From NCBI GenBank assembly GCA_003162055.1, contig PMNA01000013.1, forward strand, positions 183,064 to 247,063: DNA of 64,000 nt. Direction: 5' to 3'. Below the pieces are notes generated by a model. That model saw nothing but the letters and a program-made list of their open reading frames with translations, was not told where the DNA came from and did no database searches. A program made the position numbers and the translations under genes. Positions 1 through 64,000 of this stretch are shown piece after piece. Source of the stretch: Actinomycetota bacterium (GTDB taxonomy: Bacteria; Actinomycetota; Thermoleophilia; Gaiellales; Gaiellaceae). Every line of letters begins with the position of its first letter. Positions within the stretch are counted from its first letter, which is position 1.

Positions 1-899
1 GCCCGCTCGATCGCATGGCGGCGGTTGCCGATCGCATCGCCGCCGGTGACATCGGCCAGCGCCTGCGACCGAGTAGGGCCTCGACCGAGCTCGGCAGGCT
101 CGCGACCGCCCTCGACGCGATGCTCGACTCGCTGGCCGAGGCGATCAACTCGGAGCGCGGCGCTCACGAGCGGGCGTCCCTCTCGGAGGAGCGCATGCGT
201 GACTTCCTCTCCGATGCCTCGCACGAACTGCGCACGCCGATCGCCGGCCTGCAGTGGAGCGCCGAGACGCTTCTTCGCCACGGGCGCGAACGTGAGCGGC
301 GCGAGCAACTCTCGTTCGAGATCGCCAGGCAGGCGCGCCGCGCCTCGCAGTTGGTCGCCGACCTACTCTCGATGGCGCGACTCGACCAGGGAATAAAGCT
401 CGAGCGAAAGCCTTTCGATCTCGCCGCGCTGACCGCGGAGGAAGTGGAGCTAGTGCGTGAGCAGGAGCCAAAGCTGCGGCTCAATCTCAAGAGCAACGGC
501 GACTGCCCGCTAGTGGCCGACCCCGAACGTATCCGCCAGGTGGTCTCGAACCTGCTCGATAACGCTCGTAAGGCCACGGGCGGAAAGGGAAAGGTCGATA
601 TCTCCATTGGCCGTAGTGGAACCTATGTCGAGCTCTGGGTACAGGACTCTGGCCCAGGGGTGCCCGAGGCGGAGAGGGAGCACATCTTCGAGCGCTTCGT
701 CCGGCTCAACGACCCGAAAGATTCGAAACGCGGCTACGGCAGTGGGCTCGGGCTCGCGATCGCGCGCGGCTTTGCCGAGGCGCACGGTGGCACTCTGATC
801 TGCGCCGATAGCGACACGGGCGCCCGTTTCGTGCTCAGGCTCCCGCTCAGCGGACGGGGAAAGCGGAACGAGCCGAGCCGAACGGCGCGGGTTTCCTGA
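1..899 (+). CDS. Sensor histidine kinase, C-terminal part (5' end outside window)
   Basis: This is the cytoplasmic half of a two-component sensor kinase, which autophosphorylates on histidine and passes the phosphate to a response regulator. The frame is open to base 1, so the track start at 15 is only an internal Met. A HAMP linker comes first (the DRIAAGDIGQRL region), then the HisKA dimerisation box with SHELRTP, the N box around NLLDNARKA, and the G1 (DSGPGVP) and G2 (GSGLGLAI) ATP-binding boxes. All catalytic boxes look intact. The sensor and membrane segments must lie upstream. The stop is followed at once by a strong hairpin, so this is the last gene of its transcript. Any partner regulator would be upstream, outside the window. 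Confidence 0.9.
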   Translation, partial: PLDRMAAVADRIAAGDIGQRLRPSRASTELGRLATALDAMLDSLAEAINSERGAHERASLSEERMRDFLSDASHELRTPIAGLQWSAETLLRHGRERERREQLSFEIARQARRASQLVADLLSMARLDQGIKLERKPFDLAALTAEEVELVREQEPKLRLNLKSNGDCPLVADPERIRQVVSNLLDNARKATGGKGKVDISIGRSGTYVELWVQDSGPGVPEAEREHIFERFVRLNDPKDSKRGYGSGLGLAIARGFAEAHGGTLICADSDTGARFVLRLPLSGRGKRNEPSRTARVS

Positions 900-908
900 C
901 GAGAAAGA

Positions 909-936
909 GAAAGCCCCGACTCGCGCCGGGGCTTTC
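909..936. terminator. Bidirectional hairpin terminator between kinase and fba
   Basis: A perfect 9-bp stem, GAAAGCCCC paired with GGGGCTTTC, has a 10-base loop. It lies between the convergent kinase and aldolase genes, with short A and T runs on the flanks, so it can serve both strands. Confidence 0.75.
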
Positions 937-959
937 GTACGAGCGTATTTCGGGCGCTG

Positions 960-1991
960 CTACTTGCGCAGCGTCGTGCCCGTCGAGCGCAGGTCGTCAC
1001 AGGCTTCGACGACGCGAGCGGCCATCGAGGTCTCGCCGGCCTTCCCCCACGAGCGCGGGTCGTAGACCTTCTTGACTCCGACTTCACCGTCGACCTTGAG
1101 CACGCCGTCGTAGTTCTTGAACATGTGATCGGCGATCCCGCGGGTCAGCGCGTACTGAGTGTCGGTGTCGACGTTCATCTTGATGACGCCGTAGTCGAGC
1201 GTCTCACGGATCTGATCGAGCGGCGAGCCCGAGCCGCCGTGGAAGACGAGCAGGAAGCGGGCTTTCTCGCCGTACTTCTCCTCGACCGCGGCCTGGCCGT
1301 CGCGCAGGATGGTCGGCTTGAGTACGACGTTGCCCGGCTTGTAGACGCCGTGCACGTTGCCGAAGGTGGCCGCGAAGAGGTACCCGCCTTTTTCGCCGGT
1401 GCCAAGCGCATCAGCGACGGCGACCATGTCTTCGGGGGTCGTGTAGAGCTTCTCGCGCCCGACGCCCTCATTGTTGACTCCGTCCTCCTCGCCACCGACG
1501 ACGCCGGCCTCGATCTCGAGGATGATGTCGAGCTCGGCGCACTCGGCCAGCAACTGCTTGGCAATCTTCATGTTCTCGGCCAGCGGAATCGGCGAGCCGT
1601 CGAACATGTGGCTCTGGAAGAGCGGCCCCTTGCCCGCAGCGATGCGCTTGCGAGAAACCTCGAGCAGCGGCTTGAGGAAGGTGTCGACCTTCTCCGGATG
1701 GCAGTGGTCGGTGTGCAGGGCGATGTTGACCGGGCACTTCTCGGCAACGATGTGCGCGTACTCGGCCAGTGCGACTGCGCCCAGGACGCCGTCCTTCACG
1801 GTCGCGCCGGAGCCGAACTCGCCACCGCCGGTCGAGACCTGGACGATGCCGTCGGACTTGGCCTCGGCGAATCCGCGTAGAGCGGCGTTCAGGGACTCCG
1901 AGGAGGAGATGTTGATCGCCGGGAAGGCGAACTTGCCGTCTCTGGCGGCGTCGAGCATCTGCTTGTAGGTCTTGGGATCAGCGATGGGCAT
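960..1991 (-). CDS. fba: Class II fructose-bisphosphate aldolase
   Basis: Cleaves fructose 1,6-bisphosphate to glyceraldehyde 3-phosphate and dihydroxyacetone phosphate in glycolysis and gluconeogenesis; a cytosolic zinc enzyme. At 343 residues it has the normal length of the actinobacterial class IIA form. The metal site is seen as ALHTDHCHPEK near residue 100, with later family motifs EAGVVGGEEDGV and FHGGSGS and the KMNVDTDTQ segment near the C-terminus. A GAGAGG ribosome-binding sequence sits a few bases before the ATG. The gene is monocistronic, ending at the shared hairpin. The 167 bases upstream hold its promoter region, but I could not assign -35/-10 boxes. Housekeeping gene; nothing odd. 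Confidence 0.95.
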   Translation of the reverse strand: MPIADPKTYKQMLDAARDGKFAFPAINISSSESLNAALRGFAEAKSDGIVQVSTGGGEFGSGATVKDGVLGAVALAEYAHIVAEKCPVNIALHTDHCHPEKVDTFLKPLLEVSRKRIAAGKGPLFQSHMFDGSPIPLAENMKIAKQLLAECAELDIILEIEAGVVGGEEDGVNNEGVGREKLYTTPEDMVAVADALGTGEKGGYLFAATFGNVHGVYKPGNVVLKPTILRDGQAAVEEKYGEKARFLLVFHGGSGSPLDQIRETLDYGVIKMNVDTDTQYALTRGIADHMFKNYDGVLKVDGEVGVKKVYDPRSWGKAGETSMAARVVEACDDLRSTGTTLRK

Positions 1992-2158
1992 TGCAACCTC
2001 TCAATCAGTTCATTCTTGGCGTGTTGGAAAAGCTACAGAGGTAAATACCGAAATCGCCCCGAGTCTGCGTCGGTTCCAGCGGCCAAAGAGGGTCGGTAGA
2101 AACTACTAGGGACCTATTCCGCAGGCCGCATTCCGGTTGGAATAGACCCTGGGCGCTG

Positions 2159-2596
2159 TCAGGCGCTGTCGCGCTGGATGCTGTAGACGGTCGCCCGACC
2201 GCCGTTCAGGCCCTCTTCGATGCGTGCCAGGCGCTCGTCCACGCCGCGCCAGCCGCCGGCGATCAGATCGACGAGTAGGCCCAGATCCTCGACCCGGGCC
2301 AGGCGCTCGGCCTCGATCTCCTGCTTCAGCTCCGCAAGGCGGCGGATGAGCTGGTTGGTGAGCCCGCGCAGCTCGGCAAGCTGCCGGGCGACGGGAAGAG
2401 TCTCGGAGCGTAGACCCTCGCGCACGGCCAGCCCGATCTCCTCGGGCAGGATGGCCTCGAGCTCGGCGCCCATCTGTGTCAGCGCCTCCATCTGCGTCCG
2501 CGCCCGCTCGAAAGCCGCCCTGGTCTGAGACGGGTCGATGGCGTTGCTACTCGCCTGCTCGATCCGTTCGCGCGCTCTTGAAAGTGCCTCTTCCAT
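2159..2596 (-). CDS. Hypothetical coiled-coil protein
   Basis: A 145-residue protein rich in Glu, Arg, Ala and Leu with long heptad-like stretches (for example LAELRGLTNQLIRRLAELKQEIEAE), so it is probably a soluble helical coiled coil. There is no signal peptide or membrane segment and no recognisable catalytic motif. It is divergent from queA, with 27 bases between the two starts, so the promoters must overlap the neighbouring reading frames or lie very close. Codon use matches the backbone, so I take it as a real native gene. Function unknown. Confidence 0.7.
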   Translation of the reverse strand: MEEALSRARERIEQASSNAIDPSQTRAAFERARTQMEALTQMGAELEAILPEEIGLAVREGLRSETLPVARQLAELRGLTNQLIRRLAELKQEIEAERLARVEDLGLLVDLIAGGWRGVDERLARIEEGLNGGRATVYSIQRDSA

Positions 2597-2623
2597 CGAC
2601 GGGAAGGCTAACGTTGGCGGCGG

Positions 2624-3562
2624 ATGCTCCTGAGCGAACTGGATTATGAGTTACCGCTCGAGCTGATCGCGCAACGGCCGCGTGCGAAGCGCGACGAGTC
2701 GCGCCTGCTCGTGTACGAGCGCTCGAGCGGGGAGGTGCGCCAGCGCCGCTTCAGCGAGCTGCCCGAGGAGCTGCACGGCGAGCTGGTGGTGGTGAACGAC
2801 ACCCGTGTCGTCCCGGCGCGGCTGCATCTGCGCAGGCCCACGGGCGGCCAGGTCGAGGTGCTTCTGATCGAGGCGCTCGGCGGCGGCGAGTGGGAGGCGT
2901 TGGCGCGTCCCTCGCGCAAGTTGCGCCCGGGGCAGCGTCTGGGACCGGTGGAGTTGCTCGAGGCGCTCGGGGAGGGACGCTGGCGGATCGCGCTGGAGGG
3001 CGAGCCGGCCGGAGAGACGCCGCTTCCGCCCTACATCCACGAGAAGCTGGACGACCCAGAGCGCTATCAGACCGTCTTCTCCGAGCATCTGGGCTCGGCG
3101 GCGGCGCCGACCGCCGGACTGCACTTCACGCCCGAGCTGCTCGCGCGCCTCGACGTCGAGCGGATCACCCTGCACGTCGGGCTCGACACCTTCCGTCCCG
3201 TGGCGGTGAACGACCTGCGCGAGCACCAGCTGCACGGCGAGCGCTACGAGCTGAGCTCCGGCGGGCGGCAGAGGATCGAGGCCGCGGACCGTGTGCTGGC
3301 TGTCGGGACGACGAGCGTGCGCGTGCTGGAGACGCTGGCCCGGGGCGGCCCGCTCGCGGGCAGGACGAATCTGTTCGTCTATCCGCCCTTCGAGTTCAAG
3401 CGCGTGAACGCGCTGCTGACGAACTTCCATCTGCCGCGCTCGACCCTGCTGGCGCTGGTGATGGCCTTCGCCGGCGTGGAGGAGACGCGCGAGCTGTATC
3501 GACTGGCGATCGCCGAGGGCTATCGCTTCTACTCCTTCGGCGACGCAATGCTCGTGCTCTGA
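2624..3562 (+). CDS. queA: S-adenosylmethionine:tRNA ribosyltransferase-isomerase
   Basis: Transfers and isomerises the ribosyl group of AdoMet onto preQ1-tRNA to make epoxyqueuosine in the queuosine pathway. Family motifs are clear: the N-terminal LDYELPLELIAQRP, VVVNDTRVVPARL, the SAAAPTAGLHFT segment, VGTTSVRVLE, and a C-terminal LLTNFHLPRSTLL. At 312 residues it is somewhat shorter than the Escherichia coli enzyme, but no conserved block is missing. The next gene is tgt, the enzyme that inserts preQ1 into tRNA, so the two consecutive steps are adjacent. Confidence 0.95.
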   Translation: MLLSELDYELPLELIAQRPRAKRDESRLLVYERSSGEVRQRRFSELPEELHGELVVVNDTRVVPARLHLRRPTGGQVEVLLIEALGGGEWEALARPSRKLRPGQRLGPVELLEALGEGRWRIALEGEPAGETPLPPYIHEKLDDPERYQTVFSEHLGSAAAPTAGLHFTPELLARLDVERITLHVGLDTFRPVAVNDLREHQLHGERYELSSGGRQRIEAADRVLAVGTTSVRVLETLARGGPLAGRTNLFVYPPFEFKRVNALLTNFHLPRSTLLALVMAFAGVEETRELYRLAIAEGYRFYSFGDAMLVL

Positions 3563-3687
3563 AGCTTCGTCCGCTCGATTCGGCGCGAATCCGATGCGGA
3601 ACCGTTACAGACAGGTAACGCATTCCCGGATAGCCTTCCCTCAGGGGTCATGACCGGTCCCTTGGGGGTGGTTGAGAGCACGATGGC

Positions 3688-4812
3688 GTGACGACCGAGA
3701 AACCGACATTCGAGTTGACCGCGCAGGAAGGCGAAGCGCGCGCCGGCCTGCTCAGGACGACGCACGGTGAGGTGCGGACGCCGGTCTTCATGCCGGTCGG
3801 CACCAAGGCGAGCGTGAAGAGCGTCGATCCCGACGAGTTGCGCGCGCTCGGCGCAGAGATCGTGCTCGCAAACAGCTACCACCTGCACTTCCGCCCGGGC
3901 GAGGAGCTTGTCGAGGAGCTGGGCGGCCTGCACCGCTTCATGGGCTGGTCGGGCCCGATGCTCACCGACTCCGGCGGTTTCCAGGTCTTTTCGCTGCGCG
4001 ACACGCTCCTGGCCGTGGACGAGGAAGGCGTCACCTTCCGCTCGGTCTACGACGGCGAGGCGGCCCGCTTCACGCCTGAGCTCGCGGCCGAGATTCAGTG
4101 CAAGCTGGGCGCCGACATCGCCATGTGCCTCGACGTCTGTCCGCCGGCCGGCGCTCCGCGCTCCGAGCTCGAGCGGGCGGTCGAGCTGACGACGACCTGG
4201 GCGCGGCGGCAAAGGAACGCGCCGCGGGCCGACGGGCAGCTTCTCTTCGGCATCGTCCAGGGCGGGACGGACGAGGGGTTGCGGCGGCGCTCCGCCGAGG
4301 AGCTCGCGGAGCTCGAGTTCGACGGCTACGCGCTCGGAGGCCTGAGCGTGGGGGAGGAGCGCCCGCCGATGCTGGCTGCCACGGGCTTTTCCGCACCGCT
4401 CCTGCCGGCCGATCAGCCGCGTTACTTCATGGGCATCGGTGACCCGGAGGGCGTGCTGGAAGTGATCGAGCGCGGCATCGACATGTTCGACTGCGTGCTG
4501 CCGACGCGCACCGCCCGCACCGGCTCCGCACTGACCTGGGAGGGAAGGATCAACCTCCGCAACGCCCGCTTCGCCCGCGACCAGCGTCCGCTGGAGGAAG
4601 ACTGCGACTGCCCGGCCTGCCGTCGCTTCAGCCGCGCCTACCTGCGCCATCTGGTCAACCAACAGGAGTTGCTTGGACTGCGCCTGCTCAGCCTGCACAA
4701 CCTGCGCTTCCTGATCGAGCTCGTGAGCGGCGCGCGCGAGGCGATCGTGCGCGGAGAGTTCACTCCCTACAAGCGCGACGCGCTTGCCCGCCTGGCCTCG
4801 ACCGCGGCTTGA
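3688..4812 (+). CDS. tgt: tRNA-guanine transglycosylase
   Basis: Exchanges guanine-34 of GUN anticodons for preQ1 in queuosine synthesis. The 374-residue protein has the usual length. Visible motifs include LANSYHLHFRPG, the DSGGFQVFSL active-site loop, the GGLSVGEE segment, FDCVLPTRTARTG with the catalytic Asp, and the zinc ligands CDCPACRRF followed by a downstream His. The chosen start is GTG at 3688. It follows queA by 125 bases and precedes secDF in the same direction, as in the common queA-tgt-yajC-secD-secF order, although yajC was not found here. Confidence 0.95.
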   Translation: MTTEKPTFELTAQEGEARAGLLRTTHGEVRTPVFMPVGTKASVKSVDPDELRALGAEIVLANSYHLHFRPGEELVEELGGLHRFMGWSGPMLTDSGGFQVFSLRDTLLAVDEEGVTFRSVYDGEAARFTPELAAEIQCKLGADIAMCLDVCPPAGAPRSELERAVELTTTWARRQRNAPRADGQLLFGIVQGGTDEGLRRRSAEELAELEFDGYALGGLSVGEERPPMLAATGFSAPLLPADQPRYFMGIGDPEGVLEVIERGIDMFDCVLPTRTARTGSALTWEGRINLRNARFARDQRPLEEDCDCPACRRFSRAYLRHLVNQQELLGLRLLSLHNLRFLIELVSGAREAIVRGEFTPYKRDALARLASTAA

Positions 4813-5058
4813 GCTACCGCCTCTCCGGCCCATCGTCGCTTGCCCAGGCACGCGGGCGGCGGGAGTCTGCACAATTCCGGTAGAGGCGCTCGCATCTCGT
4901 CCAGCCGGGCGCTCGATCGAAGGTCCAGCGTGCTTCCGAACTCAGCTCCCGCACTGCTTTCTCTAAACGAGCCTCCGGCGCAGGAACGCAGTAGCCCGGG
5001 CGGAACGCACGCAGACGACTACTCGAACTGCAATTCGTCAAGCTAAGCTGCACGTCCA

Positions 5059-7776
5059 GTGTCCTCGCGTCGACCCCACATCATCCTGATTCTGTTGATC
5101 GCGGCCACGCTGGTCGGGATCTTCCTCTTTGCCGCGCCGAGCTCGCCGCTGTACAAGGCGCCGGCGCTCGGGCTCGATCTCAAGGGCGGCCTGCAGGTGG
5201 TGCTGAAAGCGAAGCCCACTGGCGGTCGCAAGGCGACCAGCGCGGATATGACGCGCTCGATCAGCATCATGCGCAGGCGCGTCGACAAGCTCGGCGTCTC
5301 CGAGCCCGATGTTCGCACCCAGGGCACGGATGAGATCGTGATCGATCTGCCCGGCATAAAAGATCCGAACAGGGCGATGGCGGTGATCGGCAAGCTCGCC
5401 TCGCTACAGCTCTTCGATCTCGAGACGAAGCTCGTCAGCGGCGTCTCGGTGAACGAGGGCAATCTGGTGCCGATACCGCACAAGCTGTTCGACCTGCTCA
5501 CGCTGGTCAAGTCGAAGGTGAAGAGTGGGAATGGTTCCAGCTACTACATCTTCAACACGAATCACAATCTTGTTACCCAGACGTCGTTCAGCAATCTGAA
5601 GCAACTCCAGACCTGGCGCCGGCTGAACACGGACAAGACGAGCAAGAGCGACATAGTTCTCGGCGTGCCGAAACCGAACGAGGTCGTCTCCTGCGACCTC
5701 GTGACGAGCGCCCTCTGCCCGGGGCTCCGCACCCCTCCCAAGGCAGGTCAGACCTGGTGGTACCTCTTCTCTAAAACGCCCAACCTTACTGGCAAGGACC
5801 TGAACGCGAACGGTATCCGCGCCGAGTTCAACAGCTCCAATGGACCGCAGGTCGACCTCAGCTTCAGCTCCAACGGCAACAAGATCTTCCACGAAATCAC
5901 CCGCACCGAGTGGAACCGCGGTCAAGCGTACGGCCCCCAGTCCTTCGCGGTGGTGCTGGACCAAGAATTGATCACCTTCCCGGAGATCGATCCTAAAAAT
6001 CAATCCCTCAACGACGGCATCGACCCCGCGGTCAGCGGCGCGATCATCGAGGGAATCGGCTCGATGAGCGAGGCCAACGACATCGCGACGGTGCTGCAGA
6101 CCGGCGCGCTCCCGGTGAAGTTCACGACCGCCTCTCGGACGCAGATATCGGCCACGCTTGGTAAGGACTCGTTGCGCCAGGCGATGATCGCGGCCCTCGT
6201 CGGGCTGGCGCTGGTGGTCGTCTTCCTGCTCGTCCTCTATCGCTTCCTCGGGCTCGTGGCGGTGATGGGCCTCGGTATCTACGCGGTCTTCCTATACGGA
6301 GTGATCCTGCTCTTCAACGTCACGTTGTCGCTGCCGGGCTTCGCCGGCATGATCCTCACCATCGGCGTCGCGGCCGACGCGAACGTGGTCGTGTTCGAGC
6401 GCATCAAGGAGGAGTCTCGCGCGGGCAAATCGGTGAAGGCCGCAGTCGCCACCGGCTACGAGCGCGGCTTCCACACCATCCTCGACGCCAACGTGGTCAC
6501 CGCGATCACCGCCGCCGTGCTCTTCCTGGTCGCCACGGCGGGCGTCAAGGGCTTTGCGCTGATGCTGCTACTCGGCACCGGCATCTCGCTGATCACCGCG
6601 GTCGCCGGCACGCGCGCCATGCTGGGGCTGCTCTCCAACTTCCGCTGGTTCGACAACCCGAGCTTCATGGGCGCCCACGGAACTCAGCGCGGGCGCTGGT
6701 TGCAGATCGACTTCATGCGCAAGCGCTGGCTGTGGCTTGCGATCTCGGGAGTTGTAGTTCTGGTCAGCGCCAGCTCGCTCGGCATCAAGGGTCTCAACCT
6801 TGGCATCGATTTCAAAGGTGGGTCGCAGATCACCTTCAAGGCGAAGCCGACCCCGCTCTCGACCATACGCAACATCGTCGTCAACACGACCGGCGAGAAA
6901 AGCGCCGTTGTCCAGGGTCAGGGTAAGACGATCGGCGGCTCCGAGAGCTACAAGCAGTTCCAGATTCGTCTGCGCTCGCTCAAAGGCAATCAACAAATCC
7001 AGAACAAGCTCATGAACCAGCTCGAGACGAAGGTGCAGGCCACCAGCCCCAACATCCAGGCCGTCTCGGCCAGCTTCGCTCACGACATCACGGTGAGCGC
7101 GATCAAGGCGCTGATCGTCTCCTTCCTGCTGATCACGGCCTACATCTCGATGCGCTTCGACTTCAAGTTCGCCCTGCCGGTGATCATCGCCGTGCTGCAC
7201 GACATCGTGATCACGGTCGGCGTCTACGCGCTGACTGGCCGGGAGGTGACCACCTCCACGGTGGCCGCGGTGCTGACCGTGCTCGGCTACTCGGTCTACG
7301 ACACGATCATCATCTTCGACCGTGTTCGCGAGAACGTGCCTCTGATGCGCCAGGCGCCGTTCGCCCGCATCGCCAACGTGTCGATCTGGGAGACGATCCG
7401 CCGCTCGCTGGCTACGACCTTCATCACCCTGCTTCCGGTCGGGGCGCTCTTCTTCGCCGGCGGTGTCACGCTCAAGGACTTCGCCTTCGCGCTGCTGATC
7501 GGGATCACCTCCGGCGCCTACTCCTCGATCTTCGTGGCCGCGCCGCTGCTCACGATGTGGAAGGAGCGCGAGCCGGAGTTTGCACGGCGCCTCCATGCTC
7601 AGGACTTCCAGCGTCAGGGAAGTGAAGGACCGGTGGGCAAGGTCTTGCCGCAGCCGGCGATGGCGACGGCGACCGATCGAGCTATCGGTACTGGAATCGC
7701 GCCCGTTCCGGACGCAGCCAAGAGGGAGCGACGCCGGCAACGGCGAAGCTCGAGGCCTCATGGACGACCCCGCTAG
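5059..7776 (+). CDS. secDF: SecD-SecF fusion, protein translocase accessory subunit
   Basis: A proton-driven membrane partner of SecYEG that pulls exported proteins out of the channel. The 905-residue chain joins SecD (about 1-510) and SecF (about 550-860) in one polypeptide. SecD shows a first helix, the GLDLKGG motif, a large external domain, then five helices including GVAADANVVVFERIKEE. SecF repeats the pattern with GLNLGIDFKGGSQ and YSVYDTIIIFDRVREN. Fusion occurs in several lineages. The basic C-terminal tail runs into the next gene, which starts 17 bases before the secDF stop. No yajC lies in the 246 bases upstream of the GTG start; I see no other gene there. Confidence 0.95.
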   Translation: MSSRRPHIILILLIAATLVGIFLFAAPSSPLYKAPALGLDLKGGLQVVLKAKPTGGRKATSADMTRSISIMRRRVDKLGVSEPDVRTQGTDEIVIDLPGIKDPNRAMAVIGKLASLQLFDLETKLVSGVSVNEGNLVPIPHKLFDLLTLVKSKVKSGNGSSYYIFNTNHNLVTQTSFSNLKQLQTWRRLNTDKTSKSDIVLGVPKPNEVVSCDLVTSALCPGLRTPPKAGQTWWYLFSKTPNLTGKDLNANGIRAEFNSSNGPQVDLSFSSNGNKIFHEITRTEWNRGQAYGPQSFAVVLDQELITFPEIDPKNQSLNDGIDPAVSGAIIEGIGSMSEANDIATVLQTGALPVKFTTASRTQISATLGKDSLRQAMIAALVGLALVVVFLLVLYRFLGLVAVMGLGIYAVFLYGVILLFNVTLSLPGFAGMILTIGVAADANVVVFERIKEESRAGKSVKAAVATGYERGFHTILDANVVTAITAAVLFLVATAGVKGFALMLLLGTGISLITAVAGTRAMLGLLSNFRWFDNPSFMGAHGTQRGRWLQIDFMRKRWLWLAISGVVVLVSASSLGIKGLNLGIDFKGGSQITFKAKPTPLSTIRNIVVNTTGEKSAVVQGQGKTIGGSESYKQFQIRLRSLKGNQQIQNKLMNQLETKVQATSPNIQAVSASFAHDITVSAIKALIVSFLLITAYISMRFDFKFALPVIIAVLHDIVITVGVYALTGREVTTSTVAAVLTVLGYSVYDTIIIFDRVRENVPLMRQAPFARIANVSIWETIRRSLATTFITLLPVGALFFAGGVTLKDFAFALLIGITSGAYSSIFVAAPLLTMWKEREPEFARRLHAQDFQRQGSEGPVGKVLPQPAMATATDRAIGTGIAPVPDAAKRERRRQRRSSRPHGRPR

Positions 7777-8104
7777 CGGTTCTCGCGCTCTTGCGAGTGA
7801 GCTCGCACTGGCGGCGGTCGGCGTGGTCGCGCTGAGCGCGGAGAGGATCGATGCCCTCGCCGAAGCGATCGCTGCGCGAGGCAACATCACCAGTGTCGAC
7901 GAGGCGCGCGAGTTGCTGCGCGATCAGGTCGAGCGGTGGCGAGAAGACGCGTCGCGCGTGGGCGGTCAGGCGGCGTCCCGCGTGAGTGCGCTCGCGCGGG
8001 ATCTCGGTCTGATGACTCGCGAAGAAGCCGACGAGTTGGAGCTGCGGGTCGCTCAGCTGGAGCACCGCCTGCACCTGCTCGAGCGCGACAGCGATTCGGC
8101 GTGA
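7760..8104 (+). CDS. Phasin-like / coiled-coil small protein
   Basis: The track ORF starts at 7580 inside secDF. The likely start is ATG 7760, giving 114 residues and a 17-base overlap with secDF, which suggests translational coupling. The protein is helical, with a hydrophobic N-terminal stretch (LALAAVGVVALSAERIDALAE) and a C-terminal heptad region ending LEHRLHLLERD. This layout resembles the phasin / polyhydroxyalkanoate granule-associated family, but the match is by character only. It overlaps the next gene by four bases (GTGA). Confidence 0.65.
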   Translation: MDDPASGSRALASELALAAVGVVALSAERIDALAEAIAARGNITSVDEARELLRDQVERWREDASRVGGQAASRVSALARDLGLMTREEADELELRVAQLEHRLHLLERDSDSA

Positions 8105-9708
8105 GCCACTGGCGAGAGACCGGGAAGAGCTCGAAGCGCTTGCCCCGGCTTCGTGTCGAGCCGGTCATCGCAGCGGCTGCTGCGCTGGTCGGTGTCATCT
8201 CTCTGGTCTCGGCTCTGACTCCAGAACTGGCTGATCGCGCCAGAATCGTCAGGAGCATCCTGCCGCCGGGCTTTCCTGAGCTGGCCCGAGTGCTCGCCTT
8301 GGCCTTCGGCCTGGGCCTACTTCTACTTTCGCGCTCGCTCGCCCGCGGGCGTCAGAGGGCCTGGACGTTGGCGCTGATCGCCGTGATCGGAGTAGCGATT
8401 GCCCATCTGGCGAAGGGCCTCGATTTCGAAGAGTCGATCATCAGCCTGCTGCTCGTAGTCGCGCTTCTGCACTACCGCTCGCATTTCGATGCGCCGGGCG
8501 ATCCGGCCGCTCGACGCCCCGTTGCCGGCACCCTGCTCGCCGTGGTGGCGATGGCCTGCCTCGGTTTCGTTCTCGGTGCCCACGGCGTGTCCGATCGCGT
8601 CGGCGATCTGATCAGCGCCTGCGTAGTGCTGCTTGCTCTGTATTCGCTCGTGCTCTGGCTCGGGCCCCTGCCCGAGCAGGTCAGCCAGTCGCTGGAGGAA
8701 CGGCGCCGGGCGCGGGAGCTGGTCGAGAGCTTCGGCTCGGACAGCCTCGCCTTCTTCACGCTCAGGCGCGACAAGAGCTTCTTCTTCTCCTCCAGCGGCA
8801 ACGCCTTTCTGGCCTATCGGCTGGTCGGCAGCTCGGCGCTGATCAGCGGCGACCCGGTGGGGAAGGAGAGCGAGTTCGCGAGTCTGATCTCCGACTTCGT
8901 CGAGCGCTCGCGCGACAAAGGCTGGCGTGTGGCCGTAGTCGGCGCCGGGAGCGAGCGGCTGAGCCTCTACCGCGAGCAGGGTTTCGCGCGGGTGATCAAG
9001 ATCGGTGACGAGGCGGTCGTGCGGCCTGCTCTCTTCTCGCTCGAGGGCCGTTCGATGAGGAAGGTGCGCCAGTCGTCGCGCAAGGTCGCCGAGCGCGATG
9101 GGATCGAATTCCGCATCGTCCGCGCGAAAGACGCCGACGAGGATCTGCGTCTGCGGCTCGAGCAGATTTCCAGCGCCTGGTTGGCGGGGCGCCGCGAGCG
9201 TGGCTTCTCGATGGCGATGGACGACCTGTTCGCGGCCGGAGGCGTGTTTGCGCTGGCGCTCGACTGCGGCGACGACCCGATCGCCTTTCTACATCTGGTT
9301 CCCAGCCCGGCCGGCGGCGGCTACTCGCTCTCGTCGCAGCGGCGGTTGCCCGGCTCGCCGGGCGGCATCTCGGAGTTCCTCATCGTCGAGGCGCTGGCCT
9401 GGGCGCGCGAGGCGGGCGTGCCCGAGCTCTCGCTCAACTTCTGTGCCTTCCGCAGCCTGCTGCACATCGACGGGCAGGACGAGCGATTGCTACGACGGTT
9501 GGCGCGCGGGACGCTGCTGCGTCTCGATGTGATCTTCCAGATCGAGCGGCTGCGCACCTTCAGCCACAAGTTCCGGCCGCAGTGGCGGCCGCGCTATGTC
9601 TGTCTCGAGCGTTTGAGCGACCTGCCCGTGGTCGGGCTGGCCTATCTCCGTGCCGAGTCTCTGATCGCGGCACCGCGGTCACCAAGCCGCAGACGGCCGC
9701 CGGGATAG
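8101..9708 (+). CDS. MprF-like membrane protein with DUF2156 (lysyl-phosphatidylglycerol synthase C-terminal) domain
   Basis: The probable start is GTG 8101, overlapping the preceding stop by four bases; the track start at 7936 lies inside that gene. The 535-residue product has about six membrane helices in its first 190 residues, then a two-lobed GNAT-like cytosolic domain. Blocks typical of the DUF2156 / MprF synthase part are seen: FSSSGNAFLAYRLVGSSALISGDPVG, the VVGAGSERLSLYREQGF segment, and KFRPQWRPRYVCLE near the end. Related enzymes move an aminoacyl group from tRNA to a lipid. The substrate here cannot be read from sequence. Confidence 0.85.
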   Translation: MSHWRETGKSSKRLPRLRVEPVIAAAAALVGVISLVSALTPELADRARIVRSILPPGFPELARVLALAFGLGLLLLSRSLARGRQRAWTLALIAVIGVAIAHLAKGLDFEESIISLLLVVALLHYRSHFDAPGDPAARRPVAGTLLAVVAMACLGFVLGAHGVSDRVGDLISACVVLLALYSLVLWLGPLPEQVSQSLEERRRARELVESFGSDSLAFFTLRRDKSFFFSSSGNAFLAYRLVGSSALISGDPVGKESEFASLISDFVERSRDKGWRVAVVGAGSERLSLYREQGFARVIKIGDEAVVRPALFSLEGRSMRKVRQSSRKVAERDGIEFRIVRAKDADEDLRLRLEQISSAWLAGRRERGFSMAMDDLFAAGGVFALALDCGDDPIAFLHLVPSPAGGGYSLSSQRRLPGSPGGISEFLIVEALAWAREAGVPELSLNFCAFRSLLHIDGQDERLLRRLARGTLLRLDVIFQIERLRTFSHKFRPQWRPRYVCLERLSDLPVVGLAYLRAESLIAAPRSPSRRRPPG

Positions 9709-9762
9709 GGCTGGAGATAGCGCCTCGCTCGCCCGCTCTGAGCTTCCTGTCAAACTGCGGCT

Positions 9763-11433
9763 ATGAGCGAGCGTTCCAGCGCGAGTAATCTCGGTCGCCT
9801 CTCGGAGATCGCGCAGGTCGCGGTACGTCACGGTTTCGGCTATCTGCTAGCCCGCCATCATCTGAGCGACCTCATTCCCGGGCGGCGAAAGTTGCGCCTC
9901 GAGGAGCCGGCCGTCTCGGAGCGCGGCCGCCACCTGCGCGCGATGCTCGAGGAGCTAGGGCCGACCTTCGTCAAGTTCGGTCAGCTGCTCTCGATGCGCC
10001 CCGACCTTCTCCCGCCTGACCTGATCACGGAGTTGCGCCCGCTACAAGACGATGTCCGGCCCTTCGCCTTCAAAGAGGTTCGCCGAGTTATCCAGGAGGA
10101 TTTCGATCAGTCGCTGGAGCGGCTCTTTCTGGAGTTCGACGAAGAGCCAGTCGCAGCCGCCTCGATCGGCCAGGTGCACAGGGCGGTGCTTCCGAACGGG
10201 CACGTGGTGGCGGTCAAGGTGCAGCGGCCGGGCGCTCCCGAGCAGATCGAATCCGATCTCAGCCTTCTCTACCAGGCCTCCCGCATTCTCAAGGAGCGGG
10301 TGCGGGCGCTCGACTTCATCGACACGCGAGCGGTGGTGGAAGAGTTCGCCCGCTCGATCCATCGCGAGCTCGACTATCACCAGGAGGGCCGAAACGCCGA
10401 CATGCTGCGGCGCCAGTTCGCCGCCGACCAACACGTTCGCGTGCCGCGCGTCTACTGGACTTACACCCGCCCGCGCGTGCTCACGCTCGAGTTCCTGGAG
10501 GGAACGGAGCTGGCCGATCTCGACAGCACCGAGCTCTCGCCCGAGGATCGCCGGACGCTGGCGACGAGGGTCGCCAAGACCTGGATGGAGATGATCTTCA
10601 AGCACGGCGCTTTCCACGGCGATCCGCATCCGGCCAACGTCCTGATGCTCTCGGGACCGGACGAGATCGGACTGGTCGATTTCGGGCTCGTCGGACGGTT
10701 GTCGGACGAGGACATGGGTCGGCTCACCCGCCTGTTCATCGATGCTGCGAGCGAGAACGTCGATGCAATGTCGCAGCGCATCTCCGACCTGGGCGTGCGC
10801 TGCCCGCCCGAGCACGAGCAGAAGTTTGCGCTCGAGATGCGGGAGTTTTATTACCGCTACTACGGGGCGAGCCTGGCCGAGATCGATCCCCTGCAGGTGA
10901 TCCGTGAGGTCTTCGCGATGATCTACTCGCTCAACCTGCACCTGCCCGAGCGCTTCCTTCTGCTCGATAAAGCGCTGGCGACGCTGGCTTCGGTCGGCGC
11001 CGAGCTGACGCCCGACTTCAACGTCTTCGAAGTCGCCAGGCCCTACGCCCGTAATCTCGTGCGCCAGCGCTTCAGCCCCGAGCGGGTGGCCAAGCGGGCC
11101 CGTCGCGACAGCATCGAGCTGGTGCGCGTCGGCCGCGAGCTTCCGCAACTCGCGCACAGCGTTCTCAGCCAGACCCGCGAGGGCCGGCTCGAGATCGGCT
11201 TCGTGCACAAGGGGCTGGAGGACGTGACGCACCAGTTTTCCGTCGCCCTGAACCGGCTCGTGATCGCCTTCGTGGTCATGGGCGGGCTGATCGGCTCGAG
11301 CCTGATCGGCATCTTCGCCCACAAGGGCCCGCATTTCCTTGGCGTGAACGACGTCTCGGTAGCGGGCTTTGCGCTCTCGGGCGTGCTCGGTCTCTGGCTG
11401 CTCTGGGGCGTGATTCGCTCCGGCCGGTTGTAG
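9763..11433 (+). CDS. ABC1/AarF/UbiB atypical kinase family protein
   Basis: A 556-residue member of the UbiB/ABC1 atypical kinase family, linked in other organisms to quinone and lipid metabolism. The family signatures are present: KFGQLLSMRPDLLP (KxGQ), the AAASIGQVHRA loop that replaces the usual P-loop, the VAVKVQRPG lysine, FHGDPHPANVL, and the LVDFGLVG metal site. Two C-terminal helices (from about residue 490) should anchor it in the membrane. It lies 54 bases after the MprF-like gene on the same strand and may share its transcript. Codon use is that of the backbone. Confidence 0.9.
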   Translation: MSERSSASNLGRLSEIAQVAVRHGFGYLLARHHLSDLIPGRRKLRLEEPAVSERGRHLRAMLEELGPTFVKFGQLLSMRPDLLPPDLITELRPLQDDVRPFAFKEVRRVIQEDFDQSLERLFLEFDEEPVAAASIGQVHRAVLPNGHVVAVKVQRPGAPEQIESDLSLLYQASRILKERVRALDFIDTRAVVEEFARSIHRELDYHQEGRNADMLRRQFAADQHVRVPRVYWTYTRPRVLTLEFLEGTELADLDSTELSPEDRRTLATRVAKTWMEMIFKHGAFHGDPHPANVLMLSGPDEIGLVDFGLVGRLSDEDMGRLTRLFIDAASENVDAMSQRISDLGVRCPPEHEQKFALEMREFYYRYYGASLAEIDPLQVIREVFAMIYSLNLHLPERFLLLDKALATLASVGAELTPDFNVFEVARPYARNLVRQRFSPERVAKRARRDSIELVRVGRELPQLAHSVLSQTREGRLEIGFVHKGLEDVTHQFSVALNRLVIAFVVMGGLIGSSLIGIFAHKGPHFLGVNDVSVAGFALSGVLGLWLLWGVIRSGRL

Positions 11434-11556
11434 CGCGGAAGGCTTGAGCGGTCGCGGCCGGTCTGGACGGTTGAGGAAAGTCGGTCACGATTTAGCCGCA
11501 AATCGGCCCCAAAAGGACACTATTCGAGAGCTCGCCCAACTGTTAGTTTCGTTCGC

Positions 11557-11967
11557 ATGAGCGCAGCCGTCCTTCTCGCCGAGCCCGAGCCCCAGTTTCG
11601 CGACCTGCTCGAGCACCAGCTCTCGGTGGCGGGATTCGCGGTGGTCGGGGCCGGTGCCGGCGCCGAGGCGCTGACCCTGGCCGAGCAGGCCGCGCCCGAT
11701 CTCGTCCTGGTCGGGAACGAGCTGCCCGACGCCTCCGCGGCGGAGCTTTGCAGGCGCCTGCGAGAGGGCGAGCCGGGCAGGAGTTGGAACCGCGCGGTGC
11801 CGGTGATCGTGCTCGGCGGCGCCGAGTCCGACGCGGTCGAGCGCGTTCAGGCCTTCGAGCGCGGCTGCGACGACTACCTCACCCAGCCCTTTCACCACCA
11901 GGAGCTGGTGGGATCAATTGCACATTTCTCCGAATCGCCAATTGCACGCAGGAGCAGGGATATTTAG
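11557..11967 (+). pseudogene. Receiver-domain (response-regulator-like) gene, 3' end replaced at the island edge
   Basis: The 136-residue ORF begins as a CheY-like receiver fold but lacks the usual acidic pocket (LLAEPEP where LLVDDEP is usual). The phosphoacceptor position reads LVLVGNELP, with no Asp after the strand, and the conserved Lys is replaced (YLTQPF for YLTKPF), so it could not be phosphorylated in the normal way. The frame follows the family to about residue 120 (QELVGSI, usually ELVxRI). It then runs into unrelated sequence carrying a direct repeat and stops. I read this as a gene cut by the island. A naturally short pseudo-receiver is the alternative. Confidence 0.6.
11915..11947. 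repeat. Direct repeat CAATTGCAC at the island left edge
   Basis: CAATTGCAC occurs at 11915-11923 and again at 11939-11947, a 24-base spacing. This is exactly where the receiver gene loses similarity to its family. Spaced short repeats are typical of transposon ends, where they bind the transposase. No inverted copy was found on the far side of the transposase gene. Confidence 0.4.
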
Positions 11968-12086
11968 TGAGGACGGCGATCTGCGGATTCGCCGAACACC
12001 CGCTAAACGGCGAAAAACCGGGCGAAATTCGCGAAATCGGAGGTCGAGCGGATGTCGTCAGGGTCTAAAGACTCCCAACCACGAAA

Positions 12087-12115
12087 AGAAGGCAGGGGCT
12101 AACTCCCTGCCTTCT
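12087..12115. terminator. Hairpin terminator at the 3' side of the transposase gene
   Basis: An 11-bp perfect stem, AGAAGGCAGGG with CCCTGCCTTCT, and a 7-base loop are followed by a T/C-rich tract. It lies 28 bases beyond the stop of the leftward transposase gene and would end its message. Confidence 0.7.
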
Positions 12116-12143
12116 TCCTAGTTTTGTGAGCCTGCCGCGAGAG

Positions 12144-13724
12144 CTATGCCGCAGCGGCGAGAGCCACTGGTTCTTTCGCCCGCCGTCGCTGTTCGAGGGC
12201 GAGCGCTTGCACTAAGGCGAAAGTCATCGCGGTTTCGGTTTGAGCCTGTGCGAGCTTGCGAAACCAGCGCTTATTGCGGATGAGCGCAAAGCGGTTTGAG
12301 AGCGTTCCGTGTAAGCCCTCGTTGTGCCCAAACCGCGCATTGCCGTAAGCCTGAGAGTTCGGGTCATCGAAGGTAAGCGGGTTCCCGAAAGCCCAGTCTC
12401 GTTTGGCGACAAGTTCGCTGGGTGAACAGCGCGTGAAGTGATCGTCGGTTAGGCGCCAATCGCCAGAGCGAATAGAGATCGAGCCGCATTTAGGGCACTT
12501 ACCCTCAGAGCGGGCGATGGCATGGCCCTGGCCGTCGAGATATATGCGCTTGGCGACGCCCTTGCCACAGCAGCAGCGAATCTCGCGGTGGTGGTTCGCC
12601 TGCCAGGTCGGGTAGCCGTCGATCGGCAGCCAAGTGTGGCGGGAGTGCTCGGCACGCTTTTTACTGATCTCGCGGTCTGCGTGGCTTGTGAAGTGGATGT
12701 TCTCGACGATGCCCAAAGACCTGACCGCTGCGCGTAGCTCGGGCTTCTGAAACGCTCCATCCGCCGTAAGCACTCGGAGTTGGTTGCGCAAGTACGGCGC
12801 CGCTTCGCGAGCGAACTCACCTTGGAGAAGCTCGAGTGCCGTGTCCTTTTCGGACGCATTGAGCGGTACGAGCCGCCAAGCGATCGGAACGCCGCTCGAG
12901 GAGGAGACCATCACCAAGTTCCAGCCATGCCCGCACTTATCGGGCCCGGCGCTAGTAGGGACGAACCCGCCATCAGGGCAGGTGATCTTCTGACGGTGCC
13001 CAAATATCTTCTGGTAGCGCTCTCCATCGATTACCTCAACGGATCCGAAGTCTTTGCTCTTCTCCTTGCTCTTTCGCTCAGCGTGATAGTGGGTGAGCAC
13101 AGATGAACCATCAAGGTTGAGAAGCCGCGCCTCTTCCTGAAGCTCGGGGGTTTTGAGATGCTCGGCGCGTAGCCGGCGCTCGATCTCCATCCAAATCTCA
13201 GCGCGCCTCTCATCCGAGAAGCGTTGTTTGTGCCGGGTAATGGTCGACTGGGAAGGAACGCCATCGAGGCGGCGCAACGTCTTGACCTTATAAGGCTGGC
13301 TTTGAGCGATCCTTGGTTTATCGAACCCGAGAGTCTTTCGCGGCTCAGCGTCGTCGCCGGCTAGGGTGGCGCGGGTTTTCTTATAGGTCGTGTGCCCGCA
13401 GGCGCGACCGAAGAGCAAGACGAGTTCCAGTTCCTCAGACGTGTAAGCGAACTTGATGCCGCGCTTGGAGCGCTCGGCGTCTATCTCCTCGCAGACCGGA
13501 AGCATGACCTCGCGCCACGCGTCGGTATCGCGGACGAGGAGTGCGTGGTCGGCCTCGGAAAGACCGGCGAGTTCAGGACGCTTCTTAGCCCAGGGCACGT
13601 CACCCGGCCGCGGCTTGGGAAGATTGCCGCTCCAGCGGAGCCGGCGTATCGGGATAGGCTCTTCCTTCGACTTGCCCATGCCGCGACTCTGGCTCGATTT
13701 CGATGTGTCATGGCCTTTACTCAC
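12144..13724 (-). CDS. DDE-type transposase
   Basis: A 526-residue putative cut-and-paste transposase. A helical DNA-binding half contains the VPSQSTITRHKQRF segment. A catalytic half follows, in which three acids can be assigned: Asp in LNLDGSSVLTHYH, Asp in VLTADGAFQKPEL and Glu in GHNEGLHGTLSNRF. Between the last two is a zinc ribbon (CCCGKG and CPKCG). I do not recognise the IS family with confidence. The start may be GTG 13724 or the internal Met at 13679. The ORF looks intact. Its position just inside the left edge suggests a role in moving the island, or simply a later insertion there. Confidence 0.75.
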   Translation of the reverse strand: MSKGHDTSKSSQSRGMGKSKEEPIPIRRLRWSGNLPKPRPGDVPWAKKRPELAGLSEADHALLVRDTDAWREVMLPVCEEIDAERSKRGIKFAYTSEELELVLLFGRACGHTTYKKTRATLAGDDAEPRKTLGFDKPRIAQSQPYKVKTLRRLDGVPSQSTITRHKQRFSDERRAEIWMEIERRLRAEHLKTPELQEEARLLNLDGSSVLTHYHAERKSKEKSKDFGSVEVIDGERYQKIFGHRQKITCPDGGFVPTSAGPDKCGHGWNLVMVSSSSGVPIAWRLVPLNASEKDTALELLQGEFAREAAPYLRNQLRVLTADGAFQKPELRAAVRSLGIVENIHFTSHADREISKKRAEHSRHTWLPIDGYPTWQANHHREIRCCCGKGVAKRIYLDGQGHAIARSEGKCPKCGSISIRSGDWRLTDDHFTRCSPSELVAKRDWAFGNPLTFDDPNSQAYGNARFGHNEGLHGTLSNRFALIRNKRWFRKLAQAQTETAMTFALVQALALEQRRRAKEPVALAAAA

Positions 13725-13741
13725 CCCCGTAAGGTGTCGTC

Positions 13742-13763
13742 GGACCCCTCATGTGGGGGGTCC
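13742..13763. repeat. Inverted repeat upstream of the transposase start
   Basis: GGACCCC and GGGGTCC form a 7-bp stem about 20 bases ahead of the transposase GTG. It could be an element end, an operator or a hairpin limiting read-in. Confidence 0.35.
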
Positions 13764-13909
13764 ACGAGGTCCGAGGAGATCATCAATCACTCGGTTGAGG
13801 GTCAGAACAGAAGGTTTCCGCTTGCACGAGCCGACGATGAAGCCTCGCGAATGCGAGCTTCACGAAAAGCCTGGGATGTTGTCCGCCGTTGTACCTACAG
13901 TTGGCCAGC

Positions 13910-14356
13910 ATGCCGACCATCGAACTCTCCGACCACGTCCGTAAAACAGTCGAGAGAGAGCGGAAGGTCGTCGTAGGCCGCCTCGCTGCTCTTCAGGGGC
14001 AATCGCGTCGCCTTCACGAATTAGTCGCTCTGATCGATGGCGACCTTCAGGAGACAGCCCGTCTGATTCGCAACATAGACGAGATGCTCGGTCTTGCTCC
14101 CCAGCTCTCCCTCGAGTCTTTCCACGGCGAGCTGCGAGGCAAGAAGCTACAAGAGATAGCTATAGAGGTGCTCCGGCAGCGTCGCGGGACGGAGGCAGTC
14201 GTTCACTACAAAGAATGGTTTGACCTCCTAATTGAGGCCGGCCTTCGCATCGCAGGCCGAGACCCTCTCGCGACTTTCCTAACTCAGATCAGCCGTGCGC
14301 CGACCGTCGAATCAGTAAGGCCGCGGTCGGGTCTATACAAGCTGAGAGTCGCCTAG
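13910..14356 (+). CDS. Coiled-coil plus HARE-HTH-like winged-helix protein
   Basis: The likely start is ATG 13910 (MPTIELSDHV), giving 148 residues; the track start at 13889 is six codons earlier. The N-terminal 60 residues form a charged helix pair. The rest (GKKLQEIAIEVL, VHYKEWFDLLIEAG, DPLATFLTQISRAP, GLYKL) has the spacing of a HARE-HTH winged-helix domain, a fold often linked to restriction and chromatin-type systems. It is co-directional with the CBASS operon 124 bases downstream, and a 10-bp inverted repeat lies between. A regulator of that operon is a fair guess but unproven. Confidence 0.6.
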   Translation: MPTIELSDHVRKTVERERKVVVGRLAALQGQSRRLHELVALIDGDLQETARLIRNIDEMLGLAPQLSLESFHGELRGKKLQEIAIEVLRQRRGTEAVVHYKEWFDLLIEAGLRIAGRDPLATFLTQISRAPTVESVRPRSGLYKLRVA

Positions 14357-14398
14357 ATACGCGAGACACGCTGCTCCGTCCGGGCGTCGTGCTACGAC

Positions 14399-14436
14399 TG
14401 CCGTACCTACATACACGTACATTCGCAGGTACGGCA
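14399..14436. promoter_or_regulatory. 10-bp inverted repeat upstream of the CBASS operon
   Basis: TGCCGTACCT at 14399-14408 is exactly matched by AGGTACGGCA at 14427-14436, with 18 bases between that also contain ACGTAC. It sits 44 bases before the first CBASS start codon. It could be a two-half-site operator or an RNA stem in the leader. Confidence 0.5.
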
Positions 14437-14479
14437 CCTCGACTGACTTCGCCGTACTACTTGCGCAAGGAGAAGTCAC

Positions 14480-15463
14480 ATGGATATCAACGCCGCCTTC
14501 GACAAGCTCCAGCAAAACGTCAACGCCTCACCGGAGGCTGTTACGGAGGCGCGTCGCAGGCGCGACCTCTTTCGCGGCACGTTCGGTAGCGAAGACGATG
14601 TCGAGGAGACCGTTCCATCGGGATCCTTCGCACGAGGGAGCCAAAACGACCCTATTAACGACGTCGACATCATCGTCGTCTATGACGAGACTGAACACGA
14701 AGGATGGGGCACGCCAGGGCCGTCCGCGGAAGAGGCCCTCACCCATGTCCAGGATCGGGTAAAAGCGCTACTCGGCGTGTCCGAGGGTAGCGTCTCCAAA
14801 GAAGTGCGCCTGACCCGCGTTCAGAACCATTCCGTGAAATGCTGGCTTGACGACCCGGATGCAAAGCTGGCATTCACGGTCGATGTAACACCCGCCCTGC
14901 GTGTCGACGAAGAGACGCTCCTCATCCCGGAGAAGAATTCGAGCTGTTGGATCCAGACCGCTCCGGAGCACCTGAATCGCGTCATCGCTGAACGCCACAC
15001 TGACTGGAACAAATTCGTCGGCCAAGTTCGTGTCGTGAAGCGCTGGGGCGCTGACCAGCAGACAGAAATGAAGTCGCTTCTACTGGAGGTGCTCGCCCTT
15101 CATCACCTACCCAAAGAAACACGCTCCAAGGCGTTGGCGCGCTTCTTTGCGGCGGGCGCGAGTGCCGTCCTCAGCCCAGTAGAAGATCCCGCCGGTCTCT
15201 GCGGTGAGATTCAGCCTGACCTCGACCGCGATGCGGCCGCCCGACACTTCACGAAGGCTTCCGAAGCGGCCTGGCGTGCTGTCGAGGCCGAAGATCGCGG
15301 AGAGACAGACCGCGCCGCATGTCTATGGCGCAGCATCTTCGGCGACATCTTTCCGGAGCCTCCCGGTGGATGCAGCAACGGAAACGGAGCGAAAGCGGTC
15401 GGAGGCGCTGCAGCTAGCGTCCACCGACGACCCATACGGGATGCTCCCCAAGGTGGGCAGTGA
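14480..15463 (+). CDS. CBASS CD-NTase (cyclic oligonucleotide synthase)
   Basis: The signal-generating enzyme of a CBASS anti-phage system, which would make a cyclic di- or oligonucleotide after infection. In 327 residues the nucleotidyltransferase core is clear: GSFARGS at residues 48-54, the metal pair DVD at 61-63 and the third acid in FTVDVTPA near 135. A good AAGGAG ribosome-binding site precedes ATG 14480. The last 40 residues are Gly/Ala-rich and end in GGQ. In that stretch the neighbouring frame has the higher third-position GC, so a frameshift or a poorly conserved tail is possible. The gene overlaps the E2 gene by four bases (GTGA). Confidence 0.88.
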   Translation: MDINAAFDKLQQNVNASPEAVTEARRRRDLFRGTFGSEDDVEETVPSGSFARGSQNDPINDVDIIVVYDETEHEGWGTPGPSAEEALTHVQDRVKALLGVSEGSVSKEVRLTRVQNHSVKCWLDDPDAKLAFTVDVTPALRVDEETLLIPEKNSSCWIQTAPEHLNRVIAERHTDWNKFVGQVRVVKRWGADQQTEMKSLLLEVLALHHLPKETRSKALARFFAAGASAVLSPVEDPAGLCGEIQPDLDRDAAARHFTKASEAAWRAVEAEDRGETDRAACLWRSIFGDIFPEPPGGCSNGNGAKAVGGAAASVHRRPIRDAPQGGQ

Positions 15464-15972
15464 ACGATTGGCCTCGGCAGACATGGATCGAGGCCGAGCC
15501 GAAACGCGCGGATCGAGAGCGAGCGGCAATGGCCAGCCTTGCGCCAGATATGGAGTGGAGTGAAGTGTCGCCGGCTGGCGGCTGGGAAGGGTATGCGCCT
15601 CTCTGGCCAATCGCGCGAGCGAAACCACGAAAGCTCAAGGGGCTTGTCGAGGGGCGGAGACTGCGTTTATGCGTTCTCTACTCACAGGGCTTTCCGATGG
15701 CCCAACCGGTACTTTTCCCGCTCGATCCTGAGCCGCCCGTTGAGCGACGGACTGTCCACGATTGGCACCTGAACGGAGACGGAAGCCTTTGCCTACTCCG
15801 GACGGTCGATCTCTGGAACGGTCGTGAAACTGCAGCCGATCTGGTCGTGAAAGCGTCCGGATGGTTCATCGAGTACATGTTGATGGAGCGAGGGCTAATT
15901 GAGGCAATGACCGAGAACGGCATCCATTCAAATAAGTCCCTAGACGCTCTGATTAGGGGTCTCGACCTGTGA
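15460..15972 (+). CDS. CBASS-associated E2-like conjugating enzyme
   Basis: A 170-residue prokaryotic ubiquitin-conjugating-like protein. The segment VHDWHLNGDGSLCLL places the catalytic Cys at residue 111, behind the His/Asn/Gly pattern typical of these E2 families. It is a separate gene, not fused to the E1 as in classical Cap2. Start GTG 15460 overlaps the CD-NTase stop, and its own stop overlaps the next start (GTGA), so translation is coupled. By analogy with Cap2 it should help attach the CD-NTase C-terminus to a target, raising cyclase activity. Confidence 0.82.
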   Translation: MNDWPRQTWIEAEPKRADRERAAMASLAPDMEWSEVSPAGGWEGYAPLWPIARAKPRKLKGLVEGRRLRLCVLYSQGFPMAQPVLFPLDPEPPVERRTVHDWHLNGDGSLCLLRTVDLWNGRETAADLVVKASGWFIEYMLMERGLIEAMTENGIHSNKSLDALIRGLDL

Positions 15973-17249
15973 ACTACGATTACGCACTCCTACCGCGAGC
16001 CGTTGCGGATGCAATCTTGGCGTACGGTGGTTCGTGGGGACATCTCAATACGCGTTTCGACCCAGGCGAGGGTCTCATCGTCGTGACTGGCTACTCGAAG
16101 GGACAAAGTTCAGGGCGTTCCACAGTCCAGGTGCCTTGGCTGGATGATCACTACTCGAAGCCGGTCTCCGTATCGCCGTTCTCAGGTTATTGGTATCGAG
16201 CTGACCCTGAGCTACACGTCCTGGGTTATCAAGCACATCGCCGAGCGAGTGCTGTCACGCTCGATTTCTTTCGGGCAAACGTCAAGGGCTTTCGAAGCCC
16301 GCACCAGACGCTTGCGACGTTCGTGATCACCGTTTGCGAAGTGGAGGGCCAACCAGACTTCGCGGGCTGGGGAGTCACCGTGGACGGTGCAGCAAGGTTT
16401 TCCCTCGATGTCGTTGATGATGATCCCGATCTCTTTCTACCTCTCGGAGAAGCCTGGCCACGCGAAAAGTTGGCGAGCCCGCTAGTCACTGTTATAGGTG
16501 TCGGCAGTATCGGGAGCGCCGCTTGCGAGGCCCTCTCTGGTTATGCCATCCGGAATCTGGCGCTGGTGGACCCGGATCGACTCAAGGAACACAACTTCGC
16601 TCGGCACCGGGCTAATCCACGAGACATAGGACGGTACAAAGTCAACGCCGTCGCCAACGCGTTGCAAGAGCGCGATAAGCGATTAAAGGTCGAGCGCTAC
16701 CCGCTTGATGTTGTCCATGACGCGGACACTATGCGTCCACTGTTTCGACGAAGCTCATCCATCCTCGTGTGCTCGGACGGGGTTGAGTCTCGCCGAGTTG
16801 CCAATCACTTGGCATGCCGCGCCGGCACCCGTGTTGTCTTCGCGTGTGTCCTGGAAGACGGAGCCTTCGGAGAAGTGCTTCAGGTAAGACCCGGGGTAAC
16901 GGCGTGCCTTTTCTGCTCCAGAGAGCAACTCGTCGAGAAAGGAGCGATGGATCCAGAGCCGAGCCTCGATGCCGGATACACCACGGGCCAGCGCCACCTC
17001 CCAATGACGGCGGTTGGGGGCGACCTCGATTTTGTCGGGAAGTTCGCGGCTCGTGTTGCGGTTTCGGGCATTCTCGAGTCGCTCGGTTATTTAAAAGAGA
17101 AGCTGCCCGGAGACCAAGCCGTCATTGGCTTGCGCCCGCCTCTAGAAAAAGCAGAAGCGCCCTTCGACGTCGAGCACACGCTCATGGTCTCTTGGAACTC
17201 ACTCGGGCGTCCGAGCCCAGACTGTCCGAGCTGCGGAGGAGAGTCGTGA
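15969..17249 (+). CDS. CBASS-associated E1-like (ThiF fold) activating enzyme
   Basis: A 426-residue adenylating enzyme. The first 170 residues form a domain I do not recognise. The ThiF/E1 Rossmann domain follows, with VIGVGSIGS at about 175-183, LVDPDRLKEHNFARH, and NHLACRAGTRVVFACV. Two CxxC pairs (CLFC and, at the end, CPSC) should hold zinc. The first pair may also lie near the catalytic Cys. Paired with the separate E2, it would do the job of Cap2. It overlaps its neighbours by four bases on both sides, so it belongs to one coupled operon. Confidence 0.85.
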   Translation: MNYDYALLPRAVADAILAYGGSWGHLNTRFDPGEGLIVVTGYSKGQSSGRSTVQVPWLDDHYSKPVSVSPFSGYWYRADPELHVLGYQAHRRASAVTLDFFRANVKGFRSPHQTLATFVITVCEVEGQPDFAGWGVTVDGAARFSLDVVDDDPDLFLPLGEAWPREKLASPLVTVIGVGSIGSAACEALSGYAIRNLALVDPDRLKEHNFARHRANPRDIGRYKVNAVANALQERDKRLKVERYPLDVVHDADTMRPLFRRSSSILVCSDGVESRRVANHLACRAGTRVVFACVLEDGAFGEVLQVRPGVTACLFCSREQLVEKGAMDPEPSLDAGYTTGQRHLPMTAVGGDLDFVGKFAARVAVSGILESLGYLKEKLPGDQAVIGLRPPLEKAEAPFDVEHTLMVSWNSLGRPSPDCPSCGGES

Positions 17250-17773
17250 CAGGGAAGGTACGGATCGCGTCTGGAGCGGTCGCAACTATTGCGGCCAAAG
17301 CCGCTGCGTCTTCGGACGGCTTCGAGACCGGGGGGATACTTCTGGGATTCGAGGCGAGTTGGCTTGGCGAGGTGCTAGTTCTCGAAGCTGGCGGTCCTGG
17401 CCCAAACGCAGAACGACGACGCGATTTCTTCTGTCGCGACCTCGGACACGCGCAACGCCTCGCGAACGATGCCTTCTTACGCACGACTGCACGATGGATA
17501 GGCGAGTGGCACACACATCCCTACGGCCCTCTCGCGCCCAGCCGCAAAGACCTCCGAACCTACCGGCGGTTCTTGCGAGACCCAGAACTCGGATTCAAGA
17601 GCTTCATCGCCGTTATAGTCGGATCGAACGACGGAGAATGGAAAAAGCCGCGCGCTGCCGCATGGCTAATCGGCTTGCGCCGGGTTCTTCCAGCCCTGCT
17701 TCTTCCGGGCCTTGACCGCCTCGACATTGTCTTGGAGAACTCGCCGATCGATGGGAGAGACGATGACCGCTGA
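17246..17773 (+). CDS. cap3: CBASS JAB/MPN+ metallopeptidase (Cap3-like)
   Basis: A 175-residue zinc deconjugating peptidase. The JAMM motif is complete: Glu in FETGGILLG (residue 27), then HTHPYGPLAPSRKD with His 89, His 91, Ser 99 and Asp 102. The start is GTG 17246, overlapping the E1 stop; the track ORF start at 16814 lies inside the E1 gene. In type II CBASS, Cap3 removes the isopeptide-linked target from the CD-NTase. It overlaps the effector gene by 11 bases. Confidence 0.85.
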   Translation: MTGKVRIASGAVATIAAKAAASSDGFETGGILLGFEASWLGEVLVLEAGGPGPNAERRRDFFCRDLGHAQRLANDAFLRTTARWIGEWHTHPYGPLAPSRKDLRTYRRFLRDPELGFKSFIAVIVGSNDGEWKKPRAAAWLIGLRRVLPALLLPGLDRLDIVLENSPIDGRDDDR

Positions 17774-19223
17774 ATACGGTCTTCCAAGCCCGAGCGGAGC
17801 GCTTATCGCCGGATATGACTACCAGCACCTCTTCACATGGCTTCAGGCGCTGGGGCTACTTCGGGAAGAGGAAGGCATAACGCGCATCGGGCTTGAAGTC
17901 GGCGGCCAACACAACGTCGACGATCTCGTTGTTCATCACAAGGAACCCCCGACTCTCTACTACCAGGTCAAGTTTGTAATGGCCCAAGGAGAACCTCTCA
18001 GCCACGAGTGGTTTACCGATTCGGGCGGAGCAACTAAAAGTCCGCTACAACGCTTTTACGAGAGCTTCGTCAAGCTCTCCGATGGTGACGTTCGCCCGGA
18101 GATGGCCTTGGAGACGAATCGCTGGCCGGTCGCCGGCGACCCGATACTGAGCTACGTGGATGGCCAGACGCACAAGTTAGTCCCGCGCCTCCCGCTAGCC
18201 GCGGCTGGCTCAGCCTCCGGGGCAGTACGGCGCGAGTGGGCGGAGCATCTAGGGATTGACGAGCCTGCGCTCTACGAGATGCTCGGGCATCTCGCCATCT
18301 GCGCCGGGCGAGGCTCGCTCGAAGATCTCCGCGAACGCTGCTGCTGGCGTATGTGCTCGGTTGGCCTGCTCGATGATCTGGATTCGGTCGATGTCGGCAT
18401 GGGCGAGATACGCCGCCTCATCCGCGAGGGTGTTCGCGCACTTGACGTCGAACGTCTGAGGGCGATCATCGCCAGTAAGCGACTTGAGCGGGGCGCTGCG
18501 CGTGCCACGCTTCTTGTCCAGCAGATAAAGAAAGATCCGTGGCCAGAACTCGCGACCGCCTCTGTCGACTGGGTTGATCTGTTCGAGGGAGATGCTCCCG
18601 AGGAGCGACGGCAGCTTCGCGACCCGAGTGGATGGAACGGCGTCCTTCGTTCTCAGCTACGTGAGGCTCGTGCGGAGATTGAACGCAGTGGCCTTCTCGA
18701 CGTTCTAGTCGTCGGGGCGATGCGACTGTCCACTGGCCTAGTCGTTGGTGCCGAGATGGCCAATGTCGCCGGGTTCTCAGTGGCGATTCGTCAAGGCGAT
18801 GAAGAGTGGTCGAGCACCGGAGAGAAGGGAAAGGCTGACCTCGAGGTAGAGAGCACTGAGGTCGGGGCGGGGCAAGAACTCGCTATCGGCATCAGTATCG
18901 CCACTGACCTAAGCGAGGACGTTCTTCCCTTCCTCGAAAACGAGGCTGCCACCGTTGGCCGGTTCGTGAACTTCCATCTCGCGTGCGGCGTCGGGCGAGA
19001 CGTAATCAGAGGGTCTGCGGAGGCTCGTGCGCTAGCTCAGTACCTGCTCGATGCAATTAGGAGCGCTAGCCGTGGATTCAACCGTGTCCACCTGTTCGTC
19101 GCCTGTCCACTGGGTCTAGCGCTTATGCTCGGCCACGTCTGGAATCGGATGCCCGAGACTCAGCTCTACGACGATCTCGGCTATGGGCGAGGATACGCGC
19201 CGACGTTCTTTTTGCACGGCTAG
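17763..19223 (+). CDS. cap4: Cap4-like effector: DUF4297-type nuclease plus SAVED domain
   Basis: The killing component of the CBASS operon. The preferred start is ATG 17763 (MTAEYGLPSPSG), giving 486 residues. The N-terminal domain shows the DUF4297 dsDNA endonuclease pattern: GYDYQHLFTWLQAL, NVDDLVV and YYQVKF (the D...QxK form of a PD-(D/E)XK site). The C-terminal part ends with VHLFVACPLGLALMLGHVW and GRGYAPTFFL, as in the ligand-binding SAVED domain. Binding of the cyclic product would trigger indiscriminate DNA cutting. It is the last gene of the operon; no clear hairpin terminator was seen. Confidence 0.83.
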   Translation: MTAEYGLPSPSGALIAGYDYQHLFTWLQALGLLREEEGITRIGLEVGGQHNVDDLVVHHKEPPTLYYQVKFVMAQGEPLSHEWFTDSGGATKSPLQRFYESFVKLSDGDVRPEMALETNRWPVAGDPILSYVDGQTHKLVPRLPLAAAGSASGAVRREWAEHLGIDEPALYEMLGHLAICAGRGSLEDLRERCCWRMCSVGLLDDLDSVDVGMGEIRRLIREGVRALDVERLRAIIASKRLERGAARATLLVQQIKKDPWPELATASVDWVDLFEGDAPEERRQLRDPSGWNGVLRSQLREARAEIERSGLLDVLVVGAMRLSTGLVVGAEMANVAGFSVAIRQGDEEWSSTGEKGKADLEVESTEVGAGQELAIGISIATDLSEDVLPFLENEAATVGRFVNFHLACGVGRDVIRGSAEARALAQYLLDAIRSASRGFNRVHLFVACPLGLALMLGHVWNRMPETQLYDDLGYGRGYAPTFFLHG

Positions 19224-19392
19224 CTTGAGCGCGCGCGCCACTATGAATCATGCGAGGATTGCCGTCTAGGAGTATGGAGGCACCGAAGACCGCTACTCCG
19301 CCGATTAGCGACACGAGGCCGGCAATCGGAGCAAAGGCGAGGATCACCCCGCACATCATTCCGAAGGGAATCGCTAGTGCTTCAGCCTTCAT
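19123..19392 (-). CDS. Possible small membrane protein
   Basis: An 89-residue ORF whose first 45 residues form two hydrophobic helices (PFGMMCGVILAFAPIAGLVSL, GGVAVFGASILL). The Arg-rich rest overlaps the end of cap4 on the opposite strand by 100 bases and looks like shadow sequence. No ribosome-binding site is obvious. It is either a real two-helix protein with an accidental tail or a decayed gene. Confidence 0.35.
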   Translation of the reverse strand: MKAEALAIPFGMMCGVILAFAPIAGLVSLIGGVAVFGASILLDGNPRMIHSGARAQASRAKRTSARILAHSRDRRRAESRASDSRRGRA

Positions 19393-19454
19393 GCATTTAG
19401 TATGCGTCTGCTTGATCTAGCGCAACCGAGTTTCCGCGATTGGAGATAACTAGC

Positions 19455-19790
19455 TTGAGTCCTCTGTACGCGATAGCTGTTGGAGCGATCCCGTCGGTGC
19501 TGGCTTTCGCATATCAGCTGAACATGCATCGCCAGGTCCCACCAGGGAACCGCTTACTAGCACTAATCGCCACGATCGTTCCGTCTGCGGCCTGGGTTGT
19601 GAGCATCATCGTCGTGGTGCGCAATGAGCCTCCCGGCGACATCGTTCGCTGGGTCGTGGTACTCGGCATCGCCCTTCCGTCGATCTACGTGTTTCAGAAA
19701 ACGCTCTTGTTGCTTTGGCGTTGGCCTTGGCCCCCGGGCAAAGCGCAGGAAGCTGCAGATCGGATGAAGCTTCCCGAGGACGATTTGTAG
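19455..19790 (+). CDS. Small membrane protein of unknown function
   Basis: A GGAG sequence nine bases ahead favours the TTG at 19455 over the track start at 19440. The 111-residue product has three hydrophobic helices (YAIAVGAIPSVLAFAY, LIATIVPSAAWVVSIIVVV, WVVVLGIALPSIYVF) and a short charged tail. No family recognised. It is not obviously part of the CBASS operon, being 230 bases after its stop. Confidence 0.55.
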   Translation: MSPLYAIAVGAIPSVLAFAYQLNMHRQVPPGNRLLALIATIVPSAAWVVSIIVVVRNEPPGDIVRWVVVLGIALPSIYVFQKTLLLLWRWPWPPGKAQEAADRMKLPEDDL

Positions 19791-19801
19791 TTGCCGGCGC
19801 C

Positions 19802-19915
19802 TCACATGTAGTACGCGTACGTAGGCTCGACGTATGAGCCGTCGGGCAGGTGCTTGATGATGTCGGCGACCTGCCGGGCTGTTCGTAGCGTCACCGACTT
19901 CGCGAAGGCCGATTC
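19802..19915 (-). pseudogene. Possible 3' remnant of a coding sequence
   Basis: Reading leftward there is an open stretch of 37 codons with natural-looking composition (RQVADIIKHLPDGSYVEPTY) ending at a TGA at 19804-19802. It begins where the DUF4236 gene ends and has no start of its own beyond an internal GTG. It is probably the tail of a lost gene, or a small protein using that GTG. Confidence 0.25.
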
Positions 19916-20913
19916 TATTCTCCGGCTAGCTCGGCCAGTCTCTCCCTCACACCTTCGAAGTTCGAGTCCTCCGCCAGGATTCGCTCGAGGTCTTTCCTCG
20001 CCATCCCCTTCTTTCCCTGAGCCAGGAAGTTCGTCGCCCGCTCGAGAAGAGCGTGGTGACGGATCGCCGCGTCGCGCGAGCGTGACTTGAGCGCTGCTTT
20101 GAAGGACTCGTGGGCGGCATCAAGGAAGCCCTGCTCTCTGAGCGCGACGCCGCGGAAGACGAGAAGAAGCGCGCTCGCGTCGTCTTCGTTTGCAACCTTC
20201 TCGGTCAACTCTACGACTTCATCGAAGCGTTTCATCTGGGCGTAGAGCTCGGCGAGAGAGACGGCGCAGTAGGTTGAGGGCTCGAGCTGCTCAACCGTAT
20301 CTGCCGCCTTCTCCAGTTCGCCCTCGAGCTGGTAGATCTCGGCCAGTGCTAGACCAACTGCATCGCGATTGAGGGGGAGATCTGCGGTCACTCCATCGGC
20401 GATGTTGATCTGGGCATACCCGTGGACATAGCGACTGAAGAAAGGAGTCGTAGCTGGGTCCTGGCTGGTGGCGAACACGCTCTCGAGGCATCCCTTGGCC
20501 TTATCCCGCTCGTCGTTCAGAAGTAACAGCCCGGCGAGCGTGTAGGCGGGAACCCTGAAACCGGCGTCCTGATCGCCCACGGCCTTCATCGCGAGCGCGT
20601 CCTGCTTCTGAACTGCCTTGTAGAGGTCTTTCTCCCCACGAGGGGCGAAGAGACCAGGTTTCGTCGGCCTAGCGACCGGAGCCGAAGGAGCCGAGTGCGG
20701 ACGGGCCGCCTGCTTCTTACCGCCCCTCGTCTTCTGGTAATAGAGGCCGGAGACGCCGGAACTAGCGCTAACGGTTCGTCGACCACTTGAATGGACGCTG
20801 TATCGAGGCCCGGCTCCGCGCGCGCCCACGGTCATCCCCGCACCTCTTTTCGTGACGTTCAGTCGGACGCCCGGCGCGACTTTGAAGGACTTGCGAACCC
20901 GAAACCCGCCCAT
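19915..20913 (-). CDS. DUF4236 plus TPR-repeat protein
   Basis: The start is placed at Met 17 of the track ORF (MGGFRVRKSFKV), the usual DUF4236 beginning, giving 332 residues. The DUF4236 segment (KVAPGVRLNVTKRGAGMTVG, then a GLYYQK motif) is followed by a Lys/Pro linker. From about residue 95 there are repeated helix pairs of TPR type, for example AEIYQLEGELEKAADTVEQ and RGVALREQGFLDAAHESFKAAL. It is probably a cytosolic scaffold. The gene stands alone and is divergent from the DUF4238 gene. Confidence 0.75.
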   Translation of the reverse strand: MGGFRVRKSFKVAPGVRLNVTKRGAGMTVGARGAGPRYSVHSSGRRTVSASSGVSGLYYQKTRGGKKQAARPHSAPSAPVARPTKPGLFAPRGEKDLYKAVQKQDALAMKAVGDQDAGFRVPAYTLAGLLLLNDERDKAKGCLESVFATSQDPATTPFFSRYVHGYAQINIADGVTADLPLNRDAVGLALAEIYQLEGELEKAADTVEQLEPSTYCAVSLAELYAQMKRFDEVVELTEKVANEDDASALLLVFRGVALREQGFLDAAHESFKAALKSRSRDAAIRHHALLERATNFLAQGKKGMARKDLERILAEDSNFEGVRERLAELAGE

Positions 20914-20992
20914 CGTCTGCTCCTTCGGTAGCTGAAGGTCGAGCCTATCGCCCGGAGTCAAGGGAATCCAGGTAGGCAGCTACTGTTGCAGG

Positions 20993-22312
20993 ATGGGTCA
21001 GTTCGATCACATCGTTGCTGCTCTGAACGCGAGCCCGATCACGGCGGCCTTCAAGGAGATGGCCGAGGCGAACGATTTCAGTCGTCTCGACAAGAGCGAT
21101 GCGATACGTCACCACTTTCTACCCCAGTTCATGCTCCGGGAGTTCGCCCATACACATGCCGGGAAGGACTGCCTCTTCCAAATGGAGGCGAAGAGCCGCA
21201 GGGCCCCGCGGCGGGTAGACGTGAAAACGGCCGCTTCGCGCCGACGCCTATACGCTGCACCAGATGATGACGGCGAGTTATCGAACCGAAATGAAGCGTA
21301 CCTTGCACTGATCGAGGATCACGCGGCCCCGGCCTTACGTCAGCTGATCAGCGACCCGACTTCGATTTCGGCGGGGCAACGAGCAACCATCGCCATTTTC
21401 GTTGCCGTCCAAACGATGCGGACGCCGGCTGCGGCGGAGCAGGTGACGGAAGTGGCGAATATGGCGTTTCAGACCTGGGCGGCTGAGATCTACTCGGATA
21501 AAGAGGCGTTTGCGGCGCGCCATCGTGAGTTCTCCGGGGGCGACCCGAGCGACGAAGAAGTCGAGGCTTTTCGACAGGAAATGATCGCGAGCGTTCGGGA
21601 TGGGCGAGTCCGCCTGGCTGGTCAGGCCGCTGCGCTCTCTTCCGGCCTCACTCATGCAATCGAGATCGTTCCGATGTTGATCGAGTTCGACTGGACGCTC
21701 CTTCAGGCTCCCAGCGGCGGGTTCATCACCTCCGACCGCGCGTACGCCATCCATGACCCTGCTCCACGGTTTCCTTGGGGGCATCAAGCTCTACTCAGCT
21801 CTGAAAAGAGCGAGACGACGATGCCCCTCGGCGACAAAACTTGCCTGCTCATGCGACCGACGCCGATGGGTTGCGGTCTTCATGTGAGGGAGGCGTCGGC
21901 GAAAGAGATCGAGACGATCAACCTGAGGACGTACGGATGGGCCGATGAGTATCTGTTCGCCCGAACGCAGGATGCGCTCGCTGAAGTGCGGAAGGCGGCG
22001 AAACGAAGACCCGGAGACGTCGTGCGACCAAAGCCCTTTGCACGAGTCGTTCTGCTCGACCGTGATCCGGACGACAACTCTCTTGCCGAGGAAAACATAC
22101 GACGTGGCTGGCCGCCCTGGCTCTCAGATGAGGCAGGCGACCCTCACGACTACATGATCATCCCTAGCGACAAGCCACATCCGGAGTTACTCGCCCGAGT
22201 CGAGGATCTCACCGAGCAGCGCGCACGGAAACGGGCCGGAGCCGGTCCAGATGAACCGTTTGAGGGAGGACTCACGAGCATCGAGCTGCATCCGTTCGAT
22301 ATCGAGCCTTAA
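20993..22312 (+). CDS. DUF4238 domain protein
   Basis: A 439-residue protein. The N-terminal HHFLPQFMLREFA motif and the RQLISD...ISAGQRATIAIFVAVQTMRTP region identify the DUF4238 family, which has no established function but is common in variable genome regions. Two further family-like blocks are the FDWTLLQAPSGGFITSDRA segment and the VREASAKEIETINLRTYGWADEYLFA region. There is no signal peptide. It is convergent with the nuclease gene downstream, 26 bases between stops. Confidence 0.75.
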   Translation: MGQFDHIVAALNASPITAAFKEMAEANDFSRLDKSDAIRHHFLPQFMLREFAHTHAGKDCLFQMEAKSRRAPRRVDVKTAASRRRLYAAPDDDGELSNRNEAYLALIEDHAAPALRQLISDPTSISAGQRATIAIFVAVQTMRTPAAAEQVTEVANMAFQTWAAEIYSDKEAFAARHREFSGGDPSDEEVEAFRQEMIASVRDGRVRLAGQAAALSSGLTHAIEIVPMLIEFDWTLLQAPSGGFITSDRAYAIHDPAPRFPWGHQALLSSEKSETTMPLGDKTCLLMRPTPMGCGLHVREASAKEIETINLRTYGWADEYLFARTQDALAEVRKAAKRRPGDVVRPKPFARVVLLDRDPDDNSLAEENIRRGWPPWLSDEAGDPHDYMIIPSDKPHPELLARVEDLTEQRARKRAGAGPDEPFEGGLTSIELHPFDIEP

Positions 22313-22337
22313 AGCGGTTTGAGGTAATCGCGAAGGT

Positions 22338-23399
22338 CTACTCGCTGGCCTGACCGCCCCGCCACCGAAACGCGCGCCGAAAGCCGGCTTGCTCGGCCTC
22401 CTCGACCGTTCGGGCGTAGAACTCGCCGCGTTCCGTGTGCACGACCGTCGCGTCGTACATCTGGTCGAAAGGAAGGTGATAGATCTTCTCGCCTGTGGTC
22501 ATCGAGACGTTGCACTTGATGCAGGGGTTGCTCTCGTCCAGGGCAAATCCCTCATCGACCTTGATCTCGAGCCTCTGAGCGAAGGCTCGAGCTCGTTCAG
22601 AGAGCTTGGTCGTCGTTACGAACCGGCCGGTGACGCTGGCGTCAGGGTTGTCGATCCGAAATGCGGTGACGGTGCCGAAGAGCTGGAAGACGTGCTTCTC
22701 GTGGATTGTCTTCTCCCTTGCCCAGCGCTTGCACTGGGTCACCTCGATCAGCCCGTCCTTAAGCGCAATCACGTCACGACCGAGATCCTCGAGACCTTTC
22801 TCGATGCCGTAGTAGCTGACATCGAAGCCGTCGGCCTCGTAGAGGTAGCCGACGTAGCGTTCGTAGTCGCGGCCGACCTGCCATCTCGACTTCTTCGCCT
22901 TCCAGTAGCGATCGAGGGCCCGTTGGTTTCTGGCGACTGGGGGCAGCGATGCCCATCCCTCGCGCGTCAGCCACTCGGAAACTGGGTCATCGGTGGTGTC
23001 CACGTCTGCGGAGGCGAGCTTGACGTAGCTCTCCTCCTCTTCGAGGTCGCGGAGTTCCGTCAGCCAAGGCACGTGCCACTCGTAAAGCTTGAGGAGCTGC
23101 TCGAGATACTTCGCACGCTTGCGGATTACCGCCAGCTCCTTGCTCTTAGCCCGAACGACCTCCGCCGATTGGTATGCCGGGTGCGACTTCCGGATGAGAT
23201 CGTCGGCTTCGATCTTTCCACGAGCGAGTTCGTACTCCGCCCATGCCTCGGCGATCAGCTCGATGCCGGCGAAGCGGTTCTCAAGCATCGTCTCGAGCAG
23301 CTTCTGACCCTCTTCAATCCTCTCCGCGAGAGCTCGCGCGTCGGCGGTCACCTTCGTGAAGTGCCGAAGCGACTTCTCCACCTCCTGCGGCAGGAACAT
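22338..23399 (-). CDS. PD-(D/E)XK restriction-endonuclease-like protein
   Basis: A 353-residue protein with a helical, partly coiled N-terminal half and a C-terminal Mrr-like nuclease domain. The motif set is ERYVGYLYEADGFDVSYYG, then GRDVIALKDGLIEVTQCKRW, giving the Asp and the QxK of the active site. HVFQLFGTVTAF and a Cys pair (PCIKCNVSM) follow. It should cut DNA, but its specificity is unknown. The start overlaps the stop of the small membrane gene upstream, so the two are translationally coupled and may form a membrane-tethered pair. Confidence 0.75.
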   Translation of the reverse strand: MFLPQEVEKSLRHFTKVTADARALAERIEEGQKLLETMLENRFAGIELIAEAWAEYELARGKIEADDLIRKSHPAYQSAEVVRAKSKELAVIRKRAKYLEQLLKLYEWHVPWLTELRDLEEEESYVKLASADVDTTDDPVSEWLTREGWASLPPVARNQRALDRYWKAKKSRWQVGRDYERYVGYLYEADGFDVSYYGIEKGLEDLGRDVIALKDGLIEVTQCKRWAREKTIHEKHVFQLFGTVTAFRIDNPDASVTGRFVTTTKLSERARAFAQRLEIKVDEGFALDESNPCIKCNVSMTTGEKIYHLPFDQMYDATVVHTERGEFYARTVEEAEQAGFRRAFRWRGGQASE

Positions 23400-23656
23400 C
23401 AGTACCTCTCCGCCGCCGGCTTCCGTCCTCGCTCGATCGGATACTCGTCCGCTTCGAGCGGGAGTCGCCCATCAGGCGGGCGGGGGAAGCGCTCATAGAA
23501 AGAGGCGATTGCGCGCTCCAGACCTTCGATCTCAAGTAGCGCCCGCGCAGTGGCCCGGCGCAGGCGCGAGAGGATGTACTGGTACCGGGCCATCTCCACA
23601 CCAATCCAGGCGCCGACTGCGAGAACGACCAACAGCACGAGGACGCCGCTACTCAT
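23399..23656 (-). CDS. Small single-pass membrane protein coupled to the nuclease gene
   Basis: An 85-residue protein with one N-terminal helix (GVLVLLVVLAVGAWIGVEMA), then a basic helical cytosolic part and a proline-rich tail. Its stop overlaps the nuclease ATG. The topology (short exterior, cytosolic tail) suits an anchor or inhibitor of the nuclease. Not recognised as a known family. Confidence 0.6.
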   Translation of the reverse strand: MSSGVLVLLVVLAVGAWIGVEMARYQYILSRLRRATARALLEIEGLERAIASFYERFPRPPDGRLPLEADEYPIERGRKPAAERY

Positions 23657-23846
23657 TGTCTGAATACCTCACGCGACCACCCTACGCGCCCGGTTGGGCC
23701 GATTTCAACAACCGGAAATTAAGCCCCGCAGCGCATCAACGGAAATTGAGAACGAACGCTCGTTTGGGGCCATAGCTATCGCTCAACCGCGTGGCGTCGT
23801 GTGACGCGCGGCACTTGTCTCTCTCTTCCACAACGGGTGGAAACGC

Positions 23847-24191
23847 GTGCGCGGGTACATGATCGCTTCATATCGCTTTCTTTCAGGAGGTCGCTATCGA
23901 CAGGTCGCCTACGTTCTACGAGTTTCGGGTGAAGCTCAAGGGGGCCTTCGCGTCCATAGCCAAGACGCGCATGACTCGCCTTGGCGAGTGGCAGTACTCG
24001 ACGAAGAAACCCTCAGGTATCCGGGTCGATTCGCTCTGTTCTGCCCTTCTGGCGAAGATGTGCCTCAGGCCTTGCCCGACAAGCCAAAGACGCCGGCGGC
24101 GGGGAAACGAGCGAAAGAACAAAGCCCAGAAGATCTCAAGCCGACGAGCGAGACAGCCGAAGCGCCGACGCCTGCGCCCCTTCTGTCCTGA
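23847..24191 (+). CDS. Possible ORF upstream of and overlapping the zinc-ribbon gene
   Basis: A 114-codon frame whose second half reads like a natural charged, proline-rich tail ([18 protein letters not shown], ending [10 protein letters not shown]). The first half looks less protein-like than the frame used by the 23929 ORF ([19 protein letters not shown]). Codon quality seems to switch frame near 24,050, so this may be one older gene with a frameshift, followed by the separate zinc-ribbon gene. An AGGAGGT sequence at about 23,886 lacks a matching ATG/GTG/TTG at normal distance. Confidence 0.35.
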
Positions 24192-24486
24192 CTGCGGAGC
24201 GAAGATAGGCGAGCGCCACAAGGAGCGATGCGACGTCGAGCGCTGCTCTGTCTGCTTAAAGCAGCGCCTCCTCTGCGATTGCGAAGGCCACGATCCATGG
24301 GCCGAGGCCTGGGCAGGCGAGTGGCCGGGCGCGGCGGAATGTCGAGCAAGAGGATGGTGGGCGACGAGGTCTCCGGGACTCGGTTGGCAACCGTGCTCTC
24401 CGGAAACGCCAGGGGCAATCGAGGACATCAACCGTCTGACCGTATATCGGGAGGCCGGCGTTGATTGTTTGTACGAGGACGAGTGA
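23929..24486 (+). CDS. Zinc-ribbon protein with the EWPGxxECRxxGW motif
   Basis: The reliable part is the last 100 residues. Two zinc-binding clusters ([15 protein letters not shown], then CDC) are followed by [16 protein letters not shown] and [22 protein letters not shown]. Short proteins with this layout are frequent unknowns in actinobacterial genomes. The first 85 residues of the track ORF are Arg-rich and look like another frame, so the true start is unclear, probably near 24,170. A decayed copy of its last 33 residues lies at about 27,944-28,042. Confidence 0.6.
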
Positions 24487-24519
24487 GTAGGCCGTACGAC
24501 TGAACCGCTTGAACTCTCG

Positions 24520-26475
24520 CTACCAGCCTGACCGGATTTCCGGAAGGTCTTCTGGAAGCCATGGATGAAGACCATCTATGACTCTCTGGATCTGTCGCGT
24601 ATCTACCTCGATGCCGACTGCGACTTCCCGGCGGAGTCGAAGAGCCGAGGCTATCGCGGCGGCGAGTCCCTGAGAATCGATTGCTCGAGCGGCATCGAGC
24701 AATGCGCGAAGGGTCTTGAGCGACGTATTTATCGGCACCTCGGGGTTGAGCGCCTGGAGAGTGCTATACGCGAAGATCTTCTCCGCGTGCGCTTTCGACA
24801 CGAGCGGCGAACCATCGATCGTCCAAGCGGCCGTGGCGAGCGTGAATGCGATCGTCTTCTCCTGCTCGTCTTCGGCCTTGCCCCAGTTGCGAAACGGTGC
24901 GACGGGCCCAAAGGCGGTGTGGCTGCCGTCTTCGTCTGTGGCGTTGAGCTTCAGACTCTCGCAGCCTTCTGGCAACACTGACACGACGCTTGAGATCACG
25001 CCGGTCTTGTCCTGCCCGTCTCGATCGCCACTCGCAGTGAAGGCGCTTCCCTCTCTCGTCACTTCAACGTTATGCCAGCCGTTGAGGAGCAGCACGAACT
25101 TGATCCTTCCCTCGTCTCCGATGTCGATCTGGAGTAGCTCTTCCACGACGATCGAGTTTGCTCCAGCGGCGACGAGGGCTGCGATCGTCCCCCAGTACAT
25201 AGCCGTGATCGATTCGATGCCCGCGAGCGTGATATCCACAAGTTCATCGTCAGTCAGGTAATCGAGCTTGCCGCGGGTGCCAGTGAGGTGGACGCCTCCT
25301 TCATCGATCTCGAATGCTCTGTGAGCGTCGGCGTCGCGAAGCTTCGGGTCGAGGCCAAGGAGGAGATCGTCGTGCCCTTGTTGGGCCGCCTTATCCAGCA
25401 GGGCTCCGATATCGCGCCGTTGTTCGCTCGCATATGGACGTCTGTTTTCGACTGCGATCAGGGTCGCGAGCAACGGATGGGCGATGCGTTCGATCTGTCG
25501 AGCAGCGAGCCTGATCGCTGACTGCACATGGCGCCTGCGGTTCGTGCTCGCAGCCGTTACGGCAGTCGACTCGAAGCCGGCATCGAGCGCTTCTTGAGCC
25601 ACGCTCGCTAGATCTCGCCGCCACTGCTTATCGTCGAGCAACGCTTGTAGAGCAACATCATGGGGTGTGAGCTGCCGATACACGGTCTGCGACACAGCCC
25701 AGAAGCGCTGCTTGTTCATTGACGTCTCGACAGCGAAATCGAGCAGGCGGAGGGCTACGCCAAAGCCTTGTGGGCAGGTGATATCGCCTCCGGTGATTCG
25801 GTCGAAAAGCTCCGCGCCCTGAGTGTCGAGCGAGACCAAATCAGAGCTTCCCGAGAGCGCGGCGATGGCTTCCGCACCAGCGACTAGGCCATCATCCTCT
25901 TGCGAAGGGTCGCCTTCTGTCCGCTCCGACCACTCTGAGTGCTGGTTGAAGCGGTCGAGCACTTGTGCCGCTCTATCGAGGGCCGCCTGTCCACGAGCTT
26001 CCCCTTCCTTAGCCTCATCGATTGTCGGTGCGACGAGCGCTGATAGATAGGCGTCGCGGATCTCGTTATAGGCGGAGAGCACTTCGTCTACCGTGTCCCA
26101 AAGCGCATAGAGTGGTCGCAGTCGCCTCGTGTTTTCGACCCGTCCCTGAAGTGTCTCGAGGTCTCCTAAGGCATTCCGAAGACCGGCGGCGGCCTCGTCA
26201 ACGGATGCCTCCTCTACACGTCGGCAAGCTGCGACGAAGCTGTCTAACCAGGGACGAAGGACTCGAAAGGCCTCTTCGGCACGTAGGGGTTCTCCTTCTC
26301 GGTTGGGCTTTGGCCTAGATGCGCGGTCAACGATGGTTTGGCGCCGTTTTACGTTTTCGTCCACTTCGCCCTCTGGGACACAGGAACAGCTCGGACACCG
26401 CTGCGCGGTTTGACGCTCGGCGCCGCAAGCACAGAGAACCAGCGAAAAAGAGACCGAGAACTCACCCATCTTCAC
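24520..26475 (-). CDS. Large protein of unknown function with N-terminal Cys cluster
   Basis: A 651-residue protein, not recognised. It opens with a CACG...CPSC zinc-ribbon-like cluster within the first 30 residues, then a long helical region (about 60-200). The middle contains AFEIDEGGVHLTGTRGKLDY, and the latter half is mixed alpha/beta with a GDEGRIKFVLLLNGWHNVEV strand segment. There are no membrane helices. It lies 33 bases downstream of the 248-aa gene on the same strand, so the two probably form an operon. The gene context (restriction, CBASS, duplicated partner) suggests an accessory conflict function, which is only a guess. Confidence 0.65.
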   Translation of the reverse strand: MKMGEFSVSFSLVLCACGAERQTAQRCPSCSCVPEGEVDENVKRRQTIVDRASRPKPNREGEPLRAEEAFRVLRPWLDSFVAACRRVEEASVDEAAAGLRNALGDLETLQGRVENTRRLRPLYALWDTVDEVLSAYNEIRDAYLSALVAPTIDEAKEGEARGQAALDRAAQVLDRFNQHSEWSERTEGDPSQEDDGLVAGAEAIAALSGSSDLVSLDTQGAELFDRITGGDITCPQGFGVALRLLDFAVETSMNKQRFWAVSQTVYRQLTPHDVALQALLDDKQWRRDLASVAQEALDAGFESTAVTAASTNRRRHVQSAIRLAARQIERIAHPLLATLIAVENRRPYASEQRRDIGALLDKAAQQGHDDLLLGLDPKLRDADAHRAFEIDEGGVHLTGTRGKLDYLTDDELVDITLAGIESITAMYWGTIAALVAAGANSIVVEELLQIDIGDEGRIKFVLLLNGWHNVEVTREGSAFTASGDRDGQDKTGVISSVVSVLPEGCESLKLNATDEDGSHTAFGPVAPFRNWGKAEDEQEKTIAFTLATAAWTIDGSPLVSKAHAEKIFAYSTLQALNPEVPINTSLKTLRALLDAARAIDSQGLAAAIASALRLRREVAVGIEVDTRQIQRVIDGLHPWLPEDLPEIRSGW

Positions 26476-26508
26476 AGAATGCCTATCGGCTCGGCGCGAT
26501 TCTGGCTA

Positions 26509-27255
26509 CTACCGCAGTACGAATCGACCGCGAATCGGTTCGACCTGGGCCTCGCCGATATAGCCTTCGAGCACATAGCTCGATGCGAAGATGTGCTCGG
26601 GTATGAGTCCACGGCGCTCTCGGAGCAGCTCCAAGACTGACGTTGGCCAGTGCTCGTTGGAGTTGCCGGGTGACTCGCAGGTCACTGCGAAGATAGCCCT
26701 GATGTTCTCGAGCAGCTCGCTGCCGAAGACCTCGTTCAGGTCGAACGCCTCGACGATGACGACGAGATCGAAGTCGTCGCTCGCATCATGGCGAATCACC
26801 TTAGACTCGACCTCGATGTCAGCTGGAACATCGTCAGATGGGAACCCGGCGAGCTGACCATCGAGCACTAGGGCGATTTCCTCAGCTAGCGCTTGGGCGA
26901 GCGCGACCTTCTTCTTGGCTCCGGCCCGATGCCACGTCCGAGCCTTGACGGTGATGATGAGTGAGGTGGTGGGGAGGTGCTTCGGCTGCATTCTGCGAAG
27001 TTCGGGTTTATTGAGATTCAACGCTCTATCGATATCGACCCAGCGGTAGTCGCCGTACTGCTCCCCAGGCTTCAGCCAGATGCACTCCCGGGTGGAATCT
27101 TGGGGTCGGCGGCTGCGGATGACGGACAGTTGAGTCGGGCCTGAATCCGGGAAAGCAACTTCGACGACCGGATACACGCCTTCGACCCAGACCGAACTGA
27201 CCGCTCCGTACTCACTACCGCGGCGGCCTCTCGCGTGCGAGATCGCAAGACCCAC
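26509..27255 (-). CDS. Unknown protein, full-length member of a duplicated cassette
   Basis: A 248-residue protein with no recognised family. The N-terminal half has strand-rich segments (VYPVVEVAFPDSGPTQLSVI), the centre LVVIVEAFDLNEVF. The C-terminus HWPTSVLELLRERRGLIPEHIFASSYVLEGYIG is clearly homologous to the 84-aa ORF at 34566-34820. The start codon choice is uncertain. It lies upstream of the 651-residue gene, with the decayed small partner gene (27538-27717) further upstream in the same direction. Confidence 0.65.
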   Translation of the reverse strand: MGLAISHARGRRGSEYGAVSSVWVEGVYPVVEVAFPDSGPTQLSVIRSRRPQDSTRECIWLKPGEQYGDYRWVDIDRALNLNKPELRRMQPKHLPTTSLIITVKARTWHRAGAKKKVALAQALAEEIALVLDGQLAGFPSDDVPADIEVESKVIRHDASDDFDLVVIVEAFDLNEVFGSELLENIRAIFAVTCESPGNSNEHWPTSVLELLRERRGLIPEHIFASSYVLEGYIGEAQVEPIRGRFVLR

Positions 27256-27346
27256 AAGGTGCTCGTGTTCCGCTCAAAGCTCTGCCTTGCTCTTGCGCCC
27301 GGCCACGCCGCATCAATCGGCAAGCGCAAGTGTGAACTAAACGTCT

Positions 27347-27399
27347 GAGGAGCCTCGGGCCGGTCCAGCGCTTGAGCTTTATGGCTTGCGAGGCTCCTC
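27347..27399. repeat. Long inverted repeat in the scar zone
   Basis: GAGGAGCCTCG at 27347-27357 pairs perfectly with CGAGGCTCCTC at 27389-27399 around a 31-base spacer, with GGGG after it. It lies just upstream of the 248-residue gene in a stretch with no intact ORF. A regulatory RNA stem, an attachment-like site or a terminator for leftward transcripts are all possible. Confidence 0.45.
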
Positions 27400-27537
27400 G
27401 GGGGAAGACGCTCTTTCGGGATTAGTCGAAAGGCCTCGGCGTGGGCCTACGCACCGGCGAGGGCGGTGGACCGCTTGATGGTCTCGATTCTCTCATCATG
27501 GCTTGGCAAGGTAGGGCGCTCTTGGAGCGCCATGGAG

Positions 27538-27717
27538 CTACTTCGGTCTCGCCGCGAGATCTGGCCAGCTCGACTCTGGCCAGGGTGGCTCGATCGAAAC
27601 GATGCTGAGAAGCGGCCCGAATGCCGGTTCATCCTCAATGACGGAGCGCATCGCACGCTCGGCCGCCTCCCGCGTGGCGAAGAGATCGATGGCGAAGTCG
27701 GAGTCGGAGGAGACCAA
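27538..27717 (-). pseudogene. Decayed copy of the 67-aa cassette gene
   Basis: Reading leftward, the 59 codons closely match the protein at 34775-34978 (shared blocks FAID, FATREAAERAMRSVIEDEPAF against FATRAAAEAAMRSVIEDEPAF, PLLSIV). Near the start the sequence runs ATG TCG CTC TAG, so the original start is cut off by an amber codon and only a TTG at 27717 remains. It is either a broken gene or a shorter protein. Confidence 0.55.
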
Positions 27718-27837
27718 GGCCTAGAGCGACATCTCCGAGTATTCAACTAGATCACAGGAAGGCCGTAGTCGTCATCCGAGGTCGCTGCGACACTGATTTT
27801 GAATCATGTCGTCATCCGGCTATGCGAACATACGTCC

Positions 27838-28042
27838 GTGACCAAAGACGAAGCTCACCAGTACGCACTCGAGCTTTTCGCAGCCTACCCGGGCGTTTAC
27901 GCGTAGTGACATGGCTAGATGAGTAGCGCGTCGTAAGGCGGCCCTGTCCTCCGGATACGCCTGGCGCGGTCGAAGACATCAACCGCCTGGTCTTCTATCG
28001 CGAGGCTGGAGTCGACTGCTTGTACGACGGTGAGGAAGGATA
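27838..28042 (+). pseudogene. Mosaic of three gene fragments (recombination scar)
   Basis: Three pieces abut. Bases 27838-27903 encode the N-terminal 21 codons of an unknown gene (MTKDEAHQYALELFAAYPG). Bases 27892-27943 are 51/52 identical to 43149-43200, the start region of the 84-aa gene there. Bases 27944-28042 match the 3' end of the zinc-ribbon gene at 24 kb ([18 protein letters not shown]). The rest of 27256-28158 holds no gene I can support beyond the decayed copy at 27538-27717. Confidence 0.6.
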
Positions 28043-28158
28043 AGCTCATGGGAGAGCTGAGAGCGCTAACTTAGGCCTATCGATACCCTGAGTCGTGGGG
28101 AGAATGGGTACCTGGCCAAAACCGGGCCGCAATCCGGCGCGCTTTGTATCGTGGACCT

Positions 28159-29760
28159 GTGAGTACCGAGATACTGATTACCGAGTTCGTCGAGCGCGTT
28201 CGCGAACAGGCCCGCTCGCTTGAGCCAGAGGAGATCCGCCGGGCGCTCGCTTCCGAACTCCGCAATGTTGCCCGTGCATATGCACGAAACCCGGCCGACT
28301 GGTCGGCCTGGGCGAACGGAGTCGACGTGCCCGGCGACGCCTACGAGGCTCTCGTCAGCGGCGCCGATCGTCGCGACGCCGGCCAGTTCCAGACGCCCGC
28401 CTCGGCAGCCGACCTGATGGCAGCCTGGCTGTTACAAGAGCCCACCGAGCTACTTCTCGACCCCGGCGTCGGAGCGGGCCGCCTTCTCTTCCGGGCGGTT
28501 CAGCGCCCCGAGTCAAGCCCGAAGCGACTTCTTGGCCTCGACGTCGATCCGGTGTCCCTTGAAATGGCACGCGTGAACCTGCTCTTGCGCGGGATTACCA
28601 ACTGCGGGCTTCGGCAGACCAACTTCTTAGTCGGAGACCTTCATGAGCGTCCGGACGCGCTGATCTGTAACCCACCCTATTCCCGCCATCACGCGATCCC
28701 CGCCACCGAGAAGGAGGCGATCCACACCGGTTTCGAGGAACGGCTTGGGCTACGCCTCAGCCGCCTTGCGGGCCTTCACGTCCTGTTCTTGGTTCGCGCG
28801 CTTGAGATCATTGAATACGGCGGTCGTCTCGCATTCATCACCCCCGCAGAGTGGCTGGACGCGAACTACGGGCGCGCCGTCAAGCGCTTCGTACTTGACC
28901 ACGCTCAGGTCGAAGCGCTGGTGATCTGGGAGCACGACCACCTCTTCTTCGACGGCGCGCTAACCACGGCTGCGATCACCCTTCTGCGGGCTGGGGCGCC
29001 CAGCTCCGGGCCGACTCGTGTGGTTCGTCTTCCGCGGCGCCAGCTCGCGGTTGAGGAGGTGATCGCTGCGATTGCCGGTGAGAACACGAGACTTCGCGTC
29101 GACGACGTCGAGCTTTCCGCCGAGGCCAAGTGGAGCCGGCCGGCTAGGCGGCGCACGCCCCGCGGTACACCGCTGAAGGACCTCGCGCGGGTGCGCCGCG
29201 GGATTGCCACCGGCTGTAACCGCTTCTTCGTTGTCTCCGAAGCTTCTCGTCGTAAGAATCGACTTAATCTTTCCCACGTACGCCCCTGTATCGCTACGCC
29301 GCGTCTTATATTGGGAGACGAACTGGCGGTTCATGCCCTCGAGTGCCTTCCGGACGACGTTCCTCGCTGGGTACTCGATTGTCGGGATCCGAACGCAGAA
29401 AGGGTCGGCCCCCTCGGGAGGTATTTGCGCTGGGGCAAGGAGACTTTCGGGGCACATACCGGTTATCTCGCGTCCCGGCGCGATCCCTGGTACGCCCTCG
29501 AGCGTCGAGAAGCGTCCCCGATCCTCTTCACTTACATGAATCGCCAGCATCCGCGCTTTATCCGGAATCGCGCCGGAGCCATACCACTCAACACGTTTCT
29601 CATCGTCGAACCGCACGACGGCGTCGATGCGGACAAGCTGTGGTGGGCCCTTAACAGCGCTCACGTCATGCGGCAGCTTGCAGGCGCGCGGCGCAATTAC
29701 GGCGGCGGTCTCTGGAAACTTGAACCACGGGAACTCGGTAATCTCAAAGTCCGGCTGTAG
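28159..29760 (+). CDS. N6-adenine DNA methyltransferase of a XamI-like type II restriction-modification system
   Basis: The preferred start is GTG 28159, giving 533 residues; the track start adds five codons. The SAM-binding region has LLDPGVGAGRLLFRA and LGLDVDPVSLEMARVNLL. The catalytic CNPPYSRHH (NPPY motif, adenine-N6) is near residue 171. The ELGNLKVRL C-terminus is typical of Eco57I-like methyltransferases. It would protect sites cut by the endonuclease that follows on the same strand 49 bases later. By family the pair should recognise GTCGAC. Confidence 0.87.
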   Translation: MSTEILITEFVERVREQARSLEPEEIRRALASELRNVARAYARNPADWSAWANGVDVPGDAYEALVSGADRRDAGQFQTPASAADLMAAWLLQEPTELLLDPGVGAGRLLFRAVQRPESSPKRLLGLDVDPVSLEMARVNLLLRGITNCGLRQTNFLVGDLHERPDALICNPPYSRHHAIPATEKEAIHTGFEERLGLRLSRLAGLHVLFLVRALEIIEYGGRLAFITPAEWLDANYGRAVKRFVLDHAQVEALVIWEHDHLFFDGALTTAAITLLRAGAPSSGPTRVVRLPRRQLAVEEVIAAIAGENTRLRVDDVELSAEAKWSRPARRRTPRGTPLKDLARVRRGIATGCNRFFVVSEASRRKNRLNLSHVRPCIATPRLILGDELAVHALECLPDDVPRWVLDCRDPNAERVGPLGRYLRWGKETFGAHTGYLASRRDPWYALERREASPILFTYMNRQHPRFIRNRAGAIPLNTFLIVEPHDGVDADKLWWALNSAHVMRQLAGARRNYGGGLWKLEPRELGNLKVRL

Positions 29761-29809
29761 TACCTGCCGCTGAGCGAGGGACGGGGCCCCGCATGGCGAA
29801 GATACTGGC

Positions 29810-30760
29810 GTGCCACGCCCGCCTGATTCCTGGACAGAGAAGGAGCTGGAGGGAGACGCCGCGGAGGCGCGGCGTCGTTTCGTGCTTGAACGGCGCTCGG
29901 CTCTTGCTCGCGAGCAGAAGACCTACGCACAGTGGCTTGTCGAGTACACATCGGCCGTTCGTCGCCTGCTTGGAGCCAGCAACGATCTTCGCGATCTCGT
30001 AGCGTCAGCGCTGACCGAGCGAGAGCTTCTCAATCTCGCTCGCTATCTCGCCGTCCCGCCAATCAGCCTAGACGACCTCGATACGCTGACCGATGCGTGC
30101 TTTGGTCTCTGGGTCGGGCAAAAGACCGAGCGCGGAACTCGCCCGACGGACGAGGAGTTTGCCTCTGCGGCGGAACTCATCTCCGAACGTATTGACCACG
30201 GACGGGCGCCGTGGCTCGCCCTGGGACGATCTCCGACGGAGATCGAACGCGAGAACTTCGCCAATTGGATGGCGTCAATCCCGGCAATGAATAGGCTAAC
30301 GACGATACGACGCGGCGAGCGTTCGCGCCAGCAGGAGGACCTGACGCGCGCTGCGGCCAAGGCAGCCGGATACCGGCCGGCCATATCACCCGGCACGCTG
30401 ACGGATCCGGTCAAAGACATGTACCCGGGCACTTACTCGCAAAAGAGTCGCCGCTTGCTCGGTACCAATATGGACGTGCCAATCCGGCTCAAAGCGAATC
30501 ACGCGACCGGCCAAGTCTTCATCGCGGTCGAGTGCAAAGTCTCGAACAGCTCGCTCAACAGCCGAAAACGGCTTCTTGAGATTAGAAGCAAGCGAGAAAC
30601 TTGGGACTCATCGGGGCTTCCGCACAGATTCAGAACTGCAGCCGTCCTTACCGGTGTTTTCGACGTCGGTCGCCTAATCGAGACCCAGGACACTGGCGTC
30701 CTGATCTTCTGGGAGCACCGACTCCAAGACTTGACTGAGTTTCTTCAAGCGAGAGCTTGA
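29810..30760 (+). CDS. XamI-family restriction endonuclease
   Basis: A 316-residue type II endonuclease. The family is recognised by its all-helical first half (TAYA-like WLVEYTSAVRRLLGASNDL), WMASIPAMNRLTTIRRGE, and the catalytic region RLLGTNMDVPIRLKANH...VFIAVECKVSNSSLNSRKRL, where Asp and ExK give a PD-(D/E)XK site. Characterised XamI cuts GTCGAC; the same specificity is expected here but not shown. Start GTG 29810. It is transcribed with the methyltransferase and ends about 200 bases before the next promoter. Confidence 0.85.
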   Translation: MPRPPDSWTEKELEGDAAEARRRFVLERRSALAREQKTYAQWLVEYTSAVRRLLGASNDLRDLVASALTERELLNLARYLAVPPISLDDLDTLTDACFGLWVGQKTERGTRPTDEEFASAAELISERIDHGRAPWLALGRSPTEIERENFANWMASIPAMNRLTTIRRGERSRQQEDLTRAAAKAAGYRPAISPGTLTDPVKDMYPGTYSQKSRRLLGTNMDVPIRLKANHATGQVFIAVECKVSNSSLNSRKRLLEIRSKRETWDSSGLPHRFRTAAVLTGVFDVGRLIETQDTGVLIFWEHRLQDLTEFLQARA

Positions 30761-30905
30761 CTCATCTCGCGGGTGCTCGCGCTAAAGCTCATCAGCTTGT
30801 ACTGTCATCCGTAATGTGGTCCGGTCGGCGATCGCCCGTCGCGGAGGGCGTGCCCATCGGGCGCGATATGCACATTCGGTCTAGTCAGTAGACAGCGAAG
30901 ACCCT

Positions 30906-30961
30906 TATGTCATAACATACTGCGCGTTTATCCGTCCACGAGTTGACATATCTGGTATATT
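30906..30961 (+). promoter_or_regulatory. AT-rich promoter/operator region of the RHH-GHKL operon
   Basis: An AT-rich island includes TATGT-CATA-ACATA (30906-30919, a short inverted repeat) and TATATT at 30956-30961. The latter lies eight bases before the ATG at 30970. If it is the -10 box, the message would be leaderless. No -35 at the right distance was clear. The repeats could bind the ribbon-helix-helix protein encoded next. Confidence 0.3.
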
Positions 30962-30969
30962 GTTGGCGA

Positions 30970-32049
30970 ATGGTACCCGAGCCCACCAACAAGACCACCC
31001 GAACGCATCCAAACGGACAGCCACTGCGGCTCGTAAAGGCCTGGCTTCCGGTAGATCTTGTTCGACGCCTCGACCGAACCATCCTCGACTCCAACGGGGC
31101 CTACGCCGACCGCACCGAGTTCTTGATCGAGGCCATCAACGATCGCCTCGACGAGGATGCCAACGTTGAGAGCGCGGCCGATATCTCTGACCCCCGAGCA
31201 AACAAAGCGCAAGCGACCCCCATCGCCCACGAGACCTACGAGGTCGCCAACGGGCGGCTGACCGACGCGGAGGTGGAGAGCGTCCAGTTTGGAGATTGGC
31301 TAGACGCCGACTCTGAGCCTCCCACTTTGCCCACAGCCGAGGGCCCAGCCTTCAACTTCGGCCTCCACAATCGCGATCTGCCCACACTCTGGGCCTTTGA
31401 CTGGCTCTGCCGCCTGGTGTTGCGGCTTGGAGAGCCGATAGCCTGGGCGGAGTTCGAGGCTGAGATTCTGCCTCGCGCGTGGGCCATGGGTCGCGTCCTT
31501 CGCCAACGTGACCTAAGCGGCGATCACCCGATCAAGCTCGTCGCGGGCTTCCCGACCAACCTCAAGAAGCGGGAGGCTACAGAGCGCCGCTTCATGGCCC
31601 ACTTCGTGACGGCTTTGAGTGGCAGCGGCCCGACCGGTCCGTTGTTCGTCTTTCGCATGATCGGGAGCGAGAAGACGCGTGACGAGTTGCGTCTCGCTCC
31701 GTCTTTAAGCGGTCTTGAAGTCTTTAAAGCGTTGATTGGCGCCGACTTGAGCACGTTTACGCCTTTTCCGCAGGAGGCCTGGCTGGTCTTTGCGTCTCAT
31801 CTTCGAGGGCGTGCGCCAGAAGAGCTACAAGGCTGGTTGCGGGTCATGGGCTTGGTAGCCGAGCAACCGACTCGCGACGAACTAGTCAAGCGGTGCGACT
31901 GGTGGTCAGGTAGCGCCGCCGACACGAACACAATGAGCTACGTGGCTCGGGGTCGTGAATGGGGCCTAGTTGAGCCCAAGCTTGATAGCGGTCGCTATCG
32001 GCTCACGGCCTTTGGGCAAGAGATCGTCCAAGGAGAGGAGAAATCGTGA
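30970..32049 (+). CDS. Ribbon-helix-helix N-terminal protein coupled to a GHKL ATPase
   Basis: The start is placed at Met 10 of the track ORF (ATG 30970), giving 359 residues. The first 60 residues fit a ribbon-helix-helix DNA-binding domain: strand QPLRLVKAWLP, then helices VDLVRRLDRTI and RTEFLIEAINDRL. A long low-complexity linker follows, then a helical C-terminal domain (about 130-359). The end (SYVARGREWGLVEPKLDSGRYRLTAFG) looks like a winged helix. It overlaps the ATPase gene by four bases (GTGA), so the two proteins are made together. A sensor or regulator role for the ATPase, or autoregulation, is inferred from context. Confidence 0.7.
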   Translation: MVPEPTNKTTRTHPNGQPLRLVKAWLPVDLVRRLDRTILDSNGAYADRTEFLIEAINDRLDEDANVESAADISDPRANKAQATPIAHETYEVANGRLTDAEVESVQFGDWLDADSEPPTLPTAEGPAFNFGLHNRDLPTLWAFDWLCRLVLRLGEPIAWAEFEAEILPRAWAMGRVLRQRDLSGDHPIKLVAGFPTNLKKREATERRFMAHFVTALSGSGPTGPLFVFRMIGSEKTRDELRLAPSLSGLEVFKALIGADLSTFTPFPQEAWLVFASHLRGRAPEELQGWLRVMGLVAEQPTRDELVKRCDWWSGSAADTNTMSYVARGREWGLVEPKLDSGRYRLTAFGQEIVQGEEKS

Positions 32050-34493
32050 TGGATCCGCTGATCGCCACGGCGCTCAACGCACGCACTCGCGCCGACGTCG
32101 ATCGGCTCGAAGCCGAACTGGTCAAGCACTTCGGCCGGAAACAGTCTCGGTATCTCGGCGACAACGAGGCCAACTGGTCGTCAGTAGCCAGCGGCGTTGA
32201 CCCCCGGGCAGTCATTTTCGAGCGCGTCACCAACATGTGGGACGCCGTAATCGAAGCCGAGGCGCTGCGATGCGGGAAGACCTCATTCCCCGATCCGGCC
32301 GCTGCGGCTCGAGACCTACTCAGCGTGCCCAAGGGGGGCCTGACCGAGTTAGCACTAGGTGAGAGGCGTACGCTCGCTGAGCGGTGCGTCTTTTCGCTGC
32401 TTGACTCAAGCGACTCGGTTCGCCGCCCTACGATCGCCAGTCGTGATAAGGGCATCGGCCTGACGACAATCGAGGTGCCGCGAACCATTCTCTCCCTTGA
32501 GCGCAGCAACAAGCTACGTAAGCCGTACCTTCACGGGGTCTTCGGCAAGGGTGGATCGGTGGCATGCCTGTTCAGCGAGGCCACAATCATCGTGACCCGG
32601 AAGCAACCCGATCTGCTGATGGAGGGCGAGGAAGATCGCGTAACCCTTGCTGTCGTTCGCCAGAGCGACGCCGATGATGTGGGTCTACCTTTCTTCCGGT
32701 ATTTGGTTGGTCCAGATCCGAGGGACGTCGACGGCCTCCCCTACTCAGTCCTGGCCAGTGAGGCGTCGGAGTTCGAGCCGGGTACCTTGGTCATGGAGAT
32801 CGGCTACCAAGCGGAGAAGATGGGTCGCCAGCAGTGGCAGTACGAGGAGTCGATCTACGCTTTTGCTGAGACATTACTGTTCCGCCCCACGATTCCCTAT
32901 GCCCTATTTGATCAGCGCAGCGATGTGGCGAACGTACGGCCAAAGGATCGCCGCGATAAGCCGGAGATCATCATGGGCCTTGGTCAGCGGCTCGATGCGA
33001 CAGAAGCTGGTAATCGCGGACTGATCGCGTCTAGTCGGCCGGCCACACTAAACGTCCCGAGTGTCGGCGATCTCAAAGTCCGCTGGTGGCTGTTCGAAAA
33101 CGGCGATCATGTGCGCCGTCGTGCCGCGAAAGGCAACGTCGCACTCTTCGTCGCCAACGGCCAGGTCCATCATTCATGGGATAGGGCGAGATTCCGTGAC
33201 TTAGTCGATCACCGCTATCGTCGGGTCTCCGAGCGCATCATTGTGGAGATCGATACGGCCCAGGTCCCACAAAAGACCCGGGTTCGCATCTTCTCCTCGT
33301 TTCGCGACACGCTCTTGAAAAGCCCTGAGGCTGTAGCGATTGAGGATGCGATTGCGGATTGGCTGAGTAAGGAGGGGGACCTGGACGAGGCCGAATCGAA
33401 GTTCACGCGCGAGGCCTTACGTACGGCTGGAACTCGGGTCAGCGCAGCCCTCCGGAGGAATCTGAACCGGGCCCTTAAGTCCAAGATCCCCGGCCTCGTC
33501 GCTGCCGGGCCCGGCGGTCGTAGCGGGGGCGGGACCACCAAGCCGCCGAAACCTCGGCCCAAGGAGGACTTACTCCCCGAGCCGACGATGCTCACCGGGC
33601 CCGAGGCACTTGAGATCGTTCCCGGTGAACGAAAGTCCTTCTATCTAGTCTGTAATGCCGTCGATGGCTTTGTACCCGACGTCGGCGAGCTGGTAATCAC
33701 TGCCGAACAGGGCGCGCCGGAGTTCAGCTACGGCATTGGTGACCTACGCCAAGGCCGCGTGCACATAAGCCTGCTCGCGCCCGAGGATGCATCGCTTGGT
33801 ACTTATGAGCTGCGAGCCGCACTCTCCTGGATGAAGAGAGCTGGCGGCTTTACGACCCTAGGCTGGCCCATCAAGGTCAAGCTCGTCAAGGAACACGCCG
33901 TAAGGAAGGCGGACGGCGGAAAGAAGAAGCGGCAACGTGGAGAAGGAGGCGATGTCGCTCTAGTCTGGGACAGGCCGAACGAGAACAACGAATGGGGTGA
34001 GGATGTAGTAGGTGAACTGCAGGAGATGAAAGGCGACGATCTGGCGAAGCTCCGACCCGAGGAGTACGCGGACCTCGATGGGATGCAGGAGAAGGTCGCA
34101 ACCATCGTCCTGAATGAGGAGTTCCCAGGCCTCAAGAGCTACTTGGGCGCAGGTGCCCACCAGATCGGTGATGCGTGGATTACAGCCCGGAAGGAGCGTT
34201 ACGCACTGGCGGTTGGCGTGACAGTTGCTCGTCTGACGCTCCAAGAAGACGAGTTGCGGCGCAAGCACACTGACTGGGAACGGCAGCACAACGGTCGGGA
34301 AGAGCCGCCCAGGCCAATGGACGAAAAACAGATGGTAAGAGCCCTGCAGCAACACGCAGCCGGGGTTCTGGTGGTCTTGCCTAGCGGGGAACAGCTCTGG
34401 GATGAGCCGAGCAGCGACGTCGCCGAGTCGGACGGTCATGCGGTAGCCGCCTCGGTCACGCTATCGGGCGAACCGGCCGGGCCGGGCGAGTAG
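32046..34493 (+). CDS. Large GHKL-type ATPase, likely defence effector or remodeller
   Basis: An 815-residue protein. The N-terminal 250 residues carry a Bergerat (GHKL) fold: helix ERVTNMWDAVIEAEA with the Asn/Asp of the N box, SRDKGIGLT (DxGxG-like), and FGKGGSVACLF as the lid loop. A middle region follows, then a Gly/Pro/Lys-rich linker at about 480-515. A strand-rich domain includes DLRQGRVHISLL. The C-terminal region is charged and helical (KGDDLAKLRPEEYADLDGMQEKVATIVLNEE). This layout recalls MORC/Hsp90-like ATPases of conflict systems, but I do not recognise a named family. It is coupled to the RHH gene. Confidence 0.7.
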   Translation: MMDPLIATALNARTRADVDRLEAELVKHFGRKQSRYLGDNEANWSSVASGVDPRAVIFERVTNMWDAVIEAEALRCGKTSFPDPAAAARDLLSVPKGGLTELALGERRTLAERCVFSLLDSSDSVRRPTIASRDKGIGLTTIEVPRTILSLERSNKLRKPYLHGVFGKGGSVACLFSEATIIVTRKQPDLLMEGEEDRVTLAVVRQSDADDVGLPFFRYLVGPDPRDVDGLPYSVLASEASEFEPGTLVMEIGYQAEKMGRQQWQYEESIYAFAETLLFRPTIPYALFDQRSDVANVRPKDRRDKPEIIMGLGQRLDATEAGNRGLIASSRPATLNVPSVGDLKVRWWLFENGDHVRRRAAKGNVALFVANGQVHHSWDRARFRDLVDHRYRRVSERIIVEIDTAQVPQKTRVRIFSSFRDTLLKSPEAVAIEDAIADWLSKEGDLDEAESKFTREALRTAGTRVSAALRRNLNRALKSKIPGLVAAGPGGRSGGGTTKPPKPRPKEDLLPEPTMLTGPEALEIVPGERKSFYLVCNAVDGFVPDVGELVITAEQGAPEFSYGIGDLRQGRVHISLLAPEDASLGTYELRAALSWMKRAGGFTTLGWPIKVKLVKEHAVRKADGGKKKRQRGEGGDVALVWDRPNENNEWGEDVVGELQEMKGDDLAKLRPEEYADLDGMQEKVATIVLNEEFPGLKSYLGAGAHQIGDAWITARKERYALAVGVTVARLTLQEDELRRKHTDWERQHNGREEPPRPMDEKQMVRALQQHAAGVLVVLPSGEQLWDEPSSDVAESDGHAVAASVTLSGEPAGPGE

Positions 34494-34565
34494 CGATCAT
34501 CCTGGTTCAAGCCAGTGCGTGGGCAGTGAATTCCGCCTAGCCCGTAGCGAGGCCTCGCTCGCGTC

Positions 34566-34820
34566 CTAACGCAGCACAAGACGGCCACGTACCGGTTTCA
34601 CTCGAATCTCGCCGATGCGGCCTTCTAGGGCGAAGCTTGACGCGTAGATGTGATCGGGCGCGAGCCTGTGCTGCTCTCGGAGCCTGTCCAAGACCACTGT
34701 AGGCCAGTGCTCCTCGGAGTCGCGCAGGGACTTCTGCGTCGCTTCGAATAGGGCTTGGACCTTTTCATGGAGCGCTACTGCAAGTTCGCGGCCAGATCTG
34801 CCCAACTCGGCGTCGTCCAA
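34566..34820 (-). pseudogene. Truncated second copy of the 248-aa cassette protein
   Basis: An 84-residue ORF whose last about 70 residues match the C-terminus of the 26509-27255 protein (HWPTVVLDRLREQHRLAPDHIYASSFALEGRIG against HWPTSVLELLRERRGLIPEHIFASSYVLEGYIG). About 170 N-terminal residues are missing. Its first codons overlap the 3' end of the small partner gene, so an internal deletion joined the two. It could still be translated by coupling. Confidence 0.6.
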
Positions 34821-34978
34821 GGTGGTTCGACGAGAACGATGCTGAGGAGCGGCTCGAACGCCGGCTCATCTTCGATGACGGAGCGCATAGCGGCCTCGGC
34901 TGCAGCCCGTGTGGCGAAGACGTCGATAGCGAAGTTAGAGTCAGAGGAGGTGAGGGCGTAGAAAATCATGTCGTCCAT
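34775..34978 (-). CDS. Small cassette protein (67 aa), unknown function
   Basis: The start is placed at ATG 34978 (MDDMIFYALTSSDSNFAIDVF), because the homologous copy at 27.6 kb aligns from there; the track ORF start at 35131 is far upstream. The compact sequence alternates strand, helix (ATRAAAEAAMRSVIEDEPAF) and strand, like a one-domain ferredoxin-type fold. A decayed paralog lies at 27538-27717. It is divergent from the 34988 gene, with nine bases between starts. Confidence 0.6.
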   Translation of the reverse strand: MDDMIFYALTSSDSNFAIDVFATRAAAEAAMRSVIEDEPAFEPLLSIVLVEPPWTTPSWADLAANLQ

Positions 34979-34987
34979 GATGCCGCT

Positions 34988-35497
34988 ATGAAAGAATCGT
35001 TTGACGAATACACGAGCAAGGTCTCCGACTACATACGGGGCTGCCTGATGTGCGAGATCAACGGCGAGTACTTCGCGCCGGCTGGAGAAGGACTCGGAGC
35101 CATCATCAGTGTGCTCACCACGAACGAGCACGCTGGACTGATTAAGTCGATTAGAGAAATCAACTCAACCGCTGGGCCTTTCCCGAGGAATGCTTCATGG
35201 CAGGGTCCTTGGTATAGAGACGCATCCTCCCTATTTGGCCTTGATGTTGAGCTAGACGCGAAACCCGAGCTTAGGTTGCTTATCGAGATCGACACCGAGA
35301 CTCCACCGAAACACGTTCGTCTACTTAGGGTTGCGAGTTCGCTCAGACTCCGCTTTCTTAGCTCTGAGTCTGGCGACGACATTTCTGCGCTTCCAACGCT
35401 CACGACCCTGAATATCCCCATAAAGCCAACAGATGCGTTCGAGGTACTTCGGCAGCTCGAAAGCTGGCTCTTCGCGGGACAGGTCAGATCGAATTGA
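34988..35497 (+). CDS. Hypothetical protein, 169 aa
   Basis: A soluble alpha/beta protein with no recognised motif. It includes a GLGAIISVLTTNEHAGLIKSIREI helix and alternating hydrophobic strands in the second half (LRLLIEIDTET, HVRLLRVASSLRLRFL). It has lower GC and looser codon use than the backbone. The start ATG is adjacent to the divergent cassette gene, and no ribosome-binding site is evident. About 200 bases after it hold no gene I can support. Confidence 0.5.
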   Translation: MKESFDEYTSKVSDYIRGCLMCEINGEYFAPAGEGLGAIISVLTTNEHAGLIKSIREINSTAGPFPRNASWQGPWYRDASSLFGLDVELDAKPELRLLIEIDTETPPKHVRLLRVASSLRLRFLSSESGDDISALPTLTTLNIPIKPTDAFEVLRQLESWLFAGQVRSN

Positions 35498-35700
35498 TAC
35501 CTCAGAGAGGGCTAAGGACGACACAGATGAGAGCAACGAGGTGCGCGGCTTGGTCGACCGCTCAACAGCCTTAGTTAGGGTGGAACGATGAACGTCGATC
35601 ACAAAGCGAGTGTAGGTTGCGCACGATTACGCCCCAAGAAGTTCGCTGACCACTCCTCATTTGTGTACATGGCAAGACGATTTCGTGCCATAGGTCTTTT

Positions 35701-36375
35701 GTGGCCCCAACCTCGGCCGTCGACATTATCGCCGTTGCCTTCGTTGCTCTCTTACCGGTAGAGCAGGAGGAGGCGTTCGCGCGCATTAGTGACACACGTC
35801 TGAAGAGGATCGCCGGCGAAGAGGGGGAGACCGCGAGGTATATACGGTCGCTTCGCCGGGTTGCCGAGCGCGTTGGTGGGGATCTCACCCCCGATACCTA
35901 TAAGTCCGCTCGACGCGAGCTGGTCTCCGCCGGCGAGGACATCCTCGACCTCAACGCCGTCATCCGTTACTTCCACACCTGGAGAGCGGCAAAGGAAGCC
36001 GTCGGACTCTCGGAGACAACCACGCCTCTGAAGATCGAAGCCCGCTTTCGCTCAAGATTGATAGGCAAGGTCCAGACGTATCGCGAGGAGGTGCTACGCG
36101 ACGCTCTCGAAAAGTGCGTCGCGGCCCTAGGGCACGTGCCGTTGGTGGTCGAGTACGCTCACTGGCGCCATCGCGAGATCGAGCTGGCGAAAGCTCGCGG
36201 GAAAGACCTGTGGCTTCCGAGCGACTCTCCCTACAGGCGTCGCTGGGGCGACTGGGATAGCGCTCTTCAGCACTTCGGTTACGACGATGAAGCTCGTCTT
36301 AAGCGCTTCGAGCCGGGCCGCGCACGGGCTGCGGAAGCGATAGAGCCGTACAAGTACCGGTCTTCAGAGCACTGA
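35701..36375 (+). CDS. Homing-endonuclease-associated-repeat-like DNA-binding protein
   Basis: A 224-residue protein from GTG 35701. The C-terminal part contains LGHVPLVVEYAHWRHREIE followed by LPSDSPYRRRWGDWDSALQHFGY. This matches the pattern of HNR repeats (a helix-turn-helix module with a Pro-Ser and a WGxWxxAL motif) seen in homing endonucleases and phage-linked regulators. The N-terminal half is helical and charged. No nuclease motif is visible, so a DNA-binding role is the most one can say. Confidence 0.6.
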   Translation: MAPTSAVDIIAVAFVALLPVEQEEAFARISDTRLKRIAGEEGETARYIRSLRRVAERVGGDLTPDTYKSARRELVSAGEDILDLNAVIRYFHTWRAAKEAVGLSETTTPLKIEARFRSRLIGKVQTYREEVLRDALEKCVAALGHVPLVVEYAHWRHREIELAKARGKDLWLPSDSPYRRRWGDWDSALQHFGYDDEARLKRFEPGRARAAEAIEPYKYRSSEH

Positions 36376-36450
36376 GATCGCTACCCGCCGCCTCCGGGCG
36401 AAAACCTGCCGCCTACGCACCGGGTAAAACCGCGGCATAGTAGTGGCGAC

Positions 36451-37233
36451 ATGGAGAGCGCTTACCTCATCGAAGGCCGCTTCTACGGGTATCGCGAGAA
36501 CCCACGTCGAACGGATTCACCGCTTCTGAAGGTCAAGCTCGTGGCCAAAGTCGGGCGTCGCGGCCACGTCAAGGTGCGCTACGAGGACGGGCCACATCCG
36601 GGCCTCGAGGAATACGTCAAGACGCGCCAGATAGTCGTTCCGTGGAGTGACCGTAGAGTCTTCCTTCGCGACGAAGAGCAATTTGAACGCCTCCACGAGC
36701 ACGCCAAGGGTGTGCGAGGCGGCGCCATCGTCGACGCCATAAGGAGAATCCTCGAATCAAGTGGTGAGCCAAGCGCTGGCGCTGAGGTTGGCGGGCTCTC
36801 GATGCCCCTCGACGAGGTCGAAAACATCACGATGCGAGCTGGCCTTGAAGGGCCACCCGAGAAGCTCCATCCGCTCGGCTTCGTCGATCGCCAAGGCGAC
36901 GTTCATCTTCCCCTCGAGGGAGCTGAACGCCTGGCTCGCGCCTTCGCGGCAGCTGAACCTCAGACCGTCCTGATGTACATCGAGGACTTCGAGGAGCAGT
37001 ACCGAGCGAAAGGTTACGCCCAGGGCGAGCGCTACTACCACGATCTCTTGCGCCAATATCAACCGGGCTTCGCGCTAGCGCGTCAGTGGGCTGGGTTTGA
37101 GCGCGAGGTTGAGGAACTTCAGAAAGAGATCGGTCGGCTTCGAGGGCTCGTCTCGATGGCCGCCTACGACCTCGAAGCGGCTGGGGCAGATAACAAGGCT
37201 CGTAGGCTACGGCGCGCTCTCGATGGCCGCTAG
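36451..37233 (+). CDS. Hypothetical protein, 260 aa
   Basis: The gene is clear from codon use and length. The first 75 residues are strand-rich (LLKVKLVAKVGRRGHVKVRYEDG, RQIVVPWSDRRVFLRD), like a small beta-barrel or SH3-type nucleic-acid-binding fold. The middle is mixed, and the last 60 residues form a coiled coil (FEREVEELQKEIGRLRGLV). No catalytic motif, signal or membrane segment is seen. It follows the HNR-like gene by 75 bases on the same strand and may be co-transcribed. Confidence 0.65.
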   Translation: MESAYLIEGRFYGYRENPRRTDSPLLKVKLVAKVGRRGHVKVRYEDGPHPGLEEYVKTRQIVVPWSDRRVFLRDEEQFERLHEHAKGVRGGAIVDAIRRILESSGEPSAGAEVGGLSMPLDEVENITMRAGLEGPPEKLHPLGFVDRQGDVHLPLEGAERLARAFAAAEPQTVLMYIEDFEEQYRAKGYAQGERYYHDLLRQYQPGFALARQWAGFEREVEELQKEIGRLRGLVSMAAYDLEAAGADNKARRLRRALDGR

Positions 37234-37329
37234 GAACACGCGGAGGGACTTGACGCGGTACCTGTAGCGGCCCTTCGTGAAGAAGAGCCGCTACAGGGCT
37301 GGGCCGCAAATAGCGCGACCGTTTGCGGA

Positions 37330-37470
37330 CTATCTGCGGTGTCGGTCTGTGTAGTGGTAAGTGTACGGAGGACGCTTGCGCCGCTTGACGTACGGGGTCT
37401 CTGAAGACGCCGCTGAAATGGCCGCATCCCAGAGAGCGGAGAAGTTGGGTTTCTTCTTTTTCTCGGTCAT
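37330..37470 (-). CDS. Possible 46-aa basic protein
   Basis: A short leftward frame, MTEKKKKPNFSALWDAAISA followed by a Tyr/Arg/Lys-rich tail, too short for the ORF track. Composition is protein-like but there is no clear ribosome-binding site. It lies in the 400-base gap between the 260-aa and 69-aa genes, where I see nothing else convincing. Confidence 0.3.
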   Translation of the reverse strand: MTEKKKKPNFSALWDAAISAASSETPYVKRRKRPPYTYHYTDRHRR

Positions 37471-37633
37471 GGCGTGATAGGTAGCGCACGGAATAGGTGC
37501 CATGGTTGTCGATTAACTAAGTGTCGATAATGATTCGTCTGCCCAGCGCCTTTCAGAGATATGAGCCCAAGACGATGAATGAGCGGATGCGAGAATCCCG
37601 GTTAATATGCATACGAGACGATAGTGTTAAGAC

Positions 37634-37843
37634 ATGTTGCGCCAGGGTGGGAGAAACGGAGCCAGTAGATTATCGATTGAAGCAGTTGCTTATTACATAG
37701 TCTGTTGTATCACCGCGTTAGGTGGGGTAGTACTCCTTCTTCTATACTCAGGAGCAAATAGAGACGTCGGCCTCATCCTCCTCGGACAGGCGACCTTCGG
37801 CTATTTCTTAGGCACCGCGTTTATCCGATTGTGGGAACATTAA
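37634..37843 (+). CDS. Small two-helix membrane protein
   Basis: A 69-residue protein with two hydrophobic helices (VAYYIVCCITALGGVVLLLLY and VGLILLGQATFGYFLGTAF). It is encoded in a distinctly AT-rich patch and is convergent with the next membrane gene. No family recognised. Confidence 0.45.
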   Translation: MLRQGGRNGASRLSIEAVAYYIVCCITALGGVVLLLLYSGANRDVGLILLGQATFGYFLGTAFIRLWEH

Positions 37844-38202
37844 TCTGTCGAGTGTTTCTCCTGCTCCTTCATTAAAAGGCCCGAGAGAAGTCTACACTTG
37901 TACCAGCAGATAAATGCCGCCGACGCTATAACAAAGCCAATGAACGGTAAATAGCGTACCGCACCATTGCCGATGTAGGTTGTTCCAAGGGAACCAAGTA
38001 TAAAACTCGCAAGGAATGCGATGGATCCGTATAACTTCGCACGTTGTAGAAGATTAGAATCAATCCGGTAAGCCGCGTATTCGGTAAGCATATTAACTAG
38101 AAGAGCAAATGCACCTACTAGAAACGCGAACTCGAGAAGAACCGAAGTAAACGGAGTTGAAGCAAGCATTGAGTCGAATATCGTGAAGGATACGTTAATC
38201 AT
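37840..38202 (-). CDS. Small multi-pass membrane protein in an AT-rich patch
   Basis: I prefer ATG 38202 (MINVSFTIFDSM), because the track start at 38286 would overlap the nuclease gene. The 120-residue product has three or four hydrophobic helices (VLLEFAFLVGAFALLVNML, YGSIAFLASFILGSLG, FIGFVIASAAFICWY). AT content is much higher than in flanking genes, which suggests separate acquisition. No family recognised. Confidence 0.5.
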   Translation of the reverse strand: MINVSFTIFDSMLASTPFTSVLLEFAFLVGAFALLVNMLTEYAAYRIDSNLLQRAKLYGSIAFLASFILGSLGTTYIGNGAVRYLPFIGFVIASAAFICWYKCRLLSGLLMKEQEKHSTD

Positions 38203-38237
38203 TTGAACTAAGTACACGATATGAAGATGAGTGGGCG

Positions 38238-38936
38238 TTAACCAACTGGAGCAACTCCGAAAACTTTCTCGTAGAGCTTCTGCCAATTGGTGGCGATCTG
38301 GCGCTGGGCGCTTTGGAGGCTCATCGACGCGGAGCAGACGAGGCTGTGGAGCTTGTTCTCGAGCTTGTCCTTGACGTGGTATCCGGGGTGCGCGTTCGCC
38401 TTCTCGGGGAAGAGGTTGGCGATGTCGTTTGAGCCGCCCAGCTCTAGCGAGACGATGTGGTCAATCTCAAGCGACGAGCCGTACGACGCGGGCGCCATCC
38501 CGTATTCCTCTTCGACCTCGTACTTCTCCGATTGAGGAACGTTTCGAATCGAACTTGTGCTGAAGCTGGAAGAGCACAAAACGTTCTTCGTCAGCTTTGA
38601 GTAATACGCGCCGGGCGAACAGCCGCGATCGGGGTTAGGGCCGAGCTTGCAACCCGAGGTCTTTGTTCTACTTCCAAGCAGAACGGTCTTACCGACATCG
38701 ACATTTCCGCTAGAGGCACTCGACGTTGTGGAAGACGAGGAGGACGAACTCCCGTTTAGCCACTGAGCGACGCCGCCATGGTGAGAGCAGGCTCCCTGGT
38801 GGTGTACGGCGTAGCTATAGGTACCGTCGGTACAACGGGCTGTGGCGCCCGGGGGAGAGGAACCCATAGCGGCCGCTGATGTGCCGAGGCCAACTATGGC
38901 CGCGGCAAGTAGTAAGAGCACGAGCGAGCGTTTCAC
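38238..38936 (-). CDS. Secreted DUF3761 / HNH-type nuclease-like protein
   Basis: The start is GTG 38936 with AGGAGG six bases ahead; the track start is upstream. An N-terminal signal peptide (KRSLVLLLLAAAIVGLGTSAAA) leads to a DUF3761 segment (CTDGTYSYAVHHQGACSHHGGVAQWL). A Ser-rich linker follows, then a C-terminal HNH-like fold with EIDHIVSLELGGSNDIANLFPE, the usual metal-binding DH and N. It is probably an exported DNA-degrading enzyme, for nutrient use, competition or destruction of incoming DNA. It is a single gene. Confidence 0.75.
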   Translation of the reverse strand: MKRSLVLLLLAAAIVGLGTSAAAMGSSPPGATARCTDGTYSYAVHHQGACSHHGGVAQWLNGSSSSSSSTTSSASSGNVDVGKTVLLGSRTKTSGCKLGPNPDRGCSPGAYYSKLTKNVLCSSSFSTSSIRNVPQSEKYEVEEEYGMAPASYGSSLEIDHIVSLELGGSNDIANLFPEKANAHPGYHVKDKLENKLHSLVCSASMSLQSAQRQIATNWQKLYEKVFGVAPVG

Positions 38937-39040
38937 CGGAGCCTCCTGGATCGCGACTTTGGTCAAGCGGAGTCTTCTCTTGGTTTCCGGCTCTGTCAAG
39001 CGACTCCGCGTCGTCGTCGACCGTTAGCGCTCAGGTGAGA

Positions 39041-39730
39041 TCAGCTACGTGGCTGGCGGATTATTAAGTCAAGGACGTCGCCGATGAGCGTCGGTATCGG
39101 AGGAAACCCCGAACAATCTGGCTCGTAGCGCTCGTGGTATGGCGGTCGGGGCTGCACAAGCCGCGTATCGAGCGATACCTCCGCGATGTCATCACCCTTG
39201 CAGTACGGACATCTACGAGGTATCCCGCCTGCTTCCCCGCAGCAGACGGAGCGGCAGCGGCCACAGCGCCACTTTGAGAAATCGTGGTAGCCGGCGTTTC
39301 GCGCGAGGAGGCGCTGGCAGTCGAGTACCGCAGGCGACGTCAGATCATAAGACGCCCAATCCATAAGGCCGGGCTCGTCGTCTGTCTCATCGGTGAGCGC
39401 TCCTCCAATCAGGACTCCGGTCTCATCGAGCGCGAGTAAAAGGAAGTTCTCCTCGCTCCAACTCAGTGGAATGGCCACACTGACCTGGGACGCCCCGGTT
39501 ATCTCGATCCAGCAAAGGAAGACGTTCTCGAATAGTTCCTTCGGGCCCATTCCGTCCTCTGGCGTCCAGGCAAGGACGAACGGTCGCTTGAGGCGGGGCC
39601 CGCTGGCGAAGAGGAAGGCAGGCGGGAGTTGCCGTGAAGCAGCGAGCACAACCTGGATGTGACACCAGCTGTGAAACGCACGCAGCGACATCGGAGAGCC
39701 CGGCTTTGGATTCGCTCGACGCTTACCCAT
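39041..39730 (-). CDS. Zinc-ribbon protein of a duplicated two-gene cassette (copy 1)
   Basis: The start is placed at Met 16 of the track ORF (MGKRRANPKPGSPMSL), giving 229 residues. It is homologous over its length to 42112-42879. Conserved blocks are FHSWCHIQ, GASQVSVAIPLSW, DETG and RLLARNAGY. A two-knuckle zinc ribbon (WRCGRCRSVCC and CPYCKGDD) is followed by a PRPPYHERY segment. The function is unknown. The zinc ribbon suggests binding of nucleic acid or a protein partner. It follows the 84-aa gene 39797-40051 on the same strand. Confidence 0.65.
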   Translation of the reverse strand: MGKRRANPKPGSPMSLRAFHSWCHIQVVLAASRQLPPAFLFASGPRLKRPFVLAWTPEDGMGPKELFENVFLCWIEITGASQVSVAIPLSWSEENFLLLALDETGVLIGGALTDETDDEPGLMDWASYDLTSPAVLDCQRLLARNAGYHDFSKWRCGRCRSVCCGEAGGIPRRCPYCKGDDIAEVSLDTRLVQPRPPYHERYEPDCSGFPPIPTLIGDVLDLIIRQPRS

Positions 39731-39796
39731 CGCCACGTCCTTGCCGCGGCGGCGAGTCTTGGGTGGGAGGAGCATCCTTGGAGGCGAGACGATCTC

Positions 39797-40051
39797 TCAT
39801 CCCACTCCGTCCCCGCGGACGATGACGAAGTTGCTCTCGACTATCTCCTTGGCGCGCTTCTGAAGTTCCGCATAGTCGAAGGGCGCCGCTTCGCCAAGCG
39901 CGAGATCCGTTGCAAAGTGGTTGAGCGAACAAATCTCGGCGTTCTCGATCGTCTCGGCGTCGAGGTCAACAGCGAAGATGATGCGGAGGTCATAGACGAC
40001 GAGGGCGCGTAGCGGCATACGTTGATAGCTAGCACGCGGTCGGCGGGCCAT
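39797..40051 (-). CDS. 84-aa partner protein of the duplicated cassette (copy 1)
   Basis: A compact 84-residue protein, homologous to 42948-43202 with identical length. Shared pattern: LVVYDLRIIFAVDLDAETIENAEICSLNHFATDLAL against NARLVFTLDLDERKIESIELRSLSHIATGLAL, and a C-terminal AKEIVES / TREIVEG block. It precedes the zinc-ribbon gene. No family recognised. Confidence 0.6.
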   Translation of the reverse strand: MARRPRASYQRMPLRALVVYDLRIIFAVDLDAETIENAEICSLNHFATDLALGEAAPFDYAELQKRAKEIVESNFVIVRGDGVG

Positions 40052-40134
40052 GGTGTCGAGACTCTAAGCGAACTAGTAGCGATCCTCCCGATGTCCCAGT
40101 TGACATCTCGGCGAGCGCCGTTCAGCATGGGCGC

Positions 40135-41412
40135 GTGCCCAAACTAGATCTACGGCTCGCGCTAGTGGTACTAATCTCGGCGGTCGCGGGGGCGGGAGTG
40201 ACACTGGCTATTGGGCGTGGAACCATGCGTACGGTGACGACGACCGTGACGGCTGGGTCATCTAGCGTGTCTGCTGTGAGCGGAAAGTCGACATCGTCTA
40301 GAACGTCGAAAGACCTAACAGCTGGGCAAATTGTGGCCGCTCTCCGATGCAACGCGCTTCCGATTGGTCAAGTGGAGAACTACACCCAGCGAACAGACGT
40401 CAACCATTTGCTGGGGCGGCCCGGCGGCTACGTGTCGAAAGCAAACTGGGTTGACGCGCGAATCAAGGATCAGGTACCGGGTTTCGACGTCGCAGACGGC
40501 GGGTCGGTTGAGGTCTTCACCAATCTCGGTGATGCCAAGTCGCGCCTTAACTACTTGGTGAGTATTGGAAAGGCCGCGCCTGCGCTGATGAACGAGTACG
40601 ACTACTTAGTTGGCCGGGCCGTGCTCCGCGTTTCGACGACGCTAATCCCGAGCGAGGCGGCCGAATACAAGAAGGAGACAGAAGGGGTCATAGCGAACCC
40701 GAACTCGTCTCACGAACAGTGCACGCCTCCACACCGCTCGGTGAGCACGAAGCCGCCTAAGCCCCTTGCCGCTAAGGCCTCGGGGTTCATCGGAGGCGGC
40801 AATCCGCCTCTTCCTGCGGGCGCCCCGGGCAAACTCGCAATCGTCGCAACGGGCCCGTACGGCGATTCAACAGGCACGAACGGTAAGACTGTGCCTGTCG
40901 TTGTGCGGAATAACACTTCGCAGATCATGACCAACATCACGGTCACGGGGACGGCGAACACAAAAGGCGGAGAATTACTCGCTACCGGCCGTGATCAAGA
41001 TCTGTATCCGAATGTCGTGCGCCCAGGTGAGATAACGCTCGGCTACGTCTACTTCGACGATAAGCAACTACCGAACGCCGTCTTCAAGCTCGAAGCGACG
41101 GGTACACCACAAGCCTCCGACGAATACGACACTCGGGCGGATCTGCTTGTAACGCAAGCCACTCATCGAGGCGGGAGCGTCGTCGGATACTTGAAGAACG
41201 GACTTCCGAGCGGAGTGACGGGCCCCATTCAGGTTTACGTGCTGTGTTTTTCTACCCAAGGCCGGCTTCTCGCCCAGTACGAAGCCTTCACGGATCAGGA
41301 CAGCGCAGCTCCGGGTAAGTCGATTCCATTCGTGGTCGATCTCTTAACGCCCAGCGGAGGCAGTGCTTCCTGCCCCATCTTTCTAGCTGCCGCCGGCGCT
41401 CATACTGACTAG
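40135..41412 (+). CDS. Membrane-anchored or secreted protein of unknown function
   Basis: A 425-residue protein with one N-terminal hydrophobic helix (LALVVLISAVAGAGVTLAIG), a Ser/Thr linker, then an external domain. That domain has DVNHLLGRPGGYVSKANWVDARI, a pattern shared by actinobacterial secreted proteins. A second, strand-rich domain from about residue 235 (VPVVVRNNTSQIMTNITVTGTA, VRPGEITLGYVYFDD) resembles FxLYD-type beta sandwiches. No catalytic residues are seen. It is divergent from the 84-aa gene and probably acts outside the membrane. Confidence 0.6.
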   Translation: MPKLDLRLALVVLISAVAGAGVTLAIGRGTMRTVTTTVTAGSSSVSAVSGKSTSSRTSKDLTAGQIVAALRCNALPIGQVENYTQRTDVNHLLGRPGGYVSKANWVDARIKDQVPGFDVADGGSVEVFTNLGDAKSRLNYLVSIGKAAPALMNEYDYLVGRAVLRVSTTLIPSEAAEYKKETEGVIANPNSSHEQCTPPHRSVSTKPPKPLAAKASGFIGGGNPPLPAGAPGKLAIVATGPYGDSTGTNGKTVPVVVRNNTSQIMTNITVTGTANTKGGELLATGRDQDLYPNVVRPGEITLGYVYFDDKQLPNAVFKLEATGTPQASDEYDTRADLLVTQATHRGGSVVGYLKNGLPSGVTGPIQVYVLCFSTQGRLLAQYEAFTDQDSAAPGKSIPFVVDLLTPSGGSASCPIFLAAAGAHTD

Positions 41413-41440
41413 TAGCGGCCGGCGCGAGGCACCGAGTGGC

Positions 41441-41968
41441 TCAATACGGCGAATGTCTCTTTGAAGACCGGTTGAGCGTACAGAGAGTAGGCGCCGAGCG
41501 TCCCTGCGGCCGGAAGACGACTACCGCACTCGGAAAGGGAGCGGGGGCTGTTCCACGACCGAACTTGAGCCGGCCGCGCACTAAGCGGATTTCATCGGCC
41601 TGCATGGCCCAGTCGTGCCACCAAGCAGTATCGGTTCTAGCCGGAACAAGGCAGACAACGGTCGCCCCCTCGAGAGAGCTGAGGTAGGCCTTCTCTATCC
41701 AGGCGCCGATGGTGCGTCCGTAGGGCGGATTCATAAAGCAGGCACCGCGCCACTCTTGGGCGAGCCCGTCGTCTTCAATGGTGAAGTAGCGTGGGCACTT
41801 CGCGTTCTCTTCGGAGGAGCAGACATCGACCTCAAAGTGGAACTCGCGGTCGAGGAGGTTGAAGAAGTCTTGTGGGGTGGCCCAGTTATCCGTGTCGCTC
41901 GAGTAGCCGGGGCCGCCTGCTCCCCAGAGCGTTGACTTGCTGTTGGTGTGAGTCGCGTTGGTATCCAT
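41441..41968 (-). CDS. Phage-type DNA N6-adenine methyltransferase (Dam-like)
   Basis: A 175-residue protein of the phage N-6-adenine-methyltransferase family. DNWATPQDFFNLLDREFHFEVDVCSSEENAKCPRYF and the catalytic FMNPPYGRTIGAWIEKA (NPPY) are both present, with VCLVPARTDTAWWHDW behind. The length is normal. Such genes are usually carried by prophages and mobile elements and act as orphan methyltransferases, protecting DNA from restriction. No phage structural genes are nearby, so it is probably an isolated cargo gene. Confidence 0.82.
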   Translation of the reverse strand: MDTNATHTNSKSTLWGAGGPGYSSDTDNWATPQDFFNLLDREFHFEVDVCSSEENAKCPRYFTIEDDGLAQEWRGACFMNPPYGRTIGAWIEKAYLSSLEGATVVCLVPARTDTAWWHDWAMQADEIRLVRGRLKFGRGTAPAPFPSAVVVFRPQGRSAPTLCTLNRSSKRHSPY

Positions 41969-42111
41969 ACGCGACTCGTGGGGTCCGCAAGGCGAGCTTC
42001 GCCGGCCTCGTCGAGAGGCCGATCGTCAAGCACTCGTTTGAGGGAGAGATTGGCGGCGCGCCGCGCGCCGAGCAACGAGCGCGCGGGAGGTCGCCACTGC
42101 CTCTTCTTCCT

Positions 42112-42879
42112 CTACTGCCGACGCGGTCGCTGCTGCGGGCTTTTGTAGGCTCGCCAATGGACAAAGCGCCGGGAACGATCAAGCGAAACGGGCGGGAGAC
42201 CTTCTCGAAGGCCTGTGATGACGTCGAGAATCTCCTGGGCGATAGTCGGGTTCGGGCATAGCTCCGAGTAGTCGAACTCCTCGTCGTAGGGAGGAAGGGG
42301 AGGTGCAAGCGGAGTCTCCAGCGGGACGGCTGCAACGTTCTCACTCCCACAGAACTCGCAGGGCACGGGTGCGGATGCCGCCTCTTCTAGACAGATGCTC
42401 TGACACTTCTCGCATTGCCACTTCGTGGCATTCTCGTAGCCGGCCTTCCGCGCCAGGAGCCGCTCCCACTTGACGGTCGAGAAGGGCGCCGTGGTCTCGG
42501 GAATCCAGCCACAGAACTCGATGTGGTCGCGGACTATCTCCGCATGGGCCGATTCGGCTATGGCTCCAGTCTCGTCGGCTGTCACGAGAAGGACGCCTGG
42601 GTTCTCGTCAGGGATGATGATTGAGACCCCAACCTGGGAGGCCTCGTTCGACTTAATCCAGTCGGGCAAGACGGCCTCGATGAACTCGAGGCCGCTTCCG
42701 GGATGGCCCTTGACCTGCCAGGCACAGGCGGAGGCGCCATTGAGAGCAGAGCCGTTTTGGAAGAGAAGCTCCGGTCTCTGACCGAGAAAGGCCTCGAGAG
42801 CTATTTGAACGCGACACCACGCGTGGAACGAAAGAAGAGAAACGGGTGAGCCACGCTCAGTCAGAATTGGACTACTCAG
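42112..42879 (-). CDS. Zinc-ribbon cassette protein (copy 2) with no canonical start codon
   Basis: The track start (TTG 42669) leaves out a region plainly homologous to copy 1: upstream in frame are LLSFHAWCRVQIALEAFLG and a GHPGSGLEFIEAVLPDWIKS block. This extension contains no ATG, GTG or TTG back to an in-frame stop. A CTG at 42879 lies eight bases after AAGGAG and is the best start, giving 255 residues. The zinc ribbon (WQCEKCQSICLEE and CEFCGSEN) is intact. It is either a rare CTG start or a decayed start codon. Confidence 0.55.
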   Translation of the reverse strand: MSSPILTERGSPVSLLSFHAWCRVQIALEAFLGQRPELLFQNGSALNGASACAWQVKGHPGSGLEFIEAVLPDWIKSNEASQVGVSIIIPDENPGVLLVTADETGAIAESAHAEIVRDHIEFCGWIPETTAPFSTVKWERLLARKAGYENATKWQCEKCQSICLEEAASAPVPCEFCGSENVAAVPLETPLAPPLPPYDEEFDYSELCPNPTIAQEILDVITGLREGLPPVSLDRSRRFVHWRAYKSPQQRPRRQ

Positions 42880-42947
42880 ATAACCAGCTCCTTGAATATC
42901 GAGAGTGCTCCGGGTGAGGAGCGCGCACGCGTGTTTGCGAAACGCGT

Positions 42948-43202
42948 TCAGCTAGAGCTGTTCCACTGGATGGTGATGGGGTCTCCCTCGACGATCTCGC
43001 GCGTTCGCTCGTGGATTTCTTCCCAGTCTTCCGGGACGGTTCGCTTGAGCGCGAGACCGGTTGCGATATGGCTGAGTGAGCGCAGCTCGATCGACTCGAT
43101 CTTTCGCTCGTCGAGGTCGAGGGTGAAGACCAGGCGGGCGTTGTAGACGGCGTTTACGCGTAGTGACATGGCTAGATGAGTAGCGCGTCGCAAGGCGGCC
43201 AT
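42948..43202 (-). CDS. 84-aa partner protein of the duplicated cassette (copy 2)
   Basis: The start is chosen at ATG 43202 (MAALRRATHLAMSL) because copy 1 (39797-40051) then has exactly the same length; the track start at 43280 is upstream. Its first 52 bases recur in the scar zone (27892-27943). It precedes the copy-2 zinc-ribbon gene with a gap of about 68 bases. Function unknown. Confidence 0.6.
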   Translation of the reverse strand: MAALRRATHLAMSLRVNAVYNARLVFTLDLDERKIESIELRSLSHIATGLALKRTVPEDWEEIHERTREIVEGDPITIQWNSSS

Positions 43203-43310
43203 GGAGTGGGAGGGGTCTGAGGCGGAGAGTTGACGCGTCGGAGTCGTCCGGACTCCCGCCGGCAACAGATCCGCATTCATGGTGCGACACCCGCGGGCTA
43301 GCGTCGGTTA

Positions 43311-43517
43311 GTGAAAGTCGGACTCAGCGATCCCAGTCGCTTCCCCGACTTACGAGACTTCTTCCAGTGCGTTCAGGCCGTCGCCGAGATCTCCGGCGAG
43401 GTTGTTGTCGTCGGGCCAGTAGGGGTGGCCGGCCCACGGCAAGAAGAGCGGCAGCTCCGAGCGTACCTAGATACATGGCTGAGCCTCTACAGGGAGGGAG
43501 TGGAGGTTAGGCCGTGA
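43311..43517 (+). CDS. Small hypothetical protein, 68 aa
   Basis: GTG start. Compact sequence with DPSRFPDLRDFFQCVQAVAE, EVVVVGPVGV and a C-terminal LRAYLDTWLSLYREG helix; plausible alpha/beta mini-domain. It is divergent from the copy-2 84-aa gene. No family recognised. The following 160 bases hold no gene I can support. Confidence 0.4.
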   Translation: MKVGLSDPSRFPDLRDFFQCVQAVAEISGEVVVVGPVGVAGPRQEERQLRAYLDTWLSLYREGVEVRP

Positions 43518-43678
43518 GGTGATGAGGTGCCTAAGTGAACTACTCGGTCGACTCTGTGCGCTCCAGTAGCGTTGATAGAAGTTTCACCGGTCTTCTATCT
43601 CGTACGCTGGCTCCGAAGACGGTACCCTGACGGCGAGTGAGGCTAGGCAAATAGTTCTTTCTGAGGTCCCTCTCCCAT

Positions 43679-44482
43679 ATGTCTGAGATGAACAAAACGG
43701 AAACTGCGGCCGCCACTAAGCATCTTGAAGTTGCCGGACTCCATATTCGGTGCCTTACGCGTGGCAGTGGCAGGCCAGTGCTGGTGCTCCATGGTTGGGG
43801 TGGCAGCATCGAGTCCGTTCTTCCCGTCGTGACCTCGTTAGCCTCGGTCGCGACCGTGTATGCAATCGACGCGCCTGGATTCGGCGAGTCGGATCCTCCG
43901 CCGCGGGCCTGGGGTACGGGTGAATACGCCGAGTTCATAAACGAGCTTCTCGAGACCCTCGCGCTTAGCCGGCTAACCGTCGTCGGGCACTCATTTGGCG
44001 GTCGCATAGCTATCCGCCTCGCCGTTGAGTATCCACATCGAGTGGAGAAACTGATCCTCGTCAACAGCGCCGGGATCCGACCTAGACGGAAAGCAAGGTA
44101 CTATCGTCGCGTCGCGCTCGCGAAGGTCGGGAAGGCTCTTGGACGTTTCGCCGGTCTTCCTGGAAGACGCCTCCAAGCCCGAATCGTGCGAAGCACTGCC
44201 TCACCTGACTACCTGAGCGCCGGCGAGCTTCGATCGACCTTCGTCCGAGTCGTGAATGAAGACCTGGCGCCCCTCTTACCAAAGATCGCCGTTCCCACGC
44301 TTCTCCTCTGGGGAGGTCGGGATGAGGAGACGCCGTTGTCCCAAGGAAGGCTGATGGAGAAGCTCATACCTGATGCGGGACTCGTCGTCTTCGAACGCGC
44401 CGGACATTACAGCTACATCGACGAGCCCGACGCGTTTGGAAGGGTCGCTCGGAACTTCGTTGAAGCGAAAGGCGTAGCGTGA
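43679..44482 (+). CDS. Alpha/beta hydrolase, first gene of the Mur/Ddl/VanX cluster
   Basis: A 267-residue alpha/beta-hydrolase with an intact triad: Ser in VVGHSFGGR, Asp in LLLWGGRDEETP and His in ERAGHYSYIDEP. The oxyanion loop is VLHGWGGS. There is no signal peptide, so it is cytosolic. It overlaps the MurF-like gene by four bases (GTGA). In this setting it may hydrolyse or transfer a peptide or ester made by the ligases, but its substrate is unknown. Confidence 0.85.
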   Translation: MSEMNKTETAAATKHLEVAGLHIRCLTRGSGRPVLVLHGWGGSIESVLPVVTSLASVATVYAIDAPGFGESDPPPRAWGTGEYAEFINELLETLALSRLTVVGHSFGGRIAIRLAVEYPHRVEKLILVNSAGIRPRRKARYYRRVALAKVGKALGRFAGLPGRRLQARIVRSTASPDYLSAGELRSTFVRVVNEDLAPLLPKIAVPTLLLWGGRDEETPLSQGRLMEKLIPDAGLVVFERAGHYSYIDEPDAFGRVARNFVEAKGVA

Positions 44483-46122
44483 CAGTGGTGTTTCTTGGTT
44501 CCGTCGTGGTGGTGGTAGCTATCGTCGCCGATTACTCCGGGCGCGCTCGGAGGTGGCTGCATATCTACCAACTAGAGCACTATGACGGCGTGCGTCTCCT
44601 CCATTGGTGGCATCGTCGACGCGACCTTCTTCATCCGGCGGCGCTTCTCGTTTCCGTTTGCGCTCTTATCGCGGCTGACGCCTTACTCGCCCTGGACATC
44701 AGTTGGGCGGCGGCGGTTCTACTCATTCCTATTACAATCGCCTCCGCTGTGGTCGCCCTTCGTGAGTGGCGACGGCCAGAGAAAAAGGAGTTCGTGTTTA
44801 CCGCGAGGGCTAAGCGTCTGTTCGCTACCTCTCTCGTTCCAGCTGCTTTCTTCGTCCTCGTTTTTTGCGCGCTCGCGATCGTCGAGGCCGGCACACTTTC
44901 AGCGGTAGCTCTCGGCTCGCTGCTTGGGGCCGGTCTGTTGATGGTGATCGTCGTGCCCGCCCTTCTGATTACGGCCAATGCTGCCTTATCGCCTGTTCAG
45001 AGACGAGTCAATGGCCGCTTTGTATCGAATGCGCGGGCCAAGCTCACGGCCGTTAGCCCTATAACGATTGGGATTACGGGAAGCTTCGGGAAGACTACGA
45101 CCAAGTTTTGCGTAGGTGCCGTGCTGTCGACCGCTGGCGAGACATACGTGACCCCCGATAGTTTCAACAGTTTTCTCGGGGTCACGCGCGCGATTAATGA
45201 AGGCTTGGGACTAGAACACCAATTCTTCGTGGTCGAGATGGGTGCGTATCGCAAAGGCGATATCGCCGAGCTGTGCAATCTAACAAAGCCGAAAATCGGC
45301 ATCTTGACGGCGATCGGCGCAATGCATCTTGAGCGTTTCGGGTCTATCGATGCGATCAGTCGAGCAAAGGCAGAGCTATGTAGAGGGCTGTCAATGGATG
45401 GGCATTTCGTCACGAACGCGGACGACGCCCTCTGTCGTGCGATTGCGGAGGCCGCCGAGGTTCCAGTTACTCTATTTGGGATCGAGTCTTCAGATGCGGA
45501 TATACGCGCAACGGATATAGACGTTACGCTCGACAAAACATCATTCACTCTTCATCTTAACGAGCGGGAATATCCGGTGGAGTCTCATCTTCTGGGACGG
45601 CATAATGTGCTTAATCTTCTTGCGGCCGCCGCCTGCGGCGCAGTAGTCGGTATCGACGAAGAGCGGATCGTCCGCGCGCTTGAAATAGTTGAAGCGCCAC
45701 CTCATCGACTCGCTCGCATCGAGAATCGAGCGACGGGGATCACCGTCATCGATGACGCGTATAACTCGAATCCCGATGGCGCAGCCGCCGCTCTGGAAAT
45801 CTTGAACACGCATACGAATGGCCGCCGCGTCTTAGTGACACCGGGGATGGTCGAATTAGGGGAACAAGAGAAAGCAGCGAATATCGCATTCGGTCGAACC
45901 GCCGCGAGAGTCTGTGATTTCGTGATCCTCGTCGGAGGAGAGCTGACGGAGCCGATCGAGCGAGGTCTTAAAGACGGGGGGCTTGCCGACGACCGGATCG
46001 TGCACTCGCCGGATGTCGAGCATGCGACGAGAGAACTCAGTAAGATCATCCGTGCGGGCGATATTGTTTTGTTCGAGAATGATCTACCGGACACCTACAT
46101 CGATGAGCGACGCGAAGGCTGA
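44479..46122 (+). CDS. Membrane-anchored MurF-like peptide ligase
   Basis: A 547-residue protein with about four membrane helices in the first 170 residues. The Mur ligase core follows: P-loop GITGSFGKTTTK (about 198-209), VVEMGAYRKGDIAELC, MHLERFGSIDAISRAKAEL, GRHNVLNLLAA, and the MurF-type IDDAYNSNPDGAAAALEIL. The normal MurF N-terminal domain that binds UDP-MurNAc is absent and replaced by the helices. It therefore probably joins a dipeptide to a lipid-linked or membrane-bound acceptor and not to the usual soluble nucleotide. It is coupled to the hydrolase upstream and followed by a small gene and a Ddl-like ligase. Confidence 0.82.
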   Translation: MTVVFLGSVVVVVAIVADYSGRARRWLHIYQLEHYDGVRLLHWWHRRRDLLHPAALLVSVCALIAADALLALDISWAAAVLLIPITIASAVVALREWRRPEKKEFVFTARAKRLFATSLVPAAFFVLVFCALAIVEAGTLSAVALGSLLGAGLLMVIVVPALLITANAALSPVQRRVNGRFVSNARAKLTAVSPITIGITGSFGKTTTKFCVGAVLSTAGETYVTPDSFNSFLGVTRAINEGLGLEHQFFVVEMGAYRKGDIAELCNLTKPKIGILTAIGAMHLERFGSIDAISRAKAELCRGLSMDGHFVTNADDALCRAIAEAAEVPVTLFGIESSDADIRATDIDVTLDKTSFTLHLNEREYPVESHLLGRHNVLNLLAAAACGAVVGIDEERIVRALEIVEAPPHRLARIENRATGITVIDDAYNSNPDGAAAALEILNTHTNGRRVLVTPGMVELGEQEKAANIAFGRTAARVCDFVILVGGELTEPIERGLKDGGLADDRIVHSPDVEHATRELSKIIRAGDIVLFENDLPDTYIDERREG

Positions 46123-46154
46123 CCGCGGTGACGCGGAGGAGAACTCAAACCGGA

Positions 46155-46376
46155 ATGACTGAGCGCAGCCTATATATCTTAAACGTGAAGTTCGGGAACC
46201 AACACATTCGCCTGTTCTTTGAAGGTCCGAACGAGGAAACAGGCGGTAGAGATGAGTTTAACGCTACGCGCCGCGGAATAAACGAAATCGGCGATAACAG
46301 TTCGGACTTCGAGTCGTTCTTGGGCGGTGTTATCGCTCACTTCGCTACCGCTGGGTTCATACGGATAGCTCATTAG
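46155..46376 (+). CDS. Small protein in the Mur/Ddl/VanX cluster
   Basis: Taking the internal ATG at 46155 gives 73 residues (MTERSLYILNVKFGNQHIRLFF). The track start at GTG 46128 adds nine Arg-rich codons. A single compact domain with two strands then a helical end (FESFLGGVIAHFATAGFIRIAH). It lies between the MurF-like and Ddl-like genes in the same direction. No family recognised. By position it could be a carrier or acceptor peptide, but no Gly-Gly or Ser attachment motif is evident. Confidence 0.45.
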   Translation: MTERSLYILNVKFGNQHIRLFFEGPNEETGGRDEFNATRRGINEIGDNSSDFESFLGGVIAHFATAGFIRIAH

Positions 46377-46399
46377 TAGAAAGGTTTAGGAGCGAGTTA

Positions 46400-47560
46400 A
46401 TGAGAGTTGGAGTGATTTTCGGCGGTGCGTCTGTTGAACACGATGTATCAATAATCACCGCTCTTCAGGCGATGGCTGTTCTATCGGTAAGGCACTTGGT
46501 CGTGCCCATTTACATCACGCGAGCCGGCCGCTGGCTTAGCGGAGACAACCTCCGCGATATCGAGACTTATCGCACGGACGTCGAACCTAACGTTACCGAG
46601 GTTTACCGCGATCTGAGCGATGGAGTCATTCGTCCTCTTAAGGGAAAGAGAGGCATTTTTGGTCGAGGTGCCAAGGAGGCGGTTGTCGACACGATCTTGC
46701 CGGCCGTGCATGGGACATATGGCGAGGACGGATCGCTTCAGGGTCTGCTCGAGCTGAGTGGCGTTCCGTATGTTGGTAGTTCGGTCAGTGCTTCGGCCGT
46801 GGCGATGGACAAGATCCTAACGAAGGCGGTCTTGAGGGCACACGGTCTCCCTACGCTAGAGTCAAAAGAGATTCTGCGCGAAACATGGGTCGAACGCGGC
46901 GAAGAGGTCGTGACATTAGCTTCGGAGACTTTTCGGTGGCCTGTATATGTGAAGCCAGTCTCCTTGGGTTCTAGCATCGGTGTTAATCGTTGTGTTGATG
47001 AAGTACAAGCAATAGAAGCTCTACGGCTCGTGTTCGAACTTGATCGAGCGGCGCTTATAGAACCAAGCGTCGAGCACGCGGTTGAGATTAACTGCGCCGT
47101 TCTAGGTGCTCACGGCGGCGATCTCCGAGCTTCGGTTTGCGAGCAGCCAATCGCTCAACAAGAGGTCTTGTCGTTCGATGACAAGTACTTGCGCGGCAGT
47201 AAGACCGAAGGCATGAAAGGCGCCGAGCGGATCATTCCCGCGCCGATAGGCGAAGGCGCGACGAAGAGAGTCCAGGAGCTTGCGAAACAATCGTTCTCGG
47301 CCCTCGGGTGCGCTGGCCTAGCTCGCGTTGACTTCTTGATGGACAAAGATGGACGAATTATCGTCAACGAGCTGAACACGATTCCTGGATCGCTTTCTTT
47401 CTATCTCTGGGAACATGATGGCTTCGCTTTCGCTGATCTACTCGACGAGCTTCTACGACTAGCGTTCGTCGAGCACGAAAAGAAGCGAGCAACAACGAGG
47501 GTGTTCGCGAGCACGCTTCTGGCTAGCGCGCCGGTGTCTGGTGTTAAGGGGAATGTATGA
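46400..47560 (+). CDS. D-alanine-D-alanine-type ligase (ATP-grasp)
   Basis: A 386-residue ATP-grasp ligase of the Ddl/Van family. The order is GVIFGGASVEHDVSIITA, LPAVHGTYGEDGSLQGLLELSGVPYVGSSV, the KPVSLGSSIGV ATP loop, VEINCAVLG, a GCAGLARVDFLMD strand and VNELNTIPGSLSFYLWE. AGGAG precedes the ATG. The specificity loop (EQPIAQQEVLSFDDKYLRGSK region) does not let me decide between D-Ala-D-Ala and D-Ala-D-lactate or D-Ala-D-Ser. It would supply the dipeptide that the MurF-like enzyme attaches. Confidence 0.9.
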   Translation: MRVGVIFGGASVEHDVSIITALQAMAVLSVRHLVVPIYITRAGRWLSGDNLRDIETYRTDVEPNVTEVYRDLSDGVIRPLKGKRGIFGRGAKEAVVDTILPAVHGTYGEDGSLQGLLELSGVPYVGSSVSASAVAMDKILTKAVLRAHGLPTLESKEILRETWVERGEEVVTLASETFRWPVYVKPVSLGSSIGVNRCVDEVQAIEALRLVFELDRAALIEPSVEHAVEINCAVLGAHGGDLRASVCEQPIAQQEVLSFDDKYLRGSKTEGMKGAERIIPAPIGEGATKRVQELAKQSFSALGCAGLARVDFLMDKDGRIIVNELNTIPGSLSFYLWEHDGFAFADLLDELLRLAFVEHEKKRATTRVFASTLLASAPVSGVKGNV

Positions 47561-47612
47561 GAGCCGAGCAAGTCGTCGTGCGTGTAGTAGGGTCTATACG
47601 CGAGGAAAGCAA

Positions 47613-48056
47613 GTGAGCGATCATAGTGAGTTTGCGTCAGAGCTAGCGATTCTGCGAGGCGAGGGGCCTCCGCTTGAGGACCCTGACCCCGATTCGCTTG
47701 CCGAGCGAGAGGTCAACCGTCGCTGGGCGGCAATGAGGCGCCTTGGAGAGAATAATGTGTACGAGGCCGACGACCTAATTCGTCGTCAGCTGTACGCCAG
47801 CGACCCGACTCTCCGCGCTGAGGCAATCCACGTCCTTCTGGGTATCTGGCGGCGCTCCGACCTCCTAGGTTACGTAATCGAGCTAGCTGCGGATCGTGAC
47901 GAGTACCCGATGGTTCGCATGGTCGCAATCGAAGCGCTCGGTCTCTCGGATTTAGTTGAGAATGAGTCCGTGAGTAAGTTCGTTCGAGAGCTTGCCGTGC
48001 GCGAGGATGAGCCAGAGGTTAAGCGAGCGGCGACGAAGATACTAGAGCGGGGATGA
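47613..48056 (+). CDS. HEAT-repeat-like helical protein
   Basis: The start is placed at GTG 47613 (MSDHSEFASELAIL), giving 147 residues. Repeated helix pairs include YASDPTLRAEAIHVLLGIWRRS, YPMVRMVAIEALGLSDL and DEPEVKRAATKILERG, typical of HEAT/PBS-lyase repeats. No catalytic residues. It overlaps the VanX-like gene by four bases (ATGA), so it belongs to the cluster and may hold its enzymes together. Confidence 0.65.
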   Translation: MSDHSEFASELAILRGEGPPLEDPDPDSLAEREVNRRWAAMRRLGENNVYEADDLIRRQLYASDPTLRAEAIHVLLGIWRRSDLLGYVIELAADRDEYPMVRMVAIEALGLSDLVENESVSKFVRELAVREDEPEVKRAATKILERG

Positions 48057-48730
48057 CGACTGACCCGCACGGGGAGCCGCTGCCCTGGCAGCAAGTTCCA
48101 ATCGCCGAGTGCGGAGAACCTCTAGAGAGGGTTATCCCGGGTGATCGTCTTCTTGTCGACCCCATCTACCGGCGTTTAGGCTATCCGGAGGCGCTCGACC
48201 GTGTATTCCTCCGAACCGGAGTCATCGATCGCCTTCGTGCCGCGGCGCAAGCGTTGCCCGACGGGTTCGCTATACAAGTATGGGACGGGTGGCGGCCAGT
48301 CTCCTTGCAATCGCGACTCTACAACGACTATAAGGCGGAACTCGTCGATAGCTCATCACTCGATGGCGCTGAACTCGAAGATCTCGTGGCGAAGTTCGTT
48401 TCCATGCCCTCTTCTGATCCAACACATCCATCGCCTCATTTAACTGGGGGCGCTGTCGATTTGACACTAACGGATTTAACGGGAACACCATTAGATATGG
48501 GCAGCTCTTTCGACGAACTAACCGAGCGCTCGTACACCGATTACTACGGCACAACGAGCGATAATAGTCATACGATCTTTCGAGAACGTCGAGAGATGCT
48601 ACTCGCGGTCATGCATGGGGTAGGGTTCACTAACTTCGAGTCCGAGTGGTGGCACTTCGACTACGGAGACCAGTTTTGGGCAGAGGCTATGTCACGGTCA
48701 GCGGTTTATGGGAAGGTATCGCCCGTATAG
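48053..48730 (+). CDS. VanX-like D-alanyl-D-alanine dipeptidase (peptidase M15D)
   Basis: A 225-residue zinc dipeptidase. The VanX signature is present: QVWDGWRPVSLQSRLY, the metal motif SPHLTGGAVDLTL (SxHxxGxAxD) and the catalytic EWWHFDYGDQFW (ExWH). No signal peptide is seen, so it acts in the cytosol as VanX does. In glycopeptide resistance VanX removes D-Ala-D-Ala so that a modified dipeptide is used. Here it sits next to a Ddl-type and a MurF-type ligase, so it may recycle or restrict the dipeptide they use. Confidence 0.88.
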   Translation: MTTDPHGEPLPWQQVPIAECGEPLERVIPGDRLLVDPIYRRLGYPEALDRVFLRTGVIDRLRAAAQALPDGFAIQVWDGWRPVSLQSRLYNDYKAELVDSSSLDGAELEDLVAKFVSMPSSDPTHPSPHLTGGAVDLTLTDLTGTPLDMGSSFDELTERSYTDYYGTTSDNSHTIFRERREMLLAVMHGVGFTNFESEWWHFDYGDQFWAEAMSRSAVYGKVSPV

Positions 48731-48746
48731 CAGTCGTCATTGACGT

Positions 48747-49988
48747 TCACCAGATAAATACACATCCACTGCCAACGAAGACCCAATCCGCCGGTCCGGT
48801 GCTTACGTCACAGTGATCATACTCATTCGCGAGTATGCGCAGTCCCTTATCGTACGGCTTCTGCGCAGAAAGGAATGTCTCAAGTTTAACGTCCGTAATC
48901 TCCCCGTGGGTACCGGAGTAATTTAAGCGAATCTCCGGGTTCCTCGTTGGCGACGTGAGATAGACAGGGAAATACCGCTGGCTCTTGTGTTGATAGGTCT
49001 TTAGTTCGATTTCTATAGATACTGTTTCGGAGAGCGCTTTCTGTATCGGCTTCGGTAAAGCAAAGCCCCAGCGGAGACCACGTTCATCCGCCCAAACGTT
49101 GCTCGGAGAGATCGACGATCCATCAATGTGCAGTTGCGGGTAAAACAATTGGCTGGCGAGTGCAAAGCGACGTTCCGCTTCTTCATGGCCGAACCGCGGT
49201 TGTTTTGCTCTTGCGACTGCCTCCGAATGAATCGGAAGCATCGAAGTCAAGCTTGAGCGATCGGTATCAGACAAATACACGATCTCTCGAAGAAAGAAGT
49301 TCGGGTCTTTAAACCATTCGGGCAGCGTATCGTTATCGAAAGCGCATGCTATGAAGAATTCGGGATGGCTGTCGAACGCACTCTGCTTGTACTTAAGGGT
49401 CGTGTGTAGCTCCCAGTAGTCCGCAGGATCAAGCGAAATAGCAGAATCGGCATCGCGAATCACGACGGGAACGTCGAGAGCTTTAATGTCGATAACGTAA
49501 CGCCATTCCTCTTTAAACCCGCGACGACCGTGCTCGAGATACGGCTCGACCGCTTGTTGCCAGTAAGCAGAACCGATCTCATTACCGAGACGAGCACGGA
49601 GAAGGTTCTCGATAGACGCTTCGACGACCTCGGGATGTAAGAACATGTTGATAGCTTCCGGGCTCTTATAGAAATCAGAACTAAGAGTTAGAAGTTCAGC
49701 GTAGTCATCAGAAGAGCGTTTCAGGACGGAGAGGTAGTTTTGTATGGATGAGCCGGCGAGGCCAGTAGACAACGCGACGATGATCTCGCTAGCGACGCTG
49801 ATATGAAGATGGCGTACGCCAACGTATATAACGAACGCGAACCCGAATAACGCGAGAACTACACAGATCACAAGAAAGATAAGAGCGCGGAGAAGGTCGT
49901 TCTGGCGCTTAAGTTCGAAGACCCGCAACCGAGGATCGTCATGATAGAGATGACGAGGCAAAGGTGCTAAACGACGCCGAGTGGACAC
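48747..49988 (-). CDS. Two-helix membrane protein with large cytosolic domain
   Basis: A 413-residue protein from GTG 49988, with AAGGAG eight bases ahead. The first 45 residues are cytosolic and basic. Two helices follow (LIFLVICVVLALFGFAFVIYV and ASEIIVALSTGLAGSSIQNYL), then about 300 residues of mixed fold with no recognised motif. The layout (short double-helix anchor, large cytosolic part) resembles membrane-attacking or sensor proteins of conflict systems. It is convergent with the VanX-like gene, 17 bases apart. Confidence 0.55.
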   Translation of the reverse strand: MSTRRRLAPLPRHLYHDDPRLRVFELKRQNDLLRALIFLVICVVLALFGFAFVIYVGVRHLHISVASEIIVALSTGLAGSSIQNYLSVLKRSSDDYAELLTLSSDFYKSPEAINMFLHPEVVEASIENLLRARLGNEIGSAYWQQAVEPYLEHGRRGFKEEWRYVIDIKALDVPVVIRDADSAISLDPADYWELHTTLKYKQSAFDSHPEFFIACAFDNDTLPEWFKDPNFFLREIVYLSDTDRSSLTSMLPIHSEAVARAKQPRFGHEEAERRFALASQLFYPQLHIDGSSISPSNVWADERGLRWGFALPKPIQKALSETVSIEIELKTYQHKSQRYFPVYLTSPTRNPEIRLNYSGTHGEITDVKLETFLSAQKPYDKGLRILANEYDHCDVSTGPADWVFVGSGCVFIW

Positions 49989-50018
49989 TGTAACGACTCC
50001 TTGAGCGGTAATAACGAC

Positions 50019-50488
50019 CTAACCGCGGTTAAATTGAGGGAGGAAGCCATAGTTTTGCGGTCGGTTGAGGAGTTTCCGGCTGGACAGAGGCCGACGAGGC
50101 CGACACACTCGAGACAGCATAATCGTGCACGATCCGTTCGGCGGCTTCCAACGTGATATCGGCAGGCGTGGTACGACGGGAACCTCTTCGCGATCCGTTA
50201 GCGAGCAGATGGCGTGGCGGAGTCCTGCTGGAAACCCAAGCACGAACTTCACCCCAACAACAAGTCGCGCGTTGAACCATTCAGGCGTTCCAGTAAGGAC
50301 ACCTTCTGGATCCTTGATGCTGCCGTCTTTTGTGACGTTCCAGCGAGCGCCGACGGAGTCGTCAGTCATCACGATCGTTTGGACACCCGCTGCTTCGCCG
50401 CCTTCGACGATCGACGTGAGGCGAGTCGAAGTCTCCTCGGTGAAGCCACGAGGATATCCCGTTACGACGAGGATATGGTAATCACCTC
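50019..50488 (-). pseudogene. 3' fragment of an FtsK-like ATPase gene, out of frame behind the TIR gene
   Basis: Just before the TIR stop, another frame becomes protein-like: YHILVVTGYPRGFTEETSTR, SIVEGGEAAGVQTIVMTDDS, then VLTGTPEWFNARLV, ending at 50019. The pattern (Walker-B-like strand, a helix of the EExxxxLxxIVExGxxxGV type, then a strand) recalls the distal part of FtsK/SpoIIIE-like ATPases of conflict gene clusters. No start codon or P-loop is present. The track gives only its last 117 codons. It looks like the remains of a gene fused by recombination to the truncated TIR gene. Confidence 0.45.
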
Positions 50489-51163
50489 GTCCTTCGAGAT
50501 CTCGTGCCAGAGAGGCAGAATCACTTGCTTGCCGCTGACAGCCATCGTCACCAAGCCGTCGAGTTCGTACTGCGGCCAGCCCTTGGCGAAGAAGGCGTGG
50601 GAGAGAACCACAACACCGAAGTTGCTATTGGCGATGCCACTGTCGATCTTCTGCCTGAGGCTATCTCCGATCCTCAGCTCGAACTCGTCGTACCAGACAC
50701 GAAGCTCGCGCTCCTGAAGGGCAACGGCAAGCGGGCGCACGATCGCATCCTTGTCTTCGGTTGCGTGCGAGATGAAGACGTCGAACTCGCGCTCCTCAGT
50801 GGCTCGCGCCGGTGGAATATCGCTCACGTTGTGAGCGATCTCGGCGAGGTCTCGACGCTGCTCGCGGATCGGAGGCAACGGCTTGAAGGCAGAAGCGCGA
50901 ATGACCCGAGCGCCGCTGCGGATCTGTCCGCCTCGGAGTCCTTGCATGTCCACCACGACGAACCAATGACCACTATGGGGAATACCGATCCGAGTCGGGG
51001 ACCGGGTTGCCAGACCTCCCCAATAACGATGGTCTGCGGAGCGCTTGTAACGGCTGAGATTCGAGCTGTCGAGAAGGCGGACGTTGGCGCCCGTTGAGAG
51101 TGTGACCTCGGCGACATCGCCCCGATTGCAGTGACCAAGGTCGTATTGCAGGAAGTCGGCCAT
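50462..51163 (-). CDS. DUF1883-TIR protein, probably truncated
   Basis: A 233-residue protein. The N-terminal 90 residues match the DUF1883 pattern (FLQYDLGHCNRGDVAEVTLS, WFVVVDMQGL). A TIR domain begins near residue 125 (EFDVFISHATEDKD, LRVWYDEFELRIGDSLRQKI, NFGVVVLSHAFFAKGWPQYELDGL with the catalytic Glu). TIR proteins of this class usually cleave NAD+ when triggered. After LPLWHEISKDEV the frame departs from the family and stops within seven codons. The last helices of the TIR fold are therefore missing and replaced by the FtsK-like fragment. Activity is doubtful. Confidence 0.7.
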   Translation of the reverse strand: MADFLQYDLGHCNRGDVAEVTLSTGANVRLLDSSNLSRYKRSADHRYWGGLATRSPTRIGIPHSGHWFVVVDMQGLRGGQIRSGARVIRASAFKPLPPIREQRRDLAEIAHNVSDIPPARATEEREFDVFISHATEDKDAIVRPLAVALQERELRVWYDEFELRIGDSLRQKIDSGIANSNFGVVVLSHAFFAKGWPQYELDGLVTMAVSGKQVILPLWHEISKDEVITISSS

Positions 51164-51324
51164 ATCGCCCTCTGAGGGAGGCCTAGTGTATTGAGCGCCT
51201 CAGAAGGTTCTCGCGATTCTTAGGTCTACGGCGTCTTTTCAGCGAGATCTCGACTAGAGGGGGGCGACCGAACTCGATGGTTAACTGCTTGAAGCGAGCG
51301 GAGAGACAGTGGATACTGCGCCCA

Positions 51325-52089
51325 ATGAGACTGCTAATCAGGACGGCACTTGGCACCCTTCTCTTCGTGACGATGACAGTCGCGCCGAGCGGCTGCGGCA
51401 GCTCCGCGAAGGGATCTCCGGACAACACGCATTCGACAGCCGCCCTCAAGGCAGCCTACAACGCATCGATTCAGGCTTATCTGAAGCCCGACCCCGAGAA
51501 GTTCTGCTCTTCCCTGACCGCCAGGGGACAGCAACGTCTCGTCGCCGAACTGAACTCGGGCGGGATCACCGTCGGTGACGGGAGGGTCAAGGACTGTAAG
51601 GACGCGGTCATGGCCGCCTACGCCCTGATGAAGATGTTCTCGGTCGCTCCAAAAGAGACGATCACAGCCGCGGCTGTCGCCGGCGATAACGGAACTGTCC
51701 ACTGGGTCTCAAAGAGCGCGACCAGCACTGACAAGGGGGTGGCGAAGCTCGTCTATCAGGATGGTCGCTGGTTGATCGACGATATGGGATCTAGTGACAG
51801 CGGCTCTTCCGACGAGGAGCAGGCGAAAGCCGACATCTCGCGCTGGCTTTCCAACTGGTGCAGCCTCAAGCCTGGCATGACGAAGGCCGAGGCGATCGCC
51901 AAGATGGGTACGCCGACGACTTCCTACGATGCCACCCAGGCCACTCCGCAGCTGAACTGGGAGCAGGGCGCCTACAGCTTCACCGCCTTCATGGACACGG
52001 ACAACGTCCTCGATCAGCTTCAGGCCGACTATTCGCACCTCGGCAAACGAGACCGCTCGAAGCTTTCCTGCCCTGATACTCGCCGATAG
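51325..52089 (+). CDS. Putative lipoprotein of unknown function
   Basis: The start is placed at ATG 51325 (MRLLIRTALGTLLFV), giving 254 residues; the track ORF begins 16 codons earlier. A lipoprotein signal peptide ends at the lipobox APSGC. The mature part has two similar-sized halves. The second (WCSLKPGMTKAEAIAKMGTPT) resembles the SmpA/BamE-like motif in which a Gly-Met turn precedes a helix. It would be an outer-face membrane-attached protein. It precedes the zinc-ribbon/Ltp gene on the same strand. Confidence 0.65.
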   Translation: MRLLIRTALGTLLFVTMTVAPSGCGSSAKGSPDNTHSTAALKAAYNASIQAYLKPDPEKFCSSLTARGQQRLVAELNSGGITVGDGRVKDCKDAVMAAYALMKMFSVAPKETITAAAVAGDNGTVHWVSKSATSTDKGVAKLVYQDGRWLIDDMGSSDSGSSDEEQAKADISRWLSNWCSLKPGMTKAEAIAKMGTPTTSYDATQATPQLNWEQGAYSFTAFMDTDNVLDQLQADYSHLGKRDRSKLSCPDTRR

Positions 52090-52240
52090 CAGGACCCCGG
52101 CAACCCACCCGATCGTGTGGTGCTTGCTGGACAGAAACGTGCTCGTGGTGGCCGGCGGGCGCCGGTTGACAGAACGCTGACAAAAGTGGGATGCTCGCTT
52201 CCCCTCCCCCGAAGTAGGCGTTCTCAAAGGAGTGAGCAGC

Positions 52241-52948
52241 GTGGCGCTAGTCAAGTGTGAGGACTGCGGTAACGACGTTTCAACGGCGGCCGCGGCTTGT
52301 CCGAACTGCGGCAGGCCGATGGACACGACTCTGGCCTCGCTCCCGACTGGCGCTGCTCCGGCCCCCACACCGACCGTAGCCGCCCCTCCAACGGCCCAGA
52401 CGCCGCAGCCGCCTGCCGTTCCTCCTCCGCCCATGACCGCGAAGGGAATCTGGTTCCGGCGGCACCCGATCATCACCGTCATTCTCGCGCTGATTATCCT
52501 CGGCGCGATCGGCTCCGCCCTCTCCAAGGGGAATGGCTCCGGATCATCCGGGACGTCCGCGAACAAGCCGTTCACAGCCGCGTCGACATCCACCACGTCA
52601 CCGGCAACGACCTCAGCGCCACCGGCGCCAAAGATGACCGCGGCACAGGAGCAGGCAATCCAGTCCGCCCAGAACTACCTGTCGATGGGCAGCGGGTTCT
52701 CTCGCGCCGGGCTCATCGATCAGTTGTCGTCATCAGCCGGTGAGGGCTTCCCCAAGGCTGTCGTCATCTTTGCGATCAATCACCTCCAGGTGAACTGGAA
52801 TGAGGAGGCCGTCAAGTCCGCCAAGGGCTACATGGCGATGGGCATGGGGTTCTCTCGCGATGGGCTGATCGAACAGTTGTCTTCGTCAGCCGGTGCGGGC
52901 TTCACCCACGCGCAAGCCGTGTACGCGGCGAACCAGGTCGGCCTGTAA
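52241..52948 (+). CDS. Zinc-ribbon, single-pass protein with Ltp-type repeats
   Basis: AAAGGAG lies eight bases before GTG 52241, which I prefer to the track start. The 235-residue protein has an N-terminal zinc ribbon (CEDCGNDVSTAAAACPNCG), a Pro-rich linker, one membrane helix (PIITVILALIILGAIGSAL), a Ser/Thr spacer and two C-terminal repeats (SAQNYLSMGSGFSRAGLIDQLSS and SAKGYMAMGMGFSRDGLIEQLSS). The repeats match the Ltp domain of the host-cell-surface lipoprotein family. A characterised phage member blocks entry of phage DNA. Superinfection exclusion is therefore a possible role. Confidence 0.7.
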   Translation: MALVKCEDCGNDVSTAAAACPNCGRPMDTTLASLPTGAAPAPTPTVAAPPTAQTPQPPAVPPPPMTAKGIWFRRHPIITVILALIILGAIGSALSKGNGSGSSGTSANKPFTAASTSTTSPATTSAPPAPKMTAAQEQAIQSAQNYLSMGSGFSRAGLIDQLSSSAGEGFPKAVVIFAINHLQVNWNEEAVKSAKGYMAMGMGFSRDGLIEQLSSSAGAGFTHAQAVYAANQVGL

Positions 52949-52962
52949 CCGCGCAAGCCGTT

Positions 52963-53205
52963 TCAGGCAAGCGCAGCCCGATAAGTCGCTCTTATGCGAA
53001 ACTCTGGCCAGCATCGCGGCGGTCCGCCTCCGGGAGGACTAGGTGGTCTTAAGCGGAAACCCCACAACTCTGAAAGTAAGTAATGGTCGCCTAGATAACG
53101 CCCCGCGAGCGATCGAAGATCCGCGGGGCTGATTGCCGGTGCAACGACTTCCTGAGCGTCGCCACTGCCCGTCGGCGGAGGAGCGTTCCCTTGGGAATCA
53201 AGCAT
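52963..53205 (-). CDS. Possible small protein, 80 aa
   Basis: ATG 53205, preceded by GAGGGAGATGAG, starts an 80-residue frame (MLDSQGNAPPPTGSGDAQEV, then DLRSLAGRYLGDHYLLSEL). The track start at 53397 includes Arg-rich shadow sequence. The Pro/Arg-rich C-terminus is not convincing, so it may be a decayed gene. Convergent with the Ltp gene. Confidence 0.35.
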   Translation of the reverse strand: MLDSQGNAPPPTGSGDAQEVVAPAISPADLRSLAGRYLGDHYLLSELWGFRLRPPSPPGGGPPRCWPEFRIRATYRAALA

Positions 53206-53326
53206 CTCATCTCCCTCTAGCCGCGAACCGGGGACGCTTGCGCGGGCTTGGCTTTGGCCAGCTGCGTCGCGGAGCAGTATCGTACTTTGCCACCGAGCGC
53301 GCTGACAAAAGCGAGCACTCTTCACC

Positions 53327-53806
53327 TTACTTTCGTACCGCGATCGGAACTTCGATCGCCTCCGGCGGTGACGTTGTCCCGTTTCGCCTATCGACAAGCC
53401 AACCGAGGGAAACGAGCATTTCCATGACCTCAGAGACGGGAAGTCGGTCTGTCACCTGGTGTGAGCGGTCCCTCTTAAGCCAATCCCAAGGCCGGCCACA
53501 CCAGTAGCCGAGTCGCCCCCACGGTGAACGCTCGCGTCTGGGAAACTCGATCTGCCGGCCTAGCTCACAGCTGGGGCAGGGTGCCATCTGCTCCGTTCCG
53601 ACCTTACTCCAGTCGACGCAGACGAGGCCTTCGTTGCAGCAGTACTCGCAGTGCTCGTCTTCGGAGAGGTTAAGGAGGCGGGCGATCGCTTCGAGAGTAG
53701 GAATTTCAAAGAGCTATATCTGGGCGCTTGAGAACGAACAGGCGCCGCAGCGCCGCCGACCGTCGGGTAAGAGTCTCTTTTGAATCGCAAGCGCACTAGG
53801 CGTCAC
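53327..53806 (-). pseudogene. Zinc-finger protein gene interrupted by one in-frame amber codon
   Basis: From GTG 53806 the frame reads MTPSALAIQKRLLPDGRRRC, CGACSFSSAQI, then TAG at 53716-53714, and continues with no further break for 128 codons (FEIPTLEAIARLLNLSEDEH, CEYCCNEGLVC, CPSCELG). Both sides of the TAG look like one protein of 159 residues with three Cys clusters. Changing the TAG to CAG would give Gln. The track shows only the last 86 codons. A nonsense mutation is likely; readthrough or a base-call error are alternatives. Confidence 0.55.
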
Positions 53807-53807
53807 C

Positions 53808-54014
53808 GTGTATGAGCTTTTTGCTGCTCGAACTCAGCTCGAGGAGGCTGGGATGCCCGCGGGCCTAAAGGAGTTCGCCGAGGAGGAGGGACTGCCAGAG
53901 AGTGATGTTTTAATGCTCGCGCGCATCGAGTTTCGGGGCGAGCAGCCTCACATGGCCGAAGGTTGGCGCTTCCTCCACAACGCCATTATGTACAGCACGA
54001 CGAGCGACCTATAA
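53808..54014 (+). CDS. Small hypothetical protein, 68 aa
   Basis: GTG start one base from the divergent zinc-finger start. Acidic helical protein (MPAGLKEFAEEEGLPESDVL) with a C-terminal GWRFLHNAIMY. No family recognised; codon use is acceptable. It could be an antitoxin-like acidic protein, but no toxin partner is seen. Confidence 0.4.
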   Translation: MYELFAARTQLEEAGMPAGLKEFAEEEGLPESDVLMLARIEFRGEQPHMAEGWRFLHNAIMYSTTSDL

Positions 54015-54128
54015 GTTGGTCATACTCTATCTTGACTCGTATAGCAAAGATGCGATCGTTATTAACGCCGCCGGTAAGCGCCGGCGTCGGTCAGCTGTTC
54101 CGCTAACTCGCACGAAGGAGACCCAGGC

Positions 54129-54326
54129 ATGGCGACAGAGTGGGAGTACAAGGTTGTCCTCGTCAGCGAGTGGAACAACCCTGTGGAGTCAAACATCGAC
54201 GACGAACTCAACAAGCTCGGACGCGGGGGTTGGGAACTCTGCGGGATTGTCCCCGAGTACCAAGTGCCCTTCGGCGATCTTCCGAGGTTTGTTCTAAAAC
54301 GGCCGAAGGGCGTCGCGACCCCATAG
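54129..54326 (+). CDS. DUF4177-like small protein, 65 aa
   Basis: ATG preceded by GAAGGAGACCC, a good ribosome-binding site. WEYKVVLVSEWN, then ELNKLGRGGWELCGIVPEY and a final FVLKRP match the one-domain DUF4177 pattern (strand, helix with GxxGWEL, strand). Function unknown; common as a lone small gene. Confidence 0.65.
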   Translation: MATEWEYKVVLVSEWNNPVESNIDDELNKLGRGGWELCGIVPEYQVPFGDLPRFVLKRPKGVATP

Positions 54327-54505
54327 TGACTCGACGGCGTGTCGTCGTTCGCGATACACCTTTGAGCGCCAAACGATCGTTCAGCTGCTTAACAAAGCGG
54401 AGCCGAGGAGTTTCGGGATCATCCTCTCTGGCGCTGCGTTGGGCGTGACTCACGGTTCTCTTGTCAAAACGGTATATCCTTCGCCAGGAAAGGCTGTCTG
54501 ACTAG

Positions 54506-55120
54506 ATGGATTCCCCCCAAGTCACCGAAAGCCGGTCTCCTCTACCGAGCGGGATCACGCCGCCAACGGCGAGCGGCGCCTGGGTACTCGTAAGCGCTCT
54601 AGTGGTCGTGATCGGCAGCCTCGGCGCCTGGGTTGAAACCCCAGCTGGCAACATCTACGGCGCCCAAGGGATCGGCTGGATCGGCGCCCTCCTCGGTGGC
54701 TTTGCGCTCGTTGCCTCAGTTGTTCGTATCCTCTTTAATCGCGCGAGTTGGCCACTTGTCTTCGTGGTATTCATAGGTATCGGGGGATTTATAACCGCTG
54801 TCTTCCTCTGGATTGCTCTCAGAACCTTTGGAGCGGCGAGCTGGATCTGGAATACAGTGATCGCCCACTGGTCGTCGAGCAATGACCTCGGTCGCTTCCA
54901 CGCCTCGACTGGTTGGGGTCTCTACCTATTGCTCCTGGGATCACTCAGCCTCACCATCTCGCCCCTCTTTCTGCTCGCCTCCGAAGGCCGGGCAAAGTTA
55001 CGGCAACGCTCTCTCCGAGACCGGGTACGTGATCGCGCAAAGACTGCAGTTGACGCACCCAAGCATCCCGCGGACGCGAGCGACGACGTCCCTGTCGTTC
55101 AGCGCGATAGCCTCCTTTGA
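54506..55120 (+). CDS. Four-helix membrane protein, first gene of the vWA-tubulin cluster
   Basis: A 204-residue protein with four hydrophobic helices (GAWVLVSALVVVIGSLGAWV, WIGALLGGFALVASVVRILF, PLVFVVFIGIGGFITAVFLW, YLLLLGSLSLTISPLFLLA). The basic cytosolic tail ends DDVPVVQRDSLL. No family recognised. It lies 68 bases upstream of the vWA gene on the same strand. About 180 bases before it contain no gene I can support. Confidence 0.6.
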   Translation: MDSPQVTESRSPLPSGITPPTASGAWVLVSALVVVIGSLGAWVETPAGNIYGAQGIGWIGALLGGFALVASVVRILFNRASWPLVFVVFIGIGGFITAVFLWIALRTFGAASWIWNTVIAHWSSSNDLGRFHASTGWGLYLLLLGSLSLTISPLFLLASEGRAKLRQRSLRDRVRDRAKTAVDAPKHPADASDDVPVVQRDSLL

Positions 55121-55188
55121 GACATGGGCGCTTGACATGTGGGACGCCGTGTGAACATATGGCCAAACTAGGCCCTCGGCGGCGGAGC

Positions 55189-57486
55189 ATGATGCGGATG
55201 AGTTTGTGGGGTGACAAGTGCATACATCGAGCATGCGTGCTGACCACGGCGAGAAGTCTGCGCGCGCTGTTAATCGTGCTTGTCGCGCTCGCTGTCACAT
55301 CGACTACTAGCGGCGTGGCAGGGAGAAGGTCGAGCACCCAGCTAAAGCCGATACGGGTGGTCGTCTTGATTGATGAGTCTGGGTCTGAGACGTCAACATC
55401 GATCGCGAGCGAGCGCGATGCAGCATCGCTTCTAGCGCTGAGCGAGCTCTCAAACGATTCGTCGTTTCTCGTTGCGGGCTTCGGTAGCAGTAATCGTCGT
55501 GGTCAGACCGCTGTTACCTCGTATTGCCAATTCGTCCCACTCTCGACGCCGAATGCTCGGGAACGCGCGGCCGCGTGTGCGCGTCGAGCGCATGCTCGAA
55601 CTGCTGCCCAGGGGAATGACACCGATCAGCAGGCGGCGCTTCGCTTCGCGGTTGACGCCCTGACCTCGACTCCCGCAGGAACGACGCCGGTTATCTTCCT
55701 CATGACCGATGGCGTTCTCGATGTCAGCCACTCCCCGCAGTATGGAAGGACGCCAGGCGGTCGCGACCGAGAGGCGCTTCGTCTAGTTCAAGCGGACGTC
55801 CTCCCAACTGCGCGGCGAGCTGGCGTGCAGATCTGGCCTATTGGCTTCGGCCCGCAAGCAAACAAGGCCGACCTTAACCGCTTCGCAGTAGGAGGTGCTG
55901 GCGCGAATGCAGAGTGTTCAGGACCTGAAGCGCGACCGCACGCCATCGTGGCCGAAGGCGCATCCCATTTGCTGGTTGATCTACTCACCGCGTTGGGGCG
56001 GGCGCGCTGTGCTCATGTGGAATCGCCAACTAGTGGGCGGGTTGAAGCGGGAAAGACGCTAACGCTTCGCGTGACGATCCCAGTGATCGCGACCGACGGC
56101 GCGATCACTGTGACAAAACTCGACCCCAGCTTCAGGGTTGCTTACTTTGATCCGGCGGGGCAGCAAGTTCCAGCGAGAGGCGAGCTAAACGGCCAGATCT
56201 TCTCGCTCTCGGGACAGAATGATCGGGTAGAAGCCCTCCGTATCGAGAACCCTCAACCGGGGACGTGGAAGATTGAAATCACAGACCCGGCACGCCACCC
56301 CGGCCAAACGGTGAGTGCACTCGCTGTTTGGGAGGGGGCACTGAGCGCGGCTATCGTGCTCGATCCTCCGAATCCGCTGCCAGGCCAAAAGGCTCACGTT
56401 CAGGTCATTCTGCAGACTCGCTATGGGGTCGTCCGCAACCCGAGTGCGCTTCGAGGGCTGAGTGCCTCAGCCGTCGCGAGCGGTTCGTTCGGGACACTCT
56501 CGATTCCGCTGAACGACAATGGCCGGGGGCAGGACGCTCGCGCACATGACGGCATATTTAGTGGGTTGTTCACTTTCCCTAAGGGCACGAGTGGGTGTGT
56601 TCATCTCACCGGCAAGATCGCCGGGCGAGGCATCGCTTCGGATCAGCGCGCATATGACTTTTGCCCGCCGCCTCCGGGCCTTTCCGCGACATTCGATGTC
56701 AATTGGCCGGTTCACCTTCACGCAGGAGACTCGGTCAAAGGCTCTGTATTGGTTACGAACCAGACCGGTAATCAAGAAGGATCGTTGAGCCTATCGGAGA
56801 TCTCAAACGGCGCGCTCGTTACAGTAGCGCCAGCCAACGTCAAGCTTGCGAATGGTACTTCGCGTATTTCTTTCCGCGTGACGTTCTCAAACCGCTCTAC
56901 AAAGGGCGATGTCACGGGACGACTCCAACTGCGAACCCGTGATGGACATTCAATCTCGGAGACATATATCTCAACGCGTATCGTCACGCCCCCCGGTTTC
57001 TTCGCTCGCTTCTGGTGGTTGCTCGTCGCGGCCTTTCTGATAAGCGGAACTGGGGCCGCGACGGTTACTGCTCGACGGCGGAAAGCTCTTAGGCTTGCAC
57101 GAGTTGACGGGTTACTCGCGCGCCTTCGGCGCGATGGGAAGGAATTGAGCACTTTGTCTGCTCCGCTAAGCGAGAACATTTTCCGCTTGCAATACATCGA
57201 TGACAGCGACGCGGAGCCGCGTCTGCGCCTTGCGATGAACGATGGCGAGGCAAACCTGTTGGTGACTCGCTCCGGGATGGGCTATGCAGTCGAGGGTCCA
57301 GGACGCACACGAACGACAGCCGATTTCGGCGCGGAGGTTCTGATTAATGACGATGTCATGCTTGTTATCGAAGATGTTTCGGTCAGGAAGGCCGCCGATA
57401 CGGTTGCAGTCGGTGAATCTCCAAAGCAGTCGTTTGGTCCGTATATAGCCGACGAACCAAGCGAACCCCCGGACATCTTGATGTAA
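55189..57486 (+). CDS. Secreted/membrane von Willebrand factor A protein with cytoplasmic tail
   Basis: The start is placed at ATG 55189 (MMRMSLWGDKC), giving 765 residues. A signal helix (LRALLIVLVALAVTSTTSGVA) is followed by a vWA domain with an intact MIDAS (VVLIDESGSETSTS, LMTDGVLDVS). Several beta-sandwich domains come next (EAGKTLTLRVTIPV; HLHAGDSVKGSVLVTNQTG). A membrane helix near residue 605 (WWLLVAAFLISGTGAATV) leads to a cytoplasmic tail of about 140 residues that looks like an FHA- or SpoIIE-size beta domain. The external metal-binding face and internal tail suit signalling across the membrane to the tubulin-like protein encoded next. Confidence 0.8.
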   Translation: MMRMSLWGDKCIHRACVLTTARSLRALLIVLVALAVTSTTSGVAGRRSSTQLKPIRVVVLIDESGSETSTSIASERDAASLLALSELSNDSSFLVAGFGSSNRRGQTAVTSYCQFVPLSTPNARERAAACARRAHARTAAQGNDTDQQAALRFAVDALTSTPAGTTPVIFLMTDGVLDVSHSPQYGRTPGGRDREALRLVQADVLPTARRAGVQIWPIGFGPQANKADLNRFAVGGAGANAECSGPEARPHAIVAEGASHLLVDLLTALGRARCAHVESPTSGRVEAGKTLTLRVTIPVIATDGAITVTKLDPSFRVAYFDPAGQQVPARGELNGQIFSLSGQNDRVEALRIENPQPGTWKIEITDPARHPGQTVSALAVWEGALSAAIVLDPPNPLPGQKAHVQVILQTRYGVVRNPSALRGLSASAVASGSFGTLSIPLNDNGRGQDARAHDGIFSGLFTFPKGTSGCVHLTGKIAGRGIASDQRAYDFCPPPPGLSATFDVNWPVHLHAGDSVKGSVLVTNQTGNQEGSLSLSEISNGALVTVAPANVKLANGTSRISFRVTFSNRSTKGDVTGRLQLRTRDGHSISETYISTRIVTPPGFFARFWWLLVAAFLISGTGAATVTARRRKALRLARVDGLLARLRRDGKELSTLSAPLSENIFRLQYIDDSDAEPRLRLAMNDGEANLLVTRSGMGYAVEGPGRTRTTADFGAEVLINDDVMLVIEDVSVRKAADTVAVGESPKQSFGPYIADEPSEPPDILM

Positions 57487-57502
57487 CGAAAAAGGAGATC
57501 GT

Positions 57503-60500
57503 GTGAAGATCTACCAGAGGTTTTTGTACGTCGGGCTAGGCGGCACGGGATTGAAGATTGGTGCGCAACTCGAGCAGAGGTTGAGGCTCGAGCTCTGCGG
57601 CGCAGATGGGCTTGCGCTCGCTTCCAACCCGGCCTTTGGTGGGTCGCTGAGCCCGTTCGAGTTGCCAAAGTTCGTTCAATTTATCTACGCGGATTTTGAT
57701 GAACGCGAACGTCGATCCGTCGAGAGTGCAAGTGAACGGTTCACAAGGAGTGCCGCAGCAAGGAACACCGCGACTTTCATCTCCAACCTTACGCCCCATC
57801 AAAACAGCTATGCGAAGGTCGCCGAAAGCCTGCGTACCGAGTGTTATCCGCTCGTAAGGGAATGGCTGCCGCCCGAGGACAATGAGCCAAAAGTTGCGCC
57901 GCTTCGGGACGGCGCAGGCCAGTATCCGACGGTTGGTCGAGCGGCATTCTTCGAGACGATTCGCGCTCAAGGACTTGTGAGCATCGAGGACCCGTTGGAG
58001 AAAGCGATCGCGAGGCTAGCGAATGCCGGCGGTGAACTGGATGGCTTTCTCGGTAAGCAAGCACGCCGTGGCTGCGACGTCTTCGTCGGCTTCTCGGTGG
58101 CGGGCGGCACGGGAACAGGTGTCTTCTACGATTTTCTCAGGCTCGTTTCGTGGAAAGTGAAGGAGGTCCTTGGGACCGGGGCAGATAGCCACGTGCATGT
58201 GTATCCGCTCGTAGTCTTGCCATCTGCTTTTGACGAAGGCAAAGGAGGGGGACGAGCAGCGCAGCTCAACGGCGGGCCGGCGCTGCGCGAGCTGTTCGCT
58301 GCGATCGATCGCTGCAACACCGGTGTTTCAGGCCCGGCTCCCGCTTACCCCGGTGCGGAGCACAAGTCTATTCCAGCGGAGATCGACGCTAGAACTGCGT
58401 TCATTTTCCGGCGGCCCGAGGCAATCACGATTGAAGATCTTCACCGCTCGATAGTGTCGTTCGTCGTCTCGCTGATAGGAACGGAACTTCGTACCCAGGA
58501 GGGCACCGCAGAGGGATCGTTTGCATCCTGGTTCGTCAATCGGGCCGGCGAGCGTCGGAACAGCGCTCCTGACGGGATTGGAAGGCAGCCGGCGTCCGCG
58601 GCGATCTCCGCGCAACTGACTATCCCGCTTGAGCAGATTTCTGAAATCCTCGCTTCGCGGCTTGTCGCGGACGCAACGCATGAGCTGCGCAAGCCGAAAC
58701 AGACCGAAAACAACCGTGACGAGATTCAAGCGTTCATCGCTGCAGCGGGTGTTACACCCCTTCAAGAGAGAGCGTATGTTGATCCACTCCCGTCGCTCGC
58801 TCACGACCTGCGAGGTGCTCGCGATATCTTCGCTCAACTTACACAGCGGCGTGAGACGGCCGTTCAGTACGTCCGCTCGTTCCAGAAGAGCCTCGATACT
58901 CGGGTAGCGCAACTTGCGGAGGGTTTCAACTACGGGGAGGGCGTCAAAGCCGTCGCTTCCAAGCACGACCTCTTCCGCGTTGCGCGTATAGCGCTCGGCG
59001 ACGCTCGTCTCGACGACAACAGAATAAACGAAGAAGGTGTCGTTGGCTTTCTTCGACGTAGGGCTGAGCCTCTTCAGCCCGAAGGCACTGACTTCGCGCT
59101 CACGGCTCCAACTCCACCGCAGCTCGGCGATAGCCTCGCTGGCATCGTCAAAGTGAAACTCTCGGATCCCGAGCCGAGGAACGCGCTTGAGACACAAAAC
59201 CGATGGTACGAGTGGCGAACGCAAGCAGAATGGCACGCGGCTTGGGCTAAATACGCAGAGTATTGGCGTCCAAAGGCAGACTCGTTGCGTAAAACCCTTA
59301 GCGAGATTGTCGAGGCGTTTAATGCGCATGCAACGGCCGAGCAGGAAAGGTTCCAGGAGAACTGTCATCGCCTCTACAGCGCAACACGCGGTGTCGTCTA
59401 CTTCCTGCCGGAGAGCGGTTCGACAAATGACTTGAGCCTCTTCTACGAGACTGCGGTTCTTCCGAGGCTACGGGAGCGACTCAAGCTTCCCGAAGGTAGC
59501 GATGAGGGCCAGATCCTCGATCGGATAATGGGGCAATCGTGGCTCGATGCCTATCTCGCGTCTACCCAGGCGCCTGCAGAGCAGACCGTCGAGTTTGTAC
59601 TAGACAAGGCCGAATCCGAGATCTACTCACTTCTTGCCGACGGGGGCGACGAAGAGAAACCGATCCTCCCACGCCTCTCAACCCTTCTCGCCGCGGTCGC
59701 GTCCGGCGCGACCGAACAAGCTGGGCTTCAGACCGGCCTTGTCGAACGTTTCCGGACTAGCGTCGGGTCACTTGTTCCGGCCGGCTTCGAGCCCGAGGGA
59801 TCAGGAAATGTCGATGTTCAGGTCTTTTATCCCGCTGCGGGGAAAAGCAGTGAGATCGAAGGATTCCTCGAGAAAGCTATTGCGGTCGGAGACCAGAACC
59901 CGGATTTCCACCAGATCGCAGACTCAAACTTCCTGGGTGTTGTCATTACGCGCGTCGCATTACCGGCGACTCAGATTCGGGAGTACAAGGACCTGATGCG
60001 GCTCTGGGCGGATGCTATTGACAATCCACGGCAGGACGATTACCTCGCGTGGCGGCAACGGCTCGGTTTTGACGCGCGGTGGATTGTGCTTGACGAAGAT
60101 GACCGCGTACAAGTGCTTCTCTGTCTCCTTAACGCGATGTGGGACGGTTCAATTCAGGTCGTCAAGGGTACGTCCGAAAGCCCCGAGCGAATTGCAATTC
60201 ATCAGTATGACGCCCCAGATGCGCCGCCAATCGAACTCGATTTCAAGGCATATGGGGATCTATCGCGCTGGTCGAATGTCCTACGCGCGTACGAGCGCTA
60301 TGCCCTCGGGCGTGAAGAAACGACGAGTCAGCGTTGTGCGCAACTGATGAAACGGCTCGCGCCCTACGGCGTCAGCGAAGACCCAGCGCCACCGAGCGAT
60401 CTCTATCGGGCCTTTCGGATTCTCGTCACTGAGCAAGCGGCTCGCGCCCAAGCGGTTGTCGATCGGGTCGCCGATCAGGCGAAGCCCGCCGCGCGCCAGG

Positions 60501-60625
60501 CTCTTGATTTTTGGACTGACACCGTACCCAAAGCACTTGAGCGGGAGTTTTTCGGAGGGGGCGGCCCGCGCGGACGAAACCATCTCCAACTCTTCGACAG
60601 CTTCGGTGAATCGGGTACATCGTGA
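57503..60625 (+). CDS. Tubulin/FtsZ-superfamily GTPase (Tubulin_2-like), 1040 aa
   Basis: AAGGAG precedes GTG 57503. The N-terminus YVGLGGTGLKIGAQLEQRL gives the first nucleotide loop. FSVAGGTGTGVFYDFLRLV (about residue 194-212) is the tubulin signature GGGTGxG in the form AGGTGTG. The remaining 800 residues are mostly helical and acidic, without membrane segments, and far longer than FtsZ. This matches the large tubulin-like family found by comparative genomics in bacterial clusters linked to membrane remodelling. It is coupled to the next gene by a four-base overlap (GTGA) and preceded by the vWA gene by 16 bases. Confidence 0.82.
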   Translation: MKIYQRFLYVGLGGTGLKIGAQLEQRLRLELCGADGLALASNPAFGGSLSPFELPKFVQFIYADFDERERRSVESASERFTRSAAARNTATFISNLTPHQNSYAKVAESLRTECYPLVREWLPPEDNEPKVAPLRDGAGQYPTVGRAAFFETIRAQGLVSIEDPLEKAIARLANAGGELDGFLGKQARRGCDVFVGFSVAGGTGTGVFYDFLRLVSWKVKEVLGTGADSHVHVYPLVVLPSAFDEGKGGGRAAQLNGGPALRELFAAIDRCNTGVSGPAPAYPGAEHKSIPAEIDARTAFIFRRPEAITIEDLHRSIVSFVVSLIGTELRTQEGTAEGSFASWFVNRAGERRNSAPDGIGRQPASAAISAQLTIPLEQISEILASRLVADATHELRKPKQTENNRDEIQAFIAAAGVTPLQERAYVDPLPSLAHDLRGARDIFAQLTQRRETAVQYVRSFQKSLDTRVAQLAEGFNYGEGVKAVASKHDLFRVARIALGDARLDDNRINEEGVVGFLRRRAEPLQPEGTDFALTAPTPPQLGDSLAGIVKVKLSDPEPRNALETQNRWYEWRTQAEWHAAWAKYAEYWRPKADSLRKTLSEIVEAFNAHATAEQERFQENCHRLYSATRGVVYFLPESGSTNDLSLFYETAVLPRLRERLKLPEGSDEGQILDRIMGQSWLDAYLASTQAPAEQTVEFVLDKAESEIYSLLADGGDEEKPILPRLSTLLAAVASGATEQAGLQTGLVERFRTSVGSLVPAGFEPEGSGNVDVQVFYPAAGKSSEIEGFLEKAIAVGDQNPDFHQIADSNFLGVVITRVALPATQIREYKDLMRLWADAIDNPRQDDYLAWRQRLGFDARWIVLDEDDRVQVLLCLLNAMWDGSIQVVKGTSESPERIAIHQYDAPDAPPIELDFKAYGDLSRWSNVLRAYERYALGREETTSQRCAQLMKRLAPYGVSEDPAPPSDLYRAFRILVTEQAARAQAVVDRVADQAKPAARQALDFWTDTVPKALEREFFGGGGPRGRNHLQLFDSFGESGTS

Positions 60626-63009
60626 AGCTCACACCGTTAAATTACGTCACCGTTGTCGACCTCGATGCGGATGTAAACGACATTGGTAACGACTTCTCCG
60701 AGTTCCAACGGAGGCAATTGCCGGATGCGTCCGGTGGTCTCGTAGATGCGACGCGAGTCGTTGTCTTCGGTCGCTATTCAGGGCTTTGTGCATGTGAGTC
60801 GCTCGTCGAGGATCTCGTTCTCTCCGCATCGGTTGAACGAATACTCTTCGTTGTGACCGGTAGCGAAGAGGATCCCGGGCCCGGGGGATGTGTCCTCGAG
60901 CTACCGGTGCCACTTGGACGTAAAACAGCGGCAGTGCTTTGGATCGGTGACCCTCGGGGCGTTCTCTGGCGAATGAGAACGGCAAAAGCACAGGCACTGA
61001 CTGTCTCACGCGACGATCCAGAGGGCGAGGCGGCGCACGCCGCTCTGATCGACTGCCTGCGCCTTCCAGAGGTGTTTGACGCCGTTTTTGATTCAACGGT
61101 CGAGATCTCAACTATCGTCTCGCCGGGCCTGCATGTCGTAGTTCCTGGTGGTGGTGGAGCGGAGCTATTAAGTACCGCCGATGCCTCGGCCATTCACACC
61201 TTGGCTGGCGAGACGGCTCTTGATCTCCAAGAACTTGTTGGCACAGTGCCGCCGGCGATTGAAGGGAAGACATTCCTTTTTGGGAATGCGCCACCACCAC
61301 CAGAAATATTCGAGGCTGAAGGCCCTATCGGGCGACTGGTGCGCGAGATACATGAGTGTCATGCTGGAGCAACGAAGGCAGCGAGCGAGATCATAGAGCG
61401 GCCAAGCGTGCGCGCTAGAGCGGACGAGCCCACGAAGCGGATAAGGATTCTAGGCCAGGTGTTCTCTTCGTTGAAGACACTCTTGCGCGACGACCTTTTC
61501 GAACACGTCGATGGCTCGGATGGACTCGATCCGTCGGAGATCCAGGTGCTGAAGAAGGCCGGGCTTCGCGCAGCCGCGATTCAGCCGCGTACGGAGACGA
61601 ACTCCGGCGAGGCAGAGAACGAGCTGCGCGACTTCACTGTATCCGAGCTTCGCAAAACGGGATCTCTACTCGCTGTCGTCGGTGAGCTTCGAGTAATGGC
61701 CGATCGAGCACGACCGCGTTCCAGTCGAGAAACGATTGCGGCTCTTGATAACGCCTGCCCCGATTCCTTAATCGACCATCTGAAGTCTTTCCCATCGCTT
61801 CGTATCAGGCTCGGAGGCGCTCATCCGCTCACAACACTGTTCGCGCTCTTCGCTGTGACTCTCTGTATCCCGCCAGCGTTCATCCCACTTCCGATTGCTG
61901 GAGTTGTTCTGCTGGCGCTTGCGATGTTGCTTCTTTCTGGAACGACGACTCTGCGCAACCTTAAGGGTTTCTTCGCGCTCGAACGAGACAAGCTCTATGT
62001 GGTTGGTGGGACTGCAGCTGCGGGAATGATCGTGGGCGGAATTGTCCGGGCGACGGCAGAATCAAACGCGCTCACTATCGGTGCGTCGATCGCAGTGCCA
62101 CTTCTCTACGCTTTATGGGCGCGCGAAGTCTGGCACGACTCAACGGTTCGTTGGGTTGAAGGAGCGAGGCTTGAAGAGGTGCTTCCAGCGCTCGATCAAA
62201 TGCTCGACACAACGGTTGGTGTAACGATGAACGATTGGATTTTGGCCAACCCGCGAGTCCAGTTTGCGCGAACCGCAACTCGGATTGCAGACGCGTTGGA
62301 GCAGATCCGCGCTGGGTTGTTGGGAGAAATAGCTCCCAGCTCGGATGTGCAAACGCGCAGCGCGGAGTTGGTACGGAGGCGCTGCAACCCAGCCGTAAGA
62401 GCTGATCTGGATGAGCACGTTGGCGGTGGGCTATTGAGTCACGCAAATGAGATTGAGGAAATCGTCATGCACGACTACATCGATCTCATCGAGTCCTCGA
62501 TCGCGGAACACTGGGTTAGCATAAACTCCGCTCCCAACGACCAGTCGCCGAAAACCGTGTACGAGGCTTTTCAAGAACGCAGTCTCGAGTATCGTAACGA
62601 ATTGCAGCTTCACGGACTCTTCCGAGAGGCGACAGTCGGATTTGCGACAAACGGCAACCGCAGTGTGCGCGGAGCCAGAAAACGCGCAGACCTTTTAGCG
62701 GATCTCTGGCGTGAGATCGACGGCCTCGATGATCTTCTCGCCGTTACTCCCGATAGCGACATCGTTCAGTTCTGCGCGCCGGACGATTTGCTTCTCCTCA
62801 ACGAGAGTCCAGAGAGTGCGAAGATGGTGCGGTTTGCACCTGCGAGCTATTCACGAGACGGCTCGGGTTTACAGGTTACGCGTACCGAGATGATGTTGAT
62901 CGCCGGTGTCCTCAGACTCGTCCCATTACGAGCTGGCACCGCGCGTATCACGCCAGAGCGTAAACCAAAGCGCAAACGGCGATCGGCGGATGCGACTGCT
63001 TCTTCTTAG
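60622..63009 (+). CDS. Large four-helix membrane protein coupled to the tubulin-like gene
   Basis: A 795-residue protein, family not recognised. An N-terminal domain of about 390 residues is cytosolic, with alternating strands (VVVFGRYSGLCACE, ERILFVVTGSEEDPG). Four central helices lie at about 400-510 (LTTLFALFAVTLCIPPAF, AGVVLLALAMLLLSG, LYVVGGTAAAGMIVGGIV, LTIGASIAVPLLYALW). A helical C-terminal domain ends with a basic tail (KPKRKRRSADATASS). It overlaps the tubulin-like gene, so the two are probably made in fixed ratio. It could anchor the filament to the membrane. Confidence 0.75.
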   Translation: MKLTPLNYVTVVDLDADVNDIGNDFSEFQRRQLPDASGGLVDATRVVVFGRYSGLCACESLVEDLVLSASVERILFVVTGSEEDPGPGGCVLELPVPLGRKTAAVLWIGDPRGVLWRMRTAKAQALTVSRDDPEGEAAHAALIDCLRLPEVFDAVFDSTVEISTIVSPGLHVVVPGGGGAELLSTADASAIHTLAGETALDLQELVGTVPPAIEGKTFLFGNAPPPPEIFEAEGPIGRLVREIHECHAGATKAASEIIERPSVRARADEPTKRIRILGQVFSSLKTLLRDDLFEHVDGSDGLDPSEIQVLKKAGLRAAAIQPRTETNSGEAENELRDFTVSELRKTGSLLAVVGELRVMADRARPRSSRETIAALDNACPDSLIDHLKSFPSLRIRLGGAHPLTTLFALFAVTLCIPPAFIPLPIAGVVLLALAMLLLSGTTTLRNLKGFFALERDKLYVVGGTAAAGMIVGGIVRATAESNALTIGASIAVPLLYALWAREVWHDSTVRWVEGARLEEVLPALDQMLDTTVGVTMNDWILANPRVQFARTATRIADALEQIRAGLLGEIAPSSDVQTRSAELVRRRCNPAVRADLDEHVGGGLLSHANEIEEIVMHDYIDLIESSIAEHWVSINSAPNDQSPKTVYEAFQERSLEYRNELQLHGLFREATVGFATNGNRSVRGARKRADLLADLWREIDGLDDLLAVTPDSDIVQFCAPDDLLLLNESPESAKMVRFAPASYSRDGSGLQVTRTEMMLIAGVLRLVPLRAGTARITPERKPKRKRRSADATASS

Positions 63010-63164
63010 CTTATCCTTGAGGCAAACCGCTGCTCACGCTTAAGCACGTGGGTCTCGCCCGACTTACGGGAAGAGCTGGCAAATCCAGAAATACCTCTTC
63101 GATCGATGGAGGCGGGCGGGTATTTGTACTCTGGCAACGGGTGTAATAATCGCGGAGCGATGAG

Positions 63165-64000
63165 TTGACCTTACGATCTAGTAGGAACGAAGCATCGAGT
63201 AAAAACACTACTGGCGGTGCGTCTGGATTCACTCGATACCAAAGGTTCCGTTACGCTTTCGACAGAACCTTGTCGCGAGGAACATTACCGCTCACGATTT
63301 GGCTCGTCGCAGCTAGTCTTCTATTTGTCGGGCTTTTTACGACGGTAGTTTTACTCGGCCGATTAGCGCCTGCGGGGGCCGATGGACGAAGACCAGGTGT
63401 GTCGCGGCAGTTTTATAATGACTTGCTGCACATAATCGATCCTGGCGCTCTCACCCACGATGCTCTCGGCGGCGAGGTAGTAGGGTGGGCCTTTCTCATA
63501 ATAATGCTTACGGTGACTGTTGCCGGCTTGTTTGTATTCGGCTCATTTATCGGCATCATATCGACCGGGCTTCAAGAGAGGTTAACCGAGCTCCGCAAAG
63601 GCCACTCGGTCGTACTCGAGCGGGATCACACATTGATCTTAGGATGGTCGCCAAATGTTATCACGATAATTACCGAGATCCTTATAGCGAGGTCAACTGA
63701 GAAAAGGCCTCCGATCGTCGTGTTCGCTAATAGGGACAAAAACGAGATGGAAGATGAGATCCGCTCTAAAGTCGATGAAATCCGACGCGCTCGGCTCGTA
63801 GTTAGGACGGGCGATCCAACCGATCCTGACGAGCTAGCGATATCAAACCCTCAAGGAGCACGCTCAATTATTGTTCTTGGCGAAAGTGGCGATGATCCCG
63901 ACTCCGAAGTACTTAAAACAATTCTCGCCATCGTCCAGAGTCCTGAACGTAAACGCGGCTCTTATCACATAGTTGGTGTCCTTCGTGACTCCGACAATCT
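63165..64000 (+). CDS. CASTOR/POLLUX-like ion channel subunit (3' end outside window)
   Basis: Open from TTG 63165 to the window end, so the track does not list it. After a basic N-terminus there are two hydrophobic segments (LPLTIWLVAASLLFVGLFTTVVLL; FLIIMLTVTVAGLFVFGSFIGIIST). The loop between them carries an acidic, Gly-containing pore-like region. From about residue 150 a Rossmann/TrkA-N-like regulatory domain begins (HTLILGWSPNVITIITEIL, PPIVVFANRDKNEMEDEI, ARSIIVLGES). This is the layout of bacterial CASTOR/POLLUX/SYM8 homologues. It lies 155 bases after the membrane gene on the same strand. Confidence 0.75.
   Translation, partial: MTLRSSRNEASSKNTTGGASGFTRYQRFRYAFDRTLSRGTLPLTIWLVAASLLFVGLFTTVVLLGRLAPAGADGRRPGVSRQFYNDLLHIIDPGALTHDALGGEVVGWAFLIIMLTVTVAGLFVFGSFIGIISTGLQERLTELRKGHSVVLERDHTLILGWSPNVITIITEILIARSTEKRPPIVVFANRDKNEMEDEIRSKVDEIRRARLVVRTGDPTDPDELAISNPQGARSIIVLGESGDDPDSEVLKTILAIVQSPERKRGSYHIVGVLRDSDN

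Follow-up and report, generated by a model that had tools for sequence, protein, structure and literature searches.

The large island that begins at base 11910 of the 64,000-nucleotide stretch of DNA analysed here (the window) is very probably a 58.6-kb DDE transposon, one of a family that inserts site-specifically and in one orientation at the E-L-[L/V] codons of a single response-regulator (RR) ortholog of the Thermoleophilia. The window covers positions 183064–247063 of a 303,624-bp contig in a draft genome of 2.16 Mb. Relatives recovered by searching are MAGs labelled Thermoleophilia, Gaiellaceae, or Actinomycetota, and all host genomes in the analysis are draft assemblies or MAGs. The family is read here as one of undescribed site-specific DDE transposons; it was not found described in literature searches, within the limits of open-access papers.

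A preliminary description of the window had proposed that a large accessory island starts within a receiver-like gene, and the break could be placed exactly. An OmpR-type RR gene is broken at base 11910, directly 3' of GAGCTGGT, with the break 3' of base 11909 and the sequence across it reading GAGCTGGT/GGGATC. The 5' part of the gene, which encodes the receiver domain, was assigned to 11557–11909 (plus strand) by sequence comparison. The ORF at 11557–11967 matches the RR family up to E-L-V and loses the match at residue 121–122. It had been described as following its family up to the last helix, which holds as far as E-L-V, but the residues GSI and the rest of the ORF are already encoded by the inserted element. 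The missing C-terminal half was recovered by genome search on the same contig, 58.6 kb from the break, at contig position 253621 (70558 in coordinates extended beyond the window), where it is 96% identical. This 3' part, which encodes the DNA-binding domain, occupies extended coordinates 70553–70902, outside the window. The element extends past the window, in agreement with the earlier figure of at least 52 kb for the island. It spans 11910–70552 (58,643 bp), of which 11910–64000 (no strand assigned) lies inside the window and the true end is at extended coordinate 70552. The reported shift in base composition across the edge was likewise recovered, with a GC content of 60–70% left of the break versus 51–64% right of it.

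Both junctions are defined, as GAGCTGGT/GGGATCAATTGCAC...GTGCAATTGAGCCC/TGGTCGCCCGC. The target-site duplication, which the preliminary description had suggested looking for, is 4 bp long (TGGT), with its left copy at 11906–11909 (no strand assigned) and its right copy at 70553–70556, outside the window. Imperfect terminal inverted repeats bound the element, with GGGATCAATTGCAC at the left (11910–11923, plus strand) and GGGCTCAATTGCAC at the right end read inwards. A probable transposase-binding motif, CAATTGCAC, occurs at 11915–11923 and again 24 bp inward at 11939–11947 (both plus strand), and one inverted copy was found at extended coordinate 70539; no further copies are present in 120.5 kb. 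When a 200-bp stretch is shuffled, a 9-mer repeated at 24-bp spacing arises in ∼0.06% of cases. Because the motif is confined to the element ends, the direct repeat described earlier can be identified with the element's terminal motif: the repeat and its spacing are real, but the sequence that contains it is the terminal repeat and not unrelated sequence. Judged by its sequence, the island is a single transposon with both ends, inverted repeats, and a 4-bp duplication.

Relatives that lack the island were also found. In the same genus, the RR continues via ARIRAVLRRAAPDARQRL... and encodes a whole protein of ∼232 aa, with receiver and DNA-binding domains, in a locus whose flanks are collinear on either side. 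No relative was seen to carry as an intact gene the 136-residue ORF that had been named as the observation to set against an island. At three loci with an intact RR (L040, L041, and L042), both flanks align and the alignment jumps from 11909–11911 to 70552; read from these alignments, the three are clean empty sites. The same jump is seen at L052, in which the intact RR ORF is missing owing to an assembly gap. In L053 (PLBK01000005.1, ∼10480–10700), the RR lacks its 3' part and no element is visible there, possibly through a deletion or other rearrangement.

Adjoining the left end is a DDE-type transposase of 526 aa (12144–13724, minus strand). Residues D205, D322, and E469 are invariant across nine transposase members and probably form the catalytic triad. 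An equally invariant Cys4 zinc ribbon (C384, C386, C410, and C413) lies between D322 and E469, and a helical region is found at the N terminus. No Pfam profile scores above cut-off with the transposase, Transposase_mut gives no match, and a PDB sequence search likewise returned none. Weak sub-threshold matches to DDE_Tnp_1 and to NCBIfam IS5_3 were each seen in 5 of the 9 members; for the IS5 family NF033580, the score of 29.1 bits lies below the cut-off of 110, with E ≤ 0.01 in 5 of 9 members. The best Foldseek hits of the AlphaFold model (pTM 0.80) are Mos1 mariner, piggyBac, Sleeping Beauty, and retroviral integrases (best E of 4e-4, low TM-score), and the modelled protein falls within the RNase-H-like fold, with Foldseek scores that are modest.

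Transposase homologues were found in 5 of 103 same-family genomes, own genome included, and in 10 of 399 sampled genomes of the class Thermoleophilia. A sample of 397 genomes from across the phylum gave no hits except in Thermoleophilia, and searches of plasmid, phage, and IMG/VR sequences returned no relatives. Just two branches of the transposase tree are well supported, and deep branching was not read from it. In 8 of the 10 genomes, the left end lies at the identical base of the same orthologous RR gene and in the same orientation, directly 3' of GA[GA][CT]T[GC][CG]T, with the transposase end facing the RR 5' part. The preliminary description could not have known that a single transposon makes up the island, or that its family, with distant members in other soil actinobacteria, has hit this base repeatedly. 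The interrupted receivers trace to the same orthologous RR, with the C-terminal signature TRT[LV][DE][SA]HxxRLRxKL...NxWGxGYRL, and each located element uses this ortholog; nine OmpR-type DNA-binding domains are encoded in the window's genome. RR paralogs share near-identical core DNA, e.g. GAGTTGCTGGCACGC, so recognition must reach beyond the core.

Paired ends and a 4-bp duplication (TGGT, TGCT, or TCCT) were recovered for seven elements. Five of these lie on single contigs, namely the window's own (W; TGGT, 58,643 bp) and those of genomes G294 (TGCT), G386 (TGCT), G033 (TCCT), and G152 (TCCT), the five lengths being 58,643, 22,644, 15,396, 14,820, and 32,889 bp. In G001 and G036 (both TGCT), the two ends are on different contigs; the G001 pieces total ∼70 kb, giving element sizes from 14.8 kb to ∼70 kb. 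G294 fixes the length of the duplication at 4 bp, since the adjacent base is not shared between its two ends (GAGTTGCT at the left versus CTGCT at the right). Element ends start with GGG or similar, and the left ends of the relatives carry a second motif copy at 23–25-bp spacing, except in G386. G031 provides a left end only, at the same RR base. The exceptions are G184, in which the transposase is broken and not located at the RR, and G315, in which a transposase homologue is present and the RR ortholog was not found in the genome. The G315 homologue lies on contig C106, >40 kb from one contig end.

A shared site could in principle reflect elements that are not site-specific and a single ancient insertion passed down within the class, to which all hosts belong. 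This is highly improbable, because the gene is intact in most sister species, the cut RR halves of the window's genome are still 91–96% identical to the intact gene, and the elements differ in duplication sequence, cargo, and size, with transposases mostly 30–50% identical to one another. In the genus of G294 and G152, the RR receiver is present in 16 of 18 genomes, and these two are the sole transposase carriers; only they have a short RR frame (137 and 130 aa versus at least 237 aa; 16 receiver genomes). A short frame confined to transposase carriers cannot be explained by a single old insertion that was simply inherited, and such descent is also refuted by the empty sites in same-genus sister species. 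A conventional tyrosine or serine recombinase integrase island, with an insertion sequence at its end by chance, is very improbable as well. This RR gene is indeed broken by serine-recombinase elements in G386 and G184, at positions other than the one used here, but the island ORFs scanned with Pfam yielded no recombinase, the inverted repeats and 4-bp duplication are at the outermost island ends, and the transposase accompanies the left end in eight genomes. Tn7 and Tn7-like transposons, including the AbaR-type islands in comM, carry large cargo into one conserved site in one orientation, have repeated end motifs, and are marked by a 5-bp target duplication and 5'-TGT ends. The present family is like Tn7 in its one fixed chromosomal target, its one orientation (the RR base is identical for eight left ends), and its large cargo; unlike Tn7, it has a single IS5-like DDE transposase, a 4-bp duplication, and GGG ends, and its target lies within an RR gene. 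If the element were Tn7-like or CRISPR-associated and were directed to the RR gene by an RNA guide, it would show the same behaviour of large cargo, one site, one orientation, and repeated end motifs, but this is scarcely credible here. TnsA, TnsB, TnsC, and TniQ (TnsD) have no Pfam match in the scanned window and right-end ORFs (small ORFs partly covered), the ends are GGG and not TGT, and the duplication is 4 and not 5 bp. There is also no Rfam match in window positions 11500–64000, and in the search for a guide-like match to the RR target, no stretch of five elements beats control stretches.

How the target is chosen is a closer question, on which a second core gene bears. This gene, p224 (35701–36375, plus strand), encodes a 224-aa protein with PF18780 (HNH_repeat) and is a candidate for a target- or end-binding protein. 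It is present in 5 of 5 single-contig elements, although split by another insertion in G152, and also in the G184 remnant. All eight strong matches to p224 in the 399 genomes are in transposase-bearing ones (hypergeometric p ∼3e-15, relatedness ignored); weak matches were seen in G249, G276, G316, and G355, genomes without the transposase. At the right end, the HTH protein R375 (extended coordinates 69267–70394) has excisionase-like and DNA-binding PHROG matches. R375 directly adjoins the right end in W, G033, and G386, is within several kb of it in G001, is broken in G184, and was not found in G294 and G152; its AlphaFold model (pLDDT 48) was too poor for use. From the co-occurrence and the DNA-binding-type domain, we infer that p224 may act as target selector. 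In the proposed mechanism, the left-end transposase would bind the repeated terminal motif, at two sites on the left and one on the right, an asymmetry that could set insertion orientation, and would cut and join the ends with a 4-bp stagger. p224, in some elements aided by R375, would read the RR sequence and bring the transposase there. Insertion would then land directly 3' of GAGCTGNT in the RR site, with a 4-bp duplication, splitting the regulator and giving defence and other cargo a fixed site. It is tentatively proposed, at a little short of an even chance, that this is a new class-wide family whose IS5-like DDE transposase is brought to one codon of one regulator gene by the small HNH-repeat protein p224, without an AAA+ regulator, TniQ, or guide RNA, and that this way of targeting is unrelated to Tn7. 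A serious rival, possible if somewhat doubtful, is that the transposase alone picks the target via its own DNA-binding parts, with p224 and R375 serving regulation, end binding, or excision. Such targeting has been argued for a single-protein site-specific DDE element (PMC10132070), the transposase is large, with its N-terminal helical region and zinc ribbon, and G031 is hit at the same RR base although p224 was not found there. G031 is, however, a draft from whose assembly p224 may have been lost, and the presence of p224 in every single-contig element and the confinement of its strong scores to transposase-bearing genomes argue against transposase-alone targeting and are consistent with steering by p224.

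The closest documented counterpart among large DDE elements is the p-MULT (Mutator-type) group, e.g. the TnGBS ICEs, in which elements of up to 52 kb are moved with insertion specificity and end asymmetry sets orientation; p-MULT elements with known specificity target sites upstream of sigma-A promoters and make 8–9-bp duplications (PMC3942029). The present family shares with these a DDE transposase that moves a large element, insertion specificity, and end asymmetry, but it targets a codon of one gene, makes a 4-bp duplication, and has no Mutator-type Pfam match. The dif-targeting IS1202 family consists of 1.5-kb elements with a TnsB-like transposase, a 5-bp duplication, and no cargo (PMC10132070). 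It resembles the present elements as a site-specific DDE element with constant orientation and an extra internal transposase-binding site (here predicted), whereas the latter have a 4-bp duplication, an RR target instead of dif, and a length of 15 to ∼70 kb with cargo. The likeness to IS5/IS4-like insertion sequences is limited to weak sub-threshold profile matches (IS5_3 and DDE_Tnp_1); in contrast to these, the transposase is far longer and has a zinc-ribbon insert, the elements carry cargo over 15 to ∼70 kb, and the target is strict.

Few DDE transposons are strictly site-specific, and several proteins are needed by Tn7, the best studied of them. In deeply diverged hosts, the family described here appears to place 15 to ∼70 kb at one exact codon of a conserved gene, apparently with as few as two proteins in common. 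If true, this would be a compact new system for how a DDE transposase gets aimed, a possible tool for large-DNA insertion, and, for an uncultured class about which little is known, a constant point from which defence islands can be located. The RR gene is, moreover, an integration hotspot, as two serine-recombinase elements also use it at other positions. In G386 (contig C64, oriented coordinates 42282–92035), the same RR has a second insertion of ∼50 kb further 3' (LG/STRT), with a large serine recombinase adjoining its left edge. In G184 (contig C65; L210, G184:C65:24000-43000), the RR ortholog is split at KP/F codons by an element of ∼12.7 kb (∼2838–15496), which has a large serine recombinase and a prohead-protease match and marks a third insertion position in the gene. 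The RR 3' part in G001 (contig C22, reverse complement 67582–67870) has lost its last residues, which fits a decaying gene.

The cargo of the window's element includes defence genes. A CBASS operon of cyclase, E2, E1, and SAVED-nuclease effector (14480–19223, plus strand) is followed by an Mrr-type restriction endonuclease domain protein (22338–23399, minus strand) and by an N6-methyltransferase with a XamI-like restriction endonuclease (28144–30760, plus strand). A TIR-domain protein with a ThsB-like hit lies at 50462–51163 (minus strand). Between these, a cell-wall cluster (43679–48730, plus strand) encodes a hydrolase, a MurF-like protein, a D-Ala–D-Ala ligase family member, a HEAT protein, and a D-Ala-D-Ala dipeptidase family member; it recalls glycopeptide-resistance sets, yet falls under the curated van cut-offs. 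A VWA protein, a tubulin-like protein, and a large unknown protein form one run at 55117–63009 (plus strand), in which the tubulin-like member is a Tubulin_2 protein; the VWA/Tubulin_2 run has no PADLOC match. At or beyond the right edge of the window are a Castor/Pollux-type channel protein, an HD-domain protein, an AAA ATPase, and an IspF-type protein. The last of these, an IspF-type (YgbB) isoprenoid-synthesis protein (L096:4778-5263, extended coordinates 68778–69263), lies inside the element near its right end.
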